The notes beneath the pieces were generated by a model. That model ran no database searches. It was given only the letters and a program-made list of their open reading frames with translations, and was not told the DNA's origin. A DNA stretch of 64,000 nt from Rhodococcus sp. SGAir0479 (GTDB lineage: Bacteria; Actinomycetota; Actinomycetes; Mycobacteriales; Mycobacteriaceae), in contig NZ_CP039432.1 of NCBI RefSeq assembly GCF_005484805.1, forward strand, positions 1,984,001 to 2,048,000, read 5' to 3'. How positions within the stretch are numbered: position 1 is the stretch's first letter; the number at the start of each line of letters is the position of its first letter. Of this stretch, positions 1 through 64,000 are shown piece by piece. Both the position numbers and the translations under genes were made by a program.

Positions 1-320
1 GCCGTGCGATAGCGGTCGATCATGCGTGGGTGCGGGATGCAGTCCACGTCGAGGAAGACGAGCAGCTCCGCGCCGCGGTCGAGCGCGGCGCGGGCGCCCA
101 GGTTGCGGGCGCGCGCGAGCGGCAGACACCGCGCGGCCGCCGAGATCTCCACCGTCCGAGCGGCGTCACCGTGTTCGGCGACGATGTCGGCGATCGCACG
201 GTCGCCCATCGACACCACGACGTGATCGTCGACCGCCGAGGTGGAGTCCCCGAGCCGACGCAGTTGGCTTCTCAGGTGGTCGTGGCGGCCGGCGACCACG
301 GTCACGATGGCGGTCCTCAT
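1..320 (-). CDS. Glycosyltransferase family 2 protein (partial, N-terminus)
   Basis: About 106 residues of the N-terminus are visible; the rest lies beyond the left edge. The protein opens with a beta strand (RTAIVTVVAGR) followed near residue 90 by LVFLDVDCIPHPR, the DxD-type metal and nucleotide-sugar site of GT-A glycosyltransferases. It should transfer a sugar from an activated donor in the cytoplasm; acceptor and donor cannot be told. The ATG overlaps the TGA of the upstream glycosyltransferase gene as ATGA, so it is the last visible member of a coupled four-gene set. Fold class is well supported; substrate is unknown. Confidence 0.85.
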   Translation of the reverse strand, partial: MRTAIVTVVAGRHDHLRSQLRRLGDSTSAVDDHVVVSMGDRAIADIVAEHGDAARTVEISAAARCLPLARARNLGARAALDRGAELLVFLDVDCIPHPRMIDRYRT

Positions 321-1318
321 GCGGCACCGGCTCCGTCCAGTACCCGTTCCACCGCGGCGGCGGCGCGGCCCGCGGCGCCGCGGGTGTTCCAGCGCGACCA
401 GTCGCGTCCGCCTGCGGTGAGTGCACGGCCGATCAGGTCCGGCCATTCGGCGGCGGTCGGCCACGCCGTGTGCACCACCGCCAGACCGGCGGCTTCCAGG
501 ACACCTGCGGTGGTCTCCTGTTCCGCGAACGGGCGCTGCTGCGGTACCACGATCGACGCGGTGCCGGCGGCGGCCACGTCGGCGATCGCATTCTGGCCGG
601 CGTGCGTGACCACCACCGAGCCGGCGCACAGATCCGGCCAGGGGTCCTCCTTCCACGACGCTCCCGGCCCGCCGAGCGTGGTCCAGTCGACGCCGGGCAC
701 GCTCGCGCGCCACCGGTCCACCTCGTGTGCGGTCAAGGACGTTCCGCCGGCACCGTTGAGCACCGTCACGCGGACCGCGCCGGAACCGGTGGGGGTCTCG
801 GGCGCACGGCCGTCGAAGCGGCTCACACCGCCGACGTAGGTGGTCTTCGCGGCATGCCGCTCGAGCCACGGCGGGGCGTACAAGTCCCGCGGCCACGCGG
901 CGATGATGTGGTCGGCGATGTCGTACACCAACCGGTGGGCCGCGTCGTCCCTCTCGCCGGGCATTGCCATGACGACGGTGGGCACGCCCATCAGCCGCGC
1001 GAACGTGGCGACCTCGACGGAGACGTCGACGATCATCGCCTGCGGCCGCGCGACGCGGATCCACTCGGCGACCGCGGCCATCCGCGACCGCAGGCCGGGG
1101 TCCTGCAGCGGCACCCAGTGCAGAGCGCCGCCCGCGGTGGGGTTGCGCGGATCCCGAGACGCATCGTCCCGCTCGAGGGTGACCACCGCATCGAACGGCT
1201 CGGAGTCGGCGAGTTCGAGCGAGGTGAGCGCGACGACGGGGGTGTCCAGGTGGCGCGTGATCGTACGGGCGCGGGTGAGGTGACCACGGCCGTGGTGGTG
1301 CACGTAGTAACCGATCAT
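317..1318 (-). CDS. MurG/GT28-like glycosyltransferase
   Basis: A 333-residue protein with a GT-B look. The N-terminus MIGYYVHHHGRGHLTRA resembles the glycine/histidine loop of MurG and related UDP-sugar transferases. The C-terminal half has the donor-site pattern THAGQNAIADVAAAG followed by VPQQRPFAEQE, typical of GT28 C-domains. No signal peptide or membrane segment is evident, so it is probably cytosolic or peripheral. Both ends overlap the neighbouring glycosyltransferase genes by ATGA, implying translational coupling and a shared glycan product. Donor and acceptor are not inferable from sequence. Confidence 0.85.
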   Translation of the reverse strand: MIGYYVHHHGRGHLTRARTITRHLDTPVVALTSLELADSEPFDAVVTLERDDASRDPRNPTAGGALHWVPLQDPGLRSRMAAVAEWIRVARPQAMIVDVSVEVATFARLMGVPTVVMAMPGERDDAAHRLVYDIADHIIAAWPRDLYAPPWLERHAAKTTYVGGVSRFDGRAPETPTGSGAVRVTVLNGAGGTSLTAHEVDRWRASVPGVDWTTLGGPGASWKEDPWPDLCAGSVVVTHAGQNAIADVAAAGTASIVVPQQRPFAEQETTAGVLEAAGLAVVHTAWPTAAEWPDLIGRALTAGGRDWSRWNTRGAAGRAAAAVERVLDGAGAA

Positions 1319-2430
1319 GCGACCGACACCTCACGCAGCCGCCGGGCCGTGCCCTCTCGCACGGCCGACCGGTAGCAGTCCTCGTACGTGGCGACCATCG
1401 CCGTCTCCGAACAGGCCGACAACGCGCGGGCCCGCACCCGGGAGCGCGGAAGGTCGGATGCCTCGCCGATCGCGCGGGCCATGGCCGCGACGTCACCGGG
1501 GGCGACCAGACGGCCGCTGTGCTCGTCGACGATTTCCGGGATGCCGCCGCGTGCGAACGCCACGACCGGGGTGCCGCACGAGAGCGATTCGGCGACCACG
1601 AGCCCGTAGGGCTCGTCCCAGTCCGGGGTGACGAGCGAGACCGCCGACGTGCCCACGACCCGGGCGAGCGCGGCGCGCGGCAGGTGGCCGACGTAATCGA
1701 CCGCCCCGGGCCGCAGACGCGGCTCGACGTGCGTGCGGAAGTACCCGGGATCACTCACCGGGCCGGCGAGGCGGAGCGGGGTGCCGGCTCGCTCGGCCGC
1801 CTCGATGGCGAGATGGGTGCCCTTCTCCTCGGTGATCCGGCCGAACCAGACGGCGCCCTCGCCGCCGGGCCCGAGGGGCCACGCGTCGGTGTCCACGCCG
1901 TTGGGGACGACCCGGATGGGGCGGCCGACGACGCCCTCCCACGCGGCCGCGGTATGTCCGCTCACCGCAACGAAATCCACGCCCGCACCACCGGTGAGCG
2001 CCACGGCGGACTCCAGCCACGGCGTCGGCGGTGTGTGCAGGGTGCTGAGCATCGGAATCGGCAGAGTCGGCGCCATCGCCACGGGCAGGTAGTGGAGGCT
2101 GTGATTGTGGACCACGTCGAATCGGTCGGCTCCGCTCTCCGCCAGTTCGAGCATGAGACCGAGATAGGCGTGGTGGTCGCCGAGGAACTCCCGTTCCGGC
2201 ATGGACGGGTCACTGCAGGCCTGCCGGCTGGGCCGGAATGTCCGGACAGGCAGTGCCGCGGCGGCAGCTTCGGCGTCCGAGCCGTCCGCGGCGAACAGCG
2301 TGACGGTGTGCCCCGCCCGCTCCAGTGCACGCGCGAGGTGCCACACGTGGGACTCGAGACCTCCGGCGAACGGTTGACGGATGGGATGACTCGACGATGC
2401 GACGATCGCGACCCGCAGCCCGCGTGTCAT
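1315..2430 (-). CDS. GT4-family glycosyltransferase
   Basis: A 371-residue retaining glycosyltransferase of the GT-B fold. The N-terminal loop GGLESHVWHLARALERAGH is the GT4 acceptor-side signature, and the C-terminal EPYGLVVAESLSCGTPVVA contains the E-x7-E motif that binds the donor sugar nucleotide. VPNGVDTDAW and WFGRITEEKG are further family landmarks. The ATG at 2430 is chosen because it overlaps the stop of the upstream gene (ATGA) and matches the family start; a longer open frame extends upstream but lies inside the neighbour. Likely acts on a cell-envelope or metabolite glycan with its three neighbours (inference). Confidence 0.9.
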   Translation of the reverse strand: MTRGLRVAIVASSSHPIRQPFAGGLESHVWHLARALERAGHTVTLFAADGSDAEAAAAALPVRTFRPSRQACSDPSMPEREFLGDHHAYLGLMLELAESGADRFDVVHNHSLHYLPVAMAPTLPIPMLSTLHTPPTPWLESAVALTGGAGVDFVAVSGHTAAAWEGVVGRPIRVVPNGVDTDAWPLGPGGEGAVWFGRITEEKGTHLAIEAAERAGTPLRLAGPVSDPGYFRTHVEPRLRPGAVDYVGHLPRAALARVVGTSAVSLVTPDWDEPYGLVVAESLSCGTPVVAFARGGIPEIVDEHSGRLVAPGDVAAMARAIGEASDLPRSRVRARALSACSETAMVATYEDCYRSAVREGTARRLREVSVA

Positions 2431-3494
2431 CCGAGGGCCCGCTCGTACACGGCGCGGTGGGCGCGGGCGAGGAAGCGCCGCTCCGACATCCGTTCCTCCC
2501 AGGTGGGGGCAGGCGCAGTCCATCGTTCCCGGTACGCCCGTCGAATGCCCTCGTCCAGCGACGCGGGATCGAAACGATCCTCGTCGAAAATGAAGTTCTC
2601 GCAGTCCTTCTGCTGCCCGTAGAAACCACAGGACGGCGCCACCACTCGGGTGCCGAGGTCGTGGCAGGCCTCGAGCCACCCCGAGTGTGTTCCGAACCGG
2701 TAGGGCAACACCGACACCGACAGCGACGACAGATACGAGAACAGCTGGTCGTCGGAGTAGTAGCGATGGACGTCGACGGTGACGTGGTCGTGCTCGTCGT
2801 ACTTGAGCAGCAGTTCGCCGGTCTCGGGGGCGTACCAGTGGTTGTCGGGGTCGAAGACCTCGTCGTGCAGATTGATCCTCAGCTCGGCGTCGGGTAGGTC
2901 CGACACGGTGCGCGTGAGGGTCTCGACGATCGGCAGGACGTCCATGTTGGGCCGAAAACTCTTGGCATGCAAACCCACCACGAAAGGCTCCGGGGCGGAC
3001 GGATCGCGGCGCCCGAACCACTCCTCACCCACCACGTGCGGGTGCGGCAGGACGGTCGCCTCACGTCCCCACCGCCGGTCCACCACCCGAGCGGCTCCGG
3101 GGGTGAGCGTGATCACCTCGTCCGCCGCGGGGATCAGCACGTCGAGTTGTGCGTCGTGCATGCCGGGATCCGGGTGATGCGGATTGCGCAGGTCGTGCAC
3201 CGTGTACACGAGGGGCTTGCGTAGTCCGCCGAGGGTATCGACGATCTCCCGCAACGTGTCCGGGGTGACGGCGTCGAATCCGAAGTGGATGTGGAAGACA
3301 TCGAACTCCGTCGCGTTCTCGCGGATCCAGGCGGGGTCGAGCATCAACGGGGGCCACCAGCCGCCCGGCACCTTCCGGCCGTCCGCGGGAACGGGATCGG
3401 GGAGCCGGACGACGTCGTCGTCGAGCTCCGGCGCCGCCAGGTGTCGCACGTAGACGTGCGACGACGGCACGGACGCCACTCGAATCGCCCTCAT
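2427..3494 (-). CDS. GT4-like glycosyltransferase, first gene of the operon
   Basis: A 355-residue GT-B-type protein. It starts MRAIRVASVPSSHVYVRHL and has the domain-linker strand PLVYTVHDLRNP, a donor-domain start PFVVGLHAKSF and a late HSGWLEACHDLGTRVVAP segment that sits where GT4 enzymes carry E-x7-E, here in a divergent form. It is the promoter-proximal gene of four overlapping glycosyltransferase genes; its stop overlaps the next ATG. An AGGAGATC-like ribosome site lies just upstream (GGAGGAGATCG before ATG). The target glycan is unknown. Confidence 0.82.
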   Translation of the reverse strand: MRAIRVASVPSSHVYVRHLAAPELDDDVVRLPDPVPADGRKVPGGWWPPLMLDPAWIRENATEFDVFHIHFGFDAVTPDTLREIVDTLGGLRKPLVYTVHDLRNPHHPDPGMHDAQLDVLIPAADEVITLTPGAARVVDRRWGREATVLPHPHVVGEEWFGRRDPSAPEPFVVGLHAKSFRPNMDVLPIVETLTRTVSDLPDAELRINLHDEVFDPDNHWYAPETGELLLKYDEHDHVTVDVHRYYSDDQLFSYLSSLSVSVLPYRFGTHSGWLEACHDLGTRVVAPSCGFYGQQKDCENFIFDEDRFDPASLDEGIRRAYRERWTAPAPTWEERMSERRFLARAHRAVYERALG

Positions 3495-3765
3495 CGATCT
3501 CCTCCGGGTCGGGTCACCACATCCGCAAGCGGGACACCATCGGTCACATCAGAATTTGCGGTACGGCCGCACCGCTCGAATATCGCACACGAACCGGGGT
3601 GCTGCCCGGTGGGCGAACCGGACGCTCGTTGCCCGCACACTCGGTGGAGGACATGCGTTTTCACCGGCCGATGCGCACAGTCACCGCTGTCGAGCGGCGA
3701 CGGCGAACCCGCCGTATCCACACCGCACCACCGAACGCGTTCGGGGCGGCCCGAGCCGCAGAAGG

Positions 3766-3906
3766 TCAGCGGGCCGGGGGACGCTGCGCCACGACCTTCG
3801 CCCACCATCCGTCGAGTGGGCTGGGGTCCGGGTAGCGCACGATCTCGATGCCGTCCAACGGCTGGTGCCGATCGGCCCCGAACTCACTGCTGGTCGAACT
3901 TCTCAC
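3766..3906 (-). CDS. Small 46-residue protein of unknown function
   Basis: A short frame from GTG to TGA encoding 46 residues, ending DGIEIVRYPDPSPLDGWW then AKVVAQRPPAR. It is supported by a good ribosome site (AAAGGTGAAG about 5 nt before GTG) and by codons with strong third-position G/C. No membrane segment. The Trp-rich, proline-containing C-terminus gives no family I recognise. It lies alone between the glycosyltransferase operon and a small membrane protein gene. The 270 bp between it and the glycosyltransferase start shows no other convincing frame. Confidence 0.5.
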   Translation of the reverse strand: MRSSTSSEFGADRHQPLDGIEIVRYPDPSPLDGWWAKVVAQRPPAR

Positions 3907-3967
3907 GTTTCTTCACCTTTCACTGCACCGAGTCGAGCGGTCGTGGCGTCGAGGGAGCCTGGTCGTA

Positions 3968-4216
3968 CTACTGACCCCGGGGGAACCCACCGAGCATCAG
4001 CACTGCCGCGAACAGACACCCTCCGGTGACGGACGAGACGGTCAGGACGTCGACGAGGGCGAAGCCGACTCCGACCGCCACCAATCCCGGGAGCGCCGCC
4101 AGAAAAGCGAAGAGGAGCGCCCATGCCCCCGCGACTGCCGCCGAGGCTCGCAGGCCTGCGGCCGGGCCCGGCCGCCGAGGCGAAAGAACCTCGTCGGTGA
4201 TCACTCGCTGAGACAT
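3968..4216 (-). CDS. Small membrane protein, two predicted TM segments
   Basis: An 82-residue protein beginning MSQRVITDEVLSPRRPG, with two hydrophobic stretches (about residues 25-47 and 52-78) separated by a short loop, so a two-pass inner-membrane protein. ATG at 4216 was chosen over upstream starts because GGGAAGGGAG sits 5 to 10 nt before it. The frame lies about 540 bp from and divergent to the sigma-factor gene, with a GGTATAGATT element upstream that also occurs upstream of the sigma gene. No family recognised. Confidence 0.6.
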   Translation of the reverse strand: MSQRVITDEVLSPRRPGPAAGLRASAAVAGAWALLFAFLAALPGLVAVGVGFALVDVLTVSSVTGGCLFAAVLMLGGFPRGQ

Positions 4217-4757
4217 CGACACTCCCTTCCCGAACATTCCGATGGAAGGATTCCCACACAGAGAGAATCTATACCTACGGAGACAACTTTTCTCTGGAAC
4301 CGATTTCGCGGCGACCGGTGCCTCCACCAGGGACCGCACCCGAAGCTTCCCCGGGGACCCACGTTTCGGCGTCCTACCTGGCAGGACGCCCTCACAGGAC
4401 CCACGGCCCCGGCGCGAGCAGGACCAACGTCCAGGTCAAACGTTCCACTCGTGGGATCGGCGCTCAGGATTTCCGCGCGCGGGCACCCGAGGCCCCGCTC
4501 CCCGACGCCGGCCGTCGCGTCGCACTGCAAATCTCTCGCTGACGGTATAGATTTTGTCTTACAGCCGACCGATCAATCCTCTCCCGTCGGTCCGTGATTT
4601 CGGCGCCGGCGGGTCGCCTCCGGGAGGGCTCACGGATGAATACGTCGATGAACGGTCCGTCGAATCCACCCGCGCCGGCCGGGCAGCCAGTCCGGCGACA
4701 CCCCCGACCGATGGTCACGGCCCGCCCACTTTCCGCTCACTGAGAACAGGATGTGCG
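4217..4757. promoter_or_regulatory. Long divergent intergenic region with paired GGTATAGATT elements
   Basis: This 541-bp stretch has no convincing gene. GGTATAGATT occurs once on the minus strand (complement of about 4267-4276, upstream of the small membrane protein) and once on the plus strand (about 4544-4553, upstream of the sigma factor). GGTAT resembles the -10 half of SigF-type promoters (family knowledge: GTTT-N15-17-GGGTAT), but I see no well-spaced GTTT at either site, so the promoter reading is tentative. Local AT content is higher than in flanking genes. Confidence 0.35.
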
Positions 4758-5570
4758 ATGCTCTCTACCCTCAGCGCCCACGAGGACTCACGTGAACTGT
4801 GCGACGAGAAGGTGCGCGACTGTGTGCATGATCTGCGCGCCGCGCTCGAAAGAGCCGATCTCGACCACGAGGAACGCGAACGCCTGATCGACCGGCTCTG
4901 TGTCTGCGCGCTTCCGATGGCCCGGCGGGTGGCCGCTCGCTACCGGAACCGGGGGGTGCCACTCGCCGAACTGGAGCAGGTGGCCGCGCTGGCGCTCGTG
5001 GGTGCGGCACGACGCTTCGACGCAGCCCGCGGCACCGATTTCGTCCCGTACGCCGTCACTTCGATCAGCGGCGAGATCCGCAAGTACTTCCGCGACTTCA
5101 CGTGGGCCACGCACGTCCCTCGTCGCCTGCAGGAGAACCACCTCGCGGTGCGCAACCGGACGGACACTCTCGCAACGGAGTTGGGGCGCCGGGTCGGCAT
5201 CGACGAGGTGGCGGCCTCGCTGGGGATGTCGGTGGAGGAAGCGGCCGAGGCCGAGCGTGTCGGCGAGCTGTACTCGTGCGAGTCCCTCGATGCGACACTG
5301 CCGGACGGCACCGATTCGCGGATGCAGACGCTCGGCGCGAGCGACTCCGATCTGTCCCGCGTCGAGCACCGCCACCAGTTGCGTCGTCTCATGGCCACGT
5401 TGGACGAGCGCCAGCGTACTCTGCTGTGGCTGCGCTACTTCCACCAGCTGTCCCAGTCGGAGATCGCCGACCGCGTCGGACTGTCCCAGATGCACGTCTC
5501 GCGCCTGCTCCGCCAGGCGCTGGACCAGCTACGGCGGCAGGCGACGGAGAGCTACGCCGCGGCGGGGTGA
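4758..5570 (+). CDS. Sigma-70 family factor, SigB/SigF/SigG type
   Basis: A 270-residue alternative sigma factor. Region 2 holds ELEQVAALALVGAARRFD and the promoter-melting stretch TSISGEIRKYFRDFTW; region 3 follows (RRVGIDEVAASLGMSVEE); region 4 ends with a helix-turn-helix, LSQSEIADRVGLSQMHVSRL. This order and spacing is that of the stress/sporulation SigB-F-G group. ATG at 4758 was preferred because the 68 upstream residues of open frame look non-coding, and AACAGG lies 7 nt before it. No anti-sigma or anti-anti-sigma gene lies next to it, unlike the usual rsbW-sigF arrangement, so its control is not evident. Confidence 0.88.
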   Translation: MLSTLSAHEDSRELCDEKVRDCVHDLRAALERADLDHEERERLIDRLCVCALPMARRVAARYRNRGVPLAELEQVAALALVGAARRFDAARGTDFVPYAVTSISGEIRKYFRDFTWATHVPRRLQENHLAVRNRTDTLATELGRRVGIDEVAASLGMSVEEAAEAERVGELYSCESLDATLPDGTDSRMQTLGASDSDLSRVEHRHQLRRLMATLDERQRTLLWLRYFHQLSQSEIADRVGLSQMHVSRLLRQALDQLRRQATESYAAAG

Positions 5571-5660
5571 CGAACCGCCACCGCCCCCGCACGCCACCGA
5601 CCGTCGACCAATTGCTTGTTCGGCCAGCCCGAGCGGACGAAGTGTGCGTAGGGTTGCGTC

Positions 5661-6047
5661 ATGCCCGAGCGGAAGAAGTATGCGGCGCGGTACGCAGACG
5701 CGCTGGAAGCCCTGGCCACCGCGACCCACCGCCCCACCACGGTGGTCAACCTCGACGGGCGCTATGCGATTCGGGTGGAACTGGAGTTCAGCCGGTTCGC
5801 ACTGGCCGCGAACACCCCGGGCGGGCTGTCCGCCGATCCCGACGCGTCCGGCACCTGGACCGTCGGCATCCACCAGGACGGCGCAACGGATCCACGCCCC
5901 CTGGCCGCCGCCAGTAGTGCATGGCTGATCGACGCGTTCGACGCCGCCTTCGAGGAACTGCGACAGTCCGCGAACTGGATCGTCACGGACATCCAGCACG
6001 GCGAACTCGCCGCGGACCCGGACGGCGAGAATCCGCCCGGCCGGTGA
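5661..6047 (+). CDS. Conserved hypothetical protein
   Basis: A 128-residue soluble protein, MPERKKYAARYADALEAL at the start and a Gly/Pro/Asp-rich tail. The middle part (VNLDGRYAIRVELEFSRFA) looks like a beta sheet and the C-terminal half (AWLIDAFDAAFEELRQS) is helical. No signal peptide or membrane segment. It is convergent with nadC and ends just before a strong hairpin. I do not recognise the family. Confidence 0.65.
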   Translation: MPERKKYAARYADALEALATATHRPTTVVNLDGRYAIRVELEFSRFALAANTPGGLSADPDASGTWTVGIHQDGATDPRPLAAASSAWLIDAFDAAFEELRQSANWIVTDIQHGELAADPDGENPPGR

Positions 6048-6077
6048 GCCGTTCCCGCGGCGGCCCGCGGGAACGGC
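6048..6077. terminator. Bidirectional hairpin terminator
   Basis: A 13-bp perfect stem (GCCGTTCCCGCGG paired with its complement) with a 4-nt loop, starting directly after the stop of the hypothetical gene and ending 4 nt before the nadC stop. Convergent placement fits a shared terminator. There is no T-run, as is common in actinobacteria. Confidence 0.7.
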
Positions 6078-6081
6078 CGGC

Positions 6082-6945
6082 TCACATGTCGAGACCCAGG
6101 TCCAGCACCGTCACCGAATGGGTCAGCGCGCCCACCGCGAGGAAGTCGACACCGGTCGCCGCGTAGTCGGCGGCCACGTCGAGCGTGAGGCCGCCCGAGG
6201 ACTCGAGCTTGGTCTCCGGGGAGACGGTGTCCCGCCGCTGGACCGCAATCTGCGTCTGCCACAGCGGAAAGTTGTCGAGCAACACCAGCTCGACGCCCTC
6301 GGCCAGCACCTCGTCGAGCTGGGTGAGGGTGTCGACCTCCACCTCACACTCGACGTCCGGCGCGGCCGCGCGGACCGCTCGCAGCGCCGCCACCACCGAA
6401 CCCGCCGCGGCGACATGGTTGTCCTTGATCAGGGCCGCGTCGCCGAGCCCCATCCGATGGTTCACCCCGCCGCCGACCCGCACGGCGTACTTCTGCAGTC
6501 CACGCAGCCCCGGAAGGGTCTTGCGGCTGTCACGAATCCGGCAGTTCGTGCCGGCCACGGCGTCGACCCACCCGGAGGTCGCGGTGGCGATGCCGGACAG
6601 GTGGCACATCAGGTTGAGCATCGTGCGCTCGGCGGTCAGCAACCCCCGGGTCGGCGCGTCCACGGTGAGCACCGCGTCACCCGGCTGCACGCGGGTGCCG
6701 TCCGCGACCCGGTCCAGCACCTGGTAGTTCCCGGCGCCGATGACCTCGTCGAGCACCGTCAGTCCCACATCGATGCCGGCCACGGTCCCCGCCGACCGCG
6801 TCACCACCGCCGCCTTCGCCACCGCGCCCTCCGGCACCGTCGCGACCGACGTGATGTCGGGGCCGTACCGGAGGTCCTCGTCGAGGGCGGTGCGCACCAG
6901 CGCGAGCGTCTCCTGCGGATCGAGCCGGTCCTGCGTACTACTCAC
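6082..6945 (-). CDS. nadC: Nicotinate-nucleotide pyrophosphorylase (quinolinate phosphoribosyltransferase)
   Basis: A 287-residue NadC. It converts quinolinate and PRPP to nicotinate mononucleotide, the third step of de novo NAD synthesis. Visible family blocks are LNLMCHLSGIATAT, RIRDSRKTLPGLRGLQKYAV (quinolinate and PRPP contacts), MGLGDAALIKDNH and LESSGGLTLD. The start is the GTG at 6945, which overlaps the nadB stop as GTGA, so it is coupled to nadB. Length matches the family. Expression is expected to follow the nadA promoter and the NrtR operator upstream. Confidence 0.95.
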   Translation of the reverse strand: MSSTQDRLDPQETLALVRTALDEDLRYGPDITSVATVPEGAVAKAAVVTRSAGTVAGIDVGLTVLDEVIGAGNYQVLDRVADGTRVQPGDAVLTVDAPTRGLLTAERTMLNLMCHLSGIATATSGWVDAVAGTNCRIRDSRKTLPGLRGLQKYAVRVGGGVNHRMGLGDAALIKDNHVAAAGSVVAALRAVRAAAPDVECEVEVDTLTQLDEVLAEGVELVLLDNFPLWQTQIAVQRRDTVSPETKLESSGGLTLDVAADYAATGVDFLAVGALTHSVTVLDLGLDM

Positions 6946-8528
6946 TGTGCTCCCATCGATTGCAGCGCTTGTACTTCCGTTACTTCCAGTTCGCCGTCGC
7001 GCCCGATCCGCACCGGCAGAGGACGCCGGAACTCCTCCGCCGCGTCCGGGTGATCGGCCCGTGTGTGGCAGCCGCGGCTCTCCCGCCTGGCCGAGGCCGC
7101 CAGCACCAGCGCCGACGCCGCCACCGTCAGCGCGGTGTCCTCGAGCGCGCGATCGGTGCCGGCCACCGCGATCGGGCTGCCGAGGAGTTCGGCGCCGACA
7201 CCGGCCAGCCCCTCGCCCTCGCGCACGACGGAGGCATGGGAGGTCAGGAGTTCCTGGACGCGTTCTCGGGGCGCCCTGCGGCGGAAGGGCAGCAGCAGGT
7301 CGGTCGCCTCCACGGCCACGTCCACGCGCTCGGCGGCCGCGTGGCCCACCCGCGTGCCCACGACGAGCCCCTCGAGCAAGCTGTTCGAGGCGAGCCGGTT
7401 GGCGCCGTGCAGCCCCGTGCGCGCCACCTCGCCGACCGCGTACAGACCCGGGACGCCCGTGCGCCCGTGCACGTCGGTGACGATCCCTCCGCACGAGTAG
7501 TGCGCCGCCGGGGCGACCGGGACGAGCTGCGCGGTGGGGTCGATGCCCGCGGCCAGGCACGCCGCGGTGACCGTGGGGAACCGGTTCGCGAAGCCGGGCA
7601 GGTGCCGGGCGTCGAGGTAGACGTGGTCCGCTCCGCTCTCCCGCAGCCGCCGGGCGATGGCCCGGGAGACCACGTCCCGCGGGGCCAGATCGCCCTGCGG
7701 GTGCACGCCGTCGGTCACCGACCGCCCGTCGGCGTCCACCAGGCGGGCGCCCTCGCCGCGCACGGCCTCGCTGATGAGCGGGCGCCGCCCGACCCCGCCG
7801 GGCGCGTACAGCACGGTGGGGTGGAACTGGACGAACTCGAGGTCGGCCACGGCCGCACCCGCCTCGAGTGCCAGCGCGATGCCGTCACCGGTGGCGCCCT
7901 CCGGGTTGGTGCTGCACGAGTAGAGCTGGCCGAGGCCGCCGGTCGCCAACGCCACCGCGGGCGCGTGGACGACTCCGAGCCCCCGGTCGGAGAGCACCAT
8001 CAGTCCGGTGACCCCGCGCCGATCGGTCGTGACCCGGGCGGCCGCCGCACCGAACAGCACCGGCATGCCGGCCGCGTTCAGGGCCCGCTGCACCTCCGCA
8101 CCGGTGGCGTCGCCGCCGGCGTGCACGATGCGGCGGGTGCTGTGCCCGCCCTCGCGCGTGCGGGCCACGGCCCCGTCGGTCCCGACGTCGAACACCGCAC
8201 CCAGCGCGGTGAGCGCGGTGAGCGCCTCACGGCCCGCGGAGACGATCGACCGCACCGCGGCCTCGTCGCACAGTCCCGCTCCCGCGACACAGGTGTCGCC
8301 GGTGTGCGAATCGACCGAGTCGGTTCGCGGGTCCCCCACCACCGCGATGCCGCCCTGCGCGTACTGGGTGGCGGTGTCGGTGGGTCCGCCCTTGCTCACC
8401 ACCAGCACCCGCAGACCCCGCTCGGCGGCGGTGCGCGCAGCGGTCAACCCGGCCACGCCTCCCCCGACGACGACCAGATCTGCCCGCGCCTCCCACACGA
8501 CGCCGTCACCCCCGGGACCGGCGACCAT
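6942..8528 (-). CDS. nadB: L-aspartate oxidase
   Basis: A 528-residue FAD enzyme that oxidises L-aspartate to iminoaspartate, feeding NadA. The N-terminal dinucleotide fold reads VVVGGGVAGLTAARTAAERG; TATQYAQGGIAVV and GGHSTRRIVHAGGDATG are the succinate-dehydrogenase-like active-site blocks; HYSCGGIVTDVHGRTGVPGL and GANRLASNSLLEGLV are family-specific. It overlaps nadA by one base (TAATG) and nadC by four. The C-terminal helical region is complete. Same operon as nadA and nadC. Confidence 0.95.
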   Translation of the reverse strand: MVAGPGGDGVVWEARADLVVVGGGVAGLTAARTAAERGLRVLVVSKGGPTDTATQYAQGGIAVVGDPRTDSVDSHTGDTCVAGAGLCDEAAVRSIVSAGREALTALTALGAVFDVGTDGAVARTREGGHSTRRIVHAGGDATGAEVQRALNAAGMPVLFGAAAARVTTDRRGVTGLMVLSDRGLGVVHAPAVALATGGLGQLYSCSTNPEGATGDGIALALEAGAAVADLEFVQFHPTVLYAPGGVGRRPLISEAVRGEGARLVDADGRSVTDGVHPQGDLAPRDVVSRAIARRLRESGADHVYLDARHLPGFANRFPTVTAACLAAGIDPTAQLVPVAPAAHYSCGGIVTDVHGRTGVPGLYAVGEVARTGLHGANRLASNSLLEGLVVGTRVGHAAAERVDVAVEATDLLLPFRRRAPRERVQELLTSHASVVREGEGLAGVGAELLGSPIAVAGTDRALEDTALTVAASALVLAASARRESRGCHTRADHPDAAEEFRRPLPVRIGRDGELEVTEVQALQSMGAQ

Positions 8529-9571
8529 TACTCCCCGCCGCCGGGGTTCCCGATCTCGATCATGCGCTGCACGGACTTGCGAGCCCGCTCGGCGACGTCG
8601 GGGGCGACGTGGACCTCGTCCTTACCCTCGACGAGGCAGCGCAGCAGCGCGGCGGGCGTGATCATCTTCATGTACGGGCACGCCGCGCGGTCGTTGACCG
8701 CCTGGAAGTCGACGCCCGGGGCGGCCTTGCGGAGCTGGTGGAGCATGCCGACCTCGGTGGCGACGAGAACCTGCTTCGCGCCGGTCTCGCGCGCCGCGTC
8801 GAGCATGCCGCCCGTCGAGAGGATCTTGACCTTGTCCTCGGGCACGAAGCCCTCCCCCGCGAGGTACAGCGCGGAGGTGGCGCAGCCGCACTCCGGGTGC
8901 ACGAACAGCTCCGCGTCGGGGTGGCTCTTCGACTTGGCGGTGAGCTCGTCCCCGTTGATCCCGGCGTGTACGTGGCACTCACCGGCCCAGATGTGCATGT
9001 TCTCGCGGCCGGTCACTCGCTTGACGTGGGCGCCCAGGAACTGGTCCGGCAGGAACAGCACCTCACGGTCGGGGTCGATCGACGCGACGACGTCGACCGC
9101 GTTGGACGACGTGCAGCAGATGTCGGTCAGGCCCTTCACCTCGGCGGTGGTGTTGACGTACGAAACCACCAGCGCGTCCGGGTGTTCGGCCTTCCACTCC
9201 CGCAGCTGGTCCGCCGTGATCGAGTCGGCGAGCGAGCATCCGGCGCGCTCGTCCGGAATCAGCACGGTCTTCTCGGGGCTGAGGATCTTCGCGGTCTCGG
9301 CCATGAAGTGGACGCCGCAGAACACGATGGTGTCCTCGGGTGCCTCGGCCGCGATCCGCGACAGCGCCAGCGAATCCCCGACATGGTCGGCCACGTCCTG
9401 GATCTCGGGCAGCTGGTAGTTGTGCGCCAGGATCGTGGCGTTGCGCTCGGTCGCCAGCCGGCGCACCTCGGCCGCCCACGCGGGCCCGGCCTCGACACCG
9501 GTGTATCCGCCGGGACCGTCCACGATCTGCTTCGTGCCGTCGGCCCACAGCGGCGGAATCGTCGATGTCAT
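8528..9571 (-). CDS. nadA: Quinolinate synthase
   Basis: A 347-residue [4Fe-4S] enzyme that condenses iminoaspartate with dihydroxyacetone phosphate to quinolinate. Candidate cluster cysteines sit in [19 protein letters not shown] and [29 protein letters not shown] is the family's N-terminal signature. ATG at 9571 is preceded by GAAGGAGTGGCC, a good ribosome site, and excludes a long non-homologous open extension upstream. It is the first gene of nadABC and faces the nrtR gene across a short operator-bearing region. Confidence 0.95.
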
Positions 9572-9640
9572 GGCCACTCCTTCTTCGAAGCCCCCTTGGA
9601 CGGCTCCGTCACTGAACCCGGGCGGGCTGGCCCGAGTTTC

Positions 9641-9673
9641 CGAAAACGAGGTTTTCGACTTACGATCGAAAAC
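9641..9673. promoter_or_regulatory. NrtR/NdnR-type operator between nadA and nrtR
   Basis: Three 7-bp half-sites alternate in orientation: CGAAAAC (9641-9647), GTTTTCG (9651-9657) and CGAAAAC (9667-9673). The first pair has a 3-nt spacer, the second a 9-nt spacer, making a 23-bp palindrome that ends at the nrtR ATG. TACGAT (9661-9666) inside it is a plausible -10 box for a leaderless nrtR transcript. Known family context: NUDIX-type NrtR/NdnR repressors control nad genes in mycobacteria and Corynebacterium. The site would cover both divergent promoters. Confidence 0.75.
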
Positions 9674-10408
9674 ATGCCCCATAGTAGCACCGTCCACGAA
9701 GTGCTCACCGCGGTGTTCCAGGTTCGGTCCACCGCGCAGACCATCGCCGCAGGTGACGGCCATCACGGGCGGACCGGGTGCCGCGCCGACGAGCTGATGG
9801 TGCTGCTGTGGCAGCGCGCACTCGATCCCCAGAAGGGCACGTGGTCCCTGCCCGGCGGAACCCTCGGGGACGACGAGAACCTCGAGACCTCGGCCCGCCG
9901 GCAGCTCGCCGAGAAGGTGGACGTCCGCGAGGTGGCCCATCTCGAACAGCTGTCGGTGTTCAGCGACCCGCATCGCGTCCCCGGTGATCGGCGGATCGCC
10001 TCGACCTACCTCGGTCTCGTCCCGCTGCCCGCCGACCCCCAGCTCCCGCCGGACACCGCCTGGCATCCGGTCTCCGCGTTGCCGGCGATGTCGTTCGACC
10101 ACGGCACCGTCGTCGAACACGCGCGCGCTCGGCTGGCCGCCAAGCTCTCGTACACGAACATCGCGTTCGCCCTCGCCCCGGACGCGTTCACGATGTCGAC
10201 GCTGCGTGAAATCTACTGCGCCGCACTCGGTTACCAGGTCGACACGACGAATCTGCAGCGAGTCCTCACCCGTCGGGGAGTCATCACGGCCACCGGTGAC
10301 ACCGCCCGCTCGGGACGTACCGGCGGCCGTCCCGCCGCCCTCTACCGCTTCGCCGATTCCCGGCTTCGCGTCACCGACGAGTTCGCGGCGCTGCGACCAC
10401 CCGGTTGA
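9674..10408 (+). CDS. nrtR: NUDIX-type transcriptional regulator of NAD synthesis (NrtR/NdnR family)
   Basis: A 244-residue protein with an N-terminal NUDIX fold and a C-terminal winged helix (about 150-240). The NUDIX box near residues 60-83 ([20 protein letters not shown] then KVDV) has lost the catalytic RE..EE glutamates (RQ..EK), so it is probably a ligand sensor, not a hydrolase. The C-terminal GRPAALYRF is typical of NrtR-like regulators. The ATG follows the operator directly with no ribosome site, suggesting leaderless translation and autoregulation. Family knowledge: such proteins bind ADP-ribose or related NAD metabolites. Confidence 0.88.
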
Positions 10409-10478
10409 TCCGCCCGAGGCGGGGCGGCGACGCGATGCCCGTCCCGGACGGACGACGCCGCGCTCTACCATCGATCGC

Positions 10479-10913
10479 GTGACCGACCGAGCTGTTGCCG
10501 ACCCGTTGTCCCTGACCGGCCGATGGACGTTCTCGCGGACCATCGACGACCGGCTCACGAGCACCCGCAGCACGGTGTCCGGCCACATCGAACTGACCGC
10601 CGAGGCCGACGCGAAGATCCGGTGGCACGAGAGCGGCGTCCTCCGCACGGACGGCAAAGAACTCCCGGTGTACCGCACCCTGTGGGTGGTGCGACGCGAC
10701 GGACGGTGGATCGTCACCTTCGAGGACGGCCGCTTCTTCCACCCGTGGACGACGGGCGAGCAGGTCGAGCATCCGTGCGGCGCAGACGTCTACCTGGGCC
10801 GGATCGACGTCGAGCAGGATGCGTCCAGCGGCACGGTCCCGCGCTGGACGGTGCAGTGGACCGTGTCCGGCCCGACGAAGGACTACACGATGAACACAGT
10901 CCTCATGGCGTGA
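10479..10913 (+). CDS. DUF6314-like lipocalin-type protein
   Basis: A 144-residue soluble protein with alternating strands: [16 protein letters not shown], then several Trp-containing strands ([20 protein letters not shown]) and a final [18 protein letters not shown]. This is the small beta-barrel pattern of the DUF6314 family; no enzymatic function is established that I know of. The start is a GTG 70 bp after nrtR, without a strong ribosome site (CGATCGC before GTG), so it could be co-transcribed with nrtR. Confidence 0.65.
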
Positions 10914-10992
10914 GCCGTGCGTGAGGGCGCCTGACGCGGCTCGACGGTGCGTCGAGTCCCCGAATGTCGGGGGGCGCCGCTAGTTTGGCGGC

Positions 10993-12051
10993 ATGACGAC
11001 GGTTCGTGAGCTGGCCCGGCTGAGGCTCGTCGCGCAACGCGTGGCGGGCCCGCCGTCACCGTCCGCCGTCGACACCGTGCGCTGGCTGACCGCGGCCCAG
11101 GCCCAGGACTTCCCGGGCGCACTCACTTCGGTGGCGCTCCGGTCCGGCCCCGACGGGCGGGCATCGATTCTGGACGCGCTGAACTCCGGCGCGGTGGTGC
11201 GGTCGTGGCCGATGCGGGGCACGCTGCACTTCGTCGCGGCGGAGGATCTGCCGTGGATGCTGGCACTGTCCGGCGCGCGCACGGTCTCGAGTGCGGCGGC
11301 TCGGCACCGCGGTCTCGGCATCGACGACGCCGCCGTCACGCACGCACGCGAGGTGGCGCTCGCCGCCCTCGACGGGACCGCCCTCGACCGCCCGGAACTG
11401 ATGCGGGCGTGGGAGGAAGCCGGCATCGAAACCGGGCAGCAGCGTGGTCCGCACCTGTTGTGGACACTCGCCCTGACCGGGGTGGTGTGCCTCGGTCCGG
11501 TGCGCGAGGGCCGGCAGCGGGTGGTGCGGATCGACCAGTGGATCGAACGCCCGCGAGTGCTGGACATCGACGCCGCCCTCGCCGAATGGGCCCTCCGGTA
11601 TTTCCGCAGCCACGGACCGGCCACCCTCGACGATTTCGTGTGGTGGACCAAACTGCCTGTCCGCCAGGCGCGTACCGCGCTGGAGGCGGCCGCGCCGGAC
11701 CTCGAGCATCTGTCCGTGGGTGGGCGCGACTACTTCCTCGACCCCGCCGTGCCCGCGCTTCTCGAGCAGCACCAGCGATCGGCGCGCGGGGTCTTCCTGC
11801 TGCCGGGATTCGACGAGTTCATCCTGGGCTATCGTGACCGGACCGCGGCGGTCGCCGCCGAGTTCGAGTGTCTTCTCCACCCGGGGAACAACGGCATGTT
11901 CAAACCGACCGTCGTCGACAACGGGCGCGTCGTCGGCACCTGGAGACGCGCGGACCGCGGCGCCACCCGGAACATCGACGCCACCCCGTTCACGACGTTC
12001 ACCGAGCGGACGGCGAAGAGTGTTCCCCGGGTTTACGCGGCGCTGCCGTGA
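10993..12051 (+). CDS. Winged-helix DNA-binding protein, AlkZ/YcaQ-like (HTH_42)
   Basis: A 352-residue protein of the tandem winged-helix family that includes the AlkZ and YcaQ DNA glycosylases, which excise crosslinked or alkylated bases. Features are the N-terminal RLVAQRVAG, the AAQAQDFPGAL segment holding the catalytic QxD/QxQ-type motif, VVRSWPMRGTLHFV, GPHLLWTLALTGVVCLGP and LLPGFDEFILGYRDR. The actinobacterial members with this layout are mostly uncharacterised, so glycosylase activity is inference. It is monocistronic, beginning ATG after TTTGGCGGC. Confidence 0.75.
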   Translation: MTTVRELARLRLVAQRVAGPPSPSAVDTVRWLTAAQAQDFPGALTSVALRSGPDGRASILDALNSGAVVRSWPMRGTLHFVAAEDLPWMLALSGARTVSSAAARHRGLGIDDAAVTHAREVALAALDGTALDRPELMRAWEEAGIETGQQRGPHLLWTLALTGVVCLGPVREGRQRVVRIDQWIERPRVLDIDAALAEWALRYFRSHGPATLDDFVWWTKLPVRQARTALEAAAPDLEHLSVGGRDYFLDPAVPALLEQHQRSARGVFLLPGFDEFILGYRDRTAAVAAEFECLLHPGNNGMFKPTVVDNGRVVGTWRRADRGATRNIDATPFTTFTERTAKSVPRVYAALP

Positions 12052-12058
12052 GAGCGCG

Positions 12059-12616
12059 TCAGGCGCGCCCGTCGGCCACTGCGCCGTCCGCCCCCGCGAC
12101 GGGCACGTCGTCGTGCTCACCCACCAGGTCGTCGTACGGGCTCAGCGCTGCCAGCAGCAGATAGACGAGCGCGGCCGCGAGCGGTTGCGCCACGAGGACC
12201 ATCGGCGTGGACAGCACCGGCGCGTCCGCGACGATCGTGCCGACCGCGGGCCCCGCGGCCCGCGGGAAGCGAAGATGCGCGACACCGAGGCCCGCCAGCG
12301 CCGCCACGCCCGCTCCCAGCCCCGATCCGATCACGAGGGCAGCGACCGCGCCCGGTCCGCGAACCCGACGCATCCCCCACACGACGACCGCCGACAGCAC
12401 ACCCAGCACCACGCCGATCCCGACGAAGATGGCCACCGCATCGAAACGGTGCAGACTCTCGCCGGTCAACACGACACCCCGGTCCTCGGCGACGACGAGC
12501 AGCCGCACGGCCGGAGCCAGGAACGCCCACACGACACCGGCCAGACCGCCGAGCACCGTGAGCACCCCCACGATCCCGAGGGTGGCACGGGTTCGGGGGC
12601 GGCGGTGTGTCGTCAC
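12059..12616 (-). CDS. DUF2567 family membrane protein
   Basis: A 185-residue protein with about four hydrophobic segments (near residues 12-38, 58-82, 90-115, 135-158) and an Asp-rich polar tail. Mycobacterium tuberculosis has a DUF2567 protein (Rv1591) just after bioB and Rv1590, and the same order holds here, so the assignment rests on length, topology and synteny. The start is the GTG at 12616 followed by TTHRRPRTR. Role unknown; its fixed position next to bioB suggests shared transcription. Confidence 0.75.
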   Translation of the reverse strand: MTTHRRPRTRATLGIVGVLTVLGGLAGVVWAFLAPAVRLLVVAEDRGVVLTGESLHRFDAVAIFVGIGVVLGVLSAVVVWGMRRVRGPGAVAALVIGSGLGAGVAALAGLGVAHLRFPRAAGPAVGTIVADAPVLSTPMVLVAQPLAAALVYLLLAALSPYDDLVGEHDDVPVAGADGAVADGRA

Positions 12617-12626
12617 ACCCCGGACG

Positions 12627-12866
12627 TTACCTGCGGCCGAGAAGGGTCGAATCGAGGACACCGTGGCGCGAGCACTTCGCCCACCAGCCGTCCGGGCTCA
12701 CCTGAACGAGCATCCGGCGTCCGCACTGCTCGCAGAACCGCGGCGGCTCGAGACCCAACCGGGCCGCCGCCGGCACGACGTCGTCGACCCCGGCGACGAT
12801 TCGGCGGCCGGTGAACGGGTTGTACCGCTCGGCCGCCGGGTCGTCCACCCCGTCAGAGGGTCGCAT
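12627..12866 (-). CDS. bsaP: Biotin synthase auxiliary protein BsaP
   Basis: A 79-residue protein overlapping the end of bioB by 14 nt. It has FCEQCGRRM, then WWAKCSRHG: a CxxC plus a third cysteine that could hold an Fe-S cluster or zinc. In mycobacteria the small gene directly after bioB encodes an auxiliary protein needed for biotin synthase to convert dethiobiotin to biotin (established for BsaP); position, size and the cysteine pattern match. The N-terminal [12 protein letters not shown] is a further conserved-looking block. Identification is by context and motif. Confidence 0.8.
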
Positions 12867-13872
12867 TGAGGGCCTTGATGGGCATCTCGAGATCCACCAG
12901 CAGATCCAGGTCGCTCTCGGCGGGGCGTCCCAGGGTGGTCAGGTAGTTGCCGACGATGACGGCGTTGACGCCACCGAGGATGCCCTGCTTGGCACCGAGA
13001 TCGCCGAGGGTGATCTCCCTTCCGCCCGCGAACCGGAGGATTGTGCGCGGCAGCGCCAACCGGAAAGCGGCGACGGCCTTGAGTGCCTCACTGGCGGGCA
13101 GGACCTCGAGATCACCGAACGGCGTGCCCGGGCGCGGATTGAGGAAGTTGAGCGGCACCTCGTCGGGCTCGAGCGCGGCCAGGTTCGCGGCGAACTCGGC
13201 GCGCTGCTCGACGGTCTCCCCCATGCCGAGGATGCCGCCGCAGCACACCTCCATACCGGCCGCGCGGACCATGCGCAGCGTCTCCCACCGCTCTTCCCAC
13301 GTATGAGTGGTGACGACGTTCGGGAAGTACGACTCCGCGGTCTCGAGGTTGTGGTTGTAGCGGTGCACGCCCATGGCGGCGAGCTGGTCCACCTGCTGCT
13401 GCGTGAGCATGCCGAGGGAGCAGGCGATCTGAATGTCGACCTCGTTGCGGATGGCCTCGATTCCGGCGGCGACCTGCGCCAGCAGCTTCTCGTCGGGCCC
13501 GCGGACCGCGGCGACGATGCAGAACTCGGTGGCCCCCGTCTTCGCGGTCTGCTTGGCGGCCTCGACGAGGCTCGGGATGTCGAGCCAGGCGCCGCGGACC
13601 GGCGACTGGAACAGGCCGGACTGCGAACAGAAGTGGCAGTCCTCCGGGCAGCCGCCGGTCTTGAGGCTGATGATGCCCTCGACCTCGACCTCGGGACCGC
13701 ACCACTTCATGCGCACGTCGTGGGCCAGTGCCAGCAGTTCCTCGAGCCGGTCGTCACCCAGGCGCAGTACCGCGAGTACCTGCTCCTGGGTCAGCGCCTC
13801 CCCGCGCTCGAGCACCTGTTCGCGGGCGGTCGCGAGAATGTCGAGATCGACGACGTCGGGGGCACTGGTCAC
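12853..13872 (-). CDS. bioB: Biotin synthase
   Basis: A 339-residue radical SAM enzyme that inserts sulfur into dethiobiotin, the last step of biotin synthesis. The SAM cluster motif is CPEDCHFC (CxxxCxxC); further blocks are [28 protein letters not shown] and [10 protein letters not shown]. The second-cluster cysteines are visible in [10 protein letters not shown] and EVCCGGILG. The start is a GTG at 13872 with GAGGAG 6 nt before it. It leads a bioB-bsaP-DUF2567 unit divergent from the TetR gene, with BioQ-like boxes in the 210-bp gap. Confidence 0.96.
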
Positions 13873-13945
13873 TGCGAACTCCTCGGGTGCGAACAGTCCC
13901 GGGACCGGGACCGGACGGATTCGACGGCTACCGTCGGTGGCGAAC

Positions 13946-13975
13946 TTGAACGCCGTACAAGTTGAACGGCGTTCA
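13946..13975. promoter_or_regulatory. Paired BioQ-type operator boxes upstream of bioB
   Basis: Two tandem boxes share TTGAACGCCGT: an imperfect one, TTGAACGCCGTACAA (13946-13960), and a perfect 13-bp palindrome, TGAACGGCGTTCA (13963-13975). The same core recurs at bioF (45779-45793). In actinobacteria, BioQ, a TetR-family repressor, binds palindromes of this type in front of biotin genes. The boxes lie between divergent bioB and the TetR gene and could control both. Confidence 0.75.
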
Positions 13976-14082
13976 CGTTAGAGCGACGGTCGATTAGTGT
14001 CAAAGGCACAGCGGAGCGGGTGACGGTGGCCGGAAGTACACGCCGTCCCCGCCGCGGGGATCGAATCGGCAGGAGTGGGGCA

Positions 14083-14715
14083 GTGCAGTTACGACGCGGC
14101 GACGTCCTCGACGGCGCGATGGCGATCCTCGACGAGTACGGGCTCGCCGATCTGACGATGCGTCGCCTCGCGACCTCGCTCGGTGTCCAACCCGGGGCCC
14201 TGTACTGGCATTTTCCGAACAAGCAGACGCTGCTGGGCGCGATGGCGGACCGGATCCTCGAGGGGGTGGACGCCCCCGTCTCCTCCGATCGGTGGGACGA
14301 CGGCATCGCCGAACTCGCGCACCGCATCCGCAGCGCGCTCCTGGCGCACCGCGACGGTGCCGAACTCGTCGCGGCGACCTACGCCTCACGGATGGCGTCG
14401 AACCTGGCCCGCGAAAGTTTCGTGGGCGCCGGAGTCCGCGCCGGGCTCCCCCGTCCGTACGCCGAACTGGCCGCCTACACGCTGCTGTACTTCGTCCTGG
14501 GCCACACCGTGGACGAGCAGTCACGGGCACAGATGGAGGCGATGGGCGCACTGACCCGCACGCCCGCGTCCCCGGACACCGAGACCGGCGTCGACGTCGG
14601 CTCCGACGACGATCTGCTCGACGGTGACCCGCAGGTGCGCTTCGACTTCGGCCTCGCTCTGTTCATCGACGGCGTACGCGCCCGGCTGGCCGAGGCCGTC
14701 CGCCCCGGCCGCTGA
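14083..14715 (+). CDS. bioQ: TetR-family regulator, probable biotin repressor BioQ
   Basis: A 210-residue regulator. The N-terminal helix-turn-helix reads LADLTMRRLATSLGVQPGALYWHFPNK, a TetR class with the YWHF recognition segment and a TetR_C-type ligand domain following. The GTG at 14083 is selected because AGGAG sits 7 nt upstream; an earlier in-frame GTG at 14020 has a poorer site and would add an Arg-rich tail. Divergence from bioB with two palindromes between, and the same palindrome at bioF, make BioQ the best reading. Ligand and mechanism are inferred from the family. Confidence 0.8.
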   Translation: MQLRRGDVLDGAMAILDEYGLADLTMRRLATSLGVQPGALYWHFPNKQTLLGAMADRILEGVDAPVSSDRWDDGIAELAHRIRSALLAHRDGAELVAATYASRMASNLARESFVGAGVRAGLPRPYAELAAYTLLYFVLGHTVDEQSRAQMEAMGALTRTPASPDTETGVDVGSDDDLLDGDPQVRFDFGLALFIDGVRARLAEAVRPGR

Positions 14716-14720
14716 GCCGG

Positions 14721-15005
14721 TCACCGCCGCCGGTCGTCGGCGTCGACCAGTGGACGGGGCACCGACCGCGGCGCGAGCAAGAACGTGCACCCGAGGGTCA
14801 CCGCGGCGAATCCGACGGCAACGCCGCCCATCGCGAACGATCCCGGGCCGCCCGTCTCCGCCAGCGCCCACATCCAGAACCCGGCCACCACGAGGAAGAC
14901 GCCGCCGGCCGAGCACACCGCGAACCGGACTCGCCAGCACCGCTCACTGCGTGCCGGCCAGTGCCGGGTCGATTCGACCGCGAAGTGACCGGCGATCACG
15001 GACAC
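14721..15005 (-). CDS. Small membrane protein
   Basis: A 94-residue protein with two hydrophobic stretches (about 26-48 and 56-80) and basic ends, so a two-pass membrane protein. It starts at a GTG (SVIAGHFAVES follows); the ribosome site is weak. It converges on the bioQ stop with only 5 bp between. No family recognised. Confidence 0.55.
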   Translation of the reverse strand: MSVIAGHFAVESTRHWPARSERCWRVRFAVCSAGGVFLVVAGFWMWALAETGGPGSFAMGGVAVGFAAVTLGCTFLLAPRSVPRPLVDADDRRR

Positions 15006-15060
15006 CAGCCAACCACACGGTCACCGGAGGGCCACCCGGCCTCGACGCCGATCGCCGCGC

Positions 15061-15396
15061 TCAGCCCGCGCCGTCCCGCCGTTCGGACACCGCGACACAG
15101 ATGAGCATGTCCGCGGCCACGGCGTCCGCGGCATCGACATCCCCGGCGTCCAGCAGAGCCCGTTCGCGGGCACCCAGCGCGCGGATGGCCCGGTCGAGCT
15201 CGTCGGGATCCATCGCCCACGCGGCCGCATGCACGGGCGAGGACCGCATCCGCCGGTGATCGCGCCATTCCTTCCACGCGAAGCCGACCAGTAACAGCAA
15301 CGTCAGCAGGATCGGGATCGCCGCGAGCACGACCAGCCAGGTCGGCGGCGCGACCATCTCGCCGGTGTACTCCCCGCTGTACTCACCCAGCCCCAT
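15061..15396 (-). CDS. Single-pass membrane protein
   Basis: A 111-residue protein: short N-terminus MGLGEYSGEYTGEMVAPP, one strong transmembrane helix (TWLVVLAAIPILLTLLLLVGFAW), then a cytosolic tail with paired acidic helices (DPDELDRAIRALGARERALL). The ATG at 15396 has GGGGG about 9 nt upstream; an ATG three codons earlier is possible. No recognised family. The tail may mediate contacts, but nothing in the context shows with what. Confidence 0.6.
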   Translation of the reverse strand: MGLGEYSGEYTGEMVAPPTWLVVLAAIPILLTLLLLVGFAWKEWRDHRRMRSSPVHAAAWAMDPDELDRAIRALGARERALLDAGDVDAADAVAADMLICVAVSERRDGAG

Positions 15397-15777
15397 GTAG
15401 CGCATCCCCCACGATCGACGGTAGAACGTGTCGATCGTATGCCGTTGCCGGAGAGTGCGACTCGACACCCGAGCTCCGGCCCGTTTCGCCGCTCATCGCC
15501 CGTTCGGACGAGAATTCTCACCATGACGGACATCACGTCGCACGGGGCGGAATACTGCGCAGCAAACCGGCGTTGTGCAGTCTGGATCGGCGTGCTCCGT
15601 GTCCCCCGGGCTCAACACACCGCCTTCGCAGAGTTCCGTCCGGCTGGAGCTGCGTTGCGCATTTCGCCGTGAGGCGACCGAGCACGCCGGTCCCCTTCTT
15701 CGTCGAATCCCCCACCCCCGCGTCCCGACCGGCGCACACTGGGAAGCCGACAGCGCGGACCGGTGGGGGTGGCGCAC

Positions 15778-16902
15778 ATGCTCGGACGACGCCTGAGTCA
15801 GATGGTGCTCGCGCTCGTGGTGGCAGTGGGCGGCGCGTCCGCAATCGCGGACGCCGCCCCGGAGAGTCCCAGAGTCCCCGGGACGCTCGTCGCGACATCG
15901 GACCTGGACCCGGTGTTCTGGATTCCCGGGGCCGCCTCCGGAGTCGCCGTGACCTACCGGACCACCGGACCCCTCGGTCTTCCCGCGCTGAGCACCGGCG
16001 CCGTGTTCACGCCGCCGGGGCAGCCGCCACCGGGCGGTTGGCCGGTCATCTCCTGGGCCCACGGCACCGTGGGACTGGCGGACCGCTGCGCACCCACCGT
16101 CACCGGCACCGTCGGCCTCCCCTACCTCGCGTCCTGGCTGTCACAGGGCTACGCGATCGTCGCGACCGACTACGTCGGCCTCGGCACGCCGGGTGTGCAC
16201 CCGTACCTCGACGGAAAGACCGCAGCGCACAGCGTGATCGACATGGTCCGGGCCGGCCGCGCCGCGGCGCCCGAGCTGTCGAACGCGTGGGCGGTGCTGG
16301 GCCAGTCGCAGGGCGGACACGCCGCGATGCTCACGGCCGCACACGCGCCGCGGTACGCGCCCGAACTCGACTTCCGTGGCGGCGTCGCGACCGGGGCGCC
16401 GTCGAATCTGGAGAACCTGGTGGGCCTGGTGCGCCCCGAATTTCCGCAGTTGCCGTTGACCGGGAGCACCGTCTTCGTGTCCTACATCCTGGCCGGCCTC
16501 CGCGCGGCGCGTCCGGATCTCGATATCGACAGCCACCTCACCGACGTCGGCCGCGCGGCCCTCGACGCCGCCGAAACGGATTGCTACGAACAGATGGCGC
16601 CGCGTCTGCAGGACGTCTCGATCGGTGACCTCGTCGCCCGCCCGCTCGACAGCCCCGCCCTCACCGGGGCCCTCCGCGAGATGCTCGAGGTCCCGACGAC
16701 CGGTTACGAACGACCGATGCTGCTGGGCCAGGGCCTCACGGACGAGATGGTCCCGGCGCCGCTGGCGGCGAAGCTGGCCACCGAACTGACCGCCCAGCGG
16801 CAACCCGTCACGCTCCGGACGTATCCCACCGACCACATTCAGACGATGCGCGCGTCGTTGCCCGACGCGTCGGCCTTCGTGCGGGCACTGTTCGCGCGCT
16901 GA
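15778..16902 (+). CDS. Secreted lipase, LIP family alpha/beta hydrolase
   Basis: A 374-residue protein with a signal peptide (MLGRRLSQMVLALVVAVGG then ASAIADA). The hydrolase core shows WPVISWAHGTVG (oxyanion side), the nucleophile elbow LGQSQGGHA near residue 177, and likely Asp and His partners in GQGLTDEMVP and YPTDHIQT. This fits the secretory lipase family (Candida LIP-like, common in mycolata), cleaving acylglycerols or esters outside the cell. GGGGGTGG lies before the ATG. It converges on the DUF218 gene with a 3-bp gap. Confidence 0.85.
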   Translation: MLGRRLSQMVLALVVAVGGASAIADAAPESPRVPGTLVATSDLDPVFWIPGAASGVAVTYRTTGPLGLPALSTGAVFTPPGQPPPGGWPVISWAHGTVGLADRCAPTVTGTVGLPYLASWLSQGYAIVATDYVGLGTPGVHPYLDGKTAAHSVIDMVRAGRAAAPELSNAWAVLGQSQGGHAAMLTAAHAPRYAPELDFRGGVATGAPSNLENLVGLVRPEFPQLPLTGSTVFVSYILAGLRAARPDLDIDSHLTDVGRAALDAAETDCYEQMAPRLQDVSIGDLVARPLDSPALTGALREMLEVPTTGYERPMLLGQGLTDEMVPAPLAAKLATELTAQRQPVTLRTYPTDHIQTMRASLPDASAFVRALFAR

Positions 16903-16905
16903 TCG

Positions 16906-17520
16906 TCAGCCCGGCGCGGCGACCGGCACGTACCGGAACTGCCCCGACGCCGCCTGGAACGTGGCGAGCGCCCGGTCGATGTGGGAGGCGGACGTGACCA
17001 GGACAGCACCCTGCGCACCCGCCGACGCCAAGATTCCGGTGGTGTTGCGGGCGTTCTCGACCGTCGAGTACGACGCGTTCTCGAGAATGATGTTCGCCGG
17101 GTTGACCCCACGCAGCACGAGCCCCACCAACATCGACTGAGCTTCGCTGAACGGCAGCGGCTGGGTGGGACCGCCCGAGACGATCACCTTGTTCGCCGGA
17201 TGGATGCGTGCGATCGCTGCGGCGGTGTCCAGCCGCGCATCGAGGACGGCCGGCCGCGTGCCGCCCGGGTCGAGCCGCGCTCCGAGTACGACGACGTACC
17301 GGGTGCTCGGGTCGCCGGCGAGATACGCGTGCGCCTCGGCGAACCGGCCCAGGGACGAGACGGTGTCGCCCACACCCGACGCCACGGTGTACTCCAAGTT
17401 GTCGACGCCTTCACCGATGAGTCCGGGAATGTCCAGCGACGCAGCGTGCGCCGGAACGGTCGTGAGGAGCGGCAGTGCGGCCACCGTGGCAGCAACGACG
17501 GCGAATCTCGATTTCTGCAT
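16906..17520 (-). CDS. Exported DUF218/ElyC-like protein
   Basis: A 204-residue protein with a Sec signal peptide (MQKSRFAVVAATVAALPLL then TTVPAHA). The rest is a DUF218 domain: YVVVLGARLDPGG, NKVIVSGG, SEAQSMLVGLVLRGV and ENASYSTVENARNT follow the YdcF/ElyC/SanA pattern, a group tied to envelope integrity and vancomycin sensitivity in enterobacteria. Cleavage of the signal would release it outside the membrane. Substrate unknown. The ATG is followed upstream by a 177-bp gap with no clear gene. Confidence 0.75.
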   Translation of the reverse strand: MQKSRFAVVAATVAALPLLTTVPAHAASLDIPGLIGEGVDNLEYTVASGVGDTVSSLGRFAEAHAYLAGDPSTRYVVVLGARLDPGGTRPAVLDARLDTAAAIARIHPANKVIVSGGPTQPLPFSEAQSMLVGLVLRGVNPANIILENASYSTVENARNTTGILASAGAQGAVLVTSASHIDRALATFQAASGQFRYVPVAAPG

Positions 17521-17697
17521 GCACCTAAGTCTTTCCGGGTCAGCGGTCGGGTCCGGTCACGCTCGACGGACCGCCGGTCACGCAGACTCTCGGGCCTGCC
17601 CACGTCCGGTTCGGTCGGTCGTCAGGGGGCGACGATACAGGCTGCATGGCGCTCCGCAACCGCTTTCGCCGCAGACCCGAAGGAGCGGTCCGGGACT

Positions 17698-18444
17698 TCA
17701 GAACCAGATCCCGAACTCCGCCAACCGTGCCCGCAGGCGGTCGACATGGCCGCCGGGCCAGTACACCTGCCCGCAGTCGTGGCACCGGCTGAAGCGATGC
17801 TGTTCACGCCACACCCCGCCCGGCACCCGGCCGCGGACCGCGGCCGGCGTCGCCGGGCCGATGAGACCGTTGCAGCGGGCGCAGCGGGTGAGCGGGTCGA
17901 TGCGCTCCTGTAGCCGGAACCGATCGAGGACCTCGCGCAACTGACGGCGCGGGTCCGTCTCGTGTACGTACCCGCCGTGGACCAGCGCGGCGCGCTCGAG
18001 CAGACCCACGTCACGGGTGAGAAGGACGCGATTCTCGTTGCGGGACAACCGGAGCAGATCGTCGTCGGACCGGGCGTCGTCGTAGGAACTGTCGAACCCG
18101 AGCAGCCGCAGGTAGCGCGCCAGCCGGCCCAGGTGCACGTCCAGGACGAACCGGGTCTCCGGGAGCCGGGGGCGCAACCGTCGGATGTCGCCGAGGTCGA
18201 GGGACTGGAAGGTCGGGTACACCGCGACGCGTTCGTCGCCCGCGAGCCGATGATCGAAGGTCACCGGCTCACCGTCCACGACGATCAGGTCGACCTCGGT
18301 GTGCGGGACGCCCAGCGACTCGATCCGATCCTTGACCGACGGGGCGCCGTCGAACTCGAGCGCGATGCCGGACCGCCGCAGCCGCGGGGGCAGGAAGTCG
18401 TTCAGCTCCCCGTAGAAGCGGAACTCGCAACGCCGCGCCGCCAT
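17698..18444 (-). CDS. Mut7-C family protein: ubiquitin-like plus PIN-type RNase domain
   Basis: A 248-residue protein of two parts. The N-terminal 80 residues (RCEFRFYGELNDFLPP...) match the ubiquitin-like domain often fused to Mut7-C. The C-terminal part has FVLDVHLGRLARYLRLLGFD, RVLLTRDVGLL and a zinc ribbon (CARCNG and CHDCGQVYW), the PIN-like Mut7-C RNase pattern with Asp residues for metal binding. It starts 7 bp after the NRPS stop, so it may be co-transcribed with it, though no functional link is known. RNase activity is inference. Confidence 0.8.
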   Translation of the reverse strand: MAARRCEFRFYGELNDFLPPRLRRSGIALEFDGAPSVKDRIESLGVPHTEVDLIVVDGEPVTFDHRLAGDERVAVYPTFQSLDLGDIRRLRPRLPETRFVLDVHLGRLARYLRLLGFDSSYDDARSDDDLLRLSRNENRVLLTRDVGLLERAALVHGGYVHETDPRRQLREVLDRFRLQERIDPLTRCARCNGLIGPATPAAVRGRVPGGVWREQHRFSRCHDCGQVYWPGGHVDRLRARLAEFGIWF

Positions 18445-18451
18445 CGCCGCG

Positions 18452-21400
18452 TCACCGCCGGCCGTCCAGCCACGTCCCGACGAGCGGGCCGACGACGGCG
18501 AGCGCGTCCGGCGTCGTGAGCCGGTTGTGCGTCCACGGCACCGGATGAATCCGCACGCGGCCGGACACGTGGGCGGTCCACGGGTTTTCGCGCGGCGCCT
18601 GCTCGTCGTCCGCGGCGGCCACGTACTCGACGTCGCCGTCGAACTGCTCCGGCCGGTACGTTCGGCCGAGCTGGATGGTGTGCAGGTAGTCGTCGTAGAG
18701 GCGGCGTACGTCGTCCGCGGTGAGCGCCGCGTACGGCCCGCCGTCGTCGCGCAACAACTGCGCGGCGCGCTCCGCAGTCATCTCGCCGTCGTCGGCCGCG
18801 CCGTCGACCCCGGCGAACTCCGCGAACAACATCCCGAGAGTCGGAGCGGGCGCCGTGTCCGGTGCCGAGTCGGCGGTCCGGGTGTCGAGCATGACCAGGG
18901 TGCGCACCCCTTCGCCGAGGAACCGCAGGCGGACCGCCATCGCATGGGCGATGGCGCCGCCCACCGAGTAGCCGAGCAGATGGTAGGGACCGTGTGGCTG
19001 CACCTGCCGGATGCGGTCCACGTACCGGCGGGCCAGCTCTTCCATCGTGGCCGGCGCGTACGTCTTGTCGCCGATCCCCGGCGACTGGATGCCGTAGACG
19101 GGCCGCCCCGCACCGAGGTACGGCAGCAGGCCGGTGTAGCACCAGGTCAACCCGATGGCGGGATGGACGCACACCAACGGTTCCGTGCCGTCTCCTCCGC
19201 GCATGCGGACGAGCTCGTCGTCGGGGGCGGGCGCCTCGGCGCCGTCGAGCCGGGCCGCGATCGCCGCCGGCGTGGCCGCGCTGACGACCCACTGCATCGG
19301 CAGCGCCGTGCCCAGTCGCGACTGGACCTCGGCGACCACCCGGACCGCACTGAGCGAGTTGCCGCCGAGTTCGAAGAAGCTGTCGTCGACCCCCACCCGC
19401 TCGGCACCCAGGACGTCGGCGAAGACGTCGACGAGTACCTGCTGGGTGTGGTTCGCCGGCGGCCGATAGTCGACGGTCGCGAACACCGGTTCCGGCAGCG
19501 CGCGGCGGTCGAGCTTGCCGTTGGCGTTCATCGGAACGTCGTCGAGGATCGTGATCGCGGACGGCACCATGTAGGCCGGCAGCGACGTCGCCGCGAACTT
19601 CCGCAGCGCAGCGGCATCGGCCACCCCGCCGGCGCCCAGCCGCACGTACGACACCAGCACCGTCTCGCCGTTGGGCGCCCGGTGTCCGAGCGACGCCGCG
19701 AATTCGACATCGGGGTGTGCGGTGAGCGCCGCGTCGACGTCACCGACCTCGATACGCAGTCCACGGATCTTGATCTGGAAGTCGGTGCGCCCCACGTACT
19801 GGACGCCGTGCGGGCCCGCGCGCCGAACCAGGTCGCCGGTGCGGTACAGCCGGGATCCAGGGGGCCCGAACGGGTTCGCGACGAAACGCCCCGACGTCAG
19901 CGCCGGCTGGCCCCGGTAGCCGCGGGCCAGGCACGGACCGAAGAGATACAGCTCCCCCTCCCCGCCCTCGGGTACCGGCCGCAGCCACCCGTCGACGACG
20001 ACCGCGCCCACAGCCGACCGCGGCACCGGGCCGCCCAGAGTGATGGGGCGGCCCGTCTCGAGGGTCTCGCTGGTGGTGACGCACACCGTGCACTCGGTCG
20101 GGCCGTACGCGTTGAGCAGGCGGGTACGGTGTGCCCACGCGTCGACCAGCTCGGCGCCGAAGAGTTCGCCGCCGATTTCCGCGACCTCGAGGTCCGGCAG
20201 CGCGGCCGGGTCGAGCGTGCCGCACACCGCCGGAGTGACGAGCAGGTGGGTGATGTGCTCGTCTCGCGCGCAGCGTTCCAGTTCCGGACCGGCGTAGACG
20301 TCGGGCGGAGCGATCACCAGGGTCGCGCCCGCGGCCAGCGCGAGCGTCAACTCGAGGATCGAGACGTCGAAGCTCGGCGAACACACATGCAGGACACGGG
20401 ACTTCGGGCTGACGTTCTGATGAGCAATCTGTGCGGCCGCGAGGTACGGCAGGCCGGTGTGGGTGACCACGACGCCCTTGGGCGCTCCGGTGGACCCCGA
20501 CGTGTAGATCAGGTAGGCGGGATCGGTGGGCCGGATCGGGTGCGTCCGCTCGTCGTCGCGGATCGGCGCCGAGGCGCCGCGGTCGAGGTCCACTTCGTCG
20601 AGCGCGAGCCAGTCCAGGCCGTCGGGCAGCCCGTGGTCGCGGGACGCCGCGAGGCCCACGACGGCGGCACAGTCGTCGAGCATGTAGCGCACCCGGGCGT
20701 CCGGCAGCTTCGGGTCGATCGGCACCGGCGCCGCCCCCGTCTTCGCGACGGCCCAGGTGGCGGTGACCGAGTCCGCCGAGCGCGGTACCGCGACCGGAAC
20801 GAAGTCCTCCGGGCCGACGCCCCGGTCGAGCAGTTGTCGCGCCAGCCGGGTCGACCGCTCGTCGAACTCCCGGTAGGTCGTGTCGGTGCCACGCCACCGG
20901 AGCGCGACCGCGTCCGGATCGAGGGCCGCACCGGCGCTCAGGATGTCGGTCCACGGGCGCGGCGCGGTGGCCTCCGCGGTCGCGACCGCGACCGGTTCGG
21001 CGCGCCGTGCGCCGCCGAGGACGTCGACGCGGCCCACCGGAACATCGGGTCGCCGGGCGATCGCCTCGACGATCCGGACGAGCCGGTCCGCGAGGTCGGC
21101 CGCGGTCTCCGGGGAAACGGCCTCGGGCGCGTAGCGCAACCGCAGCCGCAGCCGCCCGTCGTCGAACGCCATGAGCGAGAGCGGGTAGTGGGTGGAATCC
21201 TGGCCCTCGACACCGGTGACGCGGACCCCGGTCCGCTCCGCCAGTCGGCTCACCGCGGTCACGTCCTGCGGGTACGACTCGAGCACCATCGCGGTGTCGA
21301 AGAGGCCGCCGAAGCCGACCGCTTCCTGGATCGCGGGGAGCCCCAGGTGTTCGTGCGCCATGAGCGCGGCACGCGCGGCGTGCAGACGGAGCAGCAGCTG

Positions 21401-24400
21401 CGCCGCCGGCTCGCGCGGATCGAGACGCACCCGCACCGGGATGGTGTTGATGAACAGCCCCACCATCGCTTCCACGCCGTCGACGACCGGCGGCCGTCCG
21501 GAGACCGTGGTGCCGAACACGACGTCGGCGCTCGCGGTCATCTGTCCCAGCAGGATCCCCCACGCGGCCTGCAACGCCGTGTTCACCGTGACGCCGGCGT
21601 TCTCGACGGTGCGGGCCAGCGCGTCCACCACCGCGTCCGGGACCGGAACCGGCTCGGCCGCGGTCGCCGACAGTCGTCGGCCGGCGGCGTGCGGCACCGC
21701 CAGTGTGGGCCCGGGCAGCCCGGACAGCGCGGTCACCCACGCCCGTTCGGCGGCCGCGGTATCGCGCGCGGCGAGCCAGGCCAGGTAGTCCCGGAACTGC
21801 GGGGCGGGCCGGTCCGACGGGCGACCACCGGAGACGTACAGCTCGAACAGATCGGTCACGAGCAGCGGCATCGACCACCCGTCCAGGACGATGTGGTGGT
21901 TGGTGACGACGAGACGATGCCGCCCCGATCCCACGTCGAGGAGCAGGAACCGGATCAGCGGAGCGCTACGCATGTCGAAGTTGCGGTGCTGTTCCCGGTC
22001 GATGAGGATCCGGTCCTCGCCGTCGCGGGCCTCGGCGACCGACCAGTCGGCGTCGACGTGGCCGAGGACCACCTGCACGACGGTGCCGTCGTCCCGGTTG
22101 TCGAACGCGGTCCGCAGGCTCGCGTGCCGGTCCATCAGGGCCTGGGCGGCGGCGGCCAGGCGATCGCGGTCGAGGTCGCCCTCGAGGTCGAGCACCACTT
22201 GCACGTGGTACGCGTCGACGTCCTGCCCGGCGAGCAACGCGTGGAAGAGCAGACCCTCCTGCAGCGGTGCGGGCGGCCACACGTCACAGGCGCCGGGATG
22301 CGCACTCTCCCAACGATCTATCTCCTTCTGTGTCGCGGTCACGAGCCCGAGGTCGGACGGCGTCAGTCCCCCGCTGTCCGGGCGGTCTGCGTACTCCGCC
22401 AACGCGTGCACCGCGGCGCGCCACAGTTGCGCGAACTCGTCGACCGCGTCGGCGTCCAGGACGTCCGGGGCGTACCGCACCGTCGCGGACAGTTGCTCGC
22501 CGTCAGCGGAAGTCGCGACATGGGCGTCGAGGGCGAGCGGGCTCGGGACCGGCCCCTGACCTGCGACGTCCACCGTCGCGTCGGCGGCGAGGGACCACCC
22601 GGCCGGGCCGTCGCCGGCCAGCCGACCGAGATAGTTGACCGACACCTGCGGCTCCGCGAGGTCGTCGAACGCCGACTCGGTCTCGGCGTTGAGGTAGCGC
22701 AACAGCCCGTACCCGATGCCGTGGTCCGGCACCGCCCGCCACTGCTCCTTGACCGCCGCGAGCGCGGTGCCGGCGGCCCGCCCCGCCGCGTAGGCGTCGT
22801 CGATGTCGACACCGGTCAGGTCCAGACGGAGCGGGAAGGTGGTGGTGAACCAGCCGACGGTGCGGGAGAGGTCCGCACCGGGCAGGATTCGTTCCTCCCG
22901 ACCGTGTCCCTCCGCCGAGACCACGACGCTCGGTAGGCCCCCGGCCCACCGGCGCCATCGGGCGATCGCCATCGCCGTGGCACAGAGCACCGCGTCCGCC
23001 GGTGTCGCCCGGTACAGCTGCGGGAGCCGGTCCAGCAACCGGTGGGTGACGTGGGCGTCGATACGTATGGTGACCTGCGACGCGGTGACGTCACGGTCGG
23101 GGTCGAACCGGCGCACCCCGAGGAGCGGGTCGGCGGGCAGCAAAGCCTCACGCCACCAGCGCAATTGGGCCACCGTGCGCGCGTCCCCGGCGATCCGGCG
23201 CAGCTCGTGGGCCCAGGTCCGCATCGACGTCCCCACCCGCGGGAGCTCCGGGGTCGTGCCGACGGACGCCTGCCGGCACGCGGTGACCAGGTCGCCGAGG
23301 AGGATGCGCCACGACACACCGTCGACCGCGAAGTGGTGGATCGCCACGGCGAGACGACCGGGCCGCTCGCCTCCCGCGTCGCACCACACGGCCTGCACCA
23401 TCACGCCGGCGGCCGGATCGAGGCGGGAGACCGCCGCGGAACGCGCCCGCGACGCCACCGTGTCGATGTCACCCGTGTCGATGTCACCCTCGCCGCGCAC
23501 GTGGGAACAGTCGACGCGCCGCAGGCAGTCGCCGGCGTCGACCGATCCGGGCTCGGCCACCGCGAGGCGGAGATCGGGGCCGTCGCCGACACGCACGGAT
23601 CGCAGCATGTCGTGCCGATCGAGTAGCGCCTGCAGGGCCATCCGCAGCTGCGCCCCGGTCAGGTCGGCGGGGACGCGGACGGCGACCGACTGCGAGAAGT
23701 GCTCCCACCCACCCCGGCGGCCCGCGAGCCACCGCAGCACCGGTGTCGGCTCCACGACACCGATTCCGCCGCCCGCGACCTCCGGAAGTCCGGGTACCCG
23801 GTCCGCGGCGGCGGCTTCCCCGGCCACGGTCGCCAGCCGTTCGACGGTCGGGCGCTCGAACACGTCCTGCGGGGCGAACAGGAGTCCTGCTGCCCGGGCC
23901 CGGGAGACGAGTTGGATGACGGTGATCGAATCCCCGCCGAGCGCGAAGAACGAATCGTCGGCCGCGACGGCGGGCACGCCGAGTGTCTGTGCGAACAGCA
24001 CCGCCAGTCGTTGCTCCACCGGCCCGGCCGGCGGCCGCCCGTGCCCGGCGAACGCCGCGAAATCGGGTTCGGGCAACGCCCGGCGATCGACCTTTCCGTT
24101 CGACGTGAGCGGCAGCGCGTCCAGCACCACCACCGCCGCCGGCACCATGTACGGGGGCAGTGTCCGTGCGAGGTCCTCACGCACCTGCAGCGGGTCCGGG
24201 GTGCGGCCGGGCGCCGGGACGACGTAGCCGACCAGCCGATCGTCCGCGCCGCCTTCGTCGCGCCGGGACACCACCACCGCCCGCGCGACACCGCCGCAGC
24301 GGAGCATCGCCGACTCGATCTCGCCGAGTTCGATCCGGAACCCACGAACCTGCACCTGGAAGTCGCTGCGCCCCAAGAATTCCAGGCGCCCGTCGGGTCC

Positions 24401-27400
24401 GCGGCGCCCCAGGTCCCCGGTCCGGTACATCCGCCGCCCGGCGCGGCCCGGCGCCGCGACGAACCGGCCCGCGGTGAGACCGGGCCGGTGGACATAGCCG
24501 CGGGCGACGGCGTCGCCGGACACGTAGATCTCGCCGCGGACGCCGGCCGGCACCGGCTGCAGGCGTCGGTCGAGGACGTCGACGCGGAGCCCCGGCAGGG
24601 GTCGGCCGATCGCGCCCGGCGGCGTGGACGTCGACGCGTCGGGCGCGAGCACCGCCGTCGTGTCGATCACCGTGGCCTCGGTGATGCCGTACATCTCGGC
24701 CACCACGTCGGTGTGACGCGGCCGTCGCGCGTACCACTTCCGGACCTGCTCGACGGCGAGTTCCTCGCCGCCGACGAACACGTAGCGCAGCGGCAGCTCG
24801 ACGTCCGCCCCGTGCTCGACGAGCTGGTAGAAGGACGCCGGCGTCTGGTTCAGCACGGTGACCGACTCGCGCTGCAGGAGGGCGACGAAGTCGCCGGGCG
24901 ACCGGACGATCTCGGGCGCGACGATCACCGTGGTGGCACCCACCGACAGTGGACCCCACGTCTCCCACACCGAGACGTCGAAGGCCAGCGAGTGGAACTG
25001 CGTCCACGTGTCGCTCGCCCGGAGGTCGAACTCGCTGTAGGCACCCGCGAGCAGTCCCAGCGCCGCACGATGGGAGACCTCCACGCCCTTGGGCCGGCCG
25101 GTGGACCCCGACGTGTAGACGATGTAGGCGGCGTTGTCGGGGTGCAGCGGCGCGGTGCGGTCCCCGTTCGTGATCGTCCCCGCCGCCTGCGCGGCGAGTT
25201 CCGCGCGCACCGTCGGCGAGTCCAGCACCACCACCTGAGCCGGGAGATCGCCGAGCGTGTCGACCGCGCCCAACGTGGTCACGACGCACGTCGGTGCCGC
25301 CTCGCCGACCACGAACGCGATGCGCTCCCGCGGCGCGCCCACGTCGATCGGAAGGTAGGCCGCGCCGGCGAGGACGGTCGCCACCACCGCGACGACCGCG
25401 GCGGACGAGCGCGGCACGGCTACGGCGACCGCCGTGTCCGGGCCGGCTCCGCGGGCGACGAGCAGTCGGGCCAGGCGGTTCGCGTCGGCGGCCAGCTCGG
25501 AGTACGTCCGACGGGACTCCCCGTCGACGAGTGCCACCCTGTCCGGGTGGTCGGCCGCGGCGCGGGTGAACAGGTCGGCCAGGGTGTCCCCCCGCACCGG
25601 GACCACGGCGCCGGGCTCGGCGGCCACCAGTTCCGCGGCGGTGAGCAGCCCGATCTCACCCACCGGGCGGCGTCGGTCGGCGGCGGCCGCGTCGAGGATG
25701 CGGTGCAGGCGTTCGGCGAACCCCTCCGCAGTCGCGGGGTTCCAGAGGTCGGTCGCGTAGGTGAGGTCGAATCGCATTCCGCCCGGGGCACCGTCGGGGT
25801 CGAAGGACTCGGACACGCTCAACTGCAGATCGAACTTGGCGATGCCGGGATCACAGTCGACCGGTTCGACCTCGAGCCCCGGCAGGCGCAGATACCCGGT
25901 CATGTCGGTCCGGTACTCGACCAGCACCTGGAACAACGGGGCGTACGCGGTCGACCGCTCGGGGGCGAGTTCGTCGACCAACCGCTCGAACGGCAGATCG
26001 GTCCGGGCGAAGGCCGTGAGATCGGCAGCGCGCGTCACCGCGAGGAGGTCGTCGAAACTCGCGCCCGTGTCGATCGGGGTGCGCAGCACCAACATGCCCA
26101 CGAACATGCCGACGATCTCGTCGAGGCCGGCCTCGCCGCGACCGGACACGGGCGTACCGATCACGATGTCGTCGGTGTCCGAGAGGCGGGCGACCAGCAC
26201 GGCCAGCGCGGTGTGGGCGACCATGAACATCGTGGCGTTCGCATGCCGGGCGAGGTCGGCGAGCCGACGATGGGTCCCGGCGTCGACGGTGAACCCCACG
26301 GTGGCTCCCCGCAGCGACTGGCGGGCCGGCCGCGGCCGGTCGGTCGGCAGCGGCACCACCTCCGGCATTCCCGCCAGCGTGGACCGCCATTGCGCGAGCT
26401 GTCGACTGTACAGCGAACCCGGGTCGCCGGGATCGCCGAGCAGATCGCGCTGCCACAGCGCGAAGTCGACGTAGTCCAGTGGCGGCGGTGCCCAGTCCGG
26501 CGCCTGGCCGCGACGGCGGGATTGGTACGCGCGCATGACATCTCGGGCGAGGGTGGTCATCGAGAAGCCGTCCGCGGCGATGTGGTGTGCGACGACCACG
26601 AGGACGTGGTCGGCGGGTGCGAGCCGCGCCAGCTGGGCCCGCACCGGCACCTGGCTGCTCACGTCGAAACCCGTGGACGCCGCGCTGGACAGGTGGGTGG
26701 GCAGGTCCGCGGCCCCCACCGACATTCGGTCCACGCGCGGTGCCTCGTCCGGGTCGACGACGACCTGGGCGGGGGTCCCGTCGACGAGGGGATACCGGGT
26801 GCGCAGCGTCGAGTGTCGCCGCATCACGTCACCGACCGCGGCAGCCAGCGCGTCCTCGTCGAGCGCTCCCCGCAGCCGCACGGCCATCACGATGTTGTAG
26901 GCGGGAGAGGCGGTGTCGAGCTGGTTGATCGACCACATGCGCAGCTGCGCCGACGACAGTGGCAGGACGTCCGGCCGGTCGTACGGGCGCAGCGCCGGCC
27001 GCTGCGCGCCGCCGGTGCCGGTCGCCCGGACCCGACGGGCCAGCCCGCGCACCGTCGGCGCTTCGAACAGTGCCCGCACGTCCAGGTCGGCGCCCAACGC
27101 GGCGTCGAGCCGCCGCGTGACCCGCGTCGCTGTGAGCGAGTTGCCGCCCAGATCGAAGAAGCTGTCGTCGGGGCCGATCCGGTCCAGGCCGAGGACCGCG
27201 CACAGGTGCTCGGCGACGATCTCCTCGAGCGGAGTGAACGCCACCGCGCCGGTGGCGTCGACGGCCGCGGGGAAGTCCGGTGCCGGCAGCGCCTTGCGGT
27301 CCACCTTGCCCGACCGCGTGAGGGGAACGTCGTCGATCGGCACGATCAGCGCGGGCACCATGTGCGGTGGCAGCCGGCGGCCGAGGTGGTTGCGCAGCTC

Positions 27401-30400
27401 GCCGGGGTCGACCGCCGGATCGTCACCCGACCTGACGTAGGAGACGAGGACCGTCTCCCCCGACGGCGCCGTTCTGCCCAGCGTTGCGGCGAACTCCACA
27501 CCGGGATGATCGGTGAGCGCGGCGTCGATCTCGCCGAGCTCGACGCGGAACCCCCGAATCTTGACCTGGAAGTCGCTGCGGCCCAGGTACTCGAGGGTCA
27601 AATCGTCGCGCCACCGCACGACGTCACCGGTGCGGTAGAGCCGGTCTCCCGGCCGGGTGCCGTCGTCGCCGTCCCCGGGCTGCGCGGACTCCACCACGAA
27701 CGGACTGGCCACGAACCGCTCGGCGGTCAGCCCGGGCCGGCGGTGATAGCCCCGGGCCACCCCCGGGCCGCCGAGGTACAACTCCCCCGGCGTGCCGACC
27801 GGGACCGGTTGCAGGCGCGCATCGAGGACCAGTTCGACGAAGCCGAGGGCCGGCGCACCGATCGTGACGGGCTCGTCGGGGTCGAGCGGTCCGGCGATGT
27901 TCGACAGGATGGACGCCTCGGTGGGTCCGTACGCGTTGAACATGCGCCGCCCGGGCGCCCAGCGCCCGACCAGCTCGGGCGGGCACGGCTCACCCGCGAC
28001 CGCGAGCGCGTGCAGGGTGCCGAGACCGTCCGGTCGCATGGATCCCAGCACGCTCGGGGTGAAGAAGGCGTGCGTCTGGCCGCCCTCGGCGAGGCTGCGC
28101 GCCAGATCTTCACCGCCCACGACGTCGGGCGGCGCGATCACCAGGTGGGCGCCCGACCCGAAGGCCATCAGCAGTTCGAACACCGACGCGTCGAAACTCG
28201 GCGACGTGAACTGCGAGACCTTCGACTCCTCGGTCACCGCGAGCTGCTCGCGCTCTTCCGCGACGAGGTTCGCCAGTCCGCGGTGCGTGAGCGCCACCCC
28301 TTTGGGGGTCCCGGTCGATCCCGACGTGTAGATCAGGTACGCGGGGTTGTCGGTGCGGAGCGGCGCGACGCGGTCGACGTCGTCGATCGGGGCGTCGGAC
28401 CGGCGACCGACCGCGGCGCGGTGTGCCTCCGAGTCGACGACGTGCCAGGAGATGCCGTCGCCCAACGCATCTCGCCGGCTCGACACGGTCAGTCCCACCC
28501 GGGCACCGGAATCGGTGAGCATGTGCTCGATGCGCTCGCGCGGGTAGGTGGGATCGACCGGGACGAAGGCAGCACCGGTCTTCGCGACCGCCCACACCGC
28601 TTCCACGAACTCGATCGACCGCGTCATGGCTACCGCGACAACGGTTTCCGGTCCGAGACCGGCATCGATCAGCAGACGCGCGGTGCGGGTGGAACGCGCG
28701 TCGAGCGCGCGGTAGCTCATCGCGTCGTCGCCACACGAGAGCGCCGGCGCGTCGGGGTCGAGGCGGGCGGCGTCGACGAGGATGTCGGGGAGCGTGCGAT
28801 GCCGGCGTCCCGGCCCACCGCGCACGGGCGCCAGCCGTGCGTAGTCGGTGGCCGAGAGCAGCCGCAGCCGGGCCAACGGCACGTCGGGGTCGGCGGCGAC
28901 GGCCAGCAGCACTCGTTCGATGCGGTCCACCACGCCGTCGATCTCCTGCGCGTCGAACAGGGCCGGGGCGTAGTCGACCCGCAGTTCCAGTCTGGTGTCG
29001 ACGGACGCGGCCAGCGCCAACGGGTAGTGAGTGGCGTCGTGGACGGTGACGTCGGCGACGCGCATGCCGGCGATGTCGGTGTCCGCGGTGAGCCCGCCCC
29101 GGTCGATCGGGTACGACTCGAACACCGTGATGGTGTCGAACAGGGCGGCCGCTCCGGTCGCGCGTTCGATGTCGGCCAGCCCCACGTGTTCGTGACCGAG
29201 CAGTGCGGTCTGGTCGGCGTGGCACCGGCGCAACAGTTCTGCCAGCGTCTCCCCGGGATGCAGGGTGACCCGCACGGGAACGGTGTTGATGAAGAGGCCC
29301 ACCATGTCCTCGATGCCGGCCACCCCGGGAGGCCGACCGGACACGATCGCCCCGAAGACGACGTCATCGCGTCGGGTCCACGCCGCCAGGACGATCGCCC
29401 AGGCCACCCGCACGACGGTGCTGAGCGTGACCCCGAGCTCGCGGGCCACCGCGTCGAGCCGCGCGGTGGTGGCCTCCGTCAGCAGCAGTCGGTCCGGTCG
29501 GGGCACCGTCGGCAACTGCCGCCCGCGCTCGAATGCGCCGACGAGCGTCGGTTCGTCGATGCCGGCGAGCGCCTCGACCCACCGGGCTGTCGACGCCTCC
29601 CGATCGGTCGCGTCCAGCCAGCCCAGATAGTCCCGGAACGACGCCGATACCGGGATCCGGCGGTGGTCGGGCGCGGCGTACAGCTCGAGCAACTCCCGGA
29701 CCAGCAGCGGCACCGACCAGCCGTCGAGCAGGATGTGGTGGTAGGTCAGGACGAGCTGGTACCGGTCGTCGGCCACGCGGACCAGCAGTGCGCGCACCAA
29801 CGGGGGCGTGGTCATGTCGAACCGCCGCGAGCGGTCCCGCGCGAGGATGCCCGCCACGTCCCCGGACCCGCGGACATCGGCCACGGCCCAGGGCAGTTCG
29901 ACGCGCCCGGGAACCAGTTGCAGCGGGTCGCCGCCGGGCCCGGTGGTGAACGCGGCCCGGAGGATCTCGTGCCGGTCCAGCAGCGCCTGGACCGTCCGCC
30001 GCATCCGGTCGTCGTCGACGGCCCCGTGCAGGTCGAGGACCAGTTGGACGAGGTAAGGGTCGGTGTCGTCCCCGGCGATTTCGGTCTGGAACAGCAGCCC
30101 GGCCTGCAACGGCGACAGCGGCCACACGTCGGTCAGCCCCGGGCACGCGGCTTCGAGCCGTTCGATCGTGTCCTGGTCGAGGCGCACGAGCGGCACGTCC
30201 GACGGGGTGAGGCCGCCGGCGCGTGGCGCCCCGGCCGCGTGCACGAGCGCTTCGCACGCGGACCGCCACAGCGCGGCGAGGTCACGTACCTCCTCCGGGT
30301 CGAGCAGTCCCGTGGGAGACGCGAGCGACGTCCGCAGCGTCGACCCGCGGCCGGTGTCGACGGTCAGCATGTTGATGTCGAGCGTCGCGGCGGCCGGCAT

Positions 30401-33400
30401 CGCGGGGTCGATCGTCGACCCCAGGTCGCCGCCCTCGTCGACCGGTAGCCAGGCGCTGTCCGGTGCTCCCGCGATCGTGACCCGGCCGAGGTTGTTGATA
30501 CTGATCTCCGGCGTCGCCGTCCGGTCCGGTGCGCCGATCGGATCGGGTCGGACGAGGTAGCGCAGCGCGCCGTACCCGATGCCGTGGTGCGGGGCGCCAC
30601 GCAACTGTTCCTTGACGAGTTTGAGGGCTTCGGTCGCGTCCGGGCCGCCACCGAACGCGACGTCGAGGTCGACGCCGGTCAGGTCCAGGCGTGCGGGGTG
30701 CGTGGTGGTGAACCAGCCGACGGTTCGGGACAGATCGGCCCCGGGAATCAGTTGTTCCTCGCGCCCGTGCCCCTCGAGCGTCACGACGCAGGTGGCGCGC
30801 GGCGTCCCCCGCCGACGCCGCCAGCCGGCCAGCGCCAACGCCCACGCGGTGACAACGGCGTCGTCCACGCCCCCGTGCACGGTCGCCGGCACGGTGGTGG
30901 TCAGCGCCGCGGTGACGTCCCCGGGCAGTTCGACGACCGTCGCGGCGACCGTCCCGGCGACATCACGTGCCGGGTCGAAGGGACGGCGCCCGAGCGGGAG
31001 TTCGTTTTCGGTCGCCGCGCTGCGCCAGTAGGCCACCTCGCGCGCCCGGTCCGGCGCGCCCGCCCACGCGGTCAGTGCGTGCGCCCACGTCCGCATCGAG
31101 GTGCCCACGGGCGGCAGTTGCGGCGCGGCGCCCTCGTGGACCTGCTGCCACGCGGATGCCAGGTGCGGCAACAGGATTCGCCACGACACCCCGTCGACCA
31201 CCAGATGATGGATCACCAGCAGGAGCCGACCGGGACGATGCGGTCCGCGGTCGATCCACACCGCCTCCAGCATGCGGCCAGACGACGGATCGAGCCGGCC
31301 GGCGGCGTCCTCGCGCGCCGCGGCGAGCGCCTCGGCCGGGTCGCGCCGGGCGTCCTCGCCGCTCCGGCGCACCACGTCGGCCGCAGCGATCGTGCCCGGC
31401 GGCGACACTACGAATCCCGGCTCGTCGGCGTGGAAGCGCGCCCGGAGCATGTCGTGGTGGTCGAGCACCGCCTGCACCGCGCCCAGCAGCTCCGGCTCGG
31501 TGATGCCGGTCGGCAACGCGACGCAGACCGACTGCGACAACCGGCGATACGGTCCGCCGCGTTCGACGAGCCACCGCACGATCGGCGTCCCCTCGACCCG
31601 GCCGACACCGCCGCCCGGCAACTCCTCGAGCACGGCCGGGGGCGCGGCCGCCGAGGTCGCGACCGCGGCCAGTCCGGCCACCGACAGCCGGTCGAACACG
31701 TCCCGGGGGGAGAGCGACAGTCCGGCCTCCCTGGCCCGCGACACGAACTGGATCGCCATGATCGAGTCGCCGCCGAGCGCGAAGAACGAATCGTCGGCGC
31801 CCACGGACTCGACGTCGAGCACCTGGGTGAACAGTGCCGCCAGAGTTTCCTCGACCGGTCCCGACGGGGGCCGTCCCGTCCCCGAGCCCGCGCCGAAGTC
31901 CGGCTCCGGCAGCGCCTTCCGGTCCACCTTGCCGTTGACGGTGAGCGGCAGGCGCGCGACGACCGTGACGGCGGCGGGCATCATGTACGGCGCCAACCGT
32001 CCGCCGACACGCTCGCGGACACGGTGGGGATCGAGCACCGTCCCGGCGTCCGGGACCACGTAGGCCGCCAACCGGACCGGGCCGCCGTCGTCCCGGCGCG
32101 GCACGACCACGGCGTCGGCGACGCCCGGGCACTCGCGCAGCGCCGACTCGATCTCCCCCGGCTCGACACGGAATCCGCGGACCTGCACCTGCGCGTCGCT
32201 GCGACCGAGGAAGACCAGGTGACCGTCGGGATCCCACCGCGCGAGATCCCCCGACCGGTAGAGCCTGCCCCCGTCGGGGGCGAAGGGGTCCGCGACGAAC
32301 CGGGCCGCGGTCGGACCGGCGCGTCCGCCGTAGCCGCGAGCCAGCTGGGACCCGCCCGCGTAGATCTCCCCGACCACCCCGACCGGGACGGGCCGCAGTC
32401 GCCGGTCCAGCAGGTACAGCCGCAGGCCCGGCACGGCGTCACCCACCAGATTGCCCGGCGCGCGGGCACGTTCGACGTTCATCCGGATCCCGGTGAGGAA
32501 GACGGTGGTCTCGGTGATGCCGTAGACGCTCAGGAGTTCGGCGTCGCCGCCGTCGTGCCGATCGAGCCACGGCAACAACCGGCTCTGGTCGTAGTCGTCG
32601 CCGCCGACGAGCAGGCGCCGCAGGTCGGGCAGCGACCGTCCGGCTGCCGACTCGGTGTCGGCCAGTTGGAGAAAGGCCGCCGGGGTCTGGCCCAGTACGT
32701 TCACGTGCTCGCGGCGCAGCAGTTCGACCAGTGCCTCCGGGGTCCGCACGGTGTCCTGATCGACGACGACCAGGGTCCCGCCCGCGGTGAGCGCGCCCCA
32801 GATCTCCCAGACCGAGAAGTCGAACGCGAACGAGTGGAACAGCGCCCACACCGATCCGTGCCCGGTCCCGAACGCCACCGCCGCATTCGCGAGCATCGCG
32901 GTCACGCTGCGATGGCTCACCTGCACGCCTTTCGGCCGTCCGGTCGATCCGGATGTGTAGATCGTGTACGCGAGGTGTCCGGTGCGCAGGGGCGCCCGCC
33001 GGTCGCGGTCGGTCACCGGAGCGGAGGACTCCGCGGCGAGCGCCCGCACCGTCGCGGGGTCGTCGAGCACGAGCCGCGGCACCGCCGCCGGCAGTTCGGT
33101 GGCCAAGTCGGTGGTCGTCACGACGCAGGACACTCCGGCGTCGGTCAGCACGTAGTTCCGCCGCGACGCCGGGGCGGTGGGGTCCACCGGCACGTACCCG
33201 GCGCCGGCGGTGACGACCGCCAGGAGTGCCACCACCAGGTCCTCGGTCCGGGCCAGCACCACGCCCACCGAGGTCTCCGGGCCTGCGCCCGCCGTGACGA
33301 GACGGCGCGCGAGCTGACCGGACCGCGCCTGCAGTTCGCGGTACGTGAGTCGCCGCTGACCCGACACGACGGCGACCCGCTCCGGCGCCCGGGCGGCGGC

Positions 33401-34876
33401 GCGCTCCACCAGCCGGGGCAGGGTCGCGTCGACGGTGACGCCGCCACCGCTCCGCAGCGAGAAGCGCAGCGCCGCGCGGGGGTCGTCGACGACGGGGAGG
33501 TCCCCGACGGGCGTCTCCGGTGCGGCCGTCGCCAGTCCGTGCAGCAGACGACGGAACCGTTCGTGGTGCGTGCGGAGCGTATCCGCGTCGTACAGGCGGG
33601 GATTGGCCTTGAGGTCGAGCCGGAGCGGCGCGCTGGGCCCGTACCGGTAGACGTTGACGAGCAGGTCCTCGACCGGGCCCGACGACAGCACCTCGAGCGC
33701 GCTCCGGGTCGCTCCCAGGCGTAGTTCTGCCGGGAACAGCATCAGGTTCAGCAGCGGCCCCGAGAAGCCCCGGCCGCCCCCGTGGTCGCCGCGGTCGCGG
33801 CGCAGATCCTCGTGCCGGTAGCGCTGGTGACGCAGGGCCCCGGCGAGCGCGGCCGACACCGCGGTGACGAGTTGGGCGACCGTCGTGCAGGTCCCGACCG
33901 AAATCCGCAGCGGCACCACATTCGCCAGCGTGCCGCCGGACCGTCGCAGTACCGCCGTGGTCCGTGCGGAGACGGGCAGGCTCAGCACGATGTCGTCGCT
34001 GCCGGTGTGCCGGGAGGTGTACGCGGCCAGCGCCGCCGCGACCAGCACTGCGGAACTCACGCCGTACCGGTCCTGAGCTGCGCTCAGCGCCGCAGCCGTG
34101 CCGGAGTCGACGACGCCGCCGATGTCCCGGCCCAGCGCGTGGGCCGGCGCGGACCGTTCGGCGAGACTGCACCTTTCGGGCATACCCGACGTCCGGTCGA
34201 CCCAGTACTCGCGGTCCGTGCCGCGCCGCGTCGAGTCGGCGTACGCAGCGTCCGCCGCGTGGACCGCGTCGAGATCCGCGCCGCCGAGTGGGGCCGGGCG
34301 TCCCTCGACCGCCGCGGTGTACAGGTCGGCCGTCCGGTAGAGCATCGCCGCGGCGCCGACACCGTCGAGCGCGATGTGATGGGTCCGCGTGTACCAGAGG
34401 TACCGGTCGTCGGCGATCCGTAGCAGCGCCGACTCCATCAGCCGATCGCGCACCATGTCGAGCGGGACGGTGATGTCGCGCCGCATCCACGTGTGCGCCG
34501 CGGCCTCCGGGTCGGGTTCACCCCGCAGATCCACGAGTCGGGTTTCGGTGTCCAGTCGCGGATCGAGGATCTGGTGCGGGCGAGAATCCACCAGTACCAG
34601 ACGAATCAGGCCGGACCCGAACTCGCGCGCCGCCCGCGACGCCGATCGCGACAGCTCGGCGACGTGCAATCGGGCGCCGTCCTCGCGGATGTCGACGTAC
34701 TGCGCGACCGACATCGGCACGGCCGGGTCGAGCTGCTGGGCCAGCCACTGCCCCGCCTGCGCCGGCGTGAGCGGCATCGGGTCCGTGTACCCGCCGGCCG
34801 CGCCGTCGAGTTCCGGCAGGCCGGCACCAGCGTCCGTGGTTCCGGGCGCTGCGTCGACTCGGAGGGGCAGCTCCAT
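18452..34876 (-). CDS. Four-module non-ribosomal peptide synthetase
   Basis: A 5474-residue NRPS. Approximate domains: C1 34-470 (HHIALDG at 166), A1 490-985 ([11 protein letters not shown] at 642), T1 near 1035 (GGDSIMA), E1 1090-1570 ([12 protein letters not shown]); C2 1580-2020 (HHILLDGW), A2 2040-2540, T2 near 2574 (GGNSLTA); C3 2635-3080 (HHIAADGFS), A3 3100-3600, T3 near 3645 (GGDSITV), E2 3700-4190 ([12 protein letters not shown]); C4 4195-4620 (HHIVLDGW), A4 4650-5130, T4 near 5170 (GGNSLSA), TE 5215-5474 (GYSVGG). All key motifs look intact. Predicted product: a tetrapeptide with D residues at 1 and 3, released by the thioesterase; C1 could accept an external acyl or aryl group. The ATG lacks a ribosome site; Met34 is an alternative. 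No MbtH, transporter or tailoring gene is adjacent. Confidence 0.95.
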
Positions 34877-34924
34877 CGGTTCGGAACGCGCGACATGCGG
34901 GCCGCCCGGCCCGCCGTCACCGGT

Positions 34925-35008
34925 TCAGTCCGGGATGGCCGAGTCGGTCCTCTGCACGTGGGCGCCGGAGGCGTCCGCCGTGGCAGGAATTGCGTCGTTG
35001 TTCGTCAT
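34925..35008 (-). CDS. Possible 27-residue leader ORF before the NRPS
   Basis: ATG to TGA encoding MTNNDAIPATADASGAHVQR then seven more residues, ending 48 bp before the NRPS start. No obvious ribosome site, though a leaderless start is possible in this lineage. It could be an upstream ORF, part of the NRPS leader, or chance. Confidence 0.25.
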   Translation of the reverse strand: MTNNDAIPATADASGAHVQRTDSAIPD

Positions 35009-35063
35009 TGCCCCAACGATACGACGGACCTTCGCCGCCGAGCGAGTGACGATTTCGTCTACA

Positions 35064-35399
35064 TCACCAGTGCGGCGCCGCGACGAGCAGGAAGACCGCG
35101 CCGGCCAGCACACCGAAACCGCCGCTGAGAATGCCGAGCAACGTCTCGAGCGATCGGGGCTCACTGTCCTCGACCGCCTCCGACCGCGACGCGACGACGC
35201 CCGCACCGATCGCACCGAGCCCCAGCACGATTCCCAGCCCGAACGTCCAGAAGGTGATGACGGACAGCGCGCCCAGCGCGATCGACACGTCGCTGCCCGA
35301 CCGCCGCAGCCACTCGGTTGCAGCGGCGGCCGCGTCGGGCCTGCCGGTGTCTGCGCGGGGTCGGGGATCCGGATTCGGGTGATCGGTTACGACGGACAT
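35064..35399 (-). CDS. Small two-TM membrane protein (DUF4190-like)
   Basis: A 111-residue protein: polar, Pro/Arg-rich N-terminus (HPNPDPRPRADTGRP), then SDVSIALGALSVITFWTFGL with a hydrophobic run, a short charged loop (ASRSEAVEDSEPRSLE) and a second hydrophobic segment to the end. This pattern resembles DUF4190-type small membrane proteins. ATG at 35399 is used; a GTG sits one codon earlier. It lies 55 bp upstream of the 27-residue ORF, in the same direction as the NRPS. Function unknown. Confidence 0.55.
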   Translation of the reverse strand: MSVVTDHPNPDPRPRADTGRPDAAAAATEWLRRSGSDVSIALGALSVITFWTFGLGIVLGLGAIGAGVVASRSEAVEDSEPRSLETLLGILSGGFGVLAGAVFLLVAAPHW

Positions 35400-35471
35400 C
35401 ACGATGCTTTCTCGAACAAACTATCGGCGGACGGAGAGGAGTGCAGGAGCGAAGAAGATGGACCGCCGGAA

Positions 35472-35504
35472 GGGCGGGGCGGGCTACGAACGCCCACCCC
35501 GCCC
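35472..35504. terminator. Hairpin downstream of the Hsp20 gene
   Basis: GGGCGGGGCGGGC (35472-35484) pairs with 35492-35504 with one mismatch, a 13-bp stem and 7-nt loop, 29 bp after the Hsp20 stop. Likely a rho-independent-type terminator without a clear U-tract. Confidence 0.55.
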
Positions 35505-35533
35505 GTCCGGACCATGGGGTGTGTCGTCGCGGA

Positions 35534-35992
35534 TCAGGTCGACGTGTCTCCCTTTCCGGCCTCGATGGTGCGCGGGGCGTCGGACGCGAGTCGCGTGACC
35601 TCGATCTTGCGCGGCTTGGCCCGCTCGGCGACCGGGATCATCACGGTCAGGACGCCGTTCTCGTATGTGGCAGAGATATTTTCGGCGTCCACGCCCTCGC
35701 CGAGGGACAACTGCCGCCGGTACGTCCCGCTGAACCGTTCGGACGCGAGCCACTGCACGTGCTCCTCCGAGGGCGCACTGCGGTGCGCGGTCAGCGTGAG
35801 CGTGCCGTTCTCGACGTCCACGTCCACCGAGCCCGGATCGACGCCGGGCAGATCGGCGTGGAGCACGTAGTGGTCGTCGACGCGGTAGAGATCCATGGGC
35901 ATGAACTGCGGGACACGCGAGGTACCCACGGCATTGGACATCAGGCTGCGAGTGAGTGCGTCGACATCGGTGAAGGGATCGAAGCGAAGCAC
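35534..35992 (-). CDS. Hsp20/alpha-crystallin small heat-shock protein
   Basis: A 152-residue small heat-shock protein that would hold unfolded proteins as large oligomers. The alpha-crystallin domain spans about residues 32-130: MDLYRVDDHYVLHADLPGVD, VENGTLTLTAHR, FSGTYRRQLSLGEGVD and YENGVLTVMIPVAE, with the late G-V-L motif in place. The start is a GTG at 35992 with GGGAGG about 10 nt upstream. Mycobacterium has an Hsp20 gene (Rv0251c) beside the same Sdh operon, though upstream of it and not downstream as here. No HspR or CIRCE element was identified. Confidence 0.9.
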   Translation of the reverse strand: MLRFDPFTDVDALTRSLMSNAVGTSRVPQFMPMDLYRVDDHYVLHADLPGVDPGSVDVDVENGTLTLTAHRSAPSEEHVQWLASERFSGTYRRQLSLGEGVDAENISATYENGVLTVMIPVAERAKPRKIEVTRLASDAPRTIEAGKGDTST

Positions 35993-36172
35993 AGCAGAAA
36001 CACCTCCCGAGCATCTCCAGTGCCCGTCACCCGACGGGCAACCGAACAACGTGTGCACCGTGAAATCTAGCACTCCCGAGCGACGAGTGCCAAGCCCATC
36101 GGTGTCGTGTTCGCCCGCAGCGATCGCACGCCAATCCGACTGGCGCGCAGCCGTGCTCGGCGCCAGGGAAAG

Positions 36173-36928
36173 TCAGCGGTCCTTGCGCCGGAAGAGCTTG
36201 TTCCCCAGCCACACGACCGGGTCGTAGCGCCGGTCCGCGACGCGTTCCTTCATCGGGATCAACGCGTTGTCGGTGATGTGGATGTTCTCGGGGCACACGT
36301 CCGTGCAGCACTTGGTGATGTTGCACAGTCCCAGCCCGAACTCGGATTGCGCGGCGTCACGGCGATCCGCGGAGTCGAGTGGATGCATCTCGAGTTCCGC
36401 GATGCGCATGAGGTAGCGGGGCCCGGCGAAGGCCTCCTTGTTCTCCTCGTGGTCGCGGATAACGTGGCAGACGTTCTGGCACAGGAAGCACTCGATGCAC
36501 TTGCGGAACTCCTGCGAACGCGCGACGTCCTCCTGCTTCATCCGGTACTCCCCCGGACCCAGCCCCGCAGGGGGCGCGAACGCCGGGATCTCACGTGCCT
36601 TGGCGTAGTTGAACGAGACATCGGTGACGAGGTCCCGGATCACCGGGAACGTGCGCACCGGGGTGACCGTGACGACCTCGTCCTCGGCGAAGGTCGACAT
36701 CCGTGTCATGCACATCAGCTTGGGCCGACCGTTGACCTCCGCCGAACACGAGCCGCACTTACCGGCCTTGCAGTTCCAGCGCACCGCCAGGTCGGGCGCT
36801 CGCGTGGCCTGGATGCGGTGGATGATGTCGAGCACCACCTCGCCCTCGTTGACCTCCACGGTGTAGTCCTGCAGGCCGCCGCCGGACGCGTCGCCGCGCC
36901 ACACCCGGAACCTCGCGTCGTAGCCCAT
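36173..36928 (-). CDS. sdhB: Succinate dehydrogenase/fumarate reductase iron-sulfur subunit
   Basis: A 251-residue electron-transfer subunit. [2Fe-2S] ligands are in WNCKAGKCGSCSAE with a later LMCM; [4Fe-4S] and [3Fe-4S] ligands are in CIECFLCQNVC and CNITKCCTDVCP. The start MGYDARFRVWRGDASGG is nearly the mycobacterial Rv0247c N-terminus (recalled), pointing to the Sdh1-type enzyme. It passes electrons from SdhA to the membrane quinone site. It follows sdhA by one base (TGACATG), so the pair is coupled. Confidence 0.93.
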   Translation of the reverse strand: MGYDARFRVWRGDASGGGLQDYTVEVNEGEVVLDIIHRIQATRAPDLAVRWNCKAGKCGSCSAEVNGRPKLMCMTRMSTFAEDEVVTVTPVRTFPVIRDLVTDVSFNYAKAREIPAFAPPAGLGPGEYRMKQEDVARSQEFRKCIECFLCQNVCHVIRDHEENKEAFAGPRYLMRIAELEMHPLDSADRRDAAQSEFGLGLCNITKCCTDVCPENIHITDNALIPMKERVADRRYDPVVWLGNKLFRRKDR

Positions 36929-36929
36929 G

Positions 36930-38861
36930 TCAGGCCGTCCTTCCCGGATGCCCGGCGATCTCGGCGTCCGTGTAGTACTTGCCCAGTTCGTCGATGTCGA
37001 ACAGCGCCAACAGGTCGGCTCGCATCGGGGGTTGCTGCTCGCGGGTGACGATGACGTCGGGCACCGCGCCGGGCTCGTCCAGCACCGGGTCACCCGACAC
37101 CGTGCTGCACACCAGAAGCGTCGATCGCCACTCCGGATCCATGTCCGGGTAGTCGTCGCGAGTGTGCCCGCCGCGGCTCTCGGTGCGCATGAGGGCGGCC
37201 CGTGCAACGCACTCGCTGACCAGCACCATGTTGCGCAGGTCGAGCGCGAGGTGCCAACCGGGATTGAACTGCCGGTGCCCTTCGACCGTCACTCCGGGCA
37301 ACCGCGACTTGACGTCGTCGAGCGCGGCGATCGCCCGCTCCACCTCCGGCTCGCTCCGGATGATGCCGACCAGGTCGTTCATCGTCTGCTGCAGTTCCGT
37401 GTGGAGGGCGTAGGGGTTCTCCCCGGCACCGGACTCGGGAGGATCGAACGGGGCGACGGCCGCCCGCGCCGCGGCGGTGACGTCGGCGTCGGCAATGACC
37501 GGGCGCGCCCCGAGCGACTGCACGTAGTCGGCCGCGCCGAGCCCCGCGCGGCGCCCGAAGACCAGCAGGTCGGACAGCGAGTTGCCGCCCAGCCGGTTGG
37601 AACCGTGCATGCCGCCCGAGCACTCCCCCGCCGCGAAGAGCCCTGCGACCGTGGAGGAACCGGTGTCGGGGTCGACCTCGATTCCGCCCATCACGTAGTG
37701 GCACGTGGGGCCGACCTCCATCTGCTCCTTGGTGATGTCGACGTCGGCGAGTTCCTTGAACTGGTGGTGCATCGACGGCAGCCGGCGGACGATCTCGGCC
37801 GCTGGCATGCGGGACGCGATGTCGAGGTAGACCCCGCCGTGCGGGGTGGACCGCCCGGCCTTGACCTCGGAGTTGATGGCTCGGGCGACCTCGTCGCGCG
37901 GCAGCAGGTCCGGAGTGCGCCGGTTGGCGTCCGGGTCCTCGTACCAGCGGTCGGCCTCCTCCGCGGTCTCCGCATACTGACCTTTGAAGACCGGGGGAAT
38001 GTAGGAGAACATGAACCGCTCCCCCTCGGAGTTCTTGAGGACCCCGCCGTCCCCGCGCACCCCCTCGGTCACGAGGATGCCGTTGACGCTGGGCGGCCAG
38101 ACCATCCCGGTGGGGTGGAACTGGACGAACTCCATGTTGATGAGATTCGCGCCGGCACGGAGCGCGAGCGCGTGGCCGTCGCCGGTGTACTCCCACGAGT
38201 TGGACGTCACCTTGAACGACTTGCCGATGCCGCCGGTCGCCATCACGATGGCGGGCGCCTCGAACACCACGAAACGGCCCGACTCCCGCCAGTAACCGAA
38301 GGCGCCCGCGATCCGGTCCCCGTCCTTGAGCAGGTCGGTCACCGTGCACTCGGCGAACACCCGCACGCGGGCCTCGTAGTCCCCGGTCGCGGCGAAGTCC
38401 TCCTGCTGGAGTGAGACGATCTTCTGCTGCATCGTGCGGATCAGTTCGAGCCCGGTACGGTCGCCGACGTGCGCGAGCCGCGGGTAGGTGTGCCCGCCGA
38501 AGTTCCGCTGGCTGATGCGGCCGTCCTCGGTGCGGTCGAACAGCGCCCCGTAGGTCTCGAGCTCCCATACCCGGTCCGGCGCCTCGCGGGCGTGCAGTTC
38601 GGCCATCCGCCAGTTGTTGAGAAACTTGCCCCCGCGCATCGTGTCGCGAAAGTGGACCTGCCAGTTGTCCTTCGAGTTCGCGTTGCCCATCGCGGCCGCA
38701 CAGCCCCCCTCGGCCATGACGGTGTGCGCCTTGCCGAACAGCGACTTGCACACCACCGCCACCGACAGTCCCCGCTCGCGGGCCTCGATCACCGCGCGCA
38801 GCCCGGCCCCTCCGGCGCCGATGACGACCACGTCGTAGCTGTGCCGTTCGATGTCCACCAT
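36930..38861 (-). CDS. sdhA: Succinate dehydrogenase/fumarate reductase flavoprotein subunit
   Basis: A 643-residue flavoprotein catalysing succinate oxidation to fumarate. The FAD fold is VVVIGAGGAGLRAVIEARERG; the HTVMAEGGCAAAMGN block carries the His that usually binds FAD covalently; FVQFHPTGM, GVRGDGGVL, GGNSLSDLLVFGRRAG and ESRGGHTRDDYP are substrate-site blocks. It matches the long (about 640-residue) Rv0248c-type subunit. Genes run Rv0250c-like, anchor, sdhA, sdhB. Acts on the cytosolic face of the membrane. Confidence 0.95.
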   Translation of the reverse strand: MVDIERHSYDVVVIGAGGAGLRAVIEARERGLSVAVVCKSLFGKAHTVMAEGGCAAAMGNANSKDNWQVHFRDTMRGGKFLNNWRMAELHAREAPDRVWELETYGALFDRTEDGRISQRNFGGHTYPRLAHVGDRTGLELIRTMQQKIVSLQQEDFAATGDYEARVRVFAECTVTDLLKDGDRIAGAFGYWRESGRFVVFEAPAIVMATGGIGKSFKVTSNSWEYTGDGHALALRAGANLINMEFVQFHPTGMVWPPSVNGILVTEGVRGDGGVLKNSEGERFMFSYIPPVFKGQYAETAEEADRWYEDPDANRRTPDLLPRDEVARAINSEVKAGRSTPHGGVYLDIASRMPAAEIVRRLPSMHHQFKELADVDITKEQMEVGPTCHYVMGGIEVDPDTGSSTVAGLFAAGECSGGMHGSNRLGGNSLSDLLVFGRRAGLGAADYVQSLGARPVIADADVTAAARAAVAPFDPPESGAGENPYALHTELQQTMNDLVGIIRSEPEVERAIAALDDVKSRLPGVTVEGHRQFNPGWHLALDLRNMVLVSECVARAALMRTESRGGHTRDDYPDMDPEWRSTLLVCSTVSGDPVLDEPGAVPDVIVTREQQPPMRADLLALFDIDELGKYYTDAEIAGHPGRTA

Positions 38862-38907
38862 GCACTCCCCCTGTCGGTGACTCGTCGGTGAAGCGGAAAT
38901 CGGTGTT

Positions 38908-39726
38908 TCAGTTGATCAGTCGCAGGTCCGAGATGGTGCCGCTCGCGACGAGCATGATGTAGAAGTCGGTGACGACCAGCGTCCCCAGCGTGGTCCACGC
39001 CAACTGCATGTGCCGGGTGTTGAGGGCACTCACCCAGGTCCAGAGCCGGTAGCGGACCGGGTGTGCCGAGAAGTGTTTGAGGCGTCCACCCGTCACGTGC
39101 CGGCACGAATGGCACGACAGGGTGTACGCCCACAGCAGGATGACGTTCGCGGTGATGATCAGGCTGCCGAGGCCGAGACCGAAACCGCCGTCGGGCCCCT
39201 GGTACGCCCGCACCGCGTCGTACGTGTTGACCACCGAGACCACGAGCGCGACGTAGAAGAAGTACCGGTGCGAGTTCTGCACGATCAGCGGCAGTCGGGT
39301 CTCGCCGGTGTACCGCGAGTGCGGTTCGGCGACGGCGCATGCCGGCGGCGCCAACCAGATCGACCGGTAGTAGGCCTTGCGGTAGTAGTAGCAGGTCAGC
39401 CGGAAGCCGAGCAGGAACGGCAGCACGAGGAATCCGAGCGGAATCCACATCGGCAGCTCGCCCACCCAGGTGCCGAAGTGACTGGCACCCGGCACACACG
39501 ACGCGCTGATGCACGGCGAGTAGAAGGGCGTGAGGTAGTGGTAGTCGTCGACCCAGTACGCGGTGCGCACGAACGAACGGATGGTCGCGTACACCACGAA
39601 GGCCGCGAGCCCCAGCGTCGTGAGCGCGGGTGCGAGCCACCACCGGTCGGTGCGCAGGGTGCGGGCAGCGATGGACGCCCGAGCCGGCGGCGGCGCGCCG
39701 ATCTCGGTCACGCGCGGCGTCCTCAC
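38908..39726 (-). CDS. Sdh membrane anchor subunit, Rv0249c-like
   Basis: A 272-residue integral membrane protein with about five hydrophobic segments (WWLAPALTTLGLAAFVVYAT, MWIPLGFLVLPFLLGF, FFYVALVVSVVNTY, IITANVILLWAYTLSC, LGTLVVTDFYIMLVAS). It replaces the separate SdhC and SdhD subunits and should hold the quinone site; histidines in SHFG, CHSCRHVTGG and SAHP are possible heme ligands. A GTG at 39726 overlapping the upstream stop (GTGA) sets the start; a second GTG five codons later is possible. Size matches the mycobacterial Sdh1 anchor. Confidence 0.85.
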   Translation of the reverse strand: MRTPRVTEIGAPPPARASIAARTLRTDRWWLAPALTTLGLAAFVVYATIRSFVRTAYWVDDYHYLTPFYSPCISASCVPGASHFGTWVGELPMWIPLGFLVLPFLLGFRLTCYYYRKAYYRSIWLAPPACAVAEPHSRYTGETRLPLIVQNSHRYFFYVALVVSVVNTYDAVRAYQGPDGGFGLGLGSLIITANVILLWAYTLSCHSCRHVTGGRLKHFSAHPVRYRLWTWVSALNTRHMQLAWTTLGTLVVTDFYIMLVASGTISDLRLIN

Positions 39727-40007
39727 GTGCGCTCGTGCGGGTTGCCGCCGAGCCCCTCGTCGTCCACGCCCTGCCACAGTGCGCGGTCGTACGGGGTGTC
39801 GGGCACCTGCACCCGCTCGGACGTGGCGTGGGCGGTGGGTCGCGGGGGCGATTCGCTGAGCTCGCCGGCGTCGATATCGAGACGATCGACGTCGTTGGCG
39901 AGTCGACGCACCGCGGAGGCGTCGCCGTAGACATTGCGCAGTGACCCTACGCACTGGCGCAGCTGCCCGATGGTGCGCTGCAACTCCATCACTTCGGTGG
40001 TGGTCAT
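39723..40007 (-). CDS. Conserved hypothetical protein, Rv0250c-like, first gene of the Sdh operon
   Basis: A 94-residue protein with a helical first half (MTTTEVMELQRTIGQLRQCV then LRNVYGDASAVRRLANDVDRL) and a polar tail ending GLGGNPHERT. Position and size match Rv0250c, which heads the mycobacterial Sdh1 operon. GGAGG sits 5 nt before the ATG, the best ribosome site in the operon. Function unknown; the stop overlaps the anchor-gene GTG, so it is translated with the Sdh complex. Confidence 0.75.
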   Translation of the reverse strand: MTTTEVMELQRTIGQLRQCVGSLRNVYGDASAVRRLANDVDRLDIDAGELSESPPRPTAHATSERVQVPDTPYDRALWQGVDDEGLGGNPHERT

Positions 40008-40258
40008 CCGTACCTCCGAACACATGTCGGTCGATTCGTCGGACGGATCGTGCAGAGGGAGGGCCCCGGCCCGCTGCCCGATCTGCCTACACGTTGTGAC
40101 GCCACTCACAGTACTCGAGGAGTACCGGGCGTGCCGCCGTTCCCGAGATCCGGGGGCACCCCGACTTCCCACGCAGCGGGAGGGGAGCTGACTTGTGATC
40201 TACACCACTTCAGGATGTGTGTTCACGCCGAACCTCATCCACCGAAGGAGCCCACACC

Positions 40259-41134
40259 GTGCGTTTCACCTATGCGGAGTCGATGACCGACCCCGACTTC
40301 TACGTGCCGCTCGCACAGGCGGCCGAACGGGTCGGATTCGACTCGATGACCATCGCCGACAGCATCTGCTACCCGGAGGAGTCCGACTCCGTCTACCCGT
40401 ACACACCCGACGGCAGCCGTGAGTTCCTCGAGAACAAGCCGTTCGTGGAGGCGATGATCCTGGCGACGGCACTGGGCATGGCGACCAGCACGCTGCGGTT
40501 CACCACCTTCGTGCTCAAGCTGCCCGTGCGCCCTCCGGTACTGGTGGCCAAGCAGGCCGCCTCGGTGGCCTACCTGACCGGCAACCGGCTGCGACTGGGC
40601 GTCGGAGTGAGCCCGTGGCCCGACGACTTCCAGGCCCTGGGAGTGCCGTGGGAGCGGCGCGGGCGGCGGACGGACGAGGCGATCGACATCGTCCGGGGCC
40701 TCACCGGCGGCGGCTACTTCGAGTACCACGGCGAGATCTTCGACGTACCGTCCATCAAGCTGAATCCCGTCCCGAGCCGGCCCATACCGATCCTGATCGG
40801 CGGACACAGCGAGGCCGCGCTCCGTCGCGCGGTGGTGCGCGGAGACGGGTGGACGCACGCCGGCGGTGATCCCGAGGAGCTCGATCGGATGCTCGAGAAG
40901 CTGCAGAAGCTGCGCGCGGCAGAAGGCAAGGCGGACAGCCCGTTCGAGATCCACGTCGCGTCCGCGGACGGGTTCACGGTCGACGGGGTCGCCCGCCTCG
41001 AGGACAAGGGGGTCACCGACGTCATCGTGGGCTTCCGCAATGCGTACGAGGTCGCCCCCGACACCGAACCGCTGGCGCAGAAGATCGCCAAGCTGGAGCA
41101 CTACGCGGAGACCGTGATCGACCGGTCATCCTGA
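40259..41134 (+). CDS. LLM-class, probably F420-dependent oxidoreductase
   Basis: A 291-residue luciferase-like TIM-barrel enzyme. It opens with VRFTYAESMTDPDFYVPLAQAAERVGFDSMTIADS; LRFTTFVLKLPVRPPVLVAKQAASV, RLRLGVGVSPWPDDFQALG and RPIPILIGGHSEAALRRAV are the usual flavin or deazaflavin contact regions. Family members in mycolata mostly use coenzyme F420; the substrate is unknown. GTG at 40259 has AAGGAG 8 nt upstream. It is divergent from the Sdh operon (251-bp gap) and ends 143 bp before ahpC. Confidence 0.85.
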   Translation: MRFTYAESMTDPDFYVPLAQAAERVGFDSMTIADSICYPEESDSVYPYTPDGSREFLENKPFVEAMILATALGMATSTLRFTTFVLKLPVRPPVLVAKQAASVAYLTGNRLRLGVGVSPWPDDFQALGVPWERRGRRTDEAIDIVRGLTGGGYFEYHGEIFDVPSIKLNPVPSRPIPILIGGHSEAALRRAVVRGDGWTHAGGDPEELDRMLEKLQKLRAAEGKADSPFEIHVASADGFTVDGVARLEDKGVTDVIVGFRNAYEVAPDTEPLAQKIAKLEHYAETVIDRSS

Positions 41135-41170
41135 CGGGCGACGACGCCGCCGTCGCCCGCGCCGCGATTG

Positions 41171-41216
41171 ATAGGTGAAGGGTATGTATGAAATAGACCT
41201 CATAGATTGGAACTAT
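41171..41216 (+). promoter_or_regulatory. OxyR-like half-sites upstream of ahpC
   Basis: ATAG-N7-CTAT occurs at 41202-41216 (ATAGATTGGAACTAT), with a weaker ATAG-N7-GTAT at 41171-41185. ATAG-N7-CTAT is the OxyR half-site pattern established in enterobacteria. The AT-rich segment stands out in this GC-rich window and ends 61 bp before the ahpC ATG. No oxyR gene is adjacent, so the regulator would be encoded elsewhere. Confidence 0.5.
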
Positions 41217-41277
41217 CTATGGATCTTGGATAACCTCTAGGACGTCTGGTATCCAACTCGACCGAACAGAGGTTCAA

Positions 41278-41841
41278 ATGGCCCTGATCAACAAGCAGAT
41301 CAAGCCCTTCTCCGCGACCGCGTACAAGAACGGCGCGTTCATCGATGTGTCCGACGAGGACGTCAAGGGCAAGTGGGCGATCTTCTTCTTCTACCCGGCC
41401 GACTTCACCTTCGTCTGCCCGACGGAGCTCGGTGACCTTGCCGATCACTACGAGGAGTTGCAGCGTCTCGGCGTCGAGGTCTTCTCGGTGTCCACCGACA
41501 CGCACTTCACGCACAAGGCGTGGCACGACTCTTCCGACACGATCGGCAAGATCCAGTACGCGATGATCGGCGACCCGACCCTCGAGATCAGCACCAACTT
41601 CGAGGTGCTCCGCGAGAACCAGGGCCTGGCCGACCGCGGCACGTTCCTGGTCGACCCGGACGGCGTCATCCAGTTCACCGAGGTCACCGCGGAGGGCATC
41701 GGCCGCAACGCCGCCGAGCTGGTCCGCAAGGTCAAGGCCGCCCAGTACGTCCGCTCGCACCCGGGCGAGGTCTGCCCGGCCAAGTGGGAAGAGGGCGAGG
41801 ACACCCTCGCTCCGTCGCTGGATCTCGTCGGCAAGATCTGA
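41278..41841 (+). CDS. ahpC: Alkyl hydroperoxide reductase subunit C (typical 2-Cys peroxiredoxin)
   Basis: A 187-residue peroxiredoxin that reduces hydrogen peroxide and organic peroxides. The peroxidatic cysteine lies in DFTFVCPTE near residue 47 and the resolving cysteine in [10 protein letters not shown] near 165. FFFYPADF and [10 protein letters not shown] are family landmarks. Sequence style is that of enterobacterial AhpC, which pairs with AhpF; ahpF follows 181 bp downstream. ACAGAGGTTCAA precedes the ATG. Likely induced by peroxide through the OxyR-like site upstream. Confidence 0.96.
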
Positions 41842-41868
41842 TTTCGGCTCCGACGTAGCCACACCGGC

Positions 41869-41900
41869 GGCACGGGCCCGGATCCGTCCGGGCCCGTGCC
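41869..41900 (+). terminator. Strong hairpin between ahpC and ahpF
   Basis: A 14-bp perfect stem (GGCACGGGCCCGGA and its complement) with a 4-nt loop (TCCG), 27 bp after the ahpC stop. It could terminate part of the ahpC transcript and keep AhpC in excess of AhpF, as is usual for this pair. Confidence 0.6.
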
Positions 41901-42022
41901 CCCGCTGGGCACGGCCCCACCTCCGGCGGCGCGGTCAGCAGCGCCCCGACTCCTCTTCCGGACGCACCGTCCCCCGGTCCACCCCCAGATCACAGTCCTC
42001 CCCATGGATGGAGTAGATCCGC

Positions 42023-43612
42023 ATGCTCGACGCTTCCCTCGCCGGCCAACTGAAGTCCCTTCTCGAGCGGCTGACCCTGCCGATCGAGCTCGTGTCCTCC
42101 CTCGATGACGGACCCAAGTCGGCCGAACTCGCCGAACTGCTCACCGAGATCGCGGCGATGTCGGACAAGATCACCTACGACCGTCTCGACGACGACGAGC
42201 GTCGACCTTCGTTCGCCATCCGCCGCGTCGGCACCGACATCGAGGTCCGCTTCGCCGGCATCCCGCTGGGCCACGAGTTCACCTCGCTCGCGCTCGCGCT
42301 GCTCCAGGTCGGCGGCTACCCGTCGAAGGAAGCGCCCGAGCTGCTCGAGCAGGTCCGCGACCTCGAGGGCACGTTCCACTTCGAGACCTACTTCTCCCTG
42401 TCGTGCCAGAACTGCCCCGACGTGGTGCAGGCACTGAACCTGATGTCGGTGCTGAACGCCAACATCAGCCACGTCGCGATCGACGGCGCGCTGTTCCAGG
42501 ACGAGGTCGACGGTCGCCAGGTCATGGCGGTTCCCACTGTCTACCTCAACGGCGAGCTGTTCGACTCGGGCCGGATGAGCCTCGAGGAGATCGTCCGCAA
42601 GCTCGACGTGGGTGCGGCGGACCGTGCCGCCGCCGCGATCGCCGAGAAGGATCCGTTCGACGTGCTCGTCGTCGGCGGTGGCCCGGCCGGCGCCGCCGCG
42701 TCGATCTACGCCGCCCGCAAGGGCATTCGCACCGGCATCGCCGCCGAGCGGTTCGGCGGTCAGGTGCTCGACACGATGGCGATCGAGAACTACATCTCGG
42801 TGCCCTACACCGAGGGACCGAAGTTCGGCGCCGCGCTCGAGGACCACGTCCGACAGTACGACGTCGACATCATGAATACCCAGCGGGCCGCCAAGCTGGT
42901 CCCGGCCGCCACCGACAACGGCCTGGTCGAGGTGGAGCTCGAGGGCGGCTCGTCCCTGCTGGCCCGTACCGTGGTCCTGTCGACCGGTGCGCGCTGGCGC
43001 TCGATGAACGTGCCCGGCGAGACCGAGTACCGCAACAAGGGCGTCACGTACTGCCCGCACTGCGACGGCCCGCTGTTCAAGGGCAAGCGCGTCGCCGTGA
43101 TCGGTGGCGGCAACTCGGGTGTCGAGGCCGCGATCGACCTCGCCGGCATCGTCGCGCACGTGACGCTGATCGAGTTCGATTCGGCGCTGCGCGCCGACGA
43201 GGTGCTCCAGCGCAAGCTGCGGAGTCTGCCCAACGTCGACATCCTGCTGAGCTCGCTCACCACCGAGGTGATCGGCGACGGCGGCAAGGTGACCGGCCTC
43301 AGCTACAAGGACCGCACCACCGACGAGTCCCGCACGCTCGAACTCGAGGGCGTGTTCGTGCAGATCGGCCTGCTGCCCAACACCGAGTGGTTGAAGGGGA
43401 GCATCGAGCTGTCGCCGCGCGGCGAGATCGTCGTCGACGATCGCGGTCAGACGTCCGTGCCCGGCGTGTTCGCCGCGGGCGACTGCACCACGGTGCCGTA
43501 CAAGCAGATCGTCATCGCCGCCGGTGCCGGCGCGACCGCGGCACTGTCCGCGTTCGACCACCTCATCCGCACCAGCGCACCGGAGAGCGAGTCGGCGGCC
43601 GTGACCGGCTAG
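42023..43612 (+). CDS. ahpF: Alkyl hydroperoxide reductase subunit F
   Basis: A 529-residue flavoprotein that passes electrons from NAD(P)H to AhpC. The N-terminal tandem thioredoxin fold (1-200) carries SCQNCPD (CxxC); the FAD site is [19 protein letters not shown] near 215; the NAD(P)H site is [17 protein letters not shown] near 358; the redox-active pair is CPHCDG near 340. [15 protein letters not shown] closes the FAD domain. GGAG lies 9 nt before the ATG. An AhpCF pair is less usual in mycolata than AhpC with AhpD. Confidence 0.95.
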
Positions 43613-43626
43613 CAGACCCTCCCACC

Positions 43627-43668
43627 CGACCCCGGGTCCGACACCGATCGGTGTCGGACCCGGGGTCG
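43627..43668 (+). terminator. 42-bp perfect palindrome, terminator of ahpF
   Basis: A continuous, mismatch-free palindrome of 21+21 bp begins 14 bp after the ahpF stop (arm CGACCCCGGGTCCGACACCGA). As RNA it would form a very stable hairpin. It lacks a U-tract. The 220 bp beyond it to the bioD stop hold no gene I can support. Confidence 0.65.
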
Positions 43669-43891
43669 CGTGCGTTCGGCGACTGTCACCGCCGAACCGG
43701 CCGCGTCCACTGCTCCACGCCCTGCGCCCATCTTCGGGAAACCACCCTGTTCCGTCGGCTTCGAACTTCCACAGCGCGAGCAGCCGTCCGACGTCAGGGC
43801 TGCGTGCAACGGGGCCAACCGTGTCCGCACATCACCGACTGTTTCTGCGCGTCCTCGGACGAGGACGCGGCGGCGGCCCTCGACGGCCGCA

Positions 43892-44587
43892 TCATCGTGT
43901 GAGCAGTGCTGCGCGAAGCCAGTCCGGGTCGAACCACCCCGTGGCCCCCGCCCGGAACGCTGTGACGTCGGGCCCCGCGACACCGTGCGGTACGCGTCCG
44001 ACCAGCGGCGAGCCCGTGACCGCCGGCAGGTCCTCGAGATTGCAGCGGGCCGCCAGGTCGGGATCATTCGGCCACGACCCGAGCACGAAGCCGCTGCAGG
44101 GTACGCCCGCGGAGGCGAGCGCCTCGGCGGTGAGCGCGCAGTGGTTGAGCGTACCGAGACCCGGCGCCGCCACCACCACGACCGGTGCGTTCAAGTCCGC
44201 GGCCACATCGCGCACGGTGAATCCGTCGGCGCCGAGACGGACCAACAACCCGCCGGCACCCTCGACGAGCGTCACGTCGTGTCGCGCATCGAGTTCCCGC
44301 ACCGCCGACACGACCTCGTCCCGGGTCACCATCGGTTGCCCGGCGCGCCGAGCGGCCGTGTCCGGGGCGAGTGGTTCGGGATAGCGCGCCAGCTCGACGG
44401 TCGTGGCGTCCCCGGCCAGCCGGACGACCTCGGCCAGATCGCCCGGGGCGCCGGGCATCTCACCGGTCTGGGCGGGCTTGCACACCGCCACCGAACATCC
44501 GCTCCGAAGCACCGCCGCGGCCAGGGCCGCCGTGACGACCGTCTTGCCGACGTCGGTGGACGTTCCGGACACCAGCAGGACGCTCAC
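43892..44587 (-). CDS. bioD: Dethiobiotin synthetase
   Basis: A 231-residue ATP-dependent carboxylase that closes the ureido ring of dethiobiotin from DAPA. The P-loop is [16 protein letters not shown] at the N-terminus; [15 protein letters not shown] and [13 protein letters not shown] are the family's substrate and metal blocks. The GTG start overlaps the bioF stop (GTGA). It is the last gene of the bioA/bioF/bioD stretch. Slightly short but complete. Confidence 0.94.
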
Positions 44588-45768
44588 GCCGGGGCCCCCA
44601 CCTGCAGGCCGGAAAGCACTTCGGCCAGAACGGTTTCGATGTGCGCCATCTCGGACTCCCCGAGTGTCGCGCGCGCGGTCAGGCGCAATCGCGACGTGCC
44701 CTCCGGCACCGACGGCGGCCGGAAACAACCCACGTGCAGTCCCCGGTCGCGGCACGCCGCGGCCGCCGCGACCGCGACGTCCGGGTCCCCCAGCACGACA
44801 GACACGACGGCGGATTCGGGCTCCGCGCCGCCGGTGATCCGCGCGAGGTCCCGGGCGCGGTCCAGGACCGCGGTCGCCCGCTCGGGCTCGCGGACCAGCA
44901 CGGACAGCGCGGCTCGCGCCGCGCCCACCGCCGCCGGCGCCAGTCCCGTGTCGAAGATGAACGTCCGCGCCGCGTCGACGAGGTGCGCCCGCACCCGCGC
45001 CGACGCGAGCACCGCGCCGCCCTGACTGGCGAGGGACTTCGAGAGCGTCGCGGTGACGACGACGTCCGGCTCCCCGGCCAGGCCCACCTCGGCGACCAGC
45101 CCCCGCCCGCCGCGGCCGCGGACGCCGAGGCCGTGGGCCTCGTCGACCACCAGGACGGCGCCGTGTTCGCGGCACACTCGGTGCATCCGTGCCAGTGGCG
45201 CGAGGTCGCCGTCGGCACTGAAGACGGAGTCGGTGAGCACGAGGGCGCGGTCCTCCTCCCGCTCGGCCAGGGTGCGGCGCAGGAAGTCGACGTCGGCGTG
45301 CGGCGCGACGACCACCCGTGCCCGCGACAGCCGGCACGCGTCGACGAGGGAGGCATGGCAGCCGGCGTCGGAGACGACGAGCGATCCGGGACCCGACAGT
45401 GCCGTCACGGCACCGAGATTGGCGGCATAGCCGCTGGCGAAGACGAGCCCCGCTTCGGCGCCGACGAAGCGCGCCAACTCGCGCTCGAGGAGGTCGTGGT
45501 CCGACGTCGTGCCCGTCACCAGCCGCGAGCCGGTCGCTCCCCCGCCCCATCGGCGGACCGCGTCCACGGCACCCGCGATCACCTCGGGGTGGCGCACCAG
45601 ACCCAGGTAGTCGTTCGACGCCAGGTCGGTCACCGGGTCGTCCTCGCGGCGAGGCCGGAGCACTCGGCGCAGTCCGGCCGCGCGGCGCGCCGTCTCGACG
45701 TCGTCCAGCCAGTCCAGCACGGTGCCTGCATCGTTCTCGGCGTGATCATTACCCACCCGCAGCACCAT
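44584..45768 (-). CDS. bioF: 8-amino-7-oxononanoate synthase
   Basis: A 394-residue PLP enzyme joining pimeloyl thioester and alanine. The PLP-lysine lies in [32 protein letters not shown] carries the Asp and His that hold [18 protein letters not shown] is the N-terminal signature. The ATG at 45768 is 2 bp from a 31-bp palindrome with no ribosome site, so a leaderless transcript or the in-frame GTG four codons later is possible. It is coupled to bioD. Confidence 0.94.
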
Positions 45769-45770
45769 AC

Positions 45771-45801
45771 AAGCCCACTTGAACGCCGTTCAAGTGGGCT
45801 T
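45771..45801. promoter_or_regulatory. 31-bp perfect palindrome with BioQ core at the bioF start
   Basis: Arms of 15 bp flank a central C (45786) with no mismatch; the core is TTGAACGCCGTTCAA, the same as the boxes at bioB (13946-13975). It sits 2 bp upstream of the bioF ATG and 15 bp from the stop of the upstream gene. Best read as a BioQ operator over the bioF transcription start; its length would also allow an RNA hairpin. Confidence 0.78.
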
Positions 45802-45816
45802 GGCTGCACCCCTGCG

Positions 45817-46455
45817 TCAGTCCCGGCGGACCGCCCAGCGCACGACACGAACCCCGCCGGCCAGCACCGGCACGGCGGTGGCCGAGGACACGAGCACCGA
45901 CAGGATCGGCAGTGTCAGCCACGGCGAGCCGACGCCGACACGCTCCGGAACGGGCGGCGCCGAGGCCTCGGCTCCGGTCCCGGTTTCAGTTTCGGTTTCG
46001 GTACCCACGAACACGCACATCACCCCGGCGTCTCCGCAGAGCGGAGTGCCGAGCCCGCCCGGCTGCCGCACCGGGGTGTCGCCGTCCGGATCCGCCGCCG
46101 GAGACCCGGACGACGACCCGGCGGCGGGCGGTAGGGGCGGCGGCGTCAGCGACCAGACCCACGCGAGGCACAGCCCCGCAACGAGAGCCGTACCGCACAC
46201 CGCCACCACGAGCGGCCCCGGACCGGCGACCGGGGCACGCACCACGCGCCACCCCTCGGCGTTGGCGCACGCGGCAACGAACCACCCGACCGCCGCCCCG
46301 GTGCCCGAGAACAGCGCCAGAGTGGGCAGCCACCCCGGATTCACGGGAGCCGCGGCGAGGTGCCACACCAGGGCCCCGACTACACCCGCCACCACGCCGG
46401 CGAACACGAGCAGCCCGGTCACCGGTCGGGCACGAGGCACCTCGTCGCTGTCCAC
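45817..46455 (-). CDS. Membrane protein of unknown function between bioA and bioF
   Basis: A 212-residue protein with four hydrophobic segments (about 13-33, 42-65, 80-102 and 178-203) and a long Pro/Ser/Gly and Glu-Thr-repeat linker (GTETETETGTG). The linker is probably outside the membrane. It starts at GTG 46455, 6 nt after a TACAGT -10-like box and with no ribosome site, so leaderless translation is likely. Not a known biotin enzyme; no family recognised. Confidence 0.6.
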   Translation of the reverse strand: MDSDEVPRARPVTGLLVFAGVVAGVVGALVWHLAAAPVNPGWLPTLALFSGTGAAVGWFVAACANAEGWRVVRAPVAGPGPLVVAVCGTALVAGLCLAWVWSLTPPPLPPAAGSSSGSPAADPDGDTPVRQPGGLGTPLCGDAGVMCVFVGTETETETGTGAEASAPPVPERVGVGSPWLTLPILSVLVSSATAVPVLAGGVRVVRWAVRRD

Positions 46456-46477
46456 ACCCGGACTGTAGCGACGTAGA

Positions 46478-47782
46478 TCACATTTCGACGGAGGTCTGCG
46501 ACTGGCTGCGCGCGGCGGCAACCATCCCGGCTGCGATGCCCTCGACCTCCGCGGCGGTGCACACGTACGGCGGCATCGCGTAGATCAGGTTCCGGAACGG
46601 TCGCAGCCACACCCCCGCCCCGACCGCGGCGTCGGTCGCCGTCTGCATGTCCACCGGGGCGTCGAGCTCGACGACCCCGATGCCGCCGAGCACCCGGACG
46701 TCCACCACCCCCGGCACATCCCGCGCGGCCGCGAGACCGCGCTCGAGGCCCGCCCCGAGCGCCGCCACCTCGCTTCGCCAGTCCCGCGAGAGCAACAGCT
46801 CCACCGCCGCCACCGCGACCGCGCACGCCATCGGGTTGCCCATGAACGTCGGACCGTGCATGACGCCGCCGGCCTCGCCGGCGCTGATCGTCTCGGCCAC
46901 CTCGGTGGTGCACAGTGTCGCGGCCAGCGTGAGGTAGCCGCCCGTGAGGGCCTTGCCGACACACATCACGTCGGGCGCCACCCGGGCGTGATCGGCCGCG
47001 AACAGCTCGCCGGTGCGACCGAAGCCGGTCGCGATCTCGTCGAACACCAGCAGCAGGTCGTACTCGTCGCAGATGCGTCGAAGTTCGCTCAGGTAGTGGG
47101 GGTGGTGGAACCGCATTCCGCCGGCGCCCTGCACCACCGGCTCGACGATGACCGCCGCCAGTTCGTCCCGGTGCTCGCCGACGGTCCGCTCGAACTCGGC
47201 GACGTAGGACGGGTCGAAGTCCCGCGGTGGCGCCGGTGCGAACACCTGCCGCGCCAGCACGTCGGTCCACATCGAATGCATGCCGCCGTCGGGGTCGCAC
47301 ACGCTCATCGGTGCGAAGGTGTCCCCGTGGTAGCCGCCCCGCCACGTGATCAGGCGATGCTTGTCGGGCCTGCCCCTGCTCCGCCAGTACTGCAGACACA
47401 TCTTCACGGCCACCTCCACCGACACGGACCCGGAGTCGGCGAGGAAGACCTTGTCCAGGCCCGCGGGGGTGATCTCGACCAGCAGTTCGGCGAGCCGCGC
47501 GGCCGGCGCGTGGGTGAGGCCCCCGAACATCACGTGGCTCATCCGGCCGAGCTGGTCGGTGACGGCCGCATCGAGCACCGGGTGGCGGTAGCCGTGGACC
47601 GCCGACCACCACGAACTCATGCCGTCGACCAGCTCGGTGCCGTCGGCGAGGGTCAGCCGGGCACCGGACGCGGACTCGACGACGAGCGGGGCGGTCGATG
47701 CCGGGAACGCACCGTAGGGGTGCCACAGGTGCGTCGTGTCGAGCTGGACGATCCGTTCGGAGGGCATGCGCAGGGGGTTCAC
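46478..47782 (-). CDS. bioA: Adenosylmethionine-8-amino-7-oxononanoate aminotransferase
   Basis: A 434-residue class-III aminotransferase that makes DAPA using SAM as amino donor. [47 protein letters not shown] and the PLP-lysine region [17 protein letters not shown] are all present. The GTG at 47782 ([11 protein letters not shown] follows) is chosen because TACAGT lies 8 nt upstream with no ribosome site, a leaderless pattern; Met at 47767 is the alternative. No BioQ core is visible at this promoter. Confidence 0.93.
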
Positions 47783-47906
47783 GCCGCCCGACTGTAAGCG
47801 AGCCGGGCAGCGCGCTCGCACGGCAGGTAACGTGAGGAGGCTTCCGACGGCGCCTCGCGGTCGGCGCTCGACAAGATCTGCCCTGCAGCCGACCGGAGAG
47901 GATTGC

Positions 47907-49982
47907 GTGTCCGCCCGCACCACCGTCCCGTTCTCGGGTCCAGTGGGCTCCGCAACCCCGGTTCGCCCAGCTCACCGCAATGATCTCGACGGCCTTCGGG
48001 GTCTCGCGATCGCCCTGGTCGTCGTCTACCACGTGTGGTTCGGCCGGGTGTCCGGCGGCGTCGACATCTTCCTGGTGCTGTCCGGCTTCTTCTTCGTCGG
48101 TTCGCTCCTGCGGGCCGCCGAATCGCCGAATCCCCTCGATCCGGTGCCGGTCGTGCGACGAATCACACGACGCCTCGGGCCGCCGCTGGTCGTGGTCCTC
48201 GCCGCGGTGGGCGTCTTCACGGTCCTGCACCACCCCGCGACGGCGTGGTACGAGACCGCGAAGCAGACGACGGCGTCGATGTTCTTCCTGCAGAACTGGC
48301 ATCTCGCGGACACCGCGAGCGACTACCTGGCGGCCGATCCCTCGGTCAGTCCGCTGCAACACCTGTGGTCCATCGCGGTGCAGGGGCAGTTTTATCTGGC
48401 GGCGCTCGTCGTCGTGTTCGGCGCGGCGTGGCTGCTCCGTGCCCGCGGACGGCCGGTGCGCGGTCCGCTCACGCTCCTGCTGGCCGCGCTGACCGTGGCG
48501 TCGCTGGTATACGCGACGGTCAGCTCCATGCCGCAGTCGTGGCTGTACTACGACACCGGAGCCCGGCTGTGGGAGCTGCTCGCGGGCGGGGTGCTGGCGT
48601 GCATCGCACCGAAACTGCGGGTGCCGCGCGCGTGGCGGATCATGCTGTCGGTCGCCGGCATCGTCGTGGTGTTCGCGTGCGGGATGCTGCTGGACGGCCG
48701 CAGCCTGTTCCCCGGACCGTGGGCGCTGGTGCCGGTGGGCGCCGCGCTCGCGCTGATCGTGGCCGGATCCGGCGAGCGCGATCCCGATCGCGGCCTCGAT
48801 CCCGTCACCCGCTTGCTCGAGACCCGCCCGCTGCTGCGCCTGGGATCCGTCGCCTTCTCGCTGTACCTGTGGCACTGGCCGATCCTGATCGCCTACCTCG
48901 TGCTGCGCGACGAAACGAGCGTGGGTCTGTACGGCGGGCTCCTCGTGATCGGGCTCTCGCTCGTCCTCGCGGAGCTCACCACGCGTCTGATCGAGACCCC
49001 GATCCGCCGGCCGTCCGAGTCCGGGCGTACCCGCACCGCACTCGTCGCCCTCGTGGCCACGATCGCGGTGGCGACCACCGTGGGGTCGTTCACCTGGAGC
49101 CGATTCATCGATCACCGCTCCGAGCAGTGGGCCGAGCAGACCGAGCTCGATCCGCAGCTCTACCCCGGTGCGGCGGCGCTGGTGTCCGGCGTGGACGCCC
49201 CCCGTGTCCGGGAGCAGCCGTCCCGCTTCGTCGCGCATGCCGACCTGCCGGCGGCGACCCTCGACGGCTGCATGTCGCAGTTCGGCGAGACCGACGCGCT
49301 CACGTGCACCTACGGTGACCCGGACGCCGATCGCTCGATCGCGCTCATCGGCGGCTCACACGCCGAGCACTGGCTGCCGGCGCTCGACGAGCTCGGCCGT
49401 CAGCACCGTTTCCGGGTGGAAACATATCTGAAGGTCGGCTGTCCGGCGGTGCTGCCGCCGGGCCCCGACGCCGAGGTCGGCGAGTGCGACGAGTGGACCT
49501 TCACCGTCCTCGACGCGCTCGGTGCGACCCGCCCCGACATCGTCTTCAGCACGTCCACGCGGCCGAACCCCGAGGGCGCCGCCGGCGACTTCACGCCCGA
49601 CAACTACGTCGCATTGTGGCGAGCGCTCGCCGAGCGCGAACTACCGCTCATCGGGATTCGGGACACGCCGTGGCTCGAACTCGAAGGGATCCAGTGGCGG
49701 GCCGCGGACTGTCTGGCCGGCCGGGGCGGCGACGCCGACTCCTGCGGCATCGATCGCGCCCAGGTCTTCTCGGAGGTCGATCCCGCGCAGGCCGCGGCGG
49801 ACGGACTGCCGAACGTTCGGCTGCTCGACCTCTCGGACGCCGTCTGCGGCCCCGACCGCTGCCGAGTGATCGAGGGCAACGTGCTGATCTACCGGGACTC
49901 CAACCACCTCACGGCGTCCTACGTGCGCACACTGACACCGGACCTCGATCGTGTTCTCGGTCCCGCGTCCGGATGGTGGTGA
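47907..49982 (+). CDS. OatA-like acyltransferase: acyltransferase-3 plus SGNH domain
   Basis: A 691-residue protein. The first 400 residues are an acyltransferase-3 membrane domain with about ten helices: [44 protein letters not shown] and [15 protein letters not shown] are its usual blocks. After a further helix the C-terminus is an extracellular SGNH-hydrolase-like domain ([20 protein letters not shown] near 480, with SNHLTASYV at the end giving the Asp/His pair region). It should O-acylate an envelope glycan or lipid. An Rv1565c-like gene lies near bioA in Mycobacterium, so the neighbourhood is conserved. GTG start with GGAGAGG upstream. Confidence 0.88.
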
Positions 49983-50054
49983 CCGCCGCACGATGCGGTG
50001 CGGACGGTCCTACCATGACGTCGGATCCGCAGCACCCGAACGGTGGGAGACGTG

Positions 50055-50594
50055 ATGGCGGTGGCCTGGACACGGCGGTGTGTGGTCGTCATGGGGGTGT
50101 CGGGGGTCGGCAAGACCGCGGTCGCGCGCCGTCTCGCGGGGCGGCTGGAGCTGCCGTGGATCGACGCCGACGACCTGCACCCGCCACGGAACGTCGCGAA
50201 GATGACGCGCGGGATACCTCTCGACGATGCCGACCGGCAGCCGTGGCTCGAGGCGGTCGGCGACTGGTTGGCGAACCACTGCGGCGCCGGCACCGGGGGC
50301 GTCGTCGCCTGCTCGGCACTGAAGCACGGTCATCGTGACGTGCTGCGCCGCAGCGCGTTCGATGTGTTCTTCGTGCAGCTGACGGCAGATCCCGCGGTGA
50401 TCGCACACCGCCTCGACCAGCGCACCGGCCACTTCATGCCGGCGGCGCTGCTGGAATCCCAGTTGGCGGCGCTGGAACCGCTCGGCCCGGACGAGAACGG
50501 CGTGCCCGTGGATGCCGCGCGCGAGCTGGACGAGATCGTCGACGCGGCGGTGGCTTCGATCCGAGCGGCCGGCCCGCGGCGACGAGCGACCTAG
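50055..50594 (+). CDS. gntK: Gluconokinase
   Basis: A 179-residue kinase phosphorylating gluconate to 6-phosphogluconate. The P-loop is VMGVSGVGKTAVARRLA; DADDLHPPRNVAKMTRGIPLDDADRQPWL is the gluconokinase signature; CSALKHGHRDVLR and GHFMPAALLESQLAALEPL complete the family pattern. ATG at 50055 has GGGAG 5 nt upstream. No gluconate permease or regulator is adjacent. Its stop overlaps the convergent NUDIX gene by 4 nt. Confidence 0.92.
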   Translation: MAVAWTRRCVVVMGVSGVGKTAVARRLAGRLELPWIDADDLHPPRNVAKMTRGIPLDDADRQPWLEAVGDWLANHCGAGTGGVVACSALKHGHRDVLRRSAFDVFFVQLTADPAVIAHRLDQRTGHFMPAALLESQLAALEPLGPDENGVPVDAARELDEIVDAAVASIRAAGPRRRAT

Positions 50595-51250
50595 TCGGCG
50601 ACCCACCGCCAGACGACGGCCGGGCGTCCCGTGGCCTGGACGCGGACGCGTTCGTCGGTGCGTTCGAGGCCGGGAAGTGCTTTGAGGGTGCGGTTGAGAT
50701 TGCCTGCGTCGGGCCGTGTTCCGGTGAGCGCGGTGGTGACCTCCACCGCGTACGTCGCGGGAAACTCCGGGCCCAGCAGCGCGCGGGTGAACGTGATGTC
50801 GTGCCAGAGCAGGCGGCTTCCCGCGACCGCACGGCCGTCGGCGACGATGCGGTTGTGATCGAAGGCCAGGTCCCCGGGCGCGTCGAGGGGCCGCCACTGC
50901 ACCGCGGTGTCGGCGGTGACGCGGAAGTCGGCGCCGGTGACCACCGCCCACATGGTCACCGAGAGTGTCGGTCCGCGGGGATCGCGGTGGGGCTCGTCGA
51001 ACACCGCGAGCTGACCGATCGCGACGATCGCGTCGTCGGGGATGCCGAGTTTGCTGGTGACCGCGCGGCGGGCGGCGTCCCGGAGTCGTTCCCCGGCGCC
51101 GAGGAGTACACCGGGCAGCGCGAGCTGCCCGGTGTACGGCTCCCAGCGGCGGGGAGCGACCGCGAATCGCAGCTTCCCGGGTTCGGGGTTACCGAACCGG
51201 AACGCGAGCACATCGACGGAGACGGCGGACTGGTCCATACCCGCGATCAT
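50591..51250 (-). CDS. Degenerate NUDIX regulator, NrtR-like
   Basis: A 219-residue protein with a NUDIX fold and a C-terminal winged-helix-like part (GTRPDAGNLNRTLKALPG and a final GRPAVVWRWV). The NUDIX box near 50-73 reads GVLLGAGERLRDAARRAVTS then KLGI, with both catalytic Glu of REUxEE missing, so it should sense a nucleotide-like ligand and not hydrolyse it. The ATG overlaps the stop of the PurA-like gene (ATGA); Met5 is an alternative. It is a second, diverged relative of NrtR in this window and is the likely regulator of its operon. Confidence 0.78.
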   Translation of the reverse strand: MIAGMDQSAVSVDVLAFRFGNPEPGKLRFAVAPRRWEPYTGQLALPGVLLGAGERLRDAARRAVTSKLGIPDDAIVAIGQLAVFDEPHRDPRGPTLSVTMWAVVTGADFRVTADTAVQWRPLDAPGDLAFDHNRIVADGRAVAGSRLLWHDITFTRALLGPEFPATYAVEVTTALTGTRPDAGNLNRTLKALPGLERTDERVRVQATGRPAVVWRWVAD

Positions 51251-52539
51251 GCGGCAAGTGCCGAGGCGATGGTGCGGGCGGCCCGGTCCGGGCCGTCCGC
51301 GGCAACGGCCACCGGTGCCCCGGCCACCGTTTCCAAGTGCGCGAGAAGTTCCGCGCGGCCGGTCGGCAGCGGCACCTGGGCGACGGTGACTCGGCCCAGC
51401 GTCTCGGTCAGGCGCTGCTGATACGCCAGGTCCTGTGCGGGTCCCAACGGGAGCCGTTCTCCCACATGGCGATAGCACTGCCCTGCCCGGATCGGTGTCC
51501 CGGCCGCCGCCGCGCGCTCGACCGCGTCCAGGTGGGTGACCGCGAGGCCGTCGACGCCTCCACACACCTCCACCGCGTACCGGAGCAGCACCTCGTCGAG
51601 GTGCCCCACCCGGAAGGCCCCCTGGTAGTCGCCTGTGCCGTTGTGTGGTTCGGGGAGCGCGGCCGCGAGCGCCGGATCCTCGGTGGGGTGCGGCCCGGCC
51701 CCGTGCCGGGTGGTGTAGGTGCGCGTCACGCCCAGCACGTAGCCGCGGCGACCGAGTCGGTCGATCAGCTTCCGCGCATGGGAGGGCTCGACCGTCGACC
51801 ATGTGGTGTGTGGGTGGAAACCGCGCCACTCGTCGAGCAACACACCCTGCGCGCCCTCGAACACGAGCCGCCCGCGTGCCGCGAGATCCGCGAGATCGCC
51901 GTCGTCGGTGACGCGCACCGCAGCCGCGAACTCGACGTACAGCGCGACCATGTCGTCGACTCCGGGGAACGGGTGCCGACCGTCGGCCAGCAGTGGCCGG
52001 TAGTGCGCCGCCAGCGCTTCCAGTTTGCGGCGCAATGCGGCCGGAGTCCGGCAATCGCCCACCGTGGGCGCGTCCGGGTGCGTCAGCGCGTAGGCGGCGG
52101 TCTCACCGATGCCCTTGCCGCACGATCCGTGCCGGCCCACACCGCGCGCATCCTCTCGGGCCCGGTTCGCGGCCACGTGAATCGGCGTGGTGAGCAGGGC
52201 GCGGGCGTCGACGTGCAGCAGTCGCAGCGGGTTCGCCACCCCCAGTGCGGCCAGTGCGCGCGCCTCGGCGGCGAGCGCGATCGGTTCGACGAGCACGTGA
52301 CGCGAGAGCACGGTCGGCACCTCGGAGAACGTGCCCGCCCCGAACTGCGAGAAGGTGTGGTGGCGGCCGTCGGTGACGACGTTGTGGGCCGCCTGCGCGC
52401 CGCCGTTGAAGCGGACGACGGCGGCCACGTCCAGGCCGGTTTCCGGTGCGCACAGCCAGTCGACGGTGGCGCCCTTGCCGGCGTCCCCGAAGCCGAGGTC
52501 GACCACGATGATGTCGCGGTCTCCGAAGATCTCGCTCAC
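51247..52539 (-). CDS. Adenylosuccinate-synthetase-like protein, divergent paralogue
   Basis: A 430-residue PurA-fold protein. The GTP loop is GFGDAGKG (residues 16-23; usual form GDEGKGK), keeping the catalytic-type Asp19; His52 in GGAQAAHNV matches the catalytic His. FEGAQGVLLDEW near 226 and TYTTRHGAGPHPTE near 275 are PurA blocks. But the Arg-rich aspartate loop (TTGRRRR in PurA) is replaced by GTGDYQGAFRVG near 300, so the amino acceptor is probably not aspartate. Start GTG at 52539 with AAGGAA upstream. It is flanked by vWA and NUDIX genes and is unlikely to be the housekeeping PurA. Confidence 0.8.
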   Translation of the reverse strand: MSEIFGDRDIIVVDLGFGDAGKGATVDWLCAPETGLDVAAVVRFNGGAQAAHNVVTDGRHHTFSQFGAGTFSEVPTVLSRHVLVEPIALAAEARALAALGVANPLRLLHVDARALLTTPIHVAANRAREDARGVGRHGSCGKGIGETAAYALTHPDAPTVGDCRTPAALRRKLEALAAHYRPLLADGRHPFPGVDDMVALYVEFAAAVRVTDDGDLADLAARGRLVFEGAQGVLLDEWRGFHPHTTWSTVEPSHARKLIDRLGRRGYVLGVTRTYTTRHGAGPHPTEDPALAAALPEPHNGTGDYQGAFRVGHLDEVLLRYAVEVCGGVDGLAVTHLDAVERAAAAGTPIRAGQCYRHVGERLPLGPAQDLAYQQRLTETLGRVTVAQVPLPTGRAELLAHLETVAGAPVAVAADGPDRAARTIASALAA

Positions 52540-52603
52540 GGTGCGTTCCTTCCGAGGTGGGACTGGTCCCGGCTCGTGCCGGGCCGGGGCCAGCCGGGTG
52601 GTG

Positions 52604-53590
52604 TCAGGTGAACGAGACGTCGTCATCGTCGGCGTCGCCGAGTGGCACCCGCGCGGTCGTCACCGGCGCGCGGCCCGCGCCGAGCGTCACCAGCGCGGTG
52701 CCGACCGAGTCGGCCTCGGCCACCGAGCCGATGTCACGCAGGTCCGCCAGACCCTCGCCGAGGTCGATCCGGTCCTCTCCCATGCCGACGGTGAGCGCGA
52801 TCAGCTCGCACACCGCCGCCGGGTCGTCGAGTTTCAGGAACCGCTCCCCCAGCAGCCGGGTCCAGTGCCGCGCGATTTCCGGATCGTCGTAGTAGGCCGA
52901 CTGATTCGGGAGCACGAAGTAAACGTTCCAGCGTTCTTCGAGCTCCCGGTAGACCGATTCGACCGTCACGTCCCGACGCAGGTCGTCTCCGATCACCGTG
53001 CGGACCTGACGCGCCGACAGCCGTGACTTGTTGAACTCGTCGCCGATGATGAACAGGTAGCCCTTCTGCCCCCGCTTCTCCCACGCGTCCGTCGCGATGT
53101 GCCGGGTCATGAAATACGCGGCCAACTCGTAGCTCTCGGATTTCTGGCCGCCGCCACCGCCTTCCAGGAAGACGGTGCGCAGCTGTTCGTCCATCGCGTT
53201 GTCCGACTCGAACTGGCCGATCTGCAGCGGCACCCGGTCACAGTCGGCGTCACCGATGCCACCGAACAGGATCTGCGGGTCGTCCGCGTACCCCTTCCGC
53301 TGCAGCAGACCGTGCAGCTTGCCGAGCTTGTCCTGCATGATCCGCGGCACCACGCCCATCGAGCCGGTGACGTCGAACAGCACCGCGATGGGCAGCGAAT
53401 CCGGGTGCCCGGCCGAATCGCGTGATTCGCGGACGCTCACCCCGAACGGGTCGAGGCTCGGATCGACCGTCCATTCGGTGTACGGCCGGGTCCGCATCGT
53501 TGCGGTGTAGCCGAAGTCGTCGAGACCGCGGGCCGCGCGGAAGGTCTTGGCCGCGGCGTAGGTGTCGTCGTCCCACTTTCCGTATCCCAT
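52604..53590 (-). CDS. vWA-domain protein
   Basis: A 328-residue protein with a von Willebrand A domain: the MIDAS metal motif lies in VLFDVTGSMG near residue 70 (DxTGS), and later FGGIGDADCD and LFIIGDEFNKS supply the usual further metal-site region. The N-terminus MGYGKWDDDTYAAAKTFRA looks family-specific. No signal peptide, so intracellular. Such proteins usually act as scaffolds with chaperones or ATPases. ATG at 53590 is used; a GTG at 53599 that overlaps the upstream stop is the alternative. It lies between the J-domain/pseudokinase gene and the PurA-like gene. Confidence 0.82.
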   Translation of the reverse strand: MGYGKWDDDTYAAAKTFRAARGLDDFGYTATMRTRPYTEWTVDPSLDPFGVSVRESRDSAGHPDSLPIAVLFDVTGSMGVVPRIMQDKLGKLHGLLQRKGYADDPQILFGGIGDADCDRVPLQIGQFESDNAMDEQLRTVFLEGGGGGQKSESYELAAYFMTRHIATDAWEKRGQKGYLFIIGDEFNKSRLSARQVRTVIGDDLRRDVTVESVYRELEERWNVYFVLPNQSAYYDDPEIARHWTRLLGERFLKLDDPAAVCELIALTVGMGEDRIDLGEGLADLRDIGSVAEADSVGTALVTLGAGRAPVTTARVPLGDADDDDVSFT

Positions 53591-53595
53591 GAGGA

Positions 53596-54666
53596 TCACT
53601 TTCCTTTCGTGGTGGGCATCGTGAACGGGCGGAATCGGCGCCGCCCGTACAGTCGGTCGAGGAGGTCGTCGAACTCGGTGAGCAGATCCGCGGCCTCAGG
53701 GCGGCGATGCGGCCGAGCCTGCATGCATCCGGAGGCGAAGCGCCGCAACGGCTTCGAAGCGGATCCGTCGAGCATGTCCAGCATCAGCGCGTGCAGCATG
53801 TAGACGTCCCACGCGGGTGTCGCTGGAGCGCGGTCGGCGGCCTCCGGCGGATACGCGTTGCGCTGCGATCCGATCGTCGCGGTCGGCACCGATCCCGGCC
53901 GGGTCGCGAACGACCAGCCCACCAGGACCACACCGTGCCGCTGGGGATGGATCAGCACGTTGTCGGCGGTGAGGGCGGTGTGCACCCACCCGGCCCGATG
54001 CGCGGCGGCGACCGCGCGGAGCAGCCGTCGGTGCATCCACGCCCAGTCCCGGCCGTCGAGTCCGCCCGGAACGGCCGTGCGGATGTCGGCGAGCGACACG
54101 AAGCCCTCGGTCAGGTCGTCGAGGACGTTCACCGCACGTCGCGCACCGTCGCCCGCGTCGACGCAGGTGACGCGATCGACCAGGCGCGGAAAGTACGGCA
54201 ACAGCCAGTCGTTGCCGCCTTTCGCCGACGCCGCGATGTCGGACAGGGCGCGGCGTTCGGCCTCGATCAGCACGTTCGACCCGGCCGCCCGCGGGATCTT
54301 CACCACGACGGGCGCCCCGTCGCCGTCCACGGCCCGGAAGACGTCGGCGACGGATCCCCGCGCACAGCGGGCGCCGAGCACGTAACTGCCGGCCCGGCCG
54401 GTCAAGGTCGTCGCGCCTTCCCCGTCCGCTCCCGCGCCTCCCCCGGTCTGCCATCGACGGTACAGTTCCGCGGCTCGACTGAACGCGGCTGCCGCGCGGG
54501 CAGCGTCCGCCGGAGCGACGCGATCCGGGTGGATGAGCATCGACAGCCGGTGGAACCGGCGCCGGGCGGCGCGCTGTGCCGTGAGATCGGTTGCGGCAGA
54601 GCCGAACAGATCGTCCGGCGTCGTGGCGGTCTCGACTGCCGTCAGGGCCTCACTCGTCGTGGTCAT
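53596..54666 (-). CDS. J-domain/kinase-like fusion protein, probable pseudokinase
   Basis: A 356-residue protein of two parts. Residues 10-75 form a J domain with HPD near 45 (MLIHPDRVAP), which would recruit DnaK. Residues 95-330 follow the protein-kinase fold: PVVVKIPRA has the ATP lysine, but the catalytic loop reads HTALTADNVLIH, lacking the HRD aspartate, and DFG is replaced by VGW. It is therefore probably a pseudokinase or atypical kinase. The ATG lies 6 nt after TAGACT with no ribosome site, so leaderless. First gene of a four-gene unit. Confidence 0.78.
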   Translation of the reverse strand: MTTTSEALTAVETATTPDDLFGSAATDLTAQRAARRRFHRLSMLIHPDRVAPADAARAAAAFSRAAELYRRWQTGGGAGADGEGATTLTGRAGSYVLGARCARGSVADVFRAVDGDGAPVVVKIPRAAGSNVLIEAERRALSDIAASAKGGNDWLLPYFPRLVDRVTCVDAGDGARRAVNVLDDLTEGFVSLADIRTAVPGGLDGRDWAWMHRRLLRAVAAAHRAGWVHTALTADNVLIHPQRHGVVLVGWSFATRPGSVPTATIGSQRNAYPPEAADRAPATPAWDVYMLHALMLDMLDGSASKPLRRFASGCMQARPHRRPEAADLLTEFDDLLDRLYGRRRFRPFTMPTTKGK

Positions 54667-54671
54667 GCTTT

Positions 54672-54686
54672 TAGTCTATGTGACTA
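54672..54686. promoter_or_regulatory. Inverted repeat over the promoter of the J-kinase/vWA/PurA-like operon
   Basis: On the minus strand: TAGTC-ACATA-GACTA, a perfect 5-bp inverted repeat with a 5-nt spacer. Its right arm overlaps TAGACT, a fitting -10 box 6 nt before the leaderless ATG at 54666. A repressor bound here would block transcription. The NUDIX regulator at the end of the operon is the obvious candidate; this pairing is inference. Confidence 0.5.
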
Positions 54687-54754
54687 TAAGTCGATCGCGC
54701 AACACCTGTCGCAGTACACCGGGTGGGAAGCCGGCGCTGGATAGGCTTCGCGGC

Positions 54755-55192
54755 ATGGACATTCGGGTGGAAGCGATCGCAACGGCAAGTGACGAGCTCG
54801 TCGGGGCGCTCGGCAGGCTGCTGCCGCAGTTGTCGTCAACCGCCGAGCCCGTGGACCACGACGCCGTCCGTCGGATGGTGGCCAACGACGCCAACACGCT
54901 GCTGGTGGCCCGCACGGCCCACGGCATCGTCGGCACCTTGACACTGGTGCTGCTCCAGCTGCCCTCCGGTGTCCGGGGACGAATCGAGGACGTCGTCGTC
55001 GACACCGCGGCGCGCGGACACGGTGTCGCCCGCCTGCTCACCGGCGAGGCGCTGCGGATCGCGCGAGAGTCGGGCGCTCGGACGGTGGACCTGACATCGA
55101 GGCCCGACCGGGTGGCGGCCAACCGACTGTACGAGGATCTCGGCTTCCGGGCCCGGGAGTCCCGTGTCTACCGGTTCCCGCTCGACCGCTGA
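54755..55192 (+). CDS. GNAT-family N-acetyltransferase
   Basis: A 145-residue acetyltransferase. LLVARTAHGIVGTLTLVLL is the central strand pair; IEDVVVDTAARGHGVARLLTGEAL holds the acetyl-CoA loop (R-x-x-G-x-G/A form); NRLYEDLGFRARES is the usual C-terminal signature. Substrate unknown. TAGGCT sits 7 nt before the ATG and no ribosome site is seen, so it may be leaderless. It is divergent from the J-kinase/vWA/PurA-like operon with 88 bp between. Confidence 0.85.
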   Translation: MDIRVEAIATASDELVGALGRLLPQLSSTAEPVDHDAVRRMVANDANTLLVARTAHGIVGTLTLVLLQLPSGVRGRIEDVVVDTAARGHGVARLLTGEALRIARESGARTVDLTSRPDRVAANRLYEDLGFRARESRVYRFPLDR

Positions 55193-55379
55193 GCCCGCCG
55201 GAGAGTTGTCGGACCGCGGACACGCCGGGACTCAATCCCGACCCTCGCCCGAGAAGGGTCGACAATGGGGCGGGTGCGGACCACCGGACAGCACGGTTCC
55301 ACTCGCCCACCTGCCGTGACCGAATCGAGCCAGTGCGTCGCGCACGCCCGGGCGATCATCACTGCGACGGAGGACTGAT

Positions 55380-55667
55380 GTGACAAGAGTTCTACTCGGC
55401 GCCTTCCTCGGTGCTGTCGCGCTCGGTGCCGCCGGCGTGATCGCCACCGCGCCTGCTTCATCCGAAGGCACCGACCCGCACCCGGTTTCGCCGGTCATGA
55501 CGTCCGCGCCGGATGACGGCGCCGCCCACGACCGGGAAAAGGATCCCCGCGTCGTCGGGCCCGAGCCGGTGACCGCCGAGGAGTACGCCCGGGACGCCCA
55601 CGACCCGAGCGACAACGGCCGACAGCCGGCAACCCGGCCCGAGGCCTTCGCCGGCGTGCACAACTGA
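55380..55667 (+). CDS. Small secreted or membrane-anchored protein
   Basis: A 95-residue protein with a signal-like N-terminus (TRVLLGAFLGAVALGAAGVI then ATAPASS) and an acidic, Pro/Asp-rich mature part (KDPRVVGPEPVTAEEYARDA). The GTG start has GGAGG 7 nt upstream. The downstream lipoprotein frame begins 11 bp after its stop, so the two form a small unit. No family recognised. Confidence 0.65.
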   Translation: MTRVLLGAFLGAVALGAAGVIATAPASSEGTDPHPVSPVMTSAPDDGAAHDREKDPRVVGPEPVTAEEYARDAHDPSDNGRQPATRPEAFAGVHN

Positions 55668-55678
55668 TCGAAGAGTCC

Positions 55679-56254
55679 GTGCAGAGAGGAAGCAGACGCG
55701 GCGCCGGACCGATCCTGATCGCCGCTGGCATCGTGGTGCTCGCGGGGTGCGGTGGGGACCGGTACTCCGAGGACACCGACGCGACACTCCACATCGGTTC
55801 GGCTGACGAACGGGGCACATGGCTTCGCGTGGCTGGGGCATGGCCCCGGCAAGTCGCACTGCCAGACCTGCGGCGGGCCGAGTGTTCCCACTTCCCCACC
55901 AGCTCCGGCGGGTCCTACGAATACGCGGCCAGAACCAGCGACTTCACCGACTAAGACTCCGGCGGCGAGAGGCCTGGTGAGGACTTCGACATCGACGTCT
56001 TCGTCCACGACCACGGCACCTACCCGGACGGGACCCCGTCACCGTCCTCGGTCACGATCCAGTTCACAGGCCTGGACGGTCTGCACTACCGACTCAGCGG
56101 AGTCGACGGTGAGAACACCTCGATCCGCGACAACCGCACGCCGCCGACCGTCACTTTCGAGGTGACCGGCAACGCCACCAGCATCGACGGTCCACCGGTG
56201 CTGGTGCGCGCCACTGGTCAGGTCAGCTGCTCCCAGTTCATCGTCGGCCCTTAG
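55679..56254 (+). pseudogene. Lipoprotein gene interrupted by one in-frame TAA
   Basis: The frame starts at GTG with a lipoprotein signal (RGAGPILIAAGIVVLAGCGG; lipobox LAGC). A TAA at 55952-55954 stops it after 91 residues, but the same frame continues without another stop to TAG at 56252 with protein-like content (DFDIDVFVHDHGTYPDG, SVTIQFTGLDGLHYRLSGVD, TVTFEVTGNATSIDGPPVLV). About 191 residues would result without the stop. The downstream part resembles the mature domain of small mycobacterial-type lipoproteins. A point mutation or sequencing error are the likeliest causes; translation of a 91-residue product is possible. Confidence 0.7.
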
Positions 56255-56438
56255 TCCCCGGCTCTCCGGAGCTTGCGCCGCCCGGCCGGATTCGGGCACG
56301 CCTCGACCGTCTACGGAGGTCGGTCTGCCCGATGTCGGTGAGGGCAGCGAAGTCGTTGTCGGACAGCTCGATTCCGGCGGCGGCCACGTTCTCCTCGAGG
56401 TGTGCCACGGACGACGTTCCGGGGATCGGCGGTTCCAC
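56238..56438 (-). pseudogene. Aldo/keto reductase fragment (C-terminal part)
   Basis: The frame reads [20 protein letters not shown] then [13 protein letters not shown], the NADP-site strand and C-terminal helix of aldo/keto reductases. The catalytic N-terminal 200 or more residues are missing: the frame ends where the SDR remnant starts on the other strand. The tail after DIGQTD is Arg-rich and not family-like. A decayed fragment left by rearrangement. Confidence 0.6.
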
Positions 56439-56994
56439 TCGACGTCACCGACGACGACAGCGTCACGGCCGCCGCCGAGCTGATCGCGGAACGTGAAGGC
56501 CGCCTGAACGTCCTGGTCGACAACGCCGGAATCACCGGTGACACACCGCGCAACAACCCACCGCCGTGGACCCCGCCGTCGCCCGAACTGTGATGGAAAC
56601 CAACGTCATCGGTGTCGTCCGGGTCACCAACGCCATGTTGCCGCTGCTCCGCCGCGGAGCGTCACCACGGATCGTGAACATGCCGAGCAGCGTCGGGTCG
56701 TCGACCGGTCAGGCGGGTGCCCTGGGCGAGACCACGACGGGTCCGGTGGCCGTGGCGTACGCACACCGAAGACCTTCCTCAACGCCGTCATGTTGCAGTA
56801 CGTCCAGGAGTTGGTCGGCACGGACATCCTGATCAACGCCGCGTGCCCCGGGATTCGTGGCCACCGACCCGAACGACTTCCGTGGCGTCCGCACACCTCA
56901 GCAGGGCGCGGCGGTCGCCGTTCGGCTGGCAATCCTGCCCGACGACGGCCCCACCGGCGGCTTCTTCGAGGACGCCGGCGAGGTGCCCTGGTAG
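56432..56994 (+). pseudogene. Short-chain dehydrogenase remnant with several frameshifts
   Basis: SDR blocks occur in order but in different frames: [20 protein letters not shown] and LNVLVDNAGITG; then METNVIGVVRVTNAMLPLL and RIVNMPSSVGSSTGQAG; then KTFLNAVMLQYVQELVGTDI; then FVATDPNDFRGVRTPQQG through EVPW and TAG. Shifts lie near 56555-56565, 56765-56775 and 56848-56853 (an extra G in CCCCGGG). The N-terminal cofactor motif (TGxxxGxG) is absent, replaced by the AKR fragment on the other strand. A non-functional remnant. Confidence 0.75.
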
Positions 56995-57088
56995 CCGTCC
57001 CGCCCAGCCGACGGCCGCGCGCACCACCAGCGCTCGAACGCCAGGACGGCAACTGGGATCCCGCGGTGGCCTCGACCTGCCGGGCGAC

Positions 57089-58792
57089 TCAGTAGGAGCG
57101 GCGCAGACGCATCCGGAGCGGTCGCCCGTCCGGGTCGACCACCAGTCGGTAGACGAGGGCGGCAGCACGCTGCTGCCACTGCGGCGGCACGTCGATGTGA
57201 TGGCGGCGCAGTCGCCCGGCCGGCCGCGTACCCGCCGAGGGAGCCTCGTGCCAGCTGTCCAGGGCGTCGGCACTGGACCGCACCACGTCGAAGAATCGAT
57301 CCGGGTCGATGAGGTCCGCGTCGTCGCCGTCGTCGCGGCCCAGGTGCTCGCGGGCCAACCGCAGCCGCAGATCACGCGCGAAACGCCGCGCACCGTCACC
57401 GAGACCGGCCGGGTCGACCGGCGCGCGCGTGTCCCGCTCGGCGTCCACAACAGCGGCCGTCAGTTCCGAATCGTGGGTCCACGAGCGACGATTGAAGTTG
57501 TCGCTGCCGACGGCCGCCCACGTGTCGTCGACGATGCACACCTTCGAGTGCACGTACACCGGTATGCCCCGGTCGTTCTCGAGGTCGAGCACCAGCACGC
57601 GATCGCCACCGGCGTCGCGGATGGTGTCGAGCGCCGACGAGTGTCCGAGCAACGCCGACGGGATCGTGACGGGGCTGTCGTCGTCGAGGAATTTCGGGAC
57701 GACCGCTATCAAGCGCAGTCGCGGTTCGCGGCGCAGGGCCTCGGCGAACACCCGTGCGACATCCACCGACCACAGGTACTGGTCCTCCACGTACACCAGG
57801 CGGCGGGCACGGGACAGCACCTTCGCGTAGGCCCTGGCCGCACTCCGCTCCCCGTTCGGCGCGAACGGATAGGCCGGCCGGCGACGTGGATAGGTTCGCA
57901 GCAACTGCACCGAACAGGTGCCGTACGGCGCGGGCGGCGCTGCAGGAGAAGGCAATCGGGACGGCGACCGGGTGAGCCCGCGCACGATGTCCGGCAGCGC
58001 GTGCCACGGCAACCGAGACAACGCCGCGGGGTCCTCCCATCGCTCGCGGAACACGTCCTCGACGTCGCGCACGGCGGGGCCATGGATCTGCAGCTGCGCG
58101 TCGTGCCATGCCGGTGTCTCGCCGTACTGGGGCGGAAAGGGACGACTGCGCGGATCACCGAAGTGGTCGGCGTCGTCGCGTCGTGCCCGGGCGAGATCGA
58201 TACCGCCGACGAACGCAACATCCGGCGTGCGGTCGTCGGCGTAGCGCACCACCACGAACTTCTGGTGATGACTGCCCAGCGAGGGAACCCGTTGATCGAG
58301 GATCACCTCGCCACCGGCCTCCTCGAGAATCTCGGCGAGTTTGCGGTTGCGGCGACCGGGAAACCCGAGCGTCTCGATGTGCGAGCGCCACATGATGCCC
58401 CTGACCGTCGCGCCCCGGCGGGCGGCGCCGGCGAACGCGTCGGCCACGGTGAGGCCTTCGACGAGTAGTTGATCGTGGTCGCCGCGCCAGTCGGTGAACA
58501 GCACCAGGTCGTTGGGGCCGGCACGGTGGAGAGCATCCGCCAGGGCCGCGAAGTACGTTTTGCCATGGACCAGCGGCGTGACCTCGTTGCCGTCCGTCCA
58601 CGGCCGGATCCGGGTGTGAGCATTCCCCCGCTCCGTGCCGGTGAGGAACCACGGGTGAGCCGGATCGAAGTGCTCACGGTGTCCCGTCAGTGCGAGGCTG
58701 GATCGCCCGAACGCCGCCGACACCCTGCGGGCGATCCCGGCGAACGGCCGCCACACGGGGCCGGTCGTCTCACGCACGCGGTTCTGGAACAC
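57089..58792 (-). CDS. Phospholipase D-like protein with two HKD motifs
   Basis: A 567-residue member of the PLD superfamily. The first catalytic motif is SHHQKFVVVRYAD near 185 (with FVGGIDLARAR after it), the second HSKVCIVDDTWAAVGSDNFNRR near 425. PLD enzymes hydrolyse or transfer phosphatidyl groups; here the substrate is unknown. No signal peptide is seen, so probably cytosolic or membrane-associated. The start is a GTG (FQNRVRETTG follows) with a GGGGG stretch just upstream. Monocistronic, 156 bp downstream of the P450 gene. Confidence 0.85.
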   Translation of the reverse strand: MFQNRVRETTGPVWRPFAGIARRVSAAFGRSSLALTGHREHFDPAHPWFLTGTERGNAHTRIRPWTDGNEVTPLVHGKTYFAALADALHRAGPNDLVLFTDWRGDHDQLLVEGLTVADAFAGAARRGATVRGIMWRSHIETLGFPGRRNRKLAEILEEAGGEVILDQRVPSLGSHHQKFVVVRYADDRTPDVAFVGGIDLARARRDDADHFGDPRSRPFPPQYGETPAWHDAQLQIHGPAVRDVEDVFRERWEDPAALSRLPWHALPDIVRGLTRSPSRLPSPAAPPAPYGTCSVQLLRTYPRRRPAYPFAPNGERSAARAYAKVLSRARRLVYVEDQYLWSVDVARVFAEALRREPRLRLIAVVPKFLDDDSPVTIPSALLGHSSALDTIRDAGGDRVLVLDLENDRGIPVYVHSKVCIVDDTWAAVGSDNFNRRSWTHDSELTAAVVDAERDTRAPVDPAGLGDGARRFARDLRLRLAREHLGRDDGDDADLIDPDRFFDVVRSSADALDSWHEAPSAGTRPAGRLRRHHIDVPPQWQQRAAALVYRLVVDPDGRPLRMRLRRSY

Positions 58793-58919
58793 CCCCGCAT
58801 CATTCCACCGCTCCGCGAGAAACCCCGGCGCGGGGGCGCGCAGCCCACCACCCCGGTTGCACGTGCGATGGGTGGGGACCGCCGGGCTCCGCCTGTACCG
58901 TCACCGACCGCGCGCGACC

Positions 58920-58961
58920 GGGCAGGGTCAGTGCGCCACCGGGCAGGGTCAGTGCGCCACC
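58920..58961. repeat. 21-bp tandem duplication across the P450 stop codon
   Basis: The unit GGGCAGGGTCAGTGCGCCAC plus C occurs at 58920-58940 and again at 58941-58961, identical. The second copy contains the true P450 stop (complement of 58949-58951) and the last codons PVAH. The first copy repeats CPVAH-stop in the same frame just after the stop. Its length of seven codons keeps frame. Confidence 0.85.
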
Positions 58962-60196
58962 GGGCACTTCCCGCCATAGTCCACCCGCAGTTCCTTGATC
59001 CCGTTGATCCACCCGGACCGCAGGCGCCGCGGATCACCCAGCTTGGTGATATCGGGCATGTGGTCGGCGATCGCGTTGAACATCAACTCGATCTCCATAC
59101 GCGCGAGGTTGGCGCCGATGCAGAAGTGGGCACCGGTGCCACCGAAACTGAGGTGATCGTTGTCTACGCGGGTGATGTCGAACGTCAGCGGGTTTTCGAA
59201 GACGTCCTCGTCGAAGTTCGCGGACGAATAGAGCATCACCACCCGGTCGCCCGCACGGATTGTCTGCCCTCCCAGTTCGGTGTCCGTCAATGCCGTTCGT
59301 TGGAACCCGACGACCGGGGTGGCCCACCGGATGATCTCGTCGACGGCGGTGGCGGGACGCTCACGTCGGTAGAGCTCCCACTGGTCGGGGTTGTCCATGA
59401 AAGCCATGATCCCGTGGGTGATCGCGTTGCGGGTGGTCTCGTTGCCGGCGACCGCGAGCAACAGCACGAAGAAACCGAACTCCTCGGACGCCAGGGCGTC
59501 GCCGTCGATGTCGGCCTCGACCAGCGTCGTGACGATGTCCTTGGCCGGACACTTGCGCCGATCCTCGGCCATCGCATACGAGTACGCGAGGATCTCGGCG
59601 GACGCCGTCGCAGATTCCTGCGCGAACTCCGGGTCGTCGTATCCCATCATCTTGTTCGACCACTCGAAGATCTTGTGCCGATCCTCCTGTGGCACACCGA
59701 TCAACTCGGCGATCGCCTGCAGCGGCAACTCACACGCCACCTGTTCGACGAAGTCGCCGGTGCCGGCAGCGGCCGCATCCCGCACGATCTTCTCGGCTCG
59801 GTCCTTCAATGCCGGACGCAGGCTCTGGATCGCCCGCGGTGTGAAGCCCCGGGCGATGATCTTGCGAAGCTTGGTGTGCTCGGGCGCGTCCTTGTTGATG
59901 AGCAGGTGGCGCATCATCTCGACCGTCTCGCGCGGCATGTCGTCGGAGAAGCGCGCAATGGCCGTGTTCTCCCACGTCGAGAAGACATCGCTCTTCCGCG
60001 AGACCTCCTTGACGTCCGCGTGCCGGCTCACCGCCCAATAACCCTCGTCGGCGAAACCACCCTTCGTCGGAGGCTGCGCCACCCAGTACACGGGAGCGGC
60101 CTTGCGGAGCGCCGCGAACTCGGCAACGGGTAGACGCTGCTCGTAGACATCGGGGTCGGTGAAGTCGAAACCCTCGGGAACACCGGGAACGGACAC
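58949..60196 (-). CDS. Cytochrome P450, CYP125-like
   Basis: A 415-residue P450. The heme loop is FGGTGAHFCIGANLAR near residue 362 (Cys thiolate), the I-helix oxygen motif is AVAGNETTRNA near 250, and E-x-x-R precedes the meander (DEIIRWATP region). The N-terminal GFDFTDPDVYEQRLPVAEFAAL and C-terminal RLRSGWINGIK and GGKCPVAH closely match the mycobacterial CYP125 steroid-side-chain oxidase (recalled), so steroid or related substrates are likely. The start is GTG 60196, with AAGGAG 6 nt upstream. No kstR or cholesterol-catabolic gene is nearby. Confidence 0.88.
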   Translation of the reverse strand: MSVPGVPEGFDFTDPDVYEQRLPVAEFAALRKAAPVYWVAQPPTKGGFADEGYWAVSRHADVKEVSRKSDVFSTWENTAIARFSDDMPRETVEMMRHLLINKDAPEHTKLRKIIARGFTPRAIQSLRPALKDRAEKIVRDAAAAGTGDFVEQVACELPLQAIAELIGVPQEDRHKIFEWSNKMMGYDDPEFAQESATASAEILAYSYAMAEDRRKCPAKDIVTTLVEADIDGDALASEEFGFFVLLLAVAGNETTRNAITHGIMAFMDNPDQWELYRRERPATAVDEIIRWATPVVGFQRTALTDTELGGQTIRAGDRVVMLYSSANFDEDVFENPLTFDITRVDNDHLSFGGTGAHFCIGANLARMEIELMFNAIADHMPDITKLGDPRRLRSGWINGIKELRVDYGGKCPVAH

Positions 60197-60243
60197 GCCA
60201 CACTCCTTCAATCCGGAGCCGGTGCGGACACACCGGCCGACTC

Positions 60244-60257
60244 GTGACCATGGTCAC
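60244..60257. promoter_or_regulatory. 14-bp palindrome upstream of the P450 gene
   Basis: GTGACCATGGTCAC is a perfect 7+7 palindrome 48 bp upstream of the P450 start, in the 204-bp divergent gap shared with the HNH gene. A plausible operator; the regulator is unknown. Confidence 0.4.
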
Positions 60258-60365
60258 ACGCAAGCGGGTGGTGCCGCTTGGACTATGCGAACAGTGGAGA
60301 GAGAGGAAACTGTGCGACCCGCACATATCCAGTGCTGTGCGGCGGGCGCAGAAAGAAACGGCACC

Positions 60366-60394
60366 TTGACTCGAACACCAGTTCGAACTAACCT
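60366..60394 (+). promoter_or_regulatory. LexA-controlled leaderless promoter of the DUF222/HNH gene
   Basis: TTGACT (60366-60371) and TAACCT (60389-60394) are -35 and -10 boxes with 17 nt between. The spacer holds TCGAACACCAGTTCGA (60371-60386), an exact match to the mycobacterial SOS box TCGAAC-N4-GTTCGA. The ATG at 60401 follows the -10 by 6 nt, so transcription and translation starts nearly coincide. LexA bound here would occlude RNA polymerase. Confidence 0.85.
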
Positions 60395-60400
60395 CGAGTC

Positions 60401-61867
<1,467 letters not shown>

Positions 61868-62050
61868 CCATCCGCTCCCCCGTTCCGGGCTCGGTTCCGG
61901 GGTTGCCACCGCCCGGTAGACGACGCCCCACCGCAGGCTGCTGTCACCGGGCGCTTCCTCGTCATGAGCAGTGAAGTTCCGAGTCGGGTTCCGAATGTCG
62001 GCGACTACTCTCACGGAAACTGCCGCGAGCGTGGAACCGGGGGGATAGTC

Positions 62051-62320
62051 ATGTTGGTCGTAGTAGGCGTGGCGGTGGCTGTGGTGGCATATGTCGTCAC
62101 CGCAGCGGCAACGAGGTGGATTCGACGGCCGAACCGAGCGCCGCTCACGCGGGGTACCGGCTGGGTTCTGGTGTTGTCGGCACTCGGCGCGCTCGTATGG
62201 TGCGTTTCCGACAACAACAACACCGCTTTCCTCATCGCGTTCCTCGTAGCCGGCCTGCTGCTGCCGTTGCTGCACCACGCTCTCGCTGACAGACGAAATC
62301 GTGACGCACACGCCAGTTGA
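62051..62320 (+). CDS. Small membrane protein
   Basis: An 89-residue protein with an N-terminal hydrophobic helix (MLVVVGVAVAVVAYVVTAAA), a basic loop (TRWIRRPNRAPLTRG) and one or two further hydrophobic segments (WVLVLSALGALVWCV, TAFLIAFLVAGLLLPLL). GGGGGGA lies 5 nt before the ATG. It stands alone, convergent with the CdaR-type regulator. No family recognised. Confidence 0.55.
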   Translation: MLVVVGVAVAVVAYVVTAAATRWIRRPNRAPLTRGTGWVLVLSALGALVWCVSDNNNTAFLIAFLVAGLLLPLLHHALADRRNRDAHAS

Positions 62321-62368
62321 CGTCGCGTGTCGCGATCGATCGGAACTCTCCCAGGCGGAGGCGATCGA

Positions 62369-63595
62369 TCACATCCCGAAGACGTCCAAACTTTCCAGGG
62401 CGAGTTCGAGCTTCTGACGATGCTCGAGCAGTTCGACGCCGAGGATTTCCTCGGCCCGCTGCATGCGATAGCGAACCGTGTTCTTGTGGATACCCAACCG
62501 CCGCGCAGCAGCCTCCTGGTTACCGTTGCAGGACAGCACCGCTCGCATCGTGTCGCGCAGACGCGCGGAGACCGCGTCGTCCCCGAGCAGTCCGCCGAGC
62601 TCCCGCTCGATGAGCGCACGCATCGCAGACAGGTCCGCGGAGAGCATGGACACCACCTCCACATCCGGGTAGTGCGTCACCGCATCACGCCGTCGTCCGG
62701 TCTCGGCCACCCGCTGCGCCGCCTGCGCCTCCCGGTGACTGCGCCGAAACCCCTCGATGCCGGCTGCACTCCCGCCCACCGCGGCACGGACACCCGCGGG
62801 GATCATGCGCTGAGCGACGGTGGGCGGTCCGGCATCGGGGGCATCGTCGGCGATCCACCCCCACACGCCGTGTGCACCCGACGGAATGGACAGGCTTCGA
62901 CGCGGGCCCGCGATCCGGGCCACGACCCCGTCCAGCGAACCACTGCCGTGCATGGGTTCGTCGGTCCACACGACGACTGCGGTGTGGGCGAGTCGGAGCG
63001 GGTACCCGAGGCGCGCCGAGGACTGCTCGGCGTCTCCGTTGCCGTCGAGAATTTCGCGGATCGTGGCCACGCGGGAGGCGAATGCGCCCTGCAGGAGCCG
63101 TTCACGCTCCTGTGAGTACGTGACCGCAAGTTCGTCGAGCATGGCGTTGAGCAGCTCGCTGGTCTGCGACCACATCGTGGTGAGCACCTCGAGCTTGAAC
63201 TGCGGGTCGAGGTCCTCCTGATCGAGGAACGCGGTTGCGAACCCGAGCATCGCGCGGTGCCCGGCGTGGTACAGCTGTGAGAGCACCCGGAGCTCGAGCC
63301 CACGCTGCGCGACGGTCCGCGCGAGCGCATGCGCGTCGGCAGATACGGGTGCAGTGGACGAGGCGTCGGCCCCACCGGCTTTCAGGAACGCCTCCAGTTG
63401 ACTGCGGATCGCGGAGCGCAGGTCACGCTGCAGTTCGGCGTCCGTGGCGAGGGCCGGCACGTCTCCGGTGAACGACTGTTCGAGGTTGGAGAGAAAGGCG
63501 TCGAGATCCTCGCGGGTGAGGGTGGACGTGAGATATCGCCGCAGCCATCGCTGCGCCCGCGGATGGTCGCCCACCCCGCCCGCCCCGCCGGTCAC
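62369..63595 (-). CDS. PucR/CdaR-type transcriptional regulator
   Basis: A 408-residue regulator. The C-terminal PucR-type helix-turn-helix reads CNGNQEAAARRLGIHKNTVRYRMQ, followed by the AEEILGVELLEHR stretch typical of the family. A GGDEF-like PucR middle domain (about 190-330) precedes it and the N-terminal 180 residues are helical. The GTG at 63595 (TGGAGGVGDH follows) is used; a later start is possible. It is divergent from the alcohol dehydrogenase gene 191 bp away, which is its most likely target (inference). Confidence 0.82.
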   Translation of the reverse strand: MTGGAGGVGDHPRAQRWLRRYLTSTLTREDLDAFLSNLEQSFTGDVPALATDAELQRDLRSAIRSQLEAFLKAGGADASSTAPVSADAHALARTVAQRGLELRVLSQLYHAGHRAMLGFATAFLDQEDLDPQFKLEVLTTMWSQTSELLNAMLDELAVTYSQERERLLQGAFASRVATIREILDGNGDAEQSSARLGYPLRLAHTAVVVWTDEPMHGSGSLDGVVARIAGPRRSLSIPSGAHGVWGWIADDAPDAGPPTVAQRMIPAGVRAAVGGSAAGIEGFRRSHREAQAAQRVAETGRRRDAVTHYPDVEVVSMLSADLSAMRALIERELGGLLGDDAVSARLRDTMRAVLSCNGNQEAAARRLGIHKNTVRYRMQRAEEILGVELLEHRQKLELALESLDVFGM

Positions 63596-63786
63596 CGGAT
63601 CGCCCCTCCCTCAACGAACAGCTCCTCCCACCGATTGTGTCCCGAAAGCGAGGAACACCCGACCGGTTCCCACAACAGCGTGCGCACCACTCCCGCCGCA
63701 CTGTCCGGAGAACGCGTGCGGTACGCGGATACGTGCCATGCTCGATCACGAGGCCGTCGGACGACACACAGTCGAAGGGGCACCCC

Positions 63787-64000
63787 ATGAAGGCAATCCA
63801 GTACACCCGTATCGGCGAGGAGCCGGAACTCGTCGAGATCCCGACCCCCGAGCCCGGCCCCGGTGAGGTCCTCCTCCAGATCACCGCTGCCGGTGTCTGC
63901 CATTCGGACGAGTTCGTGATGAGCCTGCCCGCCGAACAGTTCGGCTACGGCCTACCGCTGACTCTCGGCCACGAGGGCGCCGGGCGCGTCGCCGCCGTCG
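63787..64000 (+). CDS. Zinc-dependent alcohol dehydrogenase (partial, N-terminus)
   Basis: The first 71 residues of a medium-chain dehydrogenase: MKAIQYTRIGEEPELVEIP, then GVCHSDEFVM (catalytic zinc Cys, with the conserved H-S/T-D) and LTLGHEGAGRV (second zinc ligand His-Glu). The rest lies beyond the right edge. GAAGGGG precedes the ATG. It should oxidise an alcohol with NAD(P); substrate unknown. Divergent from the PucR-type regulator. Confidence 0.88.
   Translation, partial: MKAIQYTRIGEEPELVEIPTPEPGPGEVLLQITAAGVCHSDEFVMSLPAEQFGYGLPLTLGHEGAGRVAAV

Follow-up and report, generated by a model that had tools for sequence, protein, structure and literature searches.

Organization of the unit

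The locus lies in a stretch of 64,000 nucleotides from Rhodococcus sp. SGAir0479 (contig NZ_CP039432.1, positions 1,984,001 to 2,048,000), here called the window. Four genes follow one another there and encode a J-domain/pseudokinase fusion (JK), a vWA protein, a PurA-like ligase and an NrtR-like NUDIX protein (Table 1). JK and vWA overlap by 4 nt, as do the PurA-like and NUDIX genes, and 64 nt separate the vWA from the PurA-like gene. An earlier note on this DNA had described four minus-strand genes with short gaps or 4-nt overlaps, and both coordinates and strand proved correct.

Table 1. Features of the four-gene unit (window positions)
Feature	Position	Strand	Basis
JK: J domain (HPD at residues 46-48) and pseudokinase, 356 aa	53596..54666	-	translation
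vWA protein: MIDAS-type motifs D76-x-T-x-S and G186-D-E, 331 aa	52604..53599	-	translation
PurA-like ligase, lacking the usual aspartate-binding loop; 430 aa with the GTG start taken (uncertain)	51247..52539	-	
NrtR-like regulator of NUDIX and winged-helix type with a degenerate Nudix box, 219 aa	50591..51250	-	
21-bp palindrome, probable operator; TTATAGTCACATAGACTAAAA on the minus strand; 2 nt upstream of the JK start codon	54669..54689	.	
Putative -10 element TAGACT within the palindrome, 6 nt upstream of the JK ATG	54673..54678	-	sequence

The unit recurs in bacteria and phages

We found 465 bacterial stretches, and in the best 80 of them the vWA gene is accompanied by the PurA-like gene in 79 and by the NUDIX gene in 76, and the misses fall at contig ends. 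Among the best-scoring 80 of 363 viral loci, a sample that includes near-copies (e.g. L192/L193 and L194/L195), the PurA-like gene is found in 78 and JK in 64; most of these 80 contigs carry the JK-vWA-PurA set, as do Bxz1-type mycobacteriophages. The unit was also found on a plasmid of Rhodococcus jostii RHA1 and on proteobacterial plasmids, and on those of alphaproteobacteria the NUDIX gene is divergent from it. All 14 further loci, hand-picked from genomes with a vWA match, contain the NUDIX gene, in three arrangements; the Variovorax copy has no NUDIX match within the stretch examined. A grouping that turns up in different phyla and again in phages reflects more than chance, and the possibility that the genes stand together only here is ruled out. 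The unit is thus common to bacteria and phages and, within our sample, most diverse in phages. In the genus Rhodococcus it is accessory, its DNA occurring in 2 of 14 genomes.

The bacterial neighbourhood bears out the view of the earlier note that the four genes behave as one unit. Its inclusion of a J-domain chaperone gene holds in part: JK is a recurrent partner in viral loci, but it is inconstant, having no match in 32 of the best 80 of the 465 bacterial loci. Two of these 32 (L059 and L068) offer less than 0.7 kb of sequence upstream of vWA. A search for JK away from the unit covered eight genomes, and in the six that are JK-less at the unit it returned generic kinases only (best E 1.2e-13). 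Given this inconstancy of JK, the vWA and PurA-like genes form the constant core.

JK and vWA are predicted protein-handling partners

The HPD motif, hallmark of J-domain co-chaperones, is invariant in 30 aligned JK proteins, 9 of which match Pfam DnaJ; the window protein scores 13.4 bits, below the cut-off of 27.8. Among the viral JK proteins the motif lies within the first 120 residues in 53 of 64 and not in the other 11, one of which (L189) has a DnaJ match further in. A profile of the JK family matches solved kinases (best E 1.3e-10), and the AlphaFold2 model has a mean pLDDT of 89.1 and a pTM of 0.76. Since the HRD aspartate is absent from all 30 proteins and the DFG aspartate is missing in 25 of them (present in 5), JK is a pseudokinase rather than an active protein kinase.

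The vWA protein carries the motif DVTGS. In an alignment of 31 sequences D76, S80 and G186-D187-E188 are invariant, and T78 is nearly so. The protein has no match to a vWA model in Pfam and no sequence match in the PDB, while its AlphaFold2 model (mean pLDDT 85.4, pTM 0.86) matches integrin I domains and the VWA domain of NorD with E values of about 1e-5 to 1e-6. By this model the protein is a vWA fold with a predicted MIDAS metal site, the match being one of fold. Both descriptions in the earlier note, of a J domain fused to a kinase-like fold and of a vWA protein with a DxTGS MIDAS motif, therefore stand. Together the J domain and the vWA protein point to a pair of protein-handling partners.

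The PurA-like enzyme has lost the aspartate loop

The window PurA-like protein matches its Pfam family with an E value of 4.8e-59. It shares with PurA the fold, the P-loop and Asp13, His41, Gln224 and Asp333. Against TIGR00184, however, it reaches 117.1 bits, or 115.6 in the comparison of unit-bearing genomes, far below the curated cut-off of 395.55. The Rhodococcus sp. SGAir0479 genome encodes a canonical PurA elsewhere, as do all 15 unit-bearing genomes checked, in which the canonical copies score at least 531.8 bits and the module copies at most 128.3.

We tabulated active-site residues in the 176 of 179 PurA-like ORFs that were long enough, and residues for GTP and hypoxanthine are kept: D13, K16, H41 and Q224 in all 176, and D333 in 175. 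Other positions differ from PurA, with V273 replaced by H throughout, N38 by Q in 174 and T129 changed in most members. The loop that reads T301-G-R-x-R305-R in PurA is Q-G-(gap)-x-[mostly F/W/L]-R in the module enzyme. Here T301 is found in none of the 176 (Q in 174, A in 2), R305 in none (F, W, L, I, M, A or V instead), and R303 is gapped in every one, whereas all four PurA reference rows have T301 and R305. Residue roles are those we take to hold in E. coli PurA, where R303 would contact aspartate and N38 and T129 phosphate. R303 is also missing from all three PurZ/PurZ0 rows, and T300 is not constant within the four PurA rows themselves, so the case for an altered aspartate loop rests on T301 and R305. 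The adenylosuccinate-synthetase paralogue with a changed substrate loop recognized in the earlier note is thus confirmed across the family, and the enzyme is predicted to lack the usual aspartate binding.

PurZ and PurZ0 offer a close comparison, being likewise phage-borne PurA paralogues without R303. In these enzymes serine replaces Asp13 (PMC12884076), a substitution that none of the 176 module enzymes shares. The T..RR loop, absent from the module enzyme, is kept in our alignments by the solved PurA enzymes of bacteria and archaea as well as by solved PurZ and PurZ0. In two trees the PurA-like proteins form a clade apart from both PurA and PurZ; the larger held 118 of the 176 sequences after thinning at 80% identity, the smaller sampled 12 of the 80 viral loci, and archaeal PurA entered the alignment of the loop but not the trees. 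We know of no vWA or JK partner of PurZ or PurZ0.

A putative NrtR-type switch and its probable operator

The window NUDIX protein matches Pfam NUDIX with 25.1 bits (cut-off 21.1) and NrtR_WHD weakly, with 16.3 bits (cut-off 27); three phage-borne relatives exceed both cut-offs. The Nudix-box glutamates of the window protein are lost, in agreement with the earlier note, which described a NUDIX protein without catalytic glutamates, and from its sequence it looks like an NrtR-type regulator.

The 21-bp palindrome is the sole such site in the Rhodococcus sp. SGAir0479 genome, and it sits at the unit in relatives as well. It was found in 9 of 9 unit-bearing genomes, as opposed to 0 of 8 unit-lacking genomes tested, all eight of them congeners. 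At least seven of eight arm positions match in 67 of 79 unit promoters (locus L091 is omitted from this count), compared with 3.8% of shuffles. The palindrome is consensus-like in 56 of the 67, and in 31 of the 56 it begins 23 or 24 nt upstream of the start of the JK match. Many relatives carry it in the form GTTTTAGT-N7-ACTAAAAC. Several lineages gave no match to the pattern, among them L136, L137, L141 and the alphaproteobacterial loci, so that the operator claim is limited to part of the family. For that part, the palindrome is probably a dedicated, putative operator of the unit, and the -10 element within it would mark a leaderless promoter. One genome (G083) has an extra palindrome outside the unit.

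MsNrtR of M. smegmatis recognizes a 23-bp palindrome, GTTTTCGA-N7-TCGAAAAC (PMC6800001). The two systems are alike in pairing NUDIX with a winged helix, a weak match in ours, in an altered Nudix box and in palindrome layout; they differ in the inner half-site and in location, ours lying at a vWA/PurA-like unit and not at nad genes.

Proposed function and its alternatives

The reading that we prefer, tentatively and at somewhat below even chances, is of a nucleotide-chemistry module common to large phages and bacteria, consisting of a ligase for an amine other than aspartate, vWA and JK partners and, in bacteria, an NrtR-type repressor. The NUDIX protein would bind the palindrome over the -10 element and keep the operon off until released by a nucleotide ligand, which could be a compound of the ADP-ribose/NAD type or the product of the enzyme itself. 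With GTP, the PurA-like enzyme would act like PurA in phosphorylating a hypoxanthine nucleotide at O6, after which a non-aspartate amine would displace the phosphate to give an N6-substituted adenine compound. The vWA protein, through its metal site, and JK, linked to Hsp70 and bearing a noncatalytic kinase fold, may each hold in place, or regulate, either the enzyme or some partner protein. The suggestion in the earlier note that the system makes or senses an unusual purine nucleotide gains partial support from the predicted loss of the aspartate site and from the NrtR-like regulator with its dedicated palindrome.

The arena is likely a nucleotide or NAD conflict between phage and host. In 4 of the 80 viral loci the neighbourhood of the module includes both an NrtR-like and a NAMPT-family gene, the latter identified in L180. 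This rarity of NAD-type neighbours we counted against the NAD side.

A bolder version, which we regard as possible though doubtful, is that of an undescribed system in which the PurA-derived ligase couples a hypoxanthine nucleotide via C6 to an amine of a new kind, which may sit on a protein presented by an Hsp70-linked vWA/J-pseudokinase platform. The outcome would be either a nucleotide signal with a new N6 linkage or a new nucleotide-protein conjugate, under a single-target NrtR-type switch in bacteria.

Several alternatives were weighed. Re-amination, in which ammonia or a simple amine turns inosine-type back into adenine nucleotides and so undoes deaminase-type defences or nucleotide damage, would let phages rescue their ATP/dATP pools and give bacteria an inducible repair. 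It is consistent with the retention of Asp13 and Gln224, both assigned to the hypoxanthine base, beside a changed aspartate loop, with changes at N38 and mostly T129, presumed phosphate contacts, and with the presence of the module in many large phages. However, a conserved aromatic-Gln-Gly motif takes the place of the aspartate loop, which suggests that the nucleophile is a specific one rather than bare ammonia, and none of the recurring neighbours stood out as glutaminase-like. We consider this reading unlikely.

Similarly improbable is a bacterial antiphage defence system of which the phage copies are decoys or antagonists. The accessory distribution (2 of 14 genomes in the genus), the plasmid copies, a layout suggestive of induction and the existence of phage homologues would suit such a role. 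On the other hand, PADLOC run on the four proteins matched JK with kinase-containing models only and the other three with none, many Nocardia loci have neighbours in common, unlike a typical defence island, and the catalytic residues are kept in phage copies. We hold the defence or stress role raised in the earlier note to be no more than a hypothesis.

A protein-modifying system, in which vWA and JK present a protein whose amine serves as nucleophile and becomes joined to C6 of the purine nucleotide, seems quite unlikely. Two protein-handling partners argue for it, as does the R2K ATP-grasp family, assigned through a tested member, that lies directly downstream of the module in 14 of the 80 viral loci; no tagged protein is known, however, and to our knowledge PurA-fold enzymes act on small amines.

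An ordinary second adenylosuccinate synthetase boosting purine supply would explain the PurA fold and the retained catalytic Asp13 and His41, but it is very unlikely given that all 176 members have other residues at T301 and R305, that the score lies far below 395.55 and that the vWA partner is constant; a canonical PurA isozyme was rejected on loop residues, TIGR00184 score and separate clade. No better placed, and very improbable too, is an unusual DNA-base pathway akin to PurZ and 2-aminoadenine, which a phage-borne PurA paralogue labelled '2-aminooxy adenylosuccinate synthetase' in records might suggest; Asp13 in all 176 members, where PurZ has serine, and a clade of their own in both trees led us to reject a PurZ-type enzyme.

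Relation to described systems

Among the papers listed by searches of an open-access library, we found no published description of the four-gene set, nor, judging by titles, any on its combination of J domain, pseudokinase and vWA, in keeping with the remark in the earlier note that it knew of none. ARG-centred systems (PMC9503650) pair a Nudix-HTH regulator with a vWA chaperone and have a predicted phage-conflict role. They resemble the unit in combining an NrtR-like regulator with a vWA protein, but are built on an ADP-ribosylglycohydrolase and a phosphatase, whereas no ADP-ribosylglycohydrolase is among the four proteins here; the main text of that paper mentions no adenylosuccinate, PurA, pseudokinase or DnaJ. 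Ter-type nucleoside-signal systems likewise join vWA proteins to predicted nucleotide-derivative chemistry (PMC7824862), and in a further resemblance the module of Rhizobium phage TM39 has PRTase and HAD genes close by; adenylosuccinate, PurA and NrtR do not appear in the main text of that source. A paper on Kuttervirus phages tabulates adenylosuccinate synthase and vWA genes that are not neighbours, and Kuttervirus host genera are absent from the organism tally of our analysis.

Should another amine indeed be used, an N6-modified purine or conjugate not yet known would be encoded in hundreds of bacterial and phage genomes, made by a system that couples nucleotide chemistry to chaperone parts linked with Hsp70. 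Small in size, the unit occurs in Bxz1-type phages of an easy laboratory host, M. smegmatis, and the palindrome would provide a direct reporter for the ligand of the putative NrtR-type switch. Database records name the gene adenylosuccinate synthetase, and in phages '2-aminooxy adenylosuccinate synthetase', yet none of the 176 members examined has the loop threonine or the arginine of the aspartate site.

A conserved gene module in bacteria

The window corresponds to G000:C1:1984001-2048000. All four unit genes lie on its minus strand, where the short gaps or 4-nt overlaps described in the earlier note were confirmed. The overlaps join JK (J domain plus pseudokinase) to vWA and the PurA-like gene to NUDIX, and 64 nt separate vWA from the PurA-like gene if the latter starts at the GTG at 52539. 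The nearest named relative of the window vWA protein, among the matches listed, is from Prescottella subtropica (87%).

The vWA gene occurs in 14 of 151 genomes of the family, in 82 of 397 of the order, and in two of 396 in a phylum-wide sample. The PurA-like gene adjoins it in all 14 family genomes that have it; JK was found in 12, plus one fragment. We then counted neighbours in the best 80 of the 465 stretches with a vWA relative that a one-genome-per-species scan returned. On the same strand as vWA, the PurA-like gene was present in 79 and NUDIX in 76 of these, and in the four loci without one or the other the stretch ends less than 1.5 kb from vWA. JK, likewise on the vWA strand, was less constant, being present in 48 of the 80 (once as a 39-residue piece). 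Since no JK was found elsewhere in six genomes lacking it at the unit, JK is an accessory part.

Among a further 14 loci, hand-picked from genomes with a vWA match, all encoded vWA, PurA-like and NUDIX, and nine encoded JK. Here NUDIX lay upstream on the same strand (7 loci), downstream on the opposite strand (4) or downstream on the same strand (3), and plasmids of Agrobacterium vitis and Rhizobium leguminosarum carry the full quartet with a divergent NUDIX gene. The regulator thus stays with the core through four arrangements, which speaks for function rather than mere synteny. No NUDIX match was found within the stretch examined at the Variovorax locus.

Within the genus, DNA of the unit was found in two of 14 genomes, namely its own genome and G130. 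About 3 kb of left flank was matched in 11 of the 13 other genomes and partly in the remaining two. In the plasmid collection, eleven Rhodococcus records include the unit. In many Nocardia, different species have unit flanks in common, which suggests vertical inheritance there.

Coordinates of the module and of associated features
Locus	Position	Strand	Feature
Window	50591-54666	-	Unit: JK, vWA, PurA-like, NUDIX
Window	54669-54689		Palindrome, putative operator
Window	54755-55192	+	Divergent ORF opposite the palindrome
Window	18452-34876	-	Single ORF, 5474 aa
G083:C1 (another genome)	2709588-2709608		Extra palindrome off the unit, TTTTCGTC-N5-GACGAAAA, nearer the MsNrtR motif
L129 (Acetobacter persici)	5025-5677		Divergent NUDIX gene; matches in two frames, apparently frame-broken
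L130 (Variovorax)	5783-6961		J domain replaced, by eye, with a CxxC-rich, zinc-ribbon-like stretch ahead of the pseudokinase
L128 (Bxz1-type phage)	9020-9292		90-aa protein between vWA and PurA-like; own PHROG family, phrog_3263
L202 (viral contig)	2183-2935		R2K-clade ATP-grasp family (tested member), downstream of PurA-like, as in 13 other viral loci
L180 (viral contig)	3565-9462		NrtR-like NUDIX and NAMPT-family genes; the one locus with NAMPT assigned by Pfam
L133 (Rhizobium phage TM39)	2005-4269		Neighbours of vWA and PurA-like: HAD-like, PRTase_3 (ComF-like) and NUDIX genes

The JK and vWA proteins

The earlier note had JK as a J domain fused to a kinase-like fold, and both halves were recovered. 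The HPD motif is present in 30 of 30 aligned homologues, nine of which match Pfam DnaJ, and a family profile of the kinase part matched solved Ser/Thr kinases (best E 1.3e-10). Because the HRD aspartate is absent from all 30 homologues and the DFG aspartate from 25, we read the kinase part as a pseudokinase. JK was modelled with AlphaFold2 at a mean pLDDT of 89.1 and a pTM of 0.76.

For the vWA protein, Pfam gave no vWA match among 31 family members scanned, there was no PDB sequence match, and profile comparison with the vWA domains of its own genome was suggestive only (probability 49%, E 1.7e-4). Its predicted structure (mean pLDDT 85.4, pTM 0.86) resembled integrin I domains and the NorD VWA domain in a fold search, so the original vWA assignment stands at the level of the modelled fold.

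A PurA paralogue with an altered active site

We aligned 176 module enzymes (100 bacterial or named records, including three named phages, and 76 viral contigs) with four PurA and three PurZ/PurZ0 proteins, the latter being phage PurA paralogues of the 2-aminoadenine pathway; numbering follows E. coli PurA, whose positions we take to form the base, GTP, phosphate and amine sites. Asp13, Lys16, His41 and Gln224 were kept in all 176 and Asp333 in 175. Asn38 is replaced by Gln in 174 and Val273 by His in all; at Thr129 the residue is Cys (142), Val (28) or Thr (6). At position 300, 167 enzymes have an aromatic residue (Y/W/F), although this position varies among the PurA rows too.

The substrate loop, which the earlier note regarded as changed, did differ throughout: Thr301 is Gln (174) or Ala (2), and at Arg305 we found Phe (121), Trp (23), Leu (21) or others (11), never Arg. 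Arg303 falls in a gap in all 176, as in three of three PurZ; Arg306 is present in 175. PurA has T301, R303 and R305 in all four rows, and PurZ retains TVT..RR; a T..RR loop occurs in all solved bacterial PurA, archaeal PurA, PurZ0 and PurZ compared. On these residues, the base and GTP sites appear to be kept, while the amine site appears rebuilt, as does part of the phosphate site. A canonical PurA scored over the cut-off in 15 of 15 unit-bearing genomes checked, the module copy reaching at most 128.3 bits.

In a tree of 40 rows, 33 module enzymes formed one clade (100/99) separate from four PurA and three PurZ, and a quick search with 125 rows again separated the PurA/PurZ references. In this larger tree the bacterial rows among viral rows need four changes, at least two forced by strong branches. 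Deep diversity there is mostly viral, with a bacterial sample dominated by Actinomycetota and several weak forks.

The apparent novelty of the unit rests on open-access literature (in part on the matches listed), PADLOC and PHROGs. PHROGs holds the three phage families as separate entries and labels the enzyme '2-aminooxy adenylosuccinate synthetase'. In a 2026 NAR paper on PurZ, 767 PurA homologues were sorted, 251 into a PurA group and 151 as PurZ. The published idea that comes closest is an ARG, Nudix-HTH and vWA system (PMC9503650).

A candidate operator and its putative regulator

The unit is preceded by the palindrome TTTTAGTC-N5-GACTAAAA, with symmetric lineage variants TTTGAGTC and TTCTAGTC. 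In the 120 bp that precede the first gene, at least 7/8 arm matches were present in 67 of 79 loci (56 of the 67 consensus-like) and 8/8 in 33 of 79, against 3.8% and 0.06% of shuffled controls, respectively. Where JK is missing, the palindrome precedes vWA. Among 17 genomes it occurred in nine of nine unit-bearing and none of eight unit-lacking congeners, with one extra match off the unit; the window genome has a single site genome-wide. Searches of several other lineages did not find the pattern.

Because the window palindrome stops 2 nt short of the ATG and a -10-like TAGACT lies inside it, the natural reading is that a repressor would occlude a putative leaderless promoter. MsNrtR, the NrtR repressor of M. 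smegmatis, binds GTTTTCGA-N7-TCGAAAAC (PMC6800001), a layout shared with GTTTTAGT-N7-ACTAAAAC in many relatives of the unit. The extra palindrome in G083 may mark a nad-type NrtR site.

The window NUDIX protein exceeded the Pfam NUDIX cut-off and matched the NrtR winged helix weakly. Its Nudix box is degenerate, as in both aligned alphaproteobacterial copies, and is intact at loci L136, L137, L141, L145 and L147.

Phage copies

The vWA protein matched 208 of 50,697 phage records, of which 189 are listed under Mycobacterium, 10 under Rhizobium, 6 under Vibrio and three elsewhere. Breeniome (Bixzunavirus Bxz1) has the order kinase, vWA, 90-aa protein, PurA-like. One Rhizobium and one Vibrio phage carry vWA and PurA-like; JK gave no match in these two. 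Among the best 80 of 363 IMG/VR stretches encoding a vWA relative, PurA-like was present in 78, JK in 64 and an NrtR-like NUDIX in four. Next in frequency, in 14 of the 80, was a family with an R2K ATP-grasp as its tested member, and a HAD_SAK_2 family (tested member) lay upstream in 10, nearly the same loci. In four of the 80 (viral contigs L171, L180, L185 and L209) both the NrtR-like NUDIX and a gene of the NAMPT family are found close to vWA, PurA-like and JK, a pairing that may point to a link with NAD. The gene set around vWA and PurA-like in Rhizobium phage TM39 is reminiscent of Ter-type nucleoside pathways.
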